This document shows positions 1-27,338 of a stretch of 27,338 bases of DNA, piece after piece. A program made the position numbers and the translations under genes. Location of the stretch: positions 1-27,338 of IMG/VR virus record IMGVR_UViG_3300025849_000173. One strand, written 5' to 3'. Below the pieces are notes generated by a model. The model searched no databases and was not told the DNA's origin. It saw only the letters and a program-made list of their open reading frames with translations. Numbering within the stretch: position 1 is the stretch's first letter; the number at the start of each line of letters is the position of its first letter. The stretch comes from a virus.

Positions 1-1359
1 GTCTGGCTTGGCCTTAGCAATAGCCTGCTGAATCTTTAAGTGAGTAAGCTGAAGTTGATCTGCAAACCCAATAATAGAAGAGACAATAGACTTAGGCATC
101 ATGCGGCGTAGGTTTGTAGCAACCACGCTGTACGATAGACGAGCCTTTGTAATATCGTGAATATTCTTAGGGATGTTCTTCTTAATCCCGTAGTTGAATA
201 GGTGTTTTGTACCTAGTATAAAACTACCACCGTACACTGTGGTGTTGTGAAGGCAGTGGCCCACACGCTCGTACACAGATTCTTGAGGAGCTTTATACTC
301 AGAACCCTTGTAGAAGAAGTTCTTATTCCCATGACGAGACTCTTTCTCTTCGTAGTAAATTTTATCTACCGACAAGAACTCAAAGTCCATCACCTCTACG
401 AAATACTCATCATACCCGTAAGACGCGCGTTGAAGGCTCTTATCGTAGTAAGAATGCGTAAGACGAGAAGGATCGTTCTGGAAACGGTTACGCACCGTAT
501 TGCCAATTTCGTAGTACTGCTCTTCCGTAAACTGTTCTCCTGCGAGACGCTTAAGTTCTTGGATAGTAATACGCTTAATGTGTCCTGCGTAAACTAGGTC
601 ATCAAAATTCGGATCCTCAGTGTAGCTGTGGATGAAGTGCGATGGGTCTACGTAGTTTTCTGTAATCCCGTAGTTCGGGTCATTGTCGCGCTTAATAACC
701 GCTATACCAATACTAGCTAGGTCATTGATTGCACGACGGTATGTCGAATCGTTAAAGTTGTTCCAGTCGAGAGTCATCTTAGTGGCGATCTGACTAGCAA
801 TCTCTGCTTGTGTCTTCACACCGGTATCCATGAAGATCTCTGCTTCCTCCATGTTTTCTGGTAAAGCTTCCGGGTCAACTTCTGTTTCTAATCCAGCACC
901 CTTTGCCTTTGCCAAAAAATCTTTGGTTAGGATTTGTGCCTTTAGTCTGTTTTTCTTCTTGTCCTTCTCCGTACGTGATAATGGGTCAACAGCCTCTACG
1001 TTTGGATATGGGTCGGCAGATAGAATCTTATTGACCACAATCTTAATGAACTTAGGTACAATTGGTACTGGCGTCCAGTCAAGATTCAGTAGCGTCCCGT
1101 CACCGTTATTCGGATCTAAGGAGTTTAGAATCTGCTTATACTTAGAAGTGTCTTGAGTTCCGTTTGCGTAGTCACGGCAATTCTCAAATTCTTTCTTTCT
1201 ACGGTAGTAGAGAGAACCCTCGTCTGCCGCATTACCCCACTGTGACTCTATAGCCATGGCGTATTTAAGGCCAAAAGCTGGAGACAATTTAACTTCCGGG
1301 GAAGCTAGTGGGTCGGGGAAGTTCCCGTATCTATCGGATTTTTTATTACTATCAAACAT
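1..1359 (-). CDS. Portal protein, N-terminal 453 residues (gene runs off the left edge)
   Basis: The frame is open from an ATG at 1359 to the window edge, so the C-terminus is missing. The product begins MFDSNKKSDRYGNF and continues with an N-terminal part typical of portals of large Bacteroidota phages, including crAss-like ones: an early YRRKKEFENCRDYANG helix, then WTPVPIVPKFIKIVVNKI, and a later segment of tyrosine-rich beta strands (YDEYFVEVMDFEF). Portals form the dodecameric ring at the capsid vertex that docks the terminase and passes DNA. The gene lies directly downstream of TerL, the usual partner order. The start is preceded by AAGGAA and by a TATATTTG box in a 54-base gap, so it may have its own promoter. 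The family call rests on context plus sequence style, not on a signature motif. Confidence 0.72.
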   Translation of the reverse strand, partial: MFDSNKKSDRYGNFPDPLASPEVKLSPAFGLKYAMAIESQWGNAADEGSLYYRRKKEFENCRDYANGTQDTSKYKQILNSLDPNNGDGTLLNLDWTPVPIVPKFIKIVVNKILSADPYPNVEAVDPLSRTEKDKKKNRLKAQILTKDFLAKAKGAGLETEVDPEALPENMEEAEIFMDTGVKTQAEIASQIATKMTLDWNNFNDSTYRRAINDLASIGIAVIKRDNDPNYGITENYVDPSHFIHSYTEDPNFDDLVYAGHIKRITIQELKRLAGEQFTEEQYYEIGNTVRNRFQNDPSRLTHSYYDKSLQRASYGYDEYFVEVMDFEFLSVDKIYYEEKESRHGNKNFFYKGSEYKAPQESVYERVGHCLHNTTVYGGSFILGTKHLFNYGIKKNIPKNIHDITKARLSYSVVATNLRRMMPKSIVSSIIGFADQLQLTHLKIQQAIAKAKPD

Positions 1360-1382
1360 TTCGTGAGATAAAGTATTCCTTG

Positions 1383-1390
1383 CAAATATA
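1383..1390 (-). promoter_or_regulatory. Candidate Bacteroidota promoter -7 box upstream of the portal gene
   Basis: Read leftward the octamer is TATATTTG, an exact match to the Bacteroidota -7 consensus TAnnTTTG. It lies in the short TerL-portal gap, 24 bases before the portal ATG. The only TTG upstream (complement of 1406-1408) is 15 bases away, slightly closer than the usual 17-23, so the -33 element is weak. Confidence 0.4.
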
Positions 1391-1413
1391 CTAAATCACT
1401 ACACGCAATATTC

Positions 1414-3537
1414 CTAGGCATTGAACTTATACTTACGGAAGAACTTCTTTTCGGAAAAGTCTGATCGCTTTTTTTCTTGCTTAACTTTTTGTGCCGCTAA
1501 TAAAGCAAGGCCGCTCGAAATTGTTAAATCGTATTTTGTTCGATTGTCGATCTTAAATCCAATCCAATCCTCTAGCGTTCTATTGAAATACATGTTACCA
1601 AACTGCATGGCCTCACCGTTCATACCTACATGGTTGTGGATGTAGTCTTCTATGGCCTGCGCATGGGACTGTATAACATCTGCAGAGTTGGATGGAATAC
1701 CTTTTGTTTTGACATTAACTTTGCTAGAAGCAGAAGCTAAGTGCTGAGGTCGGTCCATGAGATACCCGTCGTATCCACGCTGCTCGAAGTATCTAGCAAT
1801 GCCGTACTTGTTGTTTTCTATGAGTATAGGATACCCATAATAAACAGCAGCCATCAACACATCTTCATAGAATATTTTAGCGAGGGGAGGTCGAGAAGCA
1901 TATTCTACTACAAACATGTTAGATGGCGCTGTCATATTAAACTTGTTGTAAAGGTGCATTGCACCCTTTGAACCACGTCCATCAAGTGTAGCATCAAGGT
2001 CGTAACTATCGACCCCACCAACACCAATATGAGCGTTCCCGGGCAATCGCTTGCCGCGTTCGTTCACAATCTTATTCCGGTATTCAGCCGGAGGCTGCCA
2101 AGCAACTCTAAACCTGCCGTTCATGTCTGGGGCAAATATAACCTTAGAATCTTGAACACCGTTTTCCCAAACGAAATTACCTATGACAACCGGATTAGGA
2201 TACAGCCCGTCGTTGTGCTGAACCTGCTCGTATATCTTTGTGAGGTTGAACAGCGAACCCTGGATACTATCCCGGAAAGCTTCATCTTCTGTGAAGGGGA
2301 ACTGTCGTATCACCTCGTTAAGTTCTGAGTGATCATCGTTTAGAGACCTGCGTTCATTTTTCAAGAACGTCTTTGCGCCTATAGTCACCTCTTCATCGTC
2401 AATACCCATCACTGGTTTTTCTGGATTTTCAACTATTGGATTCCCGTATCTATCAAAGAATCCCTCTAGAGCTTCATAGGCTGGTATGAATATTCTATAT
2501 AGTCCAGATCTTGTCCTGCCGTTATCGTTGCGCTTGTTGGGGTCAGAGTCTGCCCATAGGTCTTTATACTCTTTTCCGCCCTTATCCATTGGATTAACCG
2601 TGGATCCAACAATAGCGGTTCCAATAATCTTACGCCCTACAATGAGACAAGTCTTTTGTATTCTCCATGCCTCTCGTATGTCAGTAGGCTTTTCCCATTT
2701 ACCAGCCTCATCCAAGTACAGCATGTGGAGCTTCTCTCCATCGTAGGCATTATTAGTAGTGTTTTTCCAGTTAATAATACTATTAAGAGCTTCGCCTTTA
2801 CTAGTGGTTTTATTGTTCTTGGTAATCCGCTTACTGGGTTCACGAAAAGCGAGTTCCATACGCGGGTTTGTTGTACCATCTTGTATAGGCTTGAAAAAGA
2901 ATGGGTAGGTCTTAAACATGTAGACCACCTTCTTCATAAAGATATTTTCCTGCGCGTCCTTACCCGTCTTAGACTGTAGTCCTAATAGCTTGTCTTTCAC
3001 TTGGGTTGCCTCATCGAGCAACACAGCTGCAGACATGTTCGTATATCCAGAACGTCTACACTTGGTGTATATCTGACCCATACTTCTCGGGTCACACTCA
3101 CATGCTCGTTGGTGAAGAAACAATCGGTGCTGAAACTCTAAGTAGTAAGGATATCCAATATCGAGCTTGGACCATTGGAGCATCATGTAATGACGACCGG
3201 TAAGGTAGGTAGCGATACCGTTGTTCATAAACCAAACCCCTTCATTACGACGGGTAAACTCTTTCTGTATAAACTCGATGTGCTTGTCTCTGAATTCTTT
3301 TGGTGCTTCAAGCCACTCATCCATGGATCGGACACGCTTGAGGTCTCCAGGCATTTCTGTGCGGCGCCAGTACTGATCTTCCTTACTGTAACCGCTAAAC
3401 AGAATATCTTTCTTAGCTGGTTTCTTAGGGAGCTGTATGAGCAGTTCAGCGATCTCAATAACCTCACCCGAAGTTCCGTTTGGGCATATATTGACAACCT
3501 TCTCGTCGTAACCTTCTATTTCTACAAGTCCAGCCAT
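1414..3537 (-). CDS. terL: Terminase large subunit (TerL)
   Basis: The product has 707 residues and acts as the ATP-driven packaging motor and headful or end-cutting nuclease. The ATPase half shows a variant Walker A around 158-168 (TKCRRSGYTNM), a clear Walker B at 272-277 (MLYLDE, with D276 and E277), and a likely coupling motif GSTVN at 311-315. The nuclease half shows GVDSYD at 508-513 and an acidic ILIENN strand at 571-576, consistent with an RNase H-fold active site. Length and layout match TerL of crAss-like and other large Bacteroidota phages. The usual Walker A lysine after the glycine is absent (SGYT instead of GKT); an upstream basic residue may replace it, as in some other terminases. 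The gene stands between small genes and the portal gene. Confidence 0.9.
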   Translation of the reverse strand: MAGLVEIEGYDEKVVNICPNGTSGEVIEIAELLIQLPKKPAKKDILFSGYSKEDQYWRRTEMPGDLKRVRSMDEWLEAPKEFRDKHIEFIQKEFTRRNEGVWFMNNGIATYLTGRHYMMLQWSKLDIGYPYYLEFQHRLFLHQRACECDPRSMGQIYTKCRRSGYTNMSAAVLLDEATQVKDKLLGLQSKTGKDAQENIFMKKVVYMFKTYPFFFKPIQDGTTNPRMELAFREPSKRITKNNKTTSKGEALNSIINWKNTTNNAYDGEKLHMLYLDEAGKWEKPTDIREAWRIQKTCLIVGRKIIGTAIVGSTVNPMDKGGKEYKDLWADSDPNKRNDNGRTRSGLYRIFIPAYEALEGFFDRYGNPIVENPEKPVMGIDDEEVTIGAKTFLKNERRSLNDDHSELNEVIRQFPFTEDEAFRDSIQGSLFNLTKIYEQVQHNDGLYPNPVVIGNFVWENGVQDSKVIFAPDMNGRFRVAWQPPAEYRNKIVNERGKRLPGNAHIGVGGVDSYDLDATLDGRGSKGAMHLYNKFNMTAPSNMFVVEYASRPPLAKIFYEDVLMAAVYYGYPILIENNKYGIARYFEQRGYDGYLMDRPQHLASASSKVNVKTKGIPSNSADVIQSHAQAIEDYIHNHVGMNGEAMQFGNMYFNRTLEDWIGFKIDNRTKYDLTISSGLALLAAQKVKQEKKRSDFSEKKFFRKYKFNA

Positions 3538-3553
3538 TTAAAATACTTTTAAT

Positions 3554-3572
3554 ACTAACGTTTTCCGTCAGT
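3554..3572 (-). other. Small hairpin in the TerL leader
   Basis: On the minus strand ACTGACG and CGTTAGT form a 7-bp stem (one G-U pair) around GAAAA, between the upstream small gene and the TerL start. No U-run follows, so it is not a good intrinsic terminator. It could be an mRNA leader structure or chance. Confidence 0.25.
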
Positions 3573-3583
3573 AGTTTATTGGC

Positions 3584-3778
3584 TCATTCTATTAGTAGAC
3601 GGTCTATTTTCTCTGGATCAAACTTGCGTATTTTCCGCAGACGATCGTTCTCTATCTTTCTAGCTCTAGCATATTCTTCCGGACTGCTGTCTACTCCCAG
3701 ATCAGTAAACATCTTAGCGTTCCTGCGCAAAACACAGTCAATCACCATCTTAGCATTAGGGTCTTCTCTATAACTCAT
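3584..3778 (-). CDS. Small hypothetical protein upstream of TerL
   Basis: The product has 64 charged residues, with the C-terminal half predicted helical (EEYARARKIENDRLRKIRKFDPEKIDRL). I do not recognise the family. Its ATG overlaps the stop of the upstream gene as ATGA (3775-3778), so the two are probably translationally coupled. It occupies the place where a small terminase subunit is often found, directly before TerL, but it is short for a TerS and no helix-turn-helix is evident, so I do not make that call. The 46-base gap to TerL contains a weak hairpin. Confidence 0.7.
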   Translation of the reverse strand: MSYREDPNAKMVIDCVLRRNAKMFTDLGVDSSPEEYARARKIENDRLRKIRKFDPEKIDRLLIE

Positions 3779-4149
3779 AATGATATAAAGGTAATAAAAG
3801 CTATTTTAATTCTGCACCATAGTCGTTTAAACCAACCCATTGCTAGGAACTCGTCGGTATTAAAAAAGTCTTCTGGTTCTTCAAACACGATATCCCATTC
3901 TAAATCCTCTGCAAAGATAGGTGTCTTTTCACCAACGTATGCATTGAAGGTATTGTACTCTAGCCAATCAATAGCATCTTCGCTACTCATCTCGTCTACC
4001 AGACAAAGCTTATCTATGCACTGGCTTCTTGAGTAGATGACTTTCCAGCCTACCGGATCAAAACCTATGATACAATCGTCGTATCCGTCGGCAAATAAAA
4101 TTTCGTCTGTGTCAGCATAAAGCTCAATGATGGTTTCCTTTTTGTTCAT
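3775..4149 (-). CDS. Conserved phage hypothetical protein (AYVGEKTPI family)
   Basis: The product has 124 acidic residues. The core from about residue 20 to 80 (DDCIIGFDPVGWKVIYSRSQCI ... MSSEDAIDWLEYN ... AYVGEKTPIF) resembles a small protein family seen in many unrelated phages, with a conserved IIGFD, a VIYS strand, an acidic EDA helix and the AYVGEKTPI end. Its function is unknown to me. This version has a C-terminal extension with a hydrophobic, basic segment (FKRLWCRIKIAFITFISL) that could be a membrane-associating helix, which is unusual for the family. Start and stop overlap both neighbours as ATGA (4146-4149 and 3775-3778), placing it in one coupled cluster with the nuclease-like gene upstream. 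Confidence 0.75.
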   Translation of the reverse strand: MNKKETIIELYADTDEILFADGYDDCIIGFDPVGWKVIYSRSQCIDKLCLVDEMSSEDAIDWLEYNTFNAYVGEKTPIFAEDLEWDIVFEEPEDFFNTDEFLAMGWFKRLWCRIKIAFITFISL

Positions 4150-4643
4150 GACAGTTTATTTAATTGTTCTAAATTCATTAAGTAGCAATCGTAAGCAAAT
4201 CTCCAGTCTCTATTAGCGAGCTCACCAGGATCGGGATCTCCCTTTTTATGGAATGTGGCTTTTTCAAAGAACTCATCTTTAGGCATATACCCTGCTATAT
4301 AAACCTTGCTCATGTCGTTTGTTACATAGGTGAACATGTAGTAGTCACACCGCTGCTTTGTATTCCACGCTGACACTGTCACCCGGAATCCTTCCCGGGG
4401 AGCATAGTTGGTCCTCTTGCTTTTAACATCAATGGTTAACCCATTAGCCTTGAGGTCGTAGTCGTATGTGCTAACATCAGCAACATCGTTACCTCTCTCT
4501 TCCAAAACATCTAAGACGATGATCTCACCGAGAGCGCCCGCTAGATTACCATCACCTTTAGTGATAGAACCACGGAGCTCTTTAAACTCAAAACGAGTTT
4601 CAGCTCTTTTCAGTTGCTCTTCGGTTACGTCTATCTCAATCAC
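4146..4643 (-). CDS. PD-(D/E)XK nuclease-like protein
   Basis: The product has 165 residues. The segment from about 36 to 76 has the layout of a PD-(D/E)XK core: a helix with GALGEIIVLDVLEE (candidate Glu), then YDYDLKANG and the strand LTIDVKSKR, giving the D-x-(D/E)-x-K pattern with D73 and K75 as likely metal and catalytic residues. Such proteins occur in phages as putative endonucleases or restriction-like repair enzymes; substrate and role cannot be read from sequence. The start is GTG at 4643, inside the overlap GTGATTGA with the preceding tiny gene. The stop overlaps the next ATG (ATGA at 4146-4149). I am fairly sure of the gene and moderately sure of the fold. Confidence 0.75.
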   Translation of the reverse strand: MIEIDVTEEQLKRAETRFEFKELRGSITKGDGNLAGALGEIIVLDVLEERGNDVADVSTYDYDLKANGLTIDVKSKRTNYAPREGFRVTVSAWNTKQRCDYYMFTYVTNDMSKVYIAGYMPKDEFFEKATFHKKGDPDPGELANRDWRFAYDCYLMNLEQLNKLS

Positions 4644-4734
4644 TCTGATTGTTATTTGGTTGTTTCCACCAGCGGTATATCAAGAAAGAATTCCAAGAAA
4701 CCACAATCACAATACCGATTATGGTATCAATCAC
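4636..4734 (-). CDS. Tiny single-pass membrane protein (32 aa)
   Basis: A GTG-started frame encodes 32 residues: a hydrophobic segment (TIIGIVIVVSWNSFLIY, about 4-20) followed by a basic-aromatic tail RWWKQPNNNQSD. This is a typical small one-helix membrane protein. The start overlaps the stop of the preceding mini-ORF and its own stop overlaps the GTG start of the nuclease-like gene, both as the same 8-base junction GTGATTGA. That double junction is the main argument that it is translated. No function can be assigned. Confidence 0.5.
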   Translation of the reverse strand: MIDTIIGIVIVVSWNSFLIYRWWKQPNNNQSD

Positions 4735-4789
4735 GTTCGATCCCATACTCTTCTTTATCTCGATTGCATAATGCTATCATGTCTTCCAT
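4727..4789 (-). CDS. Possible mini-ORF (20 aa)
   Basis: ATG at 4789 opens a 20-residue frame (MEDMIALCNRDKEEYGIERD) that ends in the GTGATTGA junction with the next small gene. It fills the space between two coupled tiny genes with only six unassigned bases on its upstream side. Support comes only from position and overlap, so it may be a leader peptide or spurious. Confidence 0.3.
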   Translation of the reverse strand: MEDMIALCNRDKEEYGIERD

Positions 4790-4795
4790 TTGGTG

Positions 4796-4891
4796 TTAAA
4801 TTGATGTTGGTCTACCACAATGAATCATTGCTTTGACTCTCTCTTGCTCTAACCAAGCAAGGTGTTTAAAGAATCGTTTAATCTGTTTCAT
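4796..4891 (-). CDS. Tiny basic protein (31 aa)
   Basis: ATG at 4891 opens a 31-residue frame (MKQIKRFFKHLAWLEQERVK and eleven more). The start overlaps the stop of the upstream 96-residue gene as ATGA and follows a 26-base leader that is identical in front of two neighbouring genes. That shared leader is good evidence for translation. The product is basic and amphipathic with no recognised family. Confidence 0.5.
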   Translation of the reverse strand: MKQIKRFFKHLAWLEQERVKAMIHCGRPTSI

Positions 4892-4913
4892 TTCTCTTTT
4901 GTTTTAAAGGTTT
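4888..4913 (-). repeat. Shared 26-base leader, copy 1
   Basis: Minus strand reads AAACCTTTAAAACAAAAG then AGAAATGA, ending in the start codon of the 31-residue gene. It is identical to copies at 5175-5200 and 5391-5416. Here the element also encodes the C-terminus (TFKTKEK) of the upstream gene. It probably acts in translation initiation. Confidence 0.8.
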
Positions 4914-5178
4914 CGTTATATACTTCTTCAGTGGTTCTATGTTTATCAGATTTAAGCATTGCTCCTCTTACATTCTCCCCAAACTCACACATCACCTCTT
5001 TCTCTTTCTCAAGCCCCTTTACCTCAATACTATTCATTAGTAATTCAAAAGCCCATATCATACCGTCATAATACTCTATGTTTTCGGGTACTGCGTGTTT
5101 TTTCTTAATTATCTCATCTCGCCACCAAACTAATAGTTCGTAATGCTCTTGCATTGGTGTTAGTTTGTTCTCACTCAT
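4888..5178 (-). CDS. Hypothetical protein (96 aa)
   Basis: The product is an acidic, mostly helical 96-residue protein (HYELLVWWRDEIIKKKH ... YYDGMIWAFELLMNSIEVKG). I do not recognise it. It starts directly after the second copy of the shared 26-base leader. Its last seven codons are the first copy of that leader, so the C-terminus is partly dictated by the regulatory sequence of the next gene. It lies in a run of small genes typical of the early or accessory part of a phage genome. Confidence 0.75.
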   Translation of the reverse strand: MSENKLTPMQEHYELLVWWRDEIIKKKHAVPENIEYYDGMIWAFELLMNSIEVKGLEKEKEVMCEFGENVRGAMLKSDKHRTTEEVYNETFKTKEK

Positions 5179-5200
5179 TTCTCTTTTGTTTTAAAGGTTT
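5175..5200 (-). repeat. Shared 26-base leader, copy 2
   Basis: Identical in all 26 bases to the elements at 4888-4913 and 5391-5416. The stop codon TAA of the upstream gene falls inside the element (CCTTTAAAAC), and the element ends at the ATG of the 96-residue gene. Confidence 0.8.
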
Positions 5201-5394
5201 TTATTCAGATAAGGCAGTTCAACAAACTTCACATCAGCCTTGTCAATGACTAATCGCTTACCTCCTTTTAACTGAATATAGTATCTACTATCATCCCCAT
5301 ATGTCTCGTAATACATTGCATTTTCAAATGTGTGAATAGTACCATCATTGAACATCACACTAATGTCTATTGGGTGTAATTCCTCTTCTTTCAT
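5191..5394 (-). CDS. Hypothetical protein (67 aa)
   Basis: The 67-residue product looks like a small beta-rich fold (ISVMFNDGTIHTFENAMYYE ... YYIQLKGGKRLVIDKADVKFVEL). I do not recognise a family. It is the first gene after the 170-base non-coding segment with tandem repeats and starts after the third copy of the shared 26-base leader, so its transcription probably starts in that segment. Its stop lies inside the leader of the next gene. Confidence 0.75.
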   Translation of the reverse strand: MKEEELHPIDISVMFNDGTIHTFENAMYYETYGDDSRYYIQLKGGKRLVIDKADVKFVELPYLNKNL

Positions 5395-5416
5395 TTCTCT
5401 TTTGTTTTAAAGGTTT
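5391..5416 (-). repeat. Shared 26-base leader, copy 3
   Basis: Identical to the copies at 4888-4913 and 5175-5200. This is the only copy that lies wholly outside an upstream coding region except for the start codon. It ends at the ATG of the 67-residue gene. Confidence 0.8.
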
Positions 5417-5422
5417 CTAATT

Positions 5423-5456
5423 TGCGCCTATTTTTATATGTGTGCGCCTATTTTTA
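5423..5456. repeat. 14-base direct repeats with 20-base period
   Basis: TGCGCCTATTTTTA occurs at 5423-5436 and again at 5443-5456, an exact repeat with a 20-base period, about two helical turns. That spacing suits two protein molecules bound to one DNA face. Confidence 0.85.
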
Positions 5457-5463
5457 ATGGCTT

Positions 5464-5490
5464 GAACTTTTCCCCGAACTTTTCCCCGAA
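5464..5490. repeat. Tandem 12-mers GAACTTTTCCCC
   Basis: GAACTTTTCCCC is repeated head to tail at 5464-5475 and 5476-5487 and begins a third time (GAA). It abuts the hairpin at 5489. It looks like a protein-binding array or a slippage-made tandem. Confidence 0.85.
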
Positions 5491-5508
5491 GATGGATAAA
5501 CCCATCTT
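5489..5508. other. Hairpin/dyad AAGATGG-ATAAAC-CCATCTT
   Basis: A perfect 7-bp inverted repeat with a 6-base loop. No T-run follows on either strand, so it is not a standard intrinsic terminator; it may be an operator dyad. Confidence 0.6.
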
Positions 5509-5563
5509 TATATGCTTAAACTCTTGTTAGTGGTGTAAATAAGCACCATTGTTTTGTGACAAT

Positions 5564-5890
5564 TTAAGGTTCATCGTTGTGAGGATCTGTGTTTCTGGTG
5601 TTTTCCACTATCACACGCAGTTGTGTAAGCTCATCAATAGACAAATCTAAAATGGTGTCAACCTTTATTTGTATCTCCTGGAAGATGTCAAAATCTGTAT
5701 TGTCTAATTTTACCACCGGCTTCTTTATAAGCTGCTCAATATCCTTTTCCAAACTTTGCATCCTTTGCTTGATACTATGTCTATACATCTTTGTCTGGCG
5801 AAACATATCCATCTGCTCCAAGGTTACCTGGTACAAAGCCAATAGCTTTACAGCTTCTCTAAATCGATCAAACTCTAAAACTTTAGCCAT
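5564..5890 (-). CDS. Hypothetical helical protein (108 aa)
   Basis: The 108-residue product is predicted almost entirely helical, with heptad-like spacing through the middle (RQTKMYRHSIKQRMQSLEKDIEQLIKK, about 31-57) and an acidic C-terminal half. I do not recognise it. The start has a clear Shine-Dalgarno-like AGGAGAT about six bases upstream, which is unusual among the A-rich leaders nearby. It overlaps the preceding gene by 16 bases. Confidence 0.7.
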   Translation of the reverse strand: MAKVLEFDRFREAVKLLALYQVTLEQMDMFRQTKMYRHSIKQRMQSLEKDIEQLIKKPVVKLDNTDFDIFQEIQIKVDTILDLSIDELTQLRVIVENTRNTDPHNDEP

Positions 5891-6072
5891 CTCAATCTCC
5901 TCTCGTATTTACGAATCAGTCTACCGTTGTTCTCCAGGTGTGTAGTTACACCCACCGTCCATCCGGTTGTTGATGCCGATATTGTAGTGTTGATTGTGTC
6001 CCAACGTAATTCGTTGAGTAGCGAACGCACATATACTCTGTGCTTTTGTTTTCTTAAATATCTCTTAATCAT
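5875..6072 (-). CDS. Small basic hypothetical protein (65 aa)
   Basis: The 65-residue product is strongly basic at both ends (MIKRYLRKQKHRVYVRSLLN and LIRKYERRLRWLKF) with a Thr/Gly-rich middle that looks beta-like. A nucleic-acid-binding role is possible but not shown. It follows GAGAGG just before the ATG and overlaps the upstream gene by 8 bases and the downstream one by 16. Confidence 0.6.
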   Translation of the reverse strand: MIKRYLRKQKHRVYVRSLLNELRWDTINTTISASTTGWTVGVTTHLENNGRLIRKYERRLRWLKF

Positions 6073-6313
6073 CCTCTCTTAATTCTGGTCTTGATGTAGT
6101 ACCTATCTGTTTCTGACTTTTAATCTCCTGGACCAACACGTCTGGTTTCACTTTGGTGTTCTTAAAGTAGTGTCCCTTGATCCAATCTAATTTGTTTGCC
6201 TGGATCTGGGATACTGTTTTGTGATGGCTGATTAACCAGACATCCTTCACACCCTTGCTTCGCTTTGTCTTCCACATGATACGGCATACTGTATAATAAA
6301 TTGGTACTTGCAT
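6065..6313 (-). CDS. Small basic hypothetical protein (82 aa)
   Basis: The 82-residue product is basic and begins MQVPIYYTVCRIMWKTKRSK. No family is recognised. It is the first gene after the intrinsic terminator at 6318-6351, so it is either read by leak-through or has a promoter I cannot identify. A competing minus-strand frame at 6162-6416 overlaps both this gene and the terminator and is not accepted. It overlaps the next gene by 8 bases. Confidence 0.6.
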   Translation of the reverse strand: MQVPIYYTVCRIMWKTKRSKGVKDVWLISHHKTVSQIQANKLDWIKGHYFKNTKVKPDVLVQEIKSQKQIGTTSRPELREDD

Positions 6314-6317
6314 ATAA

Positions 6318-6351
6318 GGTTATAAAAGGGCCACCGGTTACCCGGCAGCCC
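6318..6351 (-). terminator. Intrinsic terminator after the recombination cassette
   Basis: On the minus strand GGGCTGCCGG, loop GTAA and CCGGTGGCCC form a 10-bp stem (two G-U pairs), followed at once by TTTTATAA. It lies six bases after the stop of the SSB-tail gene. A GC-rich stem with a U-run in an otherwise AT-rich genome is a strong signal. Confidence 0.85.
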
Positions 6352-6357
6352 ATTAAA

Positions 6358-6618
6358 TTAAAATGGCAATCCATCTTCAGAAGCAACAGCCTCTGGTGCA
6401 TTAGCATTTGCAGCAACCAATCTTGGATCGATTACTTTCATAATTGATTTGCCATTCTTGGTGTGCATCACATCGAAGTTGATCCAACCTTTGTCATTGG
6501 CATACTTAACCAAGTCTTTTGCTTGGTCTAATGTAATTCCACAACGGAACGTTACCATTGGGGAATTGATGTTGCCCATCAGGACTCCATCGTTCTTGTA
6601 CTCTTTTTTCTCGTACAT
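6358..6618 (-). CDS. Small protein with an SSB-like C-terminal tip; candidate atypical ssDNA-binding or SSB-mimic protein
   Basis: The 86-residue product begins MYEKKEYKNDGVLMGNINS and has an alternating strand/helix body (about 15-65), a short Ala/Asn/Pro linker (69-79) and the terminus SEDGLPF. In bacterial SSBs a flexible linker ending in an acidic tip such as DDDIPF or DDDLPF recruits exonuclease, recombination and repair proteins. The body is too short for a standard SSB OB fold, so it may be a reduced ssDNA-binding protein or a small protein that imitates the tip. Context supports a recombination role: it is the last gene after the annealing protein and the exonuclease and before a terminator. 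Confidence 0.6.
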   Translation of the reverse strand: MYEKKEYKNDGVLMGNINSPMVTFRCGITLDQAKDLVKYANDKGWINFDVMHTKNGKSIMKVIDPRLVAANANAPEAVASEDGLPF

Positions 6619-6642
6619 ACGAAATTGTTTAAAAATGAAACG

Positions 6643-7404
6643 TTAAAGTTCTTCGGCAATGTAAAATAGATCTGTAGACTTGTTGCCTTCAAGGTACTCT
6701 CGTATCGTCTCCACAGCTCTCCAAAATTTATCGTGACCACGCTGTATACTTACATCACTCGCACGATAGACCCCTGGTAAATAAGGGTAGGTCTTTTCCT
6801 GGGCAACCCAGTAGAAGTCATCCTTGCCGGATACCTCCTTGTAAATGTATGCCTGGATATCATATCCAAACTTTGGAACATCATATCGAAAGCCAGTAAC
6901 AGATCGTGTGCTTTTGCTATCTGTTACATAACCATCGCCTAAACAGTCAAAAAATCCACGGACTGGAACATCACCAATAAATGTGTTAAACTCAACTTGA
7001 TATTCACCAGTCATGTACTGGTCTATAATGCCAGTATCTTGTAGTCTCGTAATCATATCAATTGCCATTTGGTAATCCTCGGCCAATACCATATCCCGGT
7101 TACCGATCTGTTTAAGGAAATCTGATTTCCATTCTTTGTAGACTTTAGTGATCCTTGGATTCTTTGAGTTTATACCCTCAATAATCTCGGAGTCATCAAA
7201 GACTACATATTGTTCCTCAAACTTGTTAGGTTCAAAAAGCAATAGATCATACACGCTACCAAATGATAAAGCAGCGGATTCTTTCTTTAGTTTACCAGCC
7301 ATATACAGCTCAAACAATCGCATATCCGCAATCGCATACTTAATCGAGCTGTAGCTGACATAATCTTTCCCGGTAATGGCTTGAAGCTTATTAGCAAACT
7401 CCAT
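6643..7404 (-). CDS. PD-(D/E)XK exonuclease of the RecE/YqaJ-like type
   Basis: The 253-residue product has the layout of RecE/Cas4-like recombination nucleases. An N-terminal SYSSIKYA is followed by a helix that sets up FGSVYDLLLFEPNKFEEQYV (about 48-67). The core RGFFDCLGDGYVTDSKST has D177 or D183 and K190 as candidate metal and catalytic residues, and a YDIQAYIYKEV helix corresponds to the QxxxY motif of this superfamily. Such enzymes resect double-strand ends to make 3' tails. It overlaps the upstream annealing-protein gene by one base (TAATG at 7402-7406), the standard exonuclease/annealase pair. The fold call is good; the exact subfamily is not certain. Confidence 0.78.
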   Translation of the reverse strand: MEFANKLQAITGKDYVSYSSIKYAIADMRLFELYMAGKLKKESAALSFGSVYDLLLFEPNKFEEQYVVFDDSEIIEGINSKNPRITKVYKEWKSDFLKQIGNRDMVLAEDYQMAIDMITRLQDTGIIDQYMTGEYQVEFNTFIGDVPVRGFFDCLGDGYVTDSKSTRSVTGFRYDVPKFGYDIQAYIYKEVSGKDDFYWVAQEKTYPYLPGVYRASDVSIQRGHDKFWRAVETIREYLEGNKSTDLFYIAEEL

Positions 7405-7916
7405 TACACCAAGGCTTTTAATTGTTTGATTTGATCTGGAGTAAATTGATCACCGTACTTGCCCAGGATACGCTCTAATGCAGTATCCTTTGTTTTTGAT
7501 CCCTCCAGGTGTTGTAGGGCTTGCTTAAAGACATCAGCCTTTGGCTTTGTTGGGTTTGTCTGTTGGTGAATCGCATTGTTCACTTCTTCAGCTGTAGCAA
7601 TACTGGTATCGATACCAATGCCTAAATTACCCAATGCACGACCCCAGGCACTTGTCTCGCAGTTCTCAACGTAACTTGTGCTGTTGATCCTTGATGCGGA
7701 TTTGTATTCCTGGGCAATGCCGGTAGCTACGATTCTGTTCTCTGGATCTACAATGCGTGCAATGATCACACACTCACTATCATCTAACTTGACGATCTCT
7801 GATTCCAATCCGTAGAATTGATACTTCTTGTCTGTTCTAAAGAACTTAATACGTTCGTTGACTTCAACGTAGGCTTTGCCCTTAATGTTGGTCGTTTTGA
7901 ATTGATGTTGTGCCAT
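7404..7916 (-). CDS. ERF/Rad52-superfamily single-strand annealing protein
   Basis: The 170-residue product shows the conserved core of phage ERF/Sak3-like annealing proteins: KGKAYVEVNERIKFFR at the start, a CVIIARIVDPENRIVATGIAQE strand pair, and the signature ENCETSAWGRALGNLGIGID (about 83-102) followed by ATAEEV. The C-terminal part (about 120-170) is a linker plus a small helical domain (DQFTPDQIKQLKALV). It would anneal complementary single strands for recombination-dependent replication or repair. It has a recognisable ribosome site (AAGGAAG) and is coupled to the exonuclease by TAATG. Whether it belongs to ERF or Sak3 would need a profile search. Confidence 0.8.
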   Translation of the reverse strand: MAQHQFKTTNIKGKAYVEVNERIKFFRTDKKYQFYGLESEIVKLDDSECVIIARIVDPENRIVATGIAQEYKSASRINSTSYVENCETSAWGRALGNLGIGIDTSIATAEEVNNAIHQQTNPTKPKADVFKQALQHLEGSKTKDTALERILGKYGDQFTPDQIKQLKALV

Positions 7917-8085
7917 CTTCCTTTTGTTTAATTAATTGAATTTTAATTCTTTCTACCGCTAACTTAAGGATCTTTAATGAAGATTCCTTGGATATGTTAC
8001 GGTTTGCTTCGGTATACGCCTCAACTGTAGCTTCTAACTCCAGCTCTAAAGCTTCTATCCTTGCTCTTAAATAATCATCAGTCAT
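7882..8085 (-). CDS. Small coiled-coil protein (67 aa)
   Basis: The 67-residue product is mostly one helix with heptad character (ARIEALELELEATVEAYTEA ... LKILKLAVERIKIQLIKQKE), acidic then basic, with a polar tail. No family is recognised. Its 3' end overlaps the annealing-protein gene by 35 bases, so its last residues are read from that gene's leader and first codons. It starts inside the end of the upstream gene (8-base overlap). Confidence 0.6.
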   Translation of the reverse strand: MTDDYLRARIEALELELEATVEAYTEANRNISKESSLKILKLAVERIKIQLIKQKEDGTTSIQNDQH

Positions 8086-8398
8086 ATTCTACAATGTATA
8101 GATTAAGCACGCCAGGGTTCTCCCATTCAACGTGCAGTAATGGGTGCTTTTCCACCCATCCCTGGAACTCAAAGCTTACGCCCATCTCGTACAGCTCTCC
8201 AGTCTGCCATCCTCCAGATAGTTCACATTCCACTTCATGGTAGTAATCGATCAGAGGTATGCCACTCTTTGTACGGACATCATTTTCAGCTGACAGCACT
8301 AAACCTTCGCTCAATGAATCTTCGCTTAATGGTCTGACCACAAGGCCAGGATACAGCTCGTCCAATACTCTTTTATATGCTTTTTCTCTCGGTGTCAT
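8078..8398 (-). CDS. Hypothetical protein (106 aa)
   Basis: The 106-residue acidic product has a helical start (MTPREKAYKRVLDELYPG) and a beta-rich end (GELYEMGVSFEFQGWVEKHP ... LNLYIVEYD). No family is recognised. The start overlaps the upstream stop as ATGA and the stop is overlapped by the next ATG, so it belongs to the same coupled run as its neighbours. Confidence 0.7.
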   Translation of the reverse strand: MTPREKAYKRVLDELYPGLVVRPLSEDSLSEGLVLSAENDVRTKSGIPLIDYYHEVECELSGGWQTGELYEMGVSFEFQGWVEKHPLLHVEWENPGVLNLYIVEYD

Positions 8399-8673
8399 AT
8401 GGTCATTAAATACAATCCGTAATCATACTCTCGATGTGCTTCAGCAGACTTTAGTATACGTACTGTTTCTACATTCACACGCAGCCTAACGTAATCTGGA
8501 TGCTCTTTCTCGAATTGCTTCTGCTGTTTATTGACAATGCTAATTGCCTTTCTCTTGTTTTTAGCCCAGACTGTATTTCCTCCAGTCGTTGGCTTGAAGT
8601 CATCACTGCCTGGATCAGCTTGTAACCAACCAAAACAGTAACAACTCTCCCCATAAATATTTCTGTACGGCAT
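8395..8673 (-). CDS. Hypothetical protein (92 aa)
   Basis: The chosen ATG at 8673 overlaps the upstream stop as TGATG; a GTG one codon earlier is possible. The product begins MPYRNIYGESCYCFGWLQAD and has a basic middle (WAKNKRKAISIVNKQQKQFE) and a beta-like end. No family is recognised. The two close cysteines near the N-terminus (C-Y-C) are not matched by a second pair, so a zinc site is not supported. Confidence 0.68.
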   Translation of the reverse strand: MPYRNIYGESCYCFGWLQADPGSDDFKPTTGGNTVWAKNKRKAISIVNKQQKQFEKEHPDYVRLRVNVETVRILKSAEAHREYDYGLYLMTI

Positions 8674-8855
8674 CACTTCTTGTATTCGTTATACAACTGA
8701 TCTGCATCATCTCCCCAACCTTGCTCTTTAGCAACGCTAATCATTGCGTAAATAGCTTTTCTTTGGTTGCTTCCTCGCTGATACTTCTTGTAGTCATCAG
8801 CATACTCGTAGGTCCAGTCATGGCTCTTTAAAGCCGTAATTAAATCTTCTCTCAT
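8673..8855 (-). CDS. Small hypothetical protein (60 aa)
   Basis: The 60-residue product looks like three short helices (LITALKSHDWTYEYADDYKK ... QRKAIYAMISVAKEQGWGDD). I do not recognise a family. The leader is purely AT-rich with no Shine-Dalgarno. It is coupled to the next gene by TGATG and separated from the upstream gene by 11 bases. Confidence 0.65.
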   Translation of the reverse strand: MREDLITALKSHDWTYEYADDYKKYQRGSNQRKAIYAMISVAKEQGWGDDADQLYNEYKK

Positions 8856-8866
8856 AAATCTATATA

Positions 8867-9232
8867 TTAAAATGAAAAATCATGGTATTCGTCCATATAC
8901 CCGAACACAATACTTATAGGATACCACTTGCTATTGTTCCATTCGTTTCCGCCTTGGTATCTCCACTTACCCCACTTAAAGCGAAGCTCCGTGGTATGGC
9001 CCGTGCGCTCAAACTTGTAATCCTGGGATTCAGCCATACCTCTATCGTCAGTGCGTATAGGTTTAGCTTTTTCTATTACGCATCTCTTGCCATCTTTCGA
9101 CACCTCATTAACGAAGTATGCGTGGCGGTCAGTCCACATTAACTCTGTGGCCCCTTTTCCTACTACTGGAGGTGTAGGGTTATTGCTTATCAAGTGGTTC
9201 ATTACAGAACCGGTTTCTGTTCCTAATTTCAT
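8867..9232 (-). CDS. Conserved phage hypothetical protein (TDRHAYFVNEV family)
   Basis: The 121-residue product begins MKLGTETGSVMNHLIS and contains PVVGKGATELMWTDRHAYFV. These patterns recur in a small family found in many phages and some bacteria, with unknown function. The rest looks beta-rich (TTELRFKWGKWRYQGGNEW). The leader AAAAACGAGAGACT resembles the leader of the 73-residue gene upstream. A 22-residue hydrophobic mini-gene ends on this start codon (ATGA). Confidence 0.75.
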   Translation of the reverse strand: MKLGTETGSVMNHLISNNPTPPVVGKGATELMWTDRHAYFVNEVSKDGKRCVIEKAKPIRTDDRGMAESQDYKFERTGHTTELRFKWGKWRYQGGNEWNNSKWYPISIVFGYMDEYHDFSF

Positions 9233-9297
9233 AGTCTCTCGTTTTTATTTATGGTTAGTAACAACAAAAGTAAAATTGGTAAAAGTGCCATAGTCAT
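9229..9297 (-). CDS. 22-aa hydrophobic micropeptide, coupled on both sides
   Basis: ATG at 9297 overlaps the upstream stop as TAATG, and the stop TGA overlaps the next start as ATGA. The product is MTMALLPILLLLLLTIN plus KNERL: one hydrophobic helix with a charged C-terminus. The double coupling and exact fit between two real genes argue for translation. It is too small for family assignment; it could be a membrane micropeptide, or a translated spacer that only serves coupling. Confidence 0.5.
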   Translation of the reverse strand: MTMALLPILLLLLLTINKNERL

Positions 9298-9518
9298 TAA
9301 ATTAAAGGTGATGTTTTGACGATCTCTGGTAATACCTCCAGACATTCTTTCTTTGTAGAGTACAAAGTGTCTAATTTTTCCGTGTTCAATTCCAGGTCCA
9401 GTGTGCCGCTTATGATCTCCCACACCAGTGTTCCACTAATAAATTCAGAAACGTTCCGTACCTCAATTATATGGCCGTCACAGTTTGTCTGATAAAGTCC
9501 TTTGCTAATTTTTGTCAT
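9297..9518 (-). CDS. Hypothetical protein (73 aa), first gene of the leftward run
   Basis: I place the start at 9518 rather than at the far ATG at 9572, because AAAACGAGAGATC directly precedes it and matches the leader at 9232, and because the longer form would run through the promoter-like region and the DnaA-box-like dyad end. The product begins MTKISKGLYQTNCDGHIIEV and looks beta-rich. No family is recognised. It is divergent from the DnaA domain IV gene, so both are probably controlled from 9519-9681. Confidence 0.65.
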   Translation of the reverse strand: MTKISKGLYQTNCDGHIIEVRNVSEFISGTLVWEIISGTLDLELNTEKLDTLYSTKKECLEVLPEIVKTSPLI

Positions 9519-9541
9519 GATCTCTCTCGTTTTATTATACT

Positions 9542-9572
9542 GCAATTTAAGAAACGCCTGGGACATATACAA
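9542..9572 (-). promoter_or_regulatory. Possible leftward promoter
   Basis: Minus strand TTG (complement of 9570-9572), 20 bases, then TAAATTGC (9549-9542) partly fits TTG-N17-23-TAnnTTTG. It is placed well for the 73-residue gene, but the -7 box has two mismatches. Confidence 0.3.
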
Positions 9573-9575
9573 CCT

Positions 9576-9597
9576 TTTTCCACAAAAATGTGAAAAT
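9576..9597. promoter_or_regulatory. Inverted pair of DnaA-box-like 9-mers
   Basis: TTTTCCACA at 9576-9584 fits the DnaA-box consensus TTWTNCACA at every position. The complement of 9589-9597, ATTTTCACA, fits at 8 of 9. They face each other across four A residues, forming a dyad in the divergent intergenic region. A third near match, TTGTACACA, lies at 9637-9645. Binding has not been shown. Confidence 0.55.
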
Positions 9598-9621
9598 AAT
9601 CTGCGTTCACTCTTTAAACCT

Positions 9622-9629
9622 TATATTTC
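9622..9629 (+). promoter_or_regulatory. Possible rightward promoter -7 box
   Basis: TATATTTC differs from TAnnTTTG only in the last base and lies about 50 bases before the DnaA-like gene. The -33 match (TCTG at 9600-9603) is weak. Confidence 0.25.
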
Positions 9630-9681
9630 TTGGGCGTTGTACACATTATTGTTAACTTCGCTCTTCCTAAATTTCATGCAC

Positions 9682-10140
9682 ATGAACAAAATACAAGTCA
9701 ACAAGCTGATTGACAAGGTCAACGAATATTTCAGCGTAGACATGAGAGATAAGACCAGAAAACGTGATGTCATTGACATACGCCACACCTTCATGTACTC
9801 ACTGCGAAATAGAGGTTATAAGACTGCGGAGATCGGTGGATTCCTGGACAAGGATCACGCAACTGTTATACACGCTTCCAGGAAGGTAAGAGACTTGATT
9901 TTAGTTGAAAGAGATATGTCACGCCTGGTAGCTGCAATGGATGAAGTTATAGACAGCTACATACTTGAAGAGAAGATATACAGCAGAGGAGGCAATGTAG
10001 ACAACTACGAATCAGTCAGGGTAAACTTGTGCCGGGTACTTGAGAAGTTTTGTGATAGTGAAGAAGAGCGGGCGCACTGGCTGTCGAAATCTCACATATC
10101 AATTGACGAGTACAAGAGCTTTACTTCTCGTTTTTTGTAG
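9682..10140 (+). CDS. DnaA domain IV-like DNA-binding protein (no ATPase domain)
   Basis: The 152-residue product, starting at ATG 9682 (9676 is an alternative), is the only rightward gene. Residues about 25-72 match the C-terminal DNA-binding domain of DnaA: RDVIDIRHTFMYSLRNRGYK, then TAEIGGFLDKDHATVIHA, with the DHATVIHA signature that contacts the DnaA box. There are no AAA+ or domain I/II segments. The remaining 80 residues are helical and unrecognised. It could bind an origin, compete with host DnaA, or act as a repressor. It starts about 85 bases from the DnaA-box-like dyad at 9576-9597. Its last 20 bases overlap a convergent small gene. Confidence 0.85.
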   Translation: MNKIQVNKLIDKVNEYFSVDMRDKTRKRDVIDIRHTFMYSLRNRGYKTAEIGGFLDKDHATVIHASRKVRDLILVERDMSRLVAAMDEVIDSYILEEKIYSRGGNVDNYESVRVNLCRVLEKFCDSEEERAHWLSKSHISIDEYKSFTSRFL

Positions 10141-10237
10141 ATCCCTTACAACATTTACTACCGCACTCAACCGGTGCATATTCGCACCACTTGCCTTTAG
10201 AGTTGGTATTTTGTAATGCTTTGTTTTTCTTACGCAT
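10121..10237 (-). CDS. Small Cys-rich protein (38 aa)
   Basis: ATG at 10237 overlaps the stop of the spanin-like gene by 8 bases and opens a 38-residue frame: a basic start MRKKNKALQNTNSKGK, then WCEYAPVECGSKCCKG with four cysteines in a C-x6-C-x3-CC pattern. The spacing suggests a tiny zinc knuckle or a disulfide-bonded peptide. The frame ends inside the 3' end of the rightward DnaA-like gene (20-base convergent overlap). Coupling to the operon supports translation. Confidence 0.5.
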   Translation of the reverse strand: MRKKNKALQNTNSKGKWCEYAPVECGSKCCKGSTKNEK

Positions 10238-10661
10238 CAAAGAATTTATCAGCTGCTCGTTGAATAAACTTAAAACCTATAAAAGCTACAACCAGGTATA
10301 ACGCCCAGGTCTGTAGTTTTTGTTTTAATGTCTTTTGCTGAACGTACACAACTTTCTCGTATGGGACTTCAATAGTTCTAATTATGGTGTCAGAAGCGCA
10401 TTCAGCTTCTATTGCGATAGTATCAAATGATCTAACAATTTTAACCGTGAGCTTGTCTTTGGTTATTGTTATGGTGTCACGCTGTTTTAGCGTTATTGTA
10501 TCATGGATTGCAACCGGAGCAGTTACAAAGGTGTCCACTACAGTTAGCGTGTCTTTCTCCAGGATCAATGGATCTTTTTTGATCGCTGTCTTTAGATGCC
10601 ATTGCGCGCTGCATGAAGTTAATAATAGCGTGAGTAAGCTTGTCTTGATTAACCATTTCAT
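10230..10661 (-). CDS. Probable unimolecular spanin (lipoprotein with a C-terminal membrane helix)
   Basis: The 143-residue product starts with a lipoprotein signal, MKWLIKTSLLTLLLTSC, with lipobox LTSC (C17). A beta-prone middle follows, with repeated DTI/DTL strands (about 36-110), then a C-terminal membrane helix ALYLVVAFIGFKFI (about 120-133). Outer-membrane lipid anchor plus inner-membrane helix plus an extended beta-rich periplasmic part is the topology of u-spanins such as T1 gp11, which fuse inner and outer membranes at the last step of lysis. It lies at the end of an operon with endolysin- and holin-like genes. The fit is topological; there is no sequence signature for this class. 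Confidence 0.6.
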   Translation of the reverse strand: MKWLIKTSLLTLLLTSCSAQWHLKTAIKKDPLILEKDTLTVVDTFVTAPVAIHDTITLKQRDTITITKDKLTVKIVRSFDTIAIEAECASDTIIRTIEVPYEKVVYVQQKTLKQKLQTWALYLVVAFIGFKFIQRAADKFFDA

Positions 10662-10669
10662 TTTTAATA

Positions 10670-11236
10670 TTATTCTTTATCTGTTGCGTATTTCACACCC
10701 ATAATAGTACCTACGATACTAAAGGCATTCGTAAGTAATATACCAAACATATTAGACCAGGTGCTTCCGATTATCTGGGTATCTACTCCAGAGAATATTG
10801 CCCAACCATACATTAATGTTGTAAGTATTCCTACGCCAATAATTACATATAAAGCAACTCTTACTATTGTACTGATTAGCTCAAACTGTGTCTTCTTTTG
10901 CATCAGATCCAAATCGCCTAATGCTTCATCACGTAAGGCTTCTGCTTCTTTCTTTGCAGATTGAGTTTGCTCCAGTGAATTTTGCAACTCCAAGACTAAC
11001 GCACCACGTTCTATTGCTGCTTGCTCTAACTCCTGGTTTTGTTTTTGAACTTGCTTTGTTATGTCCAAACGTTTGCGCCTAGATGCTAAATCCCTTCGCT
11101 TACATTCTTTTATATACTCTTTTACATCAGCATCAGTAGATTCAGACAACAGCTTTATAAAGTTTCCTTCGATGTAAACTTTTTTAGATCGTGCCTTTAA
11201 TATTGCTTGCTTTACTGTGTCTTTAGAGCTAATCAC
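10670..11236 (-). CDS. Coiled-coil membrane protein with two C-terminal helices
   Basis: The 188-residue product starts at GTG 11236, overlapping the upstream stop (GTGATTAG). It has a basic N-terminal part, a long coiled coil (about 58-115, VQKQNQELEQAAIERG onward) and two membrane helices at about 121-147 and 162-181. I do not recognise a named family. Position between the two-component genes and the spanin-like gene suggests a cell-envelope or lysis role, for example a holin-like or regulatory membrane protein, but no direct evidence supports that. Confidence 0.7.
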   Translation of the reverse strand: MISSKDTVKQAILKARSKKVYIEGNFIKLLSESTDADVKEYIKECKRRDLASRRKRLDITKQVQKQNQELEQAAIERGALVLELQNSLEQTQSAKKEAEALRDEALGDLDLMQKKTQFELISTIVRVALYVIIGVGILTTLMYGWAIFSGVDTQIIGSTWSNMFGILLTNAFSIVGTIMGVKYATDKE

Positions 11237-11390
11237 CGCAACCGTATACTCTTGTGCTATCTAAATAGCTATTATCAGGATTCCCATTGATTAGATAACC
11301 AGTCTCGTAGTCCTTTTTGTTCTTTTGGACCAGTAAACCGGCAACAGCCAGCAACAAAAAGAAAATGATTGCAACTCTAAACTCCTTCAT
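11229..11390 (-). CDS. Small single-pass membrane protein (53 aa)
   Basis: ATG at 11390 overlaps the stop of the receiver gene as TAATG. The product has an N-terminal membrane helix (VAIIFFLLLAVAGLLV, about 6-21) followed by a polar, probably periplasmic tail ending in VYGCGD. Tight coupling on both sides, with GTGATTAG at the 3' end, makes it very likely real. It may be an antiholin-like or accessory membrane peptide; function is unknown. Confidence 0.65.
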   Translation of the reverse strand: MKEFRVAIIFFLLLAVAGLLVQKNKKDYETGYLINGNPDNSYLDSTRVYGCGD

Positions 11391-11827
11391 TATCTATAAA
11401 CTTTAAATGGGTTTTTTTTATTAACGTATCCTTCGTAGTCGCTGTGGAATTCCTCAAGTCTTGGTTCAATATCGTCTGACTTGATAATCCAAAACTGTGC
11501 GCCTACAGCTTTAGCTTTTTCTATTTCTTCTTGGTCAGAGCTACTTGATATAATACCTATAACACATCCATTGCCGTAATCTGTGTTTATCTTACGTATC
11601 ATTTCAATGCCATCGAAGGAAGATCCAATAATATTTAGATCTACAAATACACATTGTGGACGTTCATGATCTGGATCATCCGGAAACCATGCTTTAAATT
11701 TTTTATCAGCTTCATCCGAGCTGTCTAAAGACTCTATAGACAAAGCTATATCAAGCATTGAACAAGCATCCTCAAACACCAGGTGAAATAAGTTCTCGTC
11801 ATCTATGAGCATTAATGTATCAATCAT
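11390..11827 (-). CDS. Stand-alone response-regulator receiver (REC) protein
   Basis: The 145-residue product is a CheY-like receiver domain with no output domain. Key positions are intact: the acidic pair D9/D10 (MLIDDEN), the phospho-acceptor D63 (CVFVDLNIIGSSFDGIEMI), the Ser/Thr position in GIISSSSD (94-97) and K116 in FWIIKSDD. A short C-terminal tail (about 123-145) follows. It is coupled to the histidine kinase gene by ATGA (11824-11827), so the two form a cognate pair. Lacking a DNA-binding part, it would act by protein contact, perhaps with one of the membrane proteins in the operon. Confidence 0.88.
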   Translation of the reverse strand: MIDTLMLIDDENLFHLVFEDACSMLDIALSIESLDSSDEADKKFKAWFPDDPDHERPQCVFVDLNIIGSSFDGIEMIRKINTDYGNGCVIGIISSSSDQEEIEKAKAVGAQFWIIKSDDIEPRLEEFHSDYEGYVNKKNPFKVYR

Positions 11828-12723
11828 AATTTTATATATACTTTCGTACCGTTAGTAGTTTTTTTAGCAAACACATTGTATCCGTGTTCTTTTAATATTT
11901 CAATAGATATGTTTAAGCCTAATCCAGTTCCAGATTCTTTCTGTCCTTCTCTTCTGGTGTATGGTTTGGAAAATTCTATAAACTCTTCTGCTGTGATTCC
12001 TCTACCGTTGTCTTCTACAACAATAAAAGAACCAACATGATAGCTGCCTTCATGGTATATTTTTACCCACTTTGTTCCGCTATCATTATACTTTAACCCA
12101 TTCCTTATAAAATTATCCAGGGCGGTACAAAATAATGCCTCATTAATATCTAATGCATCTGGCAAGTTATCAGATAAGACAACTTGATTTTTATATGCTG
12201 TCAGTTTTAAATAGTTCGTCAATACATCCTTTACGTTACACGTAGCTTTGTTTAGCACTGCGTTCTCCTTCACCAGGTTCGTAAACTCGTATACACCAGC
12301 ATACACTTTCTGGGCATGGTGTAGTCCATCTTCAATAAGCTTTAAAGGTGCGCTAATCCGTAAGTCTTTAATGTTCTTATTAGTAAGCCTACGGTTTAAT
12401 GATTTTATACCTCTTGGTAAATAGGTATTGATACCGCTATGCATATCATGACGTATGATTTTAGCAGCGTGTTCCAGGTATATATTCTTTTTACCCAGAT
12501 CTTTCTTGATCTCTGCTTTGTTTTGCAAAAACTCTTGCACCACCATAAAAAACGGAGGCATAAAAGCAATTACAGATAGCCATTCAAAATAGTGAGTAAA
12601 GGTTGAGTGGTGTATGTATTTAAATACAACAAGTGTCTTGAACACAAAAAAGGTTAGCATAATCAGTGTAGAACAAATCAAGCATACTATTGATCTTCTT
12701 GATATGCCATCCAAAGCGTTCAT
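11824..12723 (-). CDS. Membrane sensor histidine kinase
   Basis: The 299-residue product has two N-terminal membrane helices (about 10-36 and 47-66) with almost no periplasmic loop. A linker and the phosphoacceptor region EHAAKIIRHDMHSGIN follow, where H92 in the HD pair is the likely site. The catalytic domain shows an N box with N208 (ALDNFIRNGLKYN), G1 box DNGRGI (238-243) and G2 box GTGLGLNIS (265-273). All boxes look functional. With only a short loop between helices, sensing is probably within the membrane or through partner proteins. It overlaps the upstream DUF2892-like gene as TAATG and the receiver gene as ATGA. Phage-borne histidine kinases are rare. Confidence 0.9.
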   Translation of the reverse strand: MNALDGISRRSIVCLICSTLIMLTFFVFKTLVVFKYIHHSTFTHYFEWLSVIAFMPPFFMVVQEFLQNKAEIKKDLGKKNIYLEHAAKIIRHDMHSGINTYLPRGIKSLNRRLTNKNIKDLRISAPLKLIEDGLHHAQKVYAGVYEFTNLVKENAVLNKATCNVKDVLTNYLKLTAYKNQVVLSDNLPDALDINEALFCTALDNFIRNGLKYNDSGTKWVKIYHEGSYHVGSFIVVEDNGRGITAEEFIEFSKPYTRREGQKESGTGLGLNISIEILKEHGYNVFAKKTTNGTKVYIKL

Positions 12724-12914
12724 TACAGTTCTGTCTTGCGGAATCCTATTTTTTCAAACAACCACATTGAAGGACATTTGCGAGTCCATGCTCCAAAGAT
12801 TAGCATAAAGGCAACAAAAACAATTAGGCCCATCCAATCATTAGCAACACCAATAATTAAAAGCAATGCAATCAATGCATATACTGCTCTTACTGAAGTA
12901 ATCTTATTCATCAT
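12723..12914 (-). CDS. Small membrane protein, DUF2892/YgaP-like
   Basis: The 63-residue product has two membrane helices (YALIALLLIIGVANDW and GLIVFVAFMLIFGAW) followed by RKCPSMWLFEKIGF. This pattern of two helices, a GWxGL-like link and a CPxxxLxxxIG end matches the DUF2892 family, whose best known member is the membrane part of YgaP. Function in phages is unknown. Its stop overlaps the kinase start (TAATG) and its start overlaps the previous gene by 11 bases. It may work with the kinase in the membrane. Confidence 0.7.
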   Translation of the reverse strand: MMNKITSVRAVYALIALLLIIGVANDWMGLIVFVAFMLIFGAWTRKCPSMWLFEKIGFRKTEL

Positions 12915-13065
12915 TCTTTTCTTTTTGCAGCATATACCAGCGTTGAGCTGTATACCCTATCGATATTAGTAACAGTGCGATCTTTAAACCAACTTCTACT
13001 GTAGCCATGGATACTCCAAAGCTGAAAAAATTTACAAACAATAGTTTTAAATCTGTCTCGTTCAT
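12904..13065 (-). CDS. Small phage membrane protein (53 aa)
   Basis: ATG at 13065 overlaps the stop of the holin-like gene (ATGA). The 53-residue product has an N-terminal amphipathic stretch (ETDLKLLFVNFFSFGVSMAT) and one strong helix (GLKIALLLISIGYTA) followed by a basic tail. The FVNFFSFGVS...VEVGLKIALLL.SIGYT pattern is familiar from small proteins next to lysis genes in phages of Bacteroidota. A different frame at 12911-13099 is longer but has poor composition and is rejected. Confidence 0.7.
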   Translation of the reverse strand: MNETDLKLLFVNFFSFGVSMATVEVGLKIALLLISIGYTAQRWYMLQKEKNDE

Positions 13066-13286
13066 TGTTTAGCAAACTTCTCCAGGCCAGCAATCCCAAA
13101 CGAACCCAAGGTTATATATACAAAACTGTTGTATGTAAACTCATTAATAGGTAAATCCTTACCTATAGCACCAGTAACAACGTCAGCGATCATTACCAAA
13201 ATCATAACAGCAAAACTCAAGAATCCAATAATAGTCTTCTCGTTCCAGGTGTTATCTATTTTAAATATCTCAAAAAACTTTTTCAT
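13062..13286 (-). CDS. Holin-like small membrane protein (74 aa)
   Basis: The 74-residue product has a basic, amphipathic start (MKKFFEIFKIDNTWNEK), a strong helix GFLSFAVMILVMIADVVTGA (about 21-40) and a second weaker helix near the C-terminus (VYITLGSFGIAGLEKF). Two helices, small size and position after the DUF5675 gene suit a holin or an antiholin; this is positional inference. The start lies four bases after an exact TATCTTTG box. If that box is used, the mRNA would be nearly leaderless for this gene. Confidence 0.6.
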   Translation of the reverse strand: MKKFFEIFKIDNTWNEKTIIGFLSFAVMILVMIADVVTGAIGKDLPINEFTYNSFVYITLGSFGIAGLEKFAKQ

Positions 13287-13290
13287 AGGT

Positions 13291-13320
13291 CAAAGATAAG
13301 GGTTATATCAAAGGTCAAAA
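13291..13320 (-). promoter_or_regulatory. Candidate Bacteroidota promoter before the holin-like gene
   Basis: Minus strand TTTTG (13320-13316), 17 bases, then TATCTTTG (13298-13291) matches TTTG-N17-23-TAnnTTTG exactly. It ends only four bases before the ATG, implying a leaderless transcript or use by genes further on. Confidence 0.45.
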
Positions 13321-13760
13321 TCAGTGTAAGTAATCTCCACATCCTCGCCAGATTCCAGTGCAGCAGCAATGCCGGGATACACCCTCTTGTAAGCATCAAC
13401 AGAACTTCCAATAAAACCTTTGTAGTCCGAGCTGTTCCCTACCAACAAACATCCACTGGTGTGTTCATCAGTGTTACCGGTGTGGATCAGGATGTACTCA
13501 AAGCCTGGAACGTCACGTACCCATAGCATTCCCTTGTGCATACTACCGTACTTCTTTTCGTATCGACCGTGAAAGCCGCCTACAGTACGTAGTGTGATCT
13601 TGTAAGTACCAGCTGGGATTCTGGTTTCGTGCATTACCTTTTCTTCTCTGTACTCATCTTCCAATGTGTAACAGAGGAACTTGCGCCCCTCCGTTACATC
13701 AAGCAACATACCTAAAGTATAATCATCGGAAGTGTGGTATCTAATTACCTCTAATTTCAT
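13308..13760 (-). CDS. DUF5675 protein, probable cell-wall (endolysin-like) enzyme
   Basis: The 150-residue product fits DUF5675: FLCYTLEDEYRE near the start, ETRIPAGTYKITLRTVGGFH, then GFEYILIHTGNTDEHTSGCLLVG (about 87-109). The H-x-G-N ... S-x-GC pattern is reminiscent of the YkuD L,D-transpeptidase active site, with the Cys of SGCLLVG as a possible nucleophile. DUF5675 is common in Bacteroidota and their phages, often near lysis genes. An enzyme activity is not proven. It overlaps the giant gene as ATGA and leads the lysis-type run. Confidence 0.72.
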   Translation of the reverse strand: MKLEVIRYHTSDDYTLGMLLDVTEGRKFLCYTLEDEYREEKVMHETRIPAGTYKITLRTVGGFHGRYEKKYGSMHKGMLWVRDVPGFEYILIHTGNTDEHTSGCLLVGNSSDYKGFIGSSVDAYKRVYPGIAAALESGEDVEITYTDFDL

Positions 13761-16700
13761 TCTTCACTTTCTTTTAGTTGTTCTTTTAATCCTTTAGCTC
13801 CTTCAACTGTAAGCTTCAAGAACTCTTTATACCATTCGTTTTTCAACTTAACAGATCCAAATATAGGATCACGTGAAACAACGTACTGCATCTTGCGTGT
13901 GTCTGCGATTACGCCCTGGATCAGCTCTACCTTACGATCGTCTTGCGCTTCAGCGTAACTGTCAGTAGCCATTAGACTCTCAACGTTCTTGGTTAGATCC
14001 TGGTAATACATCTTTTGGATTCTGGTTAAATCCTTTTCTTCAAAGCGCATCTTAACCTTCTCGCCCGGTCCGAGCATCGATACAATCTCATTGTATGTTT
14101 CAGAACCCAAGTCTGTTTTTGTAGGACTGTAGTAATAGCTTGTGATCTTGCTTGGCGCAGAAGGTAGCCATGATCCATCTCCGGTGGCTGTCATCAATCT
14201 GTGGTACTCACGGATTACTGGATGAGGATCTACCTCTTGACCTTTCAGAACACTAAACATATGGTAGTAGTATGGGTTCTTTCCTTCAGGTGTTTGTAGG
14301 ATGTCTCGCCCTACCATGTCTACTCTGGATGGGTAACCTTCCACGTTAAAGGTCTTGTCTAAAAGGATGTACTGCATTCTTCTGGCAATATCCTTGTTAC
14401 GGAATATAGGCATATGACTACGGTTAGCACGGTTAAAAGCACTGATTGTGTTTGGCAGTGCTACACTGGTTACTGATCTAAACCAGTTATCAATGTTTCT
14501 TTGCATTTCGTAGCCTTCTTCATCACCAGCGATCAAGCTTAACAAGCTGTTCGCACCTTGCAAGAAGCTCATAGAGTTGATGAACTTAAATGTACCGGTC
14601 ATCATAGCTGGGTTAAAGTAGTTGATCATAAACTGCGTATCAAACAAGCTGTCCTCACCTGGAGCGTACCAAATGTTCTTCTTGCTCTTCGCTGTATGAT
14701 CTAAACCTTTAGTTGCTGTAGCTCTTGCGCCCATCACAACACCAATAATACCAGACTTATCAATCTTCATCCAGTTATCTCCTTCCTGGAATTGTAGATC
14801 TTCTTCATTGAAAGACAATAGGTATCTACGGATAGCTGTTTGGTTTACACGCATTGGACCACCAGTGTATGCGTACTGCAATGACTTTTCTTCTTTGTCC
14901 TCATCAGTGAATGCACCAATGATAGCACCAGCAGCAATTAACAGATCGGCAGCCTTAATCATCATTGTACCTACGATAGCCATAGAAAGATCTTCGTTAC
15001 CTTTCTTGTGGTTGCCCTGGCTGTAATTATACATTGCTGACATAGCCCCAACACCAGGCATAGCAATCTTCATTGTAGAAACAAATATGTTTGCTGGTGT
15101 CTTAACGTATGGCATAAACGAGTCAAACAAGAAGCCCATCATTCTTCCAGGAATAGTTCCCTTTCCTTCTACAATTTTTCTAAACTGTAGGATTGCATTA
15201 GAAGCTGTGTTCTTCTCTTGGAATGTAGCACGTTGACCTTCACGAGACATCTTTGTTACGACATCTTGAGGTGGGTATTTCAAGAAGTTTTGGAACTCAT
15301 CAGTATCAATTGCAGCTCTACCAAATCTCTTGATCGCCTCATTGTATACTACGAATGCACCAGAGAACCTACTGAACGGTAAATCACCCACTGCTAATGC
15401 ACGGAATACGATGTCCGGTGCAATACCAAACATACCCTCGATCATAAGCTTCACTCTGTCTCCAGGCTTAACCTTACCTTCTTTGGTTCGTGGTAACACA
15501 TCAGTGTTAATCAGATCCATCTTAAATACCTTCTTCAAGTAATCACCCAGTCTGGTATCTGATACTGCGGCAAACATTGCAAACATTGGATTGATACCGG
15601 TGTGTACAATCTTTTGCGTTTCGCCTTGCTTAACAAACATACCTTTAATAGATTCTGCGAATCCTAATGCACCTTGCTTCATAGCGTATGGCAATGCAAG
15701 TAGTGTTACACCAGCCTCACGACCGTAGTATTCTTTAACACCAACATCTTTGCCCAGGTATTTAGATACCAGTCTACTTGCTTTGAAAGACAAGAAGTGT
15801 ATAGCTCCTTCTATAGGGCGTTGGATTATAAATCTACCTTGCTCAAATATGTTTGCTACAACGTTAGTGACTAATGATACCGGAGTCATAAGGTTACCCT
15901 TGATGAATGTACCAAATAGGTTGCTGTATCTTTTAGGAATCAGAGTAGCTGTAATCTTGTTTAGTGTTCTGGTTACGTTATCCAGAGCTTTAGACAGCTT
16001 GGTAAACTCTTTTGTGAACTCCGCAGAATCCATAGTCCCAAAGTTAGCCTGGTGATCTATGAGCGCACGCTGTGCATCCATAAACTCCTGGGCAATCTTC
16101 ATGAGGTTCTGGCGTTGAGCATCTGTCATTCTACGTCCAGCTTTACCCATAGCAGACTCAATCATTTGCACGATACCAATTGGTGTGCTTGTTTTGAGTT
16201 CAGCAAAGTGGCGCAGCATACGACCAACTGTTGTACCAACTTTAGCAAGAGCTTCAATAGCATCGGCAGTGTCCTCACCGTTGGCTTGCATTCTGTTTAT
16301 GCGCTCAATAGCAGCAAGTACATAGATGTTGTCGTTACCGTTCTCTGGGTTCAAGCTCAAGTTAACCAGGGCATTGTCCGTCATGATCATGATTAGATCT
16401 TCATCAGACATCTCTTCCAGGTTACCTTTAATTGCTTCCAGGTTCTGTTGGTTGATGTAGTTCTTTGGGTTGTCAAAGATCTTCTTGCGAACATCAGCTT
16501 CACTATCACCTAACGAGTTGGCAAAGCGTTGCGCTGTTCTACGCATATTTAGTGTTTGATCGTCCAGAATGTTGTGGCTTTCATGACCGCTTTCATCAAT
16601 ACTAAACTGCAATCCGCTTTCCATCACCTGGTTATGCGTAGCTTCAATTTTAGCTGGGTCTGTAGTTACCCTGGTTGGCACTACGAATCCTTCTACACCT

Positions 16701-19700
16701 ATACCAGGCACAGTGTGTAGATCCCAGGCTGTTTCTGCATACTCTATTTTACCACGAGCATAAGCACGATCACCAATAAGGGTTACCTCTTCAGCAAACT
16801 TGATTGGTCTACCGGTAACATCCATAAACATATGTGATGCCATTGGATTGTACTTGATCATTACACCGTCAAAGTTTGTGTTCTCTCTTGGTGTATCTAC
16901 ATACTCACCATCTACAGAAGCAAGTGGGAACTTGTTCTTTGCAGTTGGGTACAGTTCTTTTATTTGCTTTGGATCTAACTTCTTGACAAAACGGTTATGC
17001 AGCATTGCACCAACCTCTGACGATCCCTTCACATTTACGTTGAAGTAAGCGTTACGCAGTGTCATCACATCTACGTTTCTAACCACCTTCTCACGAGCAA
17101 AAGTAGTCACACCGTTGTGTTCCTGGTACTTCTTGCCTTTTTGGTTAGATGGCTTGTGAACAGATAGAATAGACATTCTGTATCCATACTTCTTTTGTCC
17201 AGCATCAAGAAGGTTAAGGTTTAAACGGCCACCAACTAAATCGCCTGGATTCAATGGAGCATTCTCATCTAATATCTTCTTACCAGCTTTATGCCCCTGG
17301 ATCACATCGTTTATCTCATCAATGTTTGGTAAATCAATGTCACGTTCACGATACAATGGACTTTGCTCTGCTTGCATCTCTGTAACAGCCAGTGATTCCT
17401 GGATAGACATTGCACCCTCCATTGATTCTTCTGCTACCTCTTCTAATGTGAATTGAGCAAAACTACCATAGCCTGGCATTTCCCCAGTGTCAGAACCAGA
17501 TTTGTACAAACCACCAGGTTCAATATGAACTACATCTAAAAGGTTAACGCTTTGTGCATCAAGACCTTCATAAGAAGCTATAGCTACAGCTTTTAATGCT
17601 GGCTTATCGTTACCGAATAAAATGATGTTGTTTCCGTACTTACCAACTGTGCGCTCAATCATCAATCCAATATCTTCAGCGGAAGCAGCAGCATCAAGAA
17701 CGGCTATACGAGTGATTTCGTTTGCCTGGTTCATTACAATATAACCAAGCTTTGTCGTGTCACTAACCTTAAAATGAGATAAGAATTTTGGTACATAATT
17801 TGAACCTCTTATCTGAAGTTTATCCGCTGTTCTTGGTCTAAAGAGTTCTTGACGGTTAAAGTTCTGTACTTTAACATTCTTGAAGCCAGTTTGCTTTTCA
17901 TACTTCTGTAGTGTGGTAAAATCAGATTGGAATGTATAAAAAGACCCTATTTGACCTTTGTCAAATTCCACATATTTACCAGAGTCAAGGTTGATGATAA
18001 CACTGTTACCAACTTTTACATTAGGCTCTTTGTTGAATATCTCTAAAAGCTTTTTGTGCATTTGAAGATCAGCTGGTGAAGCTTTTAAGCTGCCCGAAGG
18101 ATGATTATGTACAAGTGTTACTTCCGCATCAACATCAACACCGTATGTCTCTTGGAAATTGGTAACAATCTGTCTTACTTTCAAAGGATCTACCGAAGCA
18201 CTATTAACAGTACCGGTAGTCATATAAGTGACATCGTAGTTTTTTGGATTGTTTCTATCACGAACCACCAAGAATGTACTCTCTGAAGACTCACTCTCCA
18301 TATGGCGAAGCAAGAATGCAATATCCCCTGGATGTTTAATCACCTTTGGACCTTCCAATTCCATTACTGGGTTTTCATTCATTCTACGCTCCAGGTAAGT
18401 TTTAGCTTGTACAACGTGTGGTTGCATCGAGCTGTACTCAACATCACCTAATCTACTCCCTAATGAGTAATTGTTGAACTCCTCATCCAGGTGGAAGAAA
18501 GTGCTTGTTACTTCTTGCCCGGCACGGACTTGGTTGATTGCTTTTCTGACCCCTTCGAGGTCAGCTTCTTGATTTGCTGTGCCAAAGCTTTCATTTCCTT
18601 TTGCGATAGATTGTCTAACAGACTCATGTCTGAAGTCGAGTTGTTCAATTGCATTGTCTATGTCTTTTTGTTTAATTCCTTTTTCTCTTGCCACCTCGCT
18701 TGCACCGCTAAAGTAGTCTGGTTTTTCCTCTTCGCTTGTAAAGTCTTTCGCAGAGCTTATTGAGTTTTTAGCCTGGAACGTTTGATACAAGGCTTTCTCT
18801 GGATACCAGTTTACAGCCTGGAGATCAGCAATTGTAATACTGATACCATACTTGCTAAACAATCTGTTTTGAAGATCTTTGAAAACAGTTTCCATGAACA
18901 CACGCTCCGTACCAGTTGAAGGTGCTTCTTTCTCACCCTTTAGATTCTTAACGTGGTTTCTCGCTGCTTTTCTTAATTCATTAAGCTGTGGTGTTGACTG
19001 TAATACAGCAAGGCGATCTTTATTAGCTGTAGCTGAAGCAACCTTGCGAGATAACTGATCTATGTCTAAATCAGATGCATTCTTTTTAAGGTCAAATGCC
19101 GGGTTAAACAGCTCGTCTATAAAGTATGGCTTCTTGCGTGACTTCATTGCGCCAAGCTTCTTGCGATCACTTTTGCGTAGCTTTGTAAGAGCTTTTATAA
19201 ATCGCTCTTCACCTGATTTTGTAAGAGCTTCACTTCTTGCAATAAGAAGATCACCACGCAAACGACCAAACTGTCTTGTCAACCAACGGTCAATAGTCAG
19301 TGTCTGGAACTCACCCATCAGGTTCATAAAGAAACCATTACCAATCTTTGGGCCAAAAATAGCAGCACCAAACAACATATGATCAACTGGATATTGAGGG
19401 CTTAAGTTTTGTTTCTGTTTCTTCTCCTTACCAGTCTCTTCATCAATAACAGTAATAGTAGCGGACATATCTCCGTTACGAACCGGAGTAACCAGGAACT
19501 CAACAAAGTTCTCAATGCTCATTATATCTAAAGCCTCATTGATAAATGCAAAAGCATTGGACATAGATCCTCCTTGCGCCCCTTCAACCAGCTCTGGATT
19601 GAACTTGCCGTTCTCACGGAAGTATTCGTATTGTTTTATAGCCAGTGCAAAGTTTTGTTTGACCTTCAATCCGTTTGAAGAAATAGCAACAGCCATCTTC

Positions 19701-22700
19701 ATGATCGCAGCAAGATCTTTATCCGCTTTGATCTCTGGGTATATCAACTCAACTACGGTCATCGCTTTTGTAACCGTCTCATCGTACCAGCCAATCGCAT
19801 CTGGATAGGCTTTCATTGCAACTAACGTTTCAAGCTCAAATGCATCTGTCAAATAATTCATCAGTGCCTGATCCATTGCATAGTGCATCAATCCATCTGG
19901 ACCTTTTTGCAAAGTAAGACCGTACTTATTAATAATTTCATCACGCCTTGGGTCTTCGTGAAGCATTTTTGTCAAAGCTTCTTTAAACTCAACGTTTGTT
20001 GGGATCGCTGCTTGATCTGCAAACGATAGCGCATTGATGATAGTGATAGGGTTCTCCTTGGTCACATCTGGCACATCAGCAGCAAAGTCTGTGTCCAGGG
20101 TAAACGAAGTAGCGTTACCATCTTCAAAGAATTTTTTAGTCTTGTCTGTAACAGAGAAACCAAGAGCCTGGAAAGCACCGCTGGTAGGATCAGCGAAACG
20201 GTTGAAGATCTCAATTGGCTTAACTTTATTTTTGTTGTCAAACCTCTTAATTTGTTTTTGAGTAATTCCAGGCAACACATCATCATAGAATTTTGCTGGA
20301 CCCTCACCGCTTCTGCCCCATCTTCTTTTTTGGAAGTATCCTGGAACCCATGCGACATAATCAAATCCACCTTTAGCACCCAGTTGCGCTGCAACACGCA
20401 TACTCATGCCAGCCCAGTCATCCGTTCTGTTTCCGTATGGAGTGTAAGGCATTAGCGGAACACCGCTTTGATCATCTGCTATTTTGTTAATTAAAGTATC
20501 TACTTCTTTAGCTGATAAGTTAGATACCTCTTTGTGGAAAGTAGAATCAAACGTTAACTCTATATCTTCTAAAACAGTTTCTGAACTACGGTAAGTCATG
20601 TCAGGGTTAAAATCAGTGTCATAGTCACGGATGTTAATACCTAAAGAAGGAAGAGCTTCTGACAAAACAGAAACCATTTGTTCTCTTGTTCTGTGTAGAT
20701 CTTTTAAATTTTGCTTACCATTTACAATGCGCTCTCTGGTTATGATCCTTTGGTCATATGTTTCAGGAGTAATCTTTTTAATAACTTCTTGGTACTCTTT
20801 AAATGCTGTAGTTATTTTGTCTGTTTTTTCCAGGTCAAGATTATCTTGTAAAACACTATGCACTCTACGATTAAGAGCCGAATCTAAATCTTCATTAAAA
20901 CGTGATCCAACATAATATTCTACATCTACTACGTTTATAAAATCTCTACCATTAAATAAATTTCTGTCGTTTTTTCCTACAGCTTCATTTATTGCTGAAA
21001 TCTCCGTTGGAGAATTTCCATAACGCTTATCTATAATTTCGGCTGTAAGACTTAATACATCTTCGGAATTTCGAGAAATACCAACAGTTTCTGCCACATC
21101 CATATATGTAACAAGTCCCGATGAAAAAGCTGTAGTATTATCACGATAGCTTAATAACTTTTTGGTAAGGAAGGCAAGGTTATTATTAAAAAATATTCTT
21201 TCTGATTCTTGTTTAATTCTTGGTCGTAAAGAAGTAATCGTATTATCTATTTCGTCAAAATATTTTTCATGTTTTGATCGTGTTTCTAAATACGCTTTAT
21301 TTACACCAGACTTTTTGTAAAAATCGTACAAAATCTGATTAGTATATTCGTTTGATTTTCTTACCTCCTCGGAAGCGAGCTTCAAACCTACCACAAAAAC
21401 CTCTAATGGATTATTAACAATATAATCATTTAGATCGTCTGCATACTTCGCCCAAGAGTCCTTACTGTCTTTTTCGTTCAACTCAATATTAGTTGCCCTT
21501 TCAGAGAAATTATTTAGTAATTGAGTTACAGTGAAATTTCTTGGCTCTACAACGTGTTTCACAGCCTCGTCAAGAGGTCTTTGAAACATCTGGTACTCAT
21601 GATTTAGATCAACCAGCTTTTTATTGTCCGATTGTAGTGGATTCGCAGACATCCCTTCTTTTCTTGCACTCTGACCCCAATCAGACTGAACCTCATCTAA
21701 CAACAAAACACGACCGCCATCCGCTGCTGTTGCTTCTGCTGACCTTATGAATGAAATAACGTTTGCATTAGAAAAATGCGTGTTGTTTCTAAATGTTTCT
21801 GTTTGCTTTAAGAAACCTTCTGGGTGTTGAATAAGAATCTCGCTGTAGTTTGTACCAGCTACACCAGCGGCTGTACGTGATTTTTCTGAAGCAATGCTAT
21901 ACATTTTATGACGGCCCAGTCCACTTGTTTCTGGTGAAATTCTTGCAAGTGACATAGCCTCGGCTCTCGTAAGTCCAGTACCGACATTAATTAACAGTGA
22001 ATTGCTTTTTACTACAACATCTTGTGGGTCTGGCTCATCATTGTCTTCTATACGCTGTGACTGATATTCATATACAGCATCAAATCTGTCTCTTGGATTA
22101 ATAGAATTTAACTCATTGTACTCTATTATTGGAATAATTTCATCCTCAAGGGAATCATAATTATCATCGTCATAAGCTTCTTCTATAGCATTTAAAACAA
22201 AATCATCAATATTGTCATCAAAAATATCTTTCAAGTCAATAGACATATAGGCGTAAAGCTCATCGCCATCAGGCATATCAACTGTTCCTAAAACCTCTAT
22301 CATATAATTTCCATCGTCAAAAGATTCGCCACGCGTAATACCCATTACCTCCTCTATTTTCATTGGATAAGAATGAGTGCCGTCAAACTCTAATTCATCT
22401 GGAGCAAGGCGTAATGTAGGAGTTGTTAAAGCCGGGTCTGTTGCTACCGGTCCTAATGTATTAGGAATAACAACTACACCGTTTTTAGGATCGTAGTAAG
22501 CCTCTGCCCACCGCAACATACCTAAAGGCGCATCAACAGAAACCTCAATTGCATTGTCTTTAACGTAATTCTGGATAGCGGCAAAAGGGATACTCTTTGC
22601 CCCTGGATTGTCTAAAATATATTGCTCTAAAAAACCACGGAGATTGATAGTTTCTGCCTCAACAGACCCACCTTTAACTTGAGAAAAATACTTCATCCAC

Positions 22701-25700
22701 TGATCTATTGAAGCAGATTTCATTTTTAACGTTTCCGGGTTTAATGACTTCATCAAAGCTGAATCCAAAAACAGCTTTTCAGTGATCATATCTGATTGCG
22801 GCTGTAATGGCAATAACTTTCCAAGATTACTTACTTGATCGTTAAACGTTTGTTGAGCAACCTGATCAAAGAAATAATAGTCTGTGATCTCAATAGTAGG
22901 ATCGAGCTTTTTATGAGTTTTATACATCTCAAAATGAGCAATACTACGATCATTTACATAGGCCGGATCAAGACCCATGGTTATTGACATCAGTGAAGAT
23001 CCATCATCTTGAGTAACGCCAGTAAGTCTAAAAAGTTCATCATAGTTATCAATCCCTCCAAGGTTAAACCCAGAACGATTAACAACATCTACTAATGATT
23101 TTAGTATTGGATAATTACTTATTCTTAAATCTTCTGGTAATTCGTGATCTTGTTTGGTTCGGTGACGGTAAAGAACATCACTAAACAATTGTCTTGGATA
23201 AGATCGAAAAGGAACTAACGAGCTTTTATCATATCTTTTGAAAGCAGCTTCTGTGAATGCAGCAATTTCTTTACGGTAAGCTTCAACCGTTTGACGTATA
23301 TTAGGTTCTTTGGCATTTTCCTCAACAGCCAATACTTCTTTAGCAATTATAAGTTTATCAAGCTGTTCTTGTAAAATACCATATGCAGTAGAGGCATTGT
23401 CAAGAGCGTTTCTACCTAAATCATATACGAAATTTACATCCGCATAAAGAGGTGAAGCATCACCGTCATTTAATTTTGCCACTTTATTAAGCTTTGCTAA
23501 TAAAGTATTCATTTTGTCTACCTTAAAGACCGGCATAGTAGATTCAATAATCCTTAATTGGTAGGCGAGCTGACGGCTGTGGTATTTTGCAGCATCGACT
23601 ATTTTTACCGAAATACTATTTCTTAAATCTTCTTTTTCTGCACTTGTAATTGGTGGCTCTCGGTCATATCTAACTGCTGAATAATACTCATTTTGTAGAT
23701 CCTCAATAGTCTGGTCAAGAAGATCTTCTCTGGTTTTATTTTCAGTCTTTAGATCGTTTGCTTTTTGTACAGACAGTGAGCTGCTTAAGAATCCCATAGA
23801 TTGGCTTAAAGCATTGGCAGCTATATCGTTCAGTCCTAATGTTTCTTGATCGTTAAAACTGGTCAAGTTTTTATCTATTGCATCGCCAACATCCTTAATA
23901 CCGGCTAAAGATAGTATTTGGTCTACACGATCTTGATCTGTGGTGTTAGGATCATATTCATCGGCAATAAGTGTAAACACAATATCATCAATGCTGTTTT
24001 CAGTATCGATGTCCGCAGCCAAAGGAACTGGTGCTTCGGTAGTGGTAGGTGCAGTTTTTGCACGTTTAGCTTTAGCCTTTGCAACGTCAGCTTGTTGTAT
24101 GTCACGACCAAACTGTACCGTAGAACCTAAACGCATTGCATCAGATAAGTTCTTTGCAACAGTAAACAGATCGGCATCGTCCTGGATCTTAATATCAGTG
24201 TATCCAGAACTTATTAAAAAATCATTGATCAGGTTCTTGATGCGATCCAACAGCTTTGGTGTATCACGTCTTAATGATTCCAGGTTGTTACCACGAGTCA
24301 TCAACGCCAGGAATTCAGTAAGTGTTTCGTTCCTACGAGTGTTCTCGTCAAAGCCTTTCTCGTCAGTGTACTTCTCTGAAAACTTCAAAGCCTCACGAGC
24401 AAACACATTGCCAGCCGCAGCTTCTTTTTCAATCTCTGCAAACAAACGCTCTTGCGCTAACGGATCTGTCGTTAGCATCTCACTGATTGCAGTGTGCAAT
24501 ACTTCGTGAGCATATGTCTTACCAGCTGAACGATCTGTTCCAGCGTGCTGGTTGTATAGTCTAAAAGCTTGTGGCGAAAGAACGTGAATAGTCTTCTTGC
24601 CTCCCTTTTCTGTCTTTACATAAGCAACACCTCTGGTCTTACCTTTTGACTCACGGAACAGTTTACGAGCCTGGCTATCAGAGTTCATCAACGAACGTAG
24701 CGAGTTGTGTACCACAACCTTTGCTTTGCCCTTACCTTTTACGATACCAAAGATTCTTGACATTGCACTGGCTTCACTCTTGGTGATTCCATTCTCTGCC
24801 TTTACTTGACCGTCCTCGTATTCTACTGAATCGTTAAGTTCTTCAGTGTACTCTTCGTTGATTTTAATATTCTTTGGACTATGCTCTTGAGCAGTAATAG
24901 CTCTACCAGCATACTCTTCTTCCATCACATTTTTATCCTTGATTAAGTCACGGATAACGTTGAGCTGGTTCTTCTTTGCATCTGCATCTGATAGTGAATA
25001 GTAAGAGTTCAATGCAGTACTCATATCCTTATGGATCTGGCGCATTGTTTCTTGTGCTTCTTTAGGCATCGCAGCGTAAATAGGCATAGATGCAGCAGCA
25101 ATATTTCTTTGTTTCTGACCAAGCTCAACAATACGATCTGTTATCTTTTGGCGATCGTACTCGCTCATGTTGTCCTTAAGCTTTGCATTCAAGCTTTGGA
25201 TTTCATCGCTTACATTCTTAAACTCCTTCATGTTGGCAATGGATGCCATACCGTTCATTCCAGAAGCCAACATCTGTGGTACAGCTACAGTACCGCCACC
25301 CATAATACCACCAATGATAAAGCTCTCTAATACATCACGAGGATCTGTAACTTCACCAGAAATCATATAAGCTAATACACCGTTAGTCAGCTCAACACCA
25401 ACTTCCTCTAAACCTTCTGATAAGAACTGCTCACCAGTCTGTACAAATGGGCGCATTTTAGATTGCTTGCGTAATTCTTTTAATGCTTTAGTGCGTGCTG
25501 TTTTCTTTGCTCCAGCACCAGCAGCATCAATAGCTTCGTCTATACCCAGGGCTTTACGAGCTAAACGAATATCCGTCATAGTGATTTTCTCAAACAAATA
25601 TTCAGAAGCAGCGGACACAACAGTAGTAGTTACCTTGTCAGCAACGGTCATGTCCAATCTGTTACGCACATCCATGTAGGATGCCGTACCAGCAGAAACA

Positions 25701-26803
25701 CCACCCACGGCTAAACCAACTTCTGGAGCCATAATAGTCATTGCAATTTGCGGGAATTGCTCTGCCATGGTAAGACCTAAAGAAAGCGCACCCTTACCAA
25801 TCTCACCGTCCTGGAACAGCTCGGTAAATGAACGTGTGTCTTTTGGATCAAGACCAGCTCTTAATTGTGCCGTTGCTCTACCTTCAGCAATTGATGTTTT
25901 AGCACGACCAGCATAACTCTCTGGTGCGCCAATAGCATCCATGACAGTACCATATAAATTGATAGCTGTACTTGTACCAAAGTTCATTGATGATAATACC
26001 GGTGCTGAAATTCGGTCATAAACATCTTGTGTGAATCCAGGTAGTTTGTTTTTAGTTGCCTCTGCATTAATAGCATCTTCGATACCTACCTGGTTACGAA
26101 TAAAGTCAGCCTGGGCATTCATACCGCCCAGGTAATCGTCTACTTGTTTTCTCTTTTCTGGATTAGGACGTAGGATACCTTGCTCGTCCTCTTCGTATAA
26201 GTTGTAGTCAAAACCAAAGTGATCGTTCAAGGCTGCGTTTGCAGCAACACGGTCATCACGTCTTGATTTTTGATAGTCAATATCTTGATCTAACTCTTTC
26301 TCTTGCTCTGCTCTCTCTACCTCAACGTTTATGTTGCCAAGCACCACACCAAAGCCAAGCCCACCTGGTGTTGATGAGCCTCTAACAAAACCGCCAATGC
26401 GCTTTGCACTTTTCTCAAAGAAGTTTAACGGATCGGGATCAGCAGACTTAAGTCGGTCGTTAAGGTCTTGAGCTGTTTGAGCTTGCTGGTCAGCAAAGTT
26501 CATCAAAGGCTCTCTGTTGTTAACGAAGTCGGCTTTAGTTAAATCATCCGGTACTAATTCCGAATCGGATGTATCGGTTGATTCCAGATTTGACGTAGGA
26601 ACATTGAATGCCCCAGAATCCACTTGCTCCGAAGTAGAAGGAACATCCGAAACGAATTCCGGTCTTTTTTTTTTAATGTCAGACAAGGCTTGATCAATAG
26701 ATAATTGATCGTAACCATTGAATGCCATAATAGATTCAACTTCTCCGTAAGATAATCCTTCGTTGATTGCTCGGTCTATGAGCTTGAGAACTTTATCGTC
26801 CAT
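13757..26803 (-). CDS. Giant polyvalent virion/ejection protein (4,348 aa) with zincin and RadC-type JAB domains
   Basis: One uninterrupted frame takes up nearly half the window. In order: a short helical motif (1-50), an acidic Ser/Thr linker, hydrophobic segments near 340-370 and 490-515, a metallopeptidase motif HEVLH (766-770) with ETLTEF some 60 residues on, a long helical part, a polyvalent-protein domain around 1370-1420, DEVQSDW (1703-1709) and its likely partner GFDYVAW (2146-2152), an all-helical segment with LTIDRW (2502-2507), a RadC-like JAB domain with HNHPSG and S..D (2899-2912), a conserved YNP...RAYARGK block (3318-3352) and a C-terminal region like LPD38 (about 3620-4345) with a membrane-like helix near 3935-3960. 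I see no cysteine in it. It most likely rides in the virion and enters the host with the DNA. Its single ATG follows a hairpin. Confidence 0.85.
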   Translation of the reverse strand: MDDKVLKLIDRAINEGLSYGEVESIMAFNGYDQLSIDQALSDIKKKRPEFVSDVPSTSEQVDSGAFNVPTSNLESTDTSDSELVPDDLTKADFVNNREPLMNFADQQAQTAQDLNDRLKSADPDPLNFFEKSAKRIGGFVRGSSTPGGLGFGVVLGNINVEVERAEQEKELDQDIDYQKSRRDDRVAANAALNDHFGFDYNLYEEDEQGILRPNPEKRKQVDDYLGGMNAQADFIRNQVGIEDAINAEATKNKLPGFTQDVYDRISAPVLSSMNFGTSTAINLYGTVMDAIGAPESYAGRAKTSIAEGRATAQLRAGLDPKDTRSFTELFQDGEIGKGALSLGLTMAEQFPQIAMTIMAPEVGLAVGGVSAGTASYMDVRNRLDMTVADKVTTTVVSAASEYLFEKITMTDIRLARKALGIDEAIDAAGAGAKKTARTKALKELRKQSKMRPFVQTGEQFLSEGLEEVGVELTNGVLAYMISGEVTDPRDVLESFIIGGIMGGGTVAVPQMLASGMNGMASIANMKEFKNVSDEIQSLNAKLKDNMSEYDRQKITDRIVELGQKQRNIAAASMPIYAAMPKEAQETMRQIHKDMSTALNSYYSLSDADAKKNQLNVIRDLIKDKNVMEEEYAGRAITAQEHSPKNIKINEEYTEELNDSVEYEDGQVKAENGITKSEASAMSRIFGIVKGKGKAKVVVHNSLRSLMNSDSQARKLFRESKGKTRGVAYVKTEKGGKKTIHVLSPQAFRLYNQHAGTDRSAGKTYAHEVLHTAISEMLTTDPLAQERLFAEIEKEAAAGNVFAREALKFSEKYTDEKGFDENTRRNETLTEFLALMTRGNNLESLRRDTPKLLDRIKNLINDFLISSGYTDIKIQDDADLFTVAKNLSDAMRLGSTVQFGRDIQQADVAKAKAKRAKTAPTTTEAPVPLAADIDTENSIDDIVFTLIADEYDPNTTDQDRVDQILSLAGIKDVGDAIDKNLTSFNDQETLGLNDIAANALSQSMGFLSSSLSVQKANDLKTENKTREDLLDQTIEDLQNEYYSAVRYDREPPITSAEKEDLRNSISVKIVDAAKYHSRQLAYQLRIIESTMPVFKVDKMNTLLAKLNKVAKLNDGDASPLYADVNFVYDLGRNALDNASTAYGILQEQLDKLIIAKEVLAVEENAKEPNIRQTVEAYRKEIAAFTEAAFKRYDKSSLVPFRSYPRQLFSDVLYRHRTKQDHELPEDLRISNYPILKSLVDVVNRSGFNLGGIDNYDELFRLTGVTQDDGSSLMSITMGLDPAYVNDRSIAHFEMYKTHKKLDPTIEITDYYFFDQVAQQTFNDQVSNLGKLLPLQPQSDMITEKLFLDSALMKSLNPETLKMKSASIDQWMKYFSQVKGGSVEAETINLRGFLEQYILDNPGAKSIPFAAIQNYVKDNAIEVSVDAPLGMLRWAEAYYDPKNGVVVIPNTLGPVATDPALTTPTLRLAPDELEFDGTHSYPMKIEEVMGITRGESFDDGNYMIEVLGTVDMPDGDELYAYMSIDLKDIFDDNIDDFVLNAIEEAYDDDNYDSLEDEIIPIIEYNELNSINPRDRFDAVYEYQSQRIEDNDEPDPQDVVVKSNSLLINVGTGLTRAEAMSLARISPETSGLGRHKMYSIASEKSRTAAGVAGTNYSEILIQHPEGFLKQTETFRNNTHFSNANVISFIRSAEATAADGGRVLLLDEVQSDWGQSARKEGMSANPLQSDNKKLVDLNHEYQMFQRPLDEAVKHVVEPRNFTVTQLLNNFSERATNIELNEKDSKDSWAKYADDLNDYIVNNPLEVFVVGLKLASEEVRKSNEYTNQILYDFYKKSGVNKAYLETRSKHEKYFDEIDNTITSLRPRIKQESERIFFNNNLAFLTKKLLSYRDNTTAFSSGLVTYMDVAETVGISRNSEDVLSLTAEIIDKRYGNSPTEISAINEAVGKNDRNLFNGRDFINVVDVEYYVGSRFNEDLDSALNRRVHSVLQDNLDLEKTDKITTAFKEYQEVIKKITPETYDQRIITRERIVNGKQNLKDLHRTREQMVSVLSEALPSLGINIRDYDTDFNPDMTYRSSETVLEDIELTFDSTFHKEVSNLSAKEVDTLINKIADDQSGVPLMPYTPYGNRTDDWAGMSMRVAAQLGAKGGFDYVAWVPGYFQKRRWGRSGEGPAKFYDDVLPGITQKQIKRFDNKNKVKPIEIFNRFADPTSGAFQALGFSVTDKTKKFFEDGNATSFTLDTDFAADVPDVTKENPITIINALSFADQAAIPTNVEFKEALTKMLHEDPRRDEIINKYGLTLQKGPDGLMHYAMDQALMNYLTDAFELETLVAMKAYPDAIGWYDETVTKAMTVVELIYPEIKADKDLAAIMKMAVAISSNGLKVKQNFALAIKQYEYFRENGKFNPELVEGAQGGSMSNAFAFINEALDIMSIENFVEFLVTPVRNGDMSATITVIDEETGKEKKQKQNLSPQYPVDHMLFGAAIFGPKIGNGFFMNLMGEFQTLTIDRWLTRQFGRLRGDLLIARSEALTKSGEERFIKALTKLRKSDRKKLGAMKSRKKPYFIDELFNPAFDLKKNASDLDIDQLSRKVASATANKDRLAVLQSTPQLNELRKAARNHVKNLKGEKEAPSTGTERVFMETVFKDLQNRLFSKYGISITIADLQAVNWYPEKALYQTFQAKNSISSAKDFTSEEEKPDYFSGASEVAREKGIKQKDIDNAIEQLDFRHESVRQSIAKGNESFGTANQEADLEGVRKAINQVRAGQEVTSTFFHLDEEFNNYSLGSRLGDVEYSSMQPHVVQAKTYLERRMNENPVMELEGPKVIKHPGDIAFLLRHMESESSESTFLVVRDRNNPKNYDVTYMTTGTVNSASVDPLKVRQIVTNFQETYGVDVDAEVTLVHNHPSGSLKASPADLQMHKKLLEIFNKEPNVKVGNSVIINLDSGKYVEFDKGQIGSFYTFQSDFTTLQKYEKQTGFKNVKVQNFNRQELFRPRTADKLQIRGSNYVPKFLSHFKVSDTTKLGYIVMNQANEITRIAVLDAAASAEDIGLMIERTVGKYGNNIILFGNDKPALKAVAIASYEGLDAQSVNLLDVVHIEPGGLYKSGSDTGEMPGYGSFAQFTLEEVAEESMEGAMSIQESLAVTEMQAEQSPLYRERDIDLPNIDEINDVIQGHKAGKKILDENAPLNPGDLVGGRLNLNLLDAGQKKYGYRMSILSVHKPSNQKGKKYQEHNGVTTFAREKVVRNVDVMTLRNAYFNVNVKGSSEVGAMLHNRFVKKLDPKQIKELYPTAKNKFPLASVDGEYVDTPRENTNFDGVMIKYNPMASHMFMDVTGRPIKFAEEVTLIGDRAYARGKIEYAETAWDLHTVPGIGVEGFVVPTRVTTDPAKIEATHNQVMESGLQFSIDESGHESHNILDDQTLNMRRTAQRFANSLGDSEADVRKKIFDNPKNYINQQNLEAIKGNLEEMSDEDLIMIMTDNALVNLSLNPENGNDNIYVLAAIERINRMQANGEDTADAIEALAKVGTTVGRMLRHFAELKTSTPIGIVQMIESAMGKAGRRMTDAQRQNLMKIAQEFMDAQRALIDHQANFGTMDSAEFTKEFTKLSKALDNVTRTLNKITATLIPKRYSNLFGTFIKGNLMTPVSLVTNVVANIFEQGRFIIQRPIEGAIHFLSFKASRLVSKYLGKDVGVKEYYGREAGVTLLALPYAMKQGALGFAESIKGMFVKQGETQKIVHTGINPMFAMFAAVSDTRLGDYLKKVFKMDLINTDVLPRTKEGKVKPGDRVKLMIEGMFGIAPDIVFRALAVGDLPFSRFSGAFVVYNEAIKRFGRAAIDTDEFQNFLKYPPQDVVTKMSREGQRATFQEKNTASNAILQFRKIVEGKGTIPGRMMGFLFDSFMPYVKTPANIFVSTMKIAMPGVGAMSAMYNYSQGNHKKGNEDLSMAIVGTMMIKAADLLIAAGAIIGAFTDEDKEEKSLQYAYTGGPMRVNQTAIRRYLLSFNEEDLQFQEGDNWMKIDKSGIIGVVMGARATATKGLDHTAKSKKNIWYAPGEDSLFDTQFMINYFNPAMMTGTFKFINSMSFLQGANSLLSLIAGDEEGYEMQRNIDNWFRSVTSVALPNTISAFNRANRSHMPIFRNKDIARRMQYILLDKTFNVEGYPSRVDMVGRDILQTPEGKNPYYYHMFSVLKGQEVDPHPVIREYHRLMTATGDGSWLPSAPSKITSYYYSPTKTDLGSETYNEIVSMLGPGEKVKMRFEEKDLTRIQKMYYQDLTKNVESLMATDSYAEAQDDRKVELIQGVIADTRKMQYVVSRDPIFGSVKLKNEWYKEFLKLTVEGAKGLKEQLKESEE
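20460..23900 (-). other. AT-rich internal module of the giant gene
   Basis: Hand-counted 60-base lines inside this span run about 23-33% GC (lines at 20521, 21181, 21241, 22141, 23461, 23821), while lines outside reach about 38-52% (14641, 19261, 20401, 24061, 25081). It corresponds to residues of about 970-2115. The edges look sharp, which suggests module exchange or insertion. Confidence 0.55.
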
Positions 26804-26805
26804 AA

Positions 26806-26833
26806 GGTATTTTGCTTGTTAAGCAAAGATACC
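26806..26833 (-). promoter_or_regulatory. Hairpin/dyad just before the giant gene, containing a TATCTTTG box
   Basis: On the minus strand GGTATCTTTGCTT and AAGCAAAATACC form a 12-bp stem with one bulge and a 3-base loop (AAC), ending two bases before the ATG. The first arm contains TATCTTTG, an exact Bacteroidota -7 box, though no good -33 is seen. It may be an operator over a promoter, or an mRNA structure that limits initiation. Confidence 0.5.
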
Positions 26834-26846
26834 AAAAAAGTGGTCA

Positions 26847-27338
26847 TTACATTTGATACTTATCCATGTCAACCCCCATGCGCTTTAGTGCTTTAATTAA
26901 ATACCTCTCACCACCAAAGTAATCAGACATACCACGCCATAGTTCACTGCCCTTGGTAAGTGGTAAATTTTCGATTTCAGTACTTGCATTTGAGCCTTCA
27001 CCGCTCATTACCGAATTACGCACAACTGGCAATCCCTTATCGTTTGTTTCAATTCCCATAATGTACATAGACTTGCCCGTGTCTCCTTGATCTGGATCAT
27101 TTGGATCGACTGGTGTAGTTATGCTAAATCTTATTGGGTTTTGAGCAGTAATAATACGACCGTCTTGAACCTCTAACTCATTAACAAATTGAGACTTTTC
27201 TTTAGCAGAAGCTTGGGATGGCGTGTCGGTGACATTAATACTTCCCTTGATTTGGTTAACCGTATCTTCAACAAAGTTATTTATTAGACCATTGGTGTAA
27301 TCCTCATCTTGTGCGAGTTCCTGGATTGTGTTTAAATC
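26847..27338 (-). CDS. C-terminal 163 residues of an unrecognised protein (gene enters from the right edge)
   Basis: The frame is open from the window edge to the stop at 26847; there is no stop upstream of the internal ATG at 27068, so that ATG is not taken as the start. The visible part is acidic with a polar, low-complexity region (TTPVDPNDPDQGDTGKSMY) and ends GERYLIKALKRMGVDMDKYQM. No family is recognised and no cysteine is present. Position directly upstream of the giant gene suggests another virion or internal protein. A 43-base gap with a hairpin separates the two. Confidence 0.65.
   Translation of the reverse strand, partial: DLNTIQELAQDEDYTNGLINNFVEDTVNQIKGSINVTDTPSQASAKEKSQFVNELEVQDGRIITAQNPIRFSITTPVDPNDPDQGDTGKSMYIMGIETNDKGLPVVRNSVMSGEGSNASTEIENLPLTKGSELWRGMSDYFGGERYLIKALKRMGVDMDKYQM

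Follow-up and report, generated by a model that had tools for sequence, protein, structure and literature searches.

Phages of Bacteroidota commonly encode stand-alone DnaA_C proteins. In Polaribacter phages P12002L and P12002S such a protein is named "replication initiation protein DnaA" (PMC4615864). A literature search on phage stand-alone DnaA domain IV returned annotation mentions only, and no experiment was found behind the "replication initiation protein" label. The residues by which this domain reads DNA are described for E. coli DnaA, where R399 inserts into the minor groove at TTA and TnCACA is recognised by the helix that starts at residue 434 (PMC5742627). This analysis is concerned with a protein of the stand-alone kind, with domain IV as its only recognised domain, and with the DNA upstream of its gene. 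The window is the whole of IMG/VR virus record IMGVR_UViG_3300025849_000173, with a length of 27,338 nt.

The window encodes a terminase large subunit (phrog_6681) whose relatives belong to podovirus-like phages of Flavobacterium, Cellulophaga and other Flavobacteriia, which suggests that the host is a Bacteroidota-type bacterium. A search for close relatives among bacterial genome contigs gave no host, only a general likeness to Bacteroidota DnaA, and searches with the DnaA_C gene, its DNA and the neighbouring exonuclease gave no close phage record. Nearly all window genes are leftward. The sequence-only reading had called the DnaA_C gene the only rightward one, and all listed non-overlapping genes around 9676-10140 are indeed leftward.

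Several other features of the window were noted. A two-component pair of the phage is encoded leftward at 11390-12723. One gene specifies a response-regulator receiver protein (PF00072, E 1.8e-7), the other a membrane histidine kinase (HATPase_c, E 1e-13); the two share 4 bp, and a DUF5675 gene and genes for small membrane proteins lie nearby. A single leftward open frame of 4348 aa at 13757-26803 occupies nearly half of the contig and resembles a giant virion-associated polyvalent protein. The small leftward gene at 8867-9232 has relatives with 81-85% identity in ten contigs (L343-L352) in which no further window gene was found, and it is probably a mobile small gene.

A stand-alone DnaA domain IV protein

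The gene at 9676..10140 (+) encodes a protein of 154 aa, with an alternative in-frame start ATG at 9682. Residues 9-71 (9700..9888, +) match Pfam Bac_DnaA_C (PF08299) with 47 bits against a cut-off of 31.5 (E=2.6e-12), and the DHATVIHA signature occupies residues 60-67. The AlphaFold2 model has a mean pLDDT of 88.5, rising to about 97 over domain IV. Its best fold matches are the DNA-binding domain of M. tuberculosis DnaA with box DNA (3pvp, Z 12.9) and E. coli domain IV with box DNA (1j1v, Z 12.2), while the best unrelated row scores Z 5.6. The C-terminal part, residues 79-154 (9910..10137, +), has no family match in profile searches; four helices are predicted there at lower confidence, and its structure was also predicted on its own.

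Two features of the DnaA initiator can be compared. The helix-turn-helix of domain IV is present, with R28, D60 and H61 as the equivalents of the contact residues R399, D433 and H434. The AAA+ domain III and domain I are absent, as domain IV begins at residue 9 of 154. Profile searches identified no second domain, AAA+ included, and the NCBIfam DnaA model gives 39.6 bits against a cut-off of 343.9. Thus, the earlier description of a DnaA box-binding domain without ATPase domains is borne out by both the Pfam match and the predicted fold.

The recognition residues of the window protein are R28, R30 and R36 together with D60, H61, A62 and T63. Across 49 distinct phage DnaA_C proteins, the R399 equivalent is kept in 46, H434 in all 49 and T436 in 48. 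In addition, the window protein and Bacteroidota host DnaA share the motif KTRKR...KDHATV without a difference, and over a longer stretch the window's KTRKRDVI...R...KDHATVIHA is almost the same as the host KTRKREVVQ.RQ...NKDHATVLHA. The contacts for a DnaA-type box thus appear to be present, and since the recognition residues are conserved, the phage protein most likely binds DnaA-type boxes. Because these residues coincide with those of Bacteroidota DnaA, both proteins should read the same site.

The upstream boxes and their conservation

Boxes were scored against the bacterial consensus TTWTNCACA, which may not be the Bacteroidota box: no box clusters were found at Bacteroidota dnaA loci, and genome-wide box pairs in four genomes were uninformative. 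The rescan returned the letters and positions claimed previously for three sites, namely TTTTCCACA at 9576..9584 (+, 9/9), the inverted ATTTTCACA at 9589..9597 (-, 8/9), four bases from the first, and TTGTACACA at 9637..9645 (+, 8/9), which lies at -39. A further site, TCATGCACA at 9674, overlaps the start codon. The site at 9576 is the only 9/9 match in the 27-kb contig, which also contains 61 sites at 8/9. The cluster at the DnaA_C gene, with one 9/9 and three 8/9 sites at 65% AT, is the densest of the contig, and 57% of whole-window Markov shuffles contain a cluster of four sites in 150 bp at some position. By itself, therefore, the cluster is unremarkable in the window; together with its place beside a DnaA_C gene it is suggestive. 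Dinucleotide shuffles within the region gave P ~0.006 for the cluster and P ~0.004 for a 9/9 site plus the count.

The exact 22-mer dyad was scanned against all IMG/VR contigs and has one match, in contig L342. A search with the protein alone, which took no account of the dyad, led to that contig again (as L355) as the sole full-length orthologue in IMG/VR; because the two routes are independent, the conservation of the dyad is not an artefact of how the contig was discovered. The two DnaA_C proteins are 49% identical over their full length and their genes 59% identical in DNA. Synteny between L342 and the window extends from g5564 to g13308, with amino acid identities mostly of 60-96%. The distance from the dyad to the DnaA_C start is 79 bp in both phages, and a 32-bp block around the dyad (9569..9600) has zero changes relative to L342:7619-7650. 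Among the exact matches of the syntenic region this run is joint longest; coding DNA there is 59-85% identical (85% in the exonuclease gene). A run of this length arose in 0.06% of trials when the columns of the intergenic alignment were shuffled (P ~0.0006).

The sites outside the block were also compared. The -39 box is TTGTACACA in the window and CTATTCACA in L342, so its letters differ at a constant score of 8/9; retention of the box property, and not of the precise letters, would give this pattern. L342 has an additional inverted pair at -127/-115, which gives five near-boxes there and four in the window, each set within about 130 bp at 65-70% AT. The L342 upstream region is likewise clustered in the same shuffle test (P 0.0003). 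Loss of the boxes while the gene was kept would have told against the sequence-only reading; the opposite was found, the dyad being identical in L342. As the collections searched contain no second full-length orthologue, its conservation is that of a single phage pair. From this comparison, the dyad is probably a real site.

The block could also be kept for another reason, such as binding of an unrelated phage repressor or sigma factor, or a role in a leader, with its likeness to DnaA boxes due to chance. The frequency of equally dense clusters in the whole-window shuffles would allow this, as would a second 32-bp block at 13291-13322 that is equally conserved in L342 and contains no box. However, the block at the DnaA_C gene has the only 9/9 box and its inverted partner at its centre, both phages carry a further box at -39, L342 has more at -115/-127, and folding gave only a weak RNA hairpin or terminator at the dyad (hairpin z -0.5). 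A chance likeness is accordingly rated improbable. As a separate observation, the leftward gene 13062-13286 is preceded, within the block at 13291-13322, by TTTTG-N17-TATCTTTG, which comes close to a perfect Bacteroidota-type promoter.

Upstream boxes are not a rule of the phage DnaA_C family. Among 125 distinct phage DnaA_C genes, 76 sites scoring at least 8/9 were found in the 200 bp before the start, compared with 67 expected. Family-wide conservation was rejected in this set and also in sets of 49 (25 sites and 22.8 expected) and 82 (38 and 44). Box clusters elsewhere in three related contigs (L092, L094 and L141) looked like scattered near-matches and not arrays. Three phages with terminases 90-98% identical to that of the window (L003, L004 and L006) also carry a single DnaA_C gene, oriented against their terminase gene, and no boxes were found upstream of these genes in their short shared intergenic region. 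From these contigs the dyad was at first judged not conserved. This view was dropped, as the tree places their DnaA_C proteins in another clade (100/99 support), with 22-23% identity to the window protein, so that the genes are non-orthologous, and as the dyad and protein searches give L342. Because phages with such similar terminases carry a non-orthologous DnaA_C gene, genes of this type are exchanged between lineages. Some phage contigs each carry two different DnaA_C genes (L084/L085 in MW202828.1, L171, L258 and L317), and a 692-aa open frame with DnaA_C at its C-terminal end (L168:870-2946) is a possible fusion.

The divergent region and its possible functions

Two divergent starts flank the dyad: that of the DnaA_C gene is about 90 bp away, and that of a small leftward gene at 9297..9521 (-) about 65 bp away. 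In L342 an unrelated gene takes the place of this neighbour, with the leader and the dyad retained. The region thus has a conserved operator-like site, with the 32-bp block identical and at the same distance. A possible Bacteroidota-type promoter, TTG-N20-TAACTTCG, may lie at 9630..9660 (+); it agrees at 7 of 8 positions with the consensus TAnnTTTG (PMC9723704), is conserved in L342 and is proposed tentatively. The -39 box sits between its two elements. Repeated leaders were also observed at leftward genes, AAAACGAGAGA before g9297 and g8867 (9523-9535, 9233-9245) and CTTTAAAACAAAAGAGAA before g5191 and g4888 (5178-5199, 5394-5416), the latter kept in L342 too.

The results favor a phage DnaA-box-binding protein that would act at the dyad 9576-9597 and the box at 9637 to regulate transcription of its own gene and of the divergent leftward neighbour, a reading to which a probability of about 0.5 is given. 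Domain IV and the short helical C-terminal part would together form a phage DNA-binding protein, which would bind chiefly the 22-bp dyad and the box inside the likely core promoter. Binding would control transcription in both directions, and the protein would probably serve the early or replication programme of the phage. Autoregulation is favored because the dyad lies between the two divergent starts. The simplest reading of the dyad is an operator for autoregulation, by analogy with full-length DnaA, which uses a promoter box to repress its own gene (PMC8203912). The sequence-only reading had suggested a phage origin, autoregulation or interference with host DnaA. The second is strengthened by the position of the dyad and its retention in the orthologue, the first is its main rival, and no direct support was found for the third.

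In the main rival, the divergent region is a phage replication origin or part of one, with the DnaA_C protein as an initiator in the style of lambda O that would bind the adjacent boxes and recruit the replication machinery by its C-terminal helices. The near-boxes and AT content of the region in both phages are consistent with this, and initiator genes often adjoin their own origin. In addition, the DnaA_C genes of relatives are annotated as replication initiation proteins and lie near primase/helicase or helicase-loader genes: for example, a DnaC-like loader is found near DnaA_C in Freya_1, and primase/helicase genes are found in tooticki6-1 and beside the L092 gene. However, the region contains a single full-consensus box and no iteron array was found in it, and most family members have no nearby boxes. 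In the profile search of this 27-kb fragment, a RecE-type exonuclease 2.3 kb away was the only replication gene found beside the DnaA_C gene. The GC-skew check proposed with the sequence-only reading is confounded by gene strand bias: the skew is negative throughout the window except over the rightward gene, and apart from the local change caused by that gene it does not turn at 9.6 kb. An origin here is thus possible but rather unlikely, and it would be compatible with autoregulation at the same place.

Two further explanations involve the host. The dyad may be a site for host DnaA. The phage promoter would then respond to host DnaA or make use of it, in competition with the phage domain IV. 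The fit of the box to the bacterial consensus and the coincidence of the phage and Bacteroidota recognition residues would both agree with this, while no box clusters that would confirm the host consensus were found at Bacteroidota dnaA loci; this explanation is considered unlikely. Alternatively, the protein may inhibit host replication by occupying oriC boxes. A domain IV without AAA+ should compete if it binds host boxes, but such a function would leave the conserved dyad upstream of its own gene unexplained, and it is regarded as very improbable. A more speculative reading, which we consider doubtful, is that the phage has taken a Bacteroidota-type box-reading domain as a dedicated regulator with a true DnaA-box dyad as its operator. 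Host DnaA and the phage protein would then read the same site, and the early programme would be tied to the state of host replication initiation.

Comparison with known systems

The window protein shares its fold and box-contact residues with bacterial DnaA (1J1V and 3PVP). It differs in having no domains I-III, and so no ATP switch, oligomerisation or helicase loading of the DnaA kind, and in its different helical C-terminal part. A bacterial stand-alone DnaA_C family (PRK06030 / NF004686, 151 aa with DnaA_C at the end) is a weak match (E 0.02), and the window protein falls far under its cut-off (14.7 vs 148 bits).

The protein also resembles the small domain IV-only proteins of Flavobacteriia phages (Polaribacter Freya and Danklef, Flavobacterium tooticki6-1 and Tenacibaculum Gundel_1), which have the same fold and are about 25-33% identical to the window protein over the domain. 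The protein thus belongs to a known and annotated, apparently uncharacterised kind. The settings of the genes differ. Those of the Flavobacteriia phages lie inside co-directional replication/recombination operons and no such dyad was seen upstream of them, whereas the window gene stands alone on the opposite strand with the dyad before it. As far as the searches show, a conserved DnaA-box dyad at such a gene would be a new part. The phage pair provides a concrete, conserved candidate DNA target beside the gene, so that function can be tested directly with one protein and one short DNA. For the many Bacteroidota phages that carry lone DnaA domain IV proteins, the dyad turns an annotation into a testable claim.

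Follow-up and report, generated by a model that had tools for sequence, protein, structure and literature searches.

A virus-borne two-component module with a putative membrane effector

A membrane histidine kinase (HK), a stand-alone receiver (RR) and a coiled-coil membrane protein, cc188, constitute a virus-borne family of bacterial-style signalling circuits. The three genes were met in a single virus record of 27,338 bases, here called the window, and recur as one unit in other viral contigs. To judge by its sequence features the module is a two-component system; the novelty would lie in its being viral and in its apparently dedicated membrane effector. On this evidence some phages may monitor the infected cell through their own phosphorelay, the effect of which would fall on the membrane and not on transcription.

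An invariant three-gene core

The relatives of the window were merged into a set of 165 non-redundant loci. In 148 of these all three genes are present, without exception on the same strand, ordered HK-RR-cc188 and with median gaps of about 0 bases. The incomplete loci are mostly due to contig-end cuts, the exceptions being L152 and L158, which are devoid of a recognised HK, and the chromosomal locus L051, which is devoid of cc188. When grouped by single linkage at 75% HK identity, the loci fall into 32 lineages. RR and cc188 accompany the kinase in nearly all of them; the next most widespread neighbour family is found in 9. In L128 (3144-3866), and also in L118 and L119, a GIY-YIG/NUMOD3 homing-endonuclease-like gene lies between HK and RR, an insertion that the linkage has survived.

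All three genes are under strong purifying selection. Relative to the closest relative, dN/dS is 0.014 for RR, 0.047 for HK and 0.063 for cc188, with synonymous sites near saturation.

The operon in the window

In the window the module belongs to a tight series of minus-strand genes that runs from a 4348-aa ORF down to a 143-aa lipoprotein. The former, a single ORF (13757-26803) covering nearly half of the record, is likely a giant phage protein of the polyvalent type. In the ORF listing all junctions from 13062/13065 through 11229/11236 overlap, by 1-11 bases each, and HK and RR are coupled through an ATGA at 11824-11827, both as originally predicted. Promoter and terminator signals are at chance level.

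The kinase and receiver had also been placed between a block of holin-like, DUF5675 and DUF2892-like genes and a probable u-spanin. These genes are indeed there, but their lytic character is only partly borne out. The DUF5675 protein (13308-13760, minus strand, like all genes of the series) matches PF18925 (E 8.6e-28) and phrog_1501, a family of unknown function (E 1.7e-30); it is a putative lysis-associated enzyme whose gene adjoins the module in 6 relatives. A kinship with the 200-aa endolysin-like protein of other loci was considered on account of a similar H...GC motif; profile comparison gave it a probability of 1.7%. Next comes a 74-aa protein with two membrane helices (13062-13286), the family of which is common to 43 loci. 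It is holin-like by size and context only, and no holin family among the Pfam and PHROG models matched it. The adjacent 53-aa transmembrane (TM) protein (12904-13065), with relatives in L002 (62%) and L003 (52%), is weakly holin-like, its best holin score being E 0.13 for phrog_920. A small YgaP-like, DUF2892-type TM protein (12723-12914; PF11127 E 2.3e-5, just under the cut-off) directly precedes the kinase; proteins of this type are frequent accessories upstream of HK and are found in 83 of the 164 loci with the module.

At the other end, the u-spanin assignment of the 143-aa lipoprotein (10230-10661) has in its favour a lipobox, LTSC, and a C-terminal hydrophobic segment. The ORF matches no family, and the 48 loci of the first round contain no homologue at E 1e-3. 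Between RR and cc188 lies a 53-aa single-TM protein (11229-11390) common to 8 loci. The window version has a plain TM anchor, and its relatives are short lipoproteins of 47-53 aa with a lipobox (e.g. L067:3247-3390).

The histidine kinase and its inputs

HK (11824-12723, 299 aa) consists of two TM segments separated by a short outer loop, a DHp region with H92 and a HATPase domain (HATPase_c E 9.9e-14). The H, N, G1 and G2 boxes are intact, as had been claimed from the sequence: H92, N204/N208, D238-G242 and G265-G269 are present, and H92, N208, D238, G240 and G242 are kept in 147 of 148 HK relatives. The H-box region matches none of the HisKA models of Pfam. The HK alignment A1 comprises 28 sequences.

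Hydropathy peaks of the window HK lie near residues 15 and 48. By the same measure only, 125 of the 148 HKs have two N-terminal TMs, joined by a loop whose median length is 11 aa. On hydropathy, the window HK has the hallmarks of an intramembrane-sensing kinase, i.e. two TMs, a linker of less than 25 aa and no extracytoplasmic domain.

The sensor part is exchanged among HKs while the DHp-HATPase portion and RR are kept. HK lengths range from about 280 to more than 700 aa across loci, and the longer ones tested contain PAS domains, their number varying from none to three among the HKs. Accessory neighbours vary too, being YgaP-like proteins, YceI (E 9.5e-45) or, where two HKs are present, a secreted coiled-coil protein that separates them. 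Because PAS content varies and the accessory neighbours are of an envelope or lipid type, the inputs of HK appear to differ from phage to phage. In L106, L118, L119, L131 and L132 an extra HK of the same family and then a secreted coiled-coil protein precede the HK-RR-cc188 set, an arrangement in which two inputs would seem to converge on one receiver. In L178 (2217-2747) and its relatives, which represent several lineages, a YceI-family protein, possibly an isoprenoid or lipid binder, is found beside or inside the module.

The stand-alone receiver

RR (11390-11827, 145 aa) matches Response_reg (E 1.8e-7) and, as had been noted, has no output domain. D9, D10, the phospho-acceptor D63, S94 and K116 are all present in the window, in line with the original prediction. 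Among 148 relatives the three aspartates are found in 148, S94 in 147 and K116 in 146, the remainder being gaps. Strands and helices of the RR model follow the order typical of receivers, and the model matches LiaR, CheY and Rcp1-type receivers. The pair thus displays the sequence criteria of a two-component system: the HK histidine with the N, G1 and G2 boxes and, in RR, the acidic pair, the phospho-Asp, the Ser/Thr, the Lys and the receiver fold.

RR is also highly conserved, with a mean column identity of 88% (alignment A2). Contacts with host proteins could be another cause of this conservation.

cc188, the candidate effector

cc188 (10670-11236) follows RR in all 148 three-gene loci. A small N-terminal domain is succeeded by a long coiled coil that runs into TM1, which forms a hairpin with TM2. 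The structural model (pLDDT 81) has helices at 5-17, 25-30, 36-149 and 154-186. Complete phage copies have two TMs in 145 cases and three predicted TMs in 2. TM2 is nearly invariant at W160, N162, G165-N170, F172-I174, G176-K182 and A184.

cc188 does not match holin families, the score of Phage_holin_9 (E 0.12) being below the cut-off. It does match phrog_1544, of unknown function, at E 2.8e-4. The proposal that it is a known holin or has a known fold was rejected, the sole significant viral structural relative being an uncharacterised phage protein of 48% identity. When a hairpin profile was run across all loci, it recovered only cc188 copies. The defence models of PADLOC gave weak scores only, E 0.0026 for Csm2 (in the coiled-coil part) and E>0.03 for the rest, and NCBIfam offered nothing specific.

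A domain swap in a bacterial chromosome offers the best clue to the role of cc188. In L050, a Bacteroidetes chromosomal contig (5709-9090), a three-PAS HK is followed by RR and then by a 349-aa protein. The first ~110 aa of this protein match the cc188 profile (E 5.9e-21), covering the N-domain and coiled coil, and its C-terminal part matches HisKA (E 1.5e-5, just under the cut-off) and HATPase_c (E 5e-20). Thus, the N-domain and coiled coil of cc188 are joined to a second kinase in L050 and to a TM hairpin in phages. Since the output is exchanged behind a conserved input domain, the simplest reading is that the N-domain would serve as the docking site of the receiver. cc188 is probably the dedicated target of RR, a contact that would rest on the synteny and this one chromosomal fusion. 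Another chromosomal locus, L051 (7700-11100, in a 967-kb Bacteroidetes contig), has multi-PAS kinase ORFs and the same RR, with no cc188 anywhere in that genome. The synteny and the fusion nevertheless render much stronger the earlier idea that the coiled-coil membrane protein might be the partner of the receiver. A signal that would end in protein contact rather than in transcription, as had been expected for a receiver of this type, is likewise supported.

Viral distribution

The window HK, as query in an initial scan of viral contigs, returned 48 loci of 58-90% identity. An alignment-based HK scan detected at least 547 viral stretches encoding HK relatives, and a scan with the cc188 N-domain 387. 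In 84,980 cell genomes the HK alignment recovered four loci, one of them weak. The claim that a phage carries a complete two-component system is upheld, and the system is both under selection and viral in provenance. RR has no close relative in 394 other Bacteroidota genomes, and the cc188 N-domain was found in none of 395 genomes of the phylum and 395 of the class, the source genome excepted. Cultured phages (INPHARED, 50,697 records) yielded no relative of HK (E 1e-5), RR (E 0.01) or cc188 (E 1), and a search of them with a divergent HK gave generic kinase matches only. A terminase-like match below E 1e-29 is present in 13 of 50 long viral records, which is supporting only because the model also fires in most control bacteria. 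In a tree drawn without an outgroup, the two cellular copies group beside the phage contigs L130 and L141.

Linkage to lysis genes

Membership in a lysis operon was the more specific part of the original prediction and is partly supported. Linkage to lysis genes is seen in the clade of the window and, as an enrichment, overall, but operon membership is not supported as a general property of the module. The 46 loci with 4 kb of flank on either side were inspected for members of the Amidase_2 (with PG_binding), GH19, Peptidase_M15, DUF5675, Phage_holin_4_1-like and 74-aa membrane families. Such a gene is found within 4 kb in 28 of the 46 loci, a count in which the DUF5675 and 74-aa families figure as putative lysis proteins, and is absent in 18. 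In the window's clade 22 of 29 full-flank loci have such a gene nearby, all on the same strand, whereas the other clades have one within 4 kb in 6 of 17, and a large second lineage has its lysis enzyme mostly on the opposite strand. The linkage to lysis genes is tight in the window's clade and loose outside it.

To avoid the bias of families picked near the module, 50 whole records were searched with the Amidase_2 and GH19 models of Pfam. Such a gene lies within 5 kb of RR in 15 of the 28 records with a match, compared with 3.2 expected from random placement (P<=5e-5, an optimistic value as the records are not independent). The nearest one is 10-73 kb away in 11 of the 28, and many modules adjoin nrdA/nrdB, PhoH or glycosyltransferase genes instead. 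The lysis linkage is real but does not define the module.

These data bear on the original hypothesis that the thing controlled is the timing of lysis. The kinase would report membrane state or superinfection, and cc188 would gate or restrain the holin of the operon, as a lysis clock or in lysis inhibition. The same-strand lysis genes of the window's clade, the overlapping junctions in the window, the enrichment of endolysins and the recurrence beside one module of lysis genes of unrelated kinds (Amidase_2, GH19, M15, DUF5675 and Phage_holin_4_1-like) all speak for it. The scarcity of such genes in other clades, the opposite-strand lineage, the distant enzymes and the alternative neighbours weigh against it. 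We propose the lysis purpose only tentatively and regard it as somewhat doubtful.

A proposed mechanism and other readings

We propose that HK, which has the build of an intramembrane-sensing kinase, would sense membrane or redox state via its membrane part or PAS domains, autophosphorylate on H92 and hand the phosphoryl group on to D63 of RR. The receiver, in its phosphorylated or its unphosphorylated form, would bind the N-terminal domain of cc188. Binding would alter the cytoplasmic coiled coil, which is continuous with the TM hairpin, such that the inner membrane or a partner within it switches state. In the window's clade the switch would probably govern the onset of lysis; elsewhere it may have a different role at the membrane, e.g. 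superinfection exclusion. An HK-RR-cc188 circuit as such seems likely to us. The whole explanation, a phosphorelay that would act through cc188 on the membrane and here may tune lysis, we also favour, if less firmly, and can do so because the membrane outcome is left open.

It may be, more broadly, that phages have evolved a widespread, virus-specific phosphorelay class with a receiver target of its own, in which the catalytic half of a receiver-controlled kinase is replaced by a TM hairpin, the signal then acting directly on the inner membrane without transcription. Lysis, exclusion or permeability are the membrane effects envisaged by this reading, on which we are nearly evenly divided, with a slight inclination against.

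A role in superinfection exclusion or in protection of the envelope has also been considered. Here, disturbance of the envelope would be sensed and the inner membrane altered to block injection by a second phage. The intramembrane-sensing architecture of HK fits this scheme, as do a membrane effector with an almost invariant TM2, the YgaP-like and YceI accessory proteins and the presence of the module in phages where lysis genes do not adjoin it. However, similarity to known exclusion or defence proteins is confined to the chance-level coiled-coil matches with PADLOC, and we deem such a role unlikely. Alternatively, the module may rewire host signalling, the phage HK or RR swapping phosphate with host kinases, receivers or a membrane protein, and cc188 acting as a scaffold. 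The very low divergence of RR would suggest several partners, and the cellular relatives are Bacteroidetes. Yet a complete HK-RR pair of the phage is in every case accompanied by a cc188, so that host parts are not obviously needed, and this scheme strikes us as improbable. Finally, a host two-component system recently captured as a moron without phage function might be imagined from the richness of Bacteroidota in such systems and from the homologues in L050 and L051, but it is contradicted by the distribution of the module across viral and cell genomes, the lack of close RR relatives in 394 other Bacteroidota genomes and the strong purifying selection between phages at near-saturated synonymous sites, and is rejected as extremely improbable.

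Should the phosphorelay acting through cc188 be real, its occurrence across hundreds of phage contigs, where sensors vary and the membrane effector stays constant, would make it a general viral signalling device. The cc188 hairpin would represent a new kind of two-component output, and phosphorylation-based tuning of lysis or of membrane state to cell physiology would become testable in lytic phages.

Relation to known systems

On the usual view, phages gauge the condition of the cell by means of transcription factors, antiholins or peptide systems. In T4 lysis inhibition, the RI and RIII antiholins time lysis in answer to envelope and superinfection cues; to our knowledge no phosphorelay takes part. 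The module may have the same purpose, lysis timing, and bears no sequence relation to it.

Among canonical two-component systems, CheA-CheY and DivK-DivL/CckA have single-domain receivers that act by protein contact. The phage module resembles them in combining an HK with a stand-alone receiver that would work through such contact, and L050, with its kinase bearing a cc188 N-domain behind the receiver, calls to mind the action of DivK on the kinases DivL/CckA. The module differs from them in that its putative target is a membrane hairpin protein, in being viral and in that its three genes form one invariant unit.

The intramembrane-sensing kinases SaeS, LiaS and BceS have two TM helices, a linker of less than 25 aa and a small N-terminal part, and need accessory membrane components (PMC4388633). 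The window HK shares the two helices, short linker and small N-terminal part. Unlike these systems, its H-box escapes the HisKA models of Pfam, its receiver has no DNA-binding domain, many of its relatives add PAS domains and it is carried by phages.

Phage histidine kinases as such are already known. The agrBDC genes of phage phiCDHM1 include an HK (agrC) and no response regulator (PMC6127314), whereas the module invariably has a receiver as well as a putative effector. Pelagiphages have an HK together with curli (T8SS) genes, no paired receiver being described (PMC9599517). These marine phages share with the module an HK that has conserved neighbours, which are curli genes there and cc188 here. 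Receiver-like cRec domains of jumbo phages reportedly never occur alongside histidine kinases and are tied to NAD/ADPr enzymes, and T4 rIIA is presented as a GHKL ATPase that has a variable C-terminal domain and no receiver partner (PMC7824862). The presence of GHKL ATPase or receiver-like folds in phages is thus common to these proteins and the module, but only the latter pairs an HK with an RR. The arrangement with receiver and cc188 is absent from the papers found. In the literature searched, outside which most subscription papers fall, complete phage two-component systems are hardly described, and we found neither a phage-encoded HK-RR system tied to lysis nor a description of the module.

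Other genes near the module

A 212-aa ORF on the plus strand of the window (9502-10140) contains the C-terminal helix-turn-helix domain of DnaA (PF08299 E 5.2e-12) and may encode a replication or regulatory protein. In L126, L129, L178, L189 and other large freshwater viral contigs, a full-length DnaK is encoded within a few kb of the module; that of L189 matches Hsp70 at E 6.5e-259.
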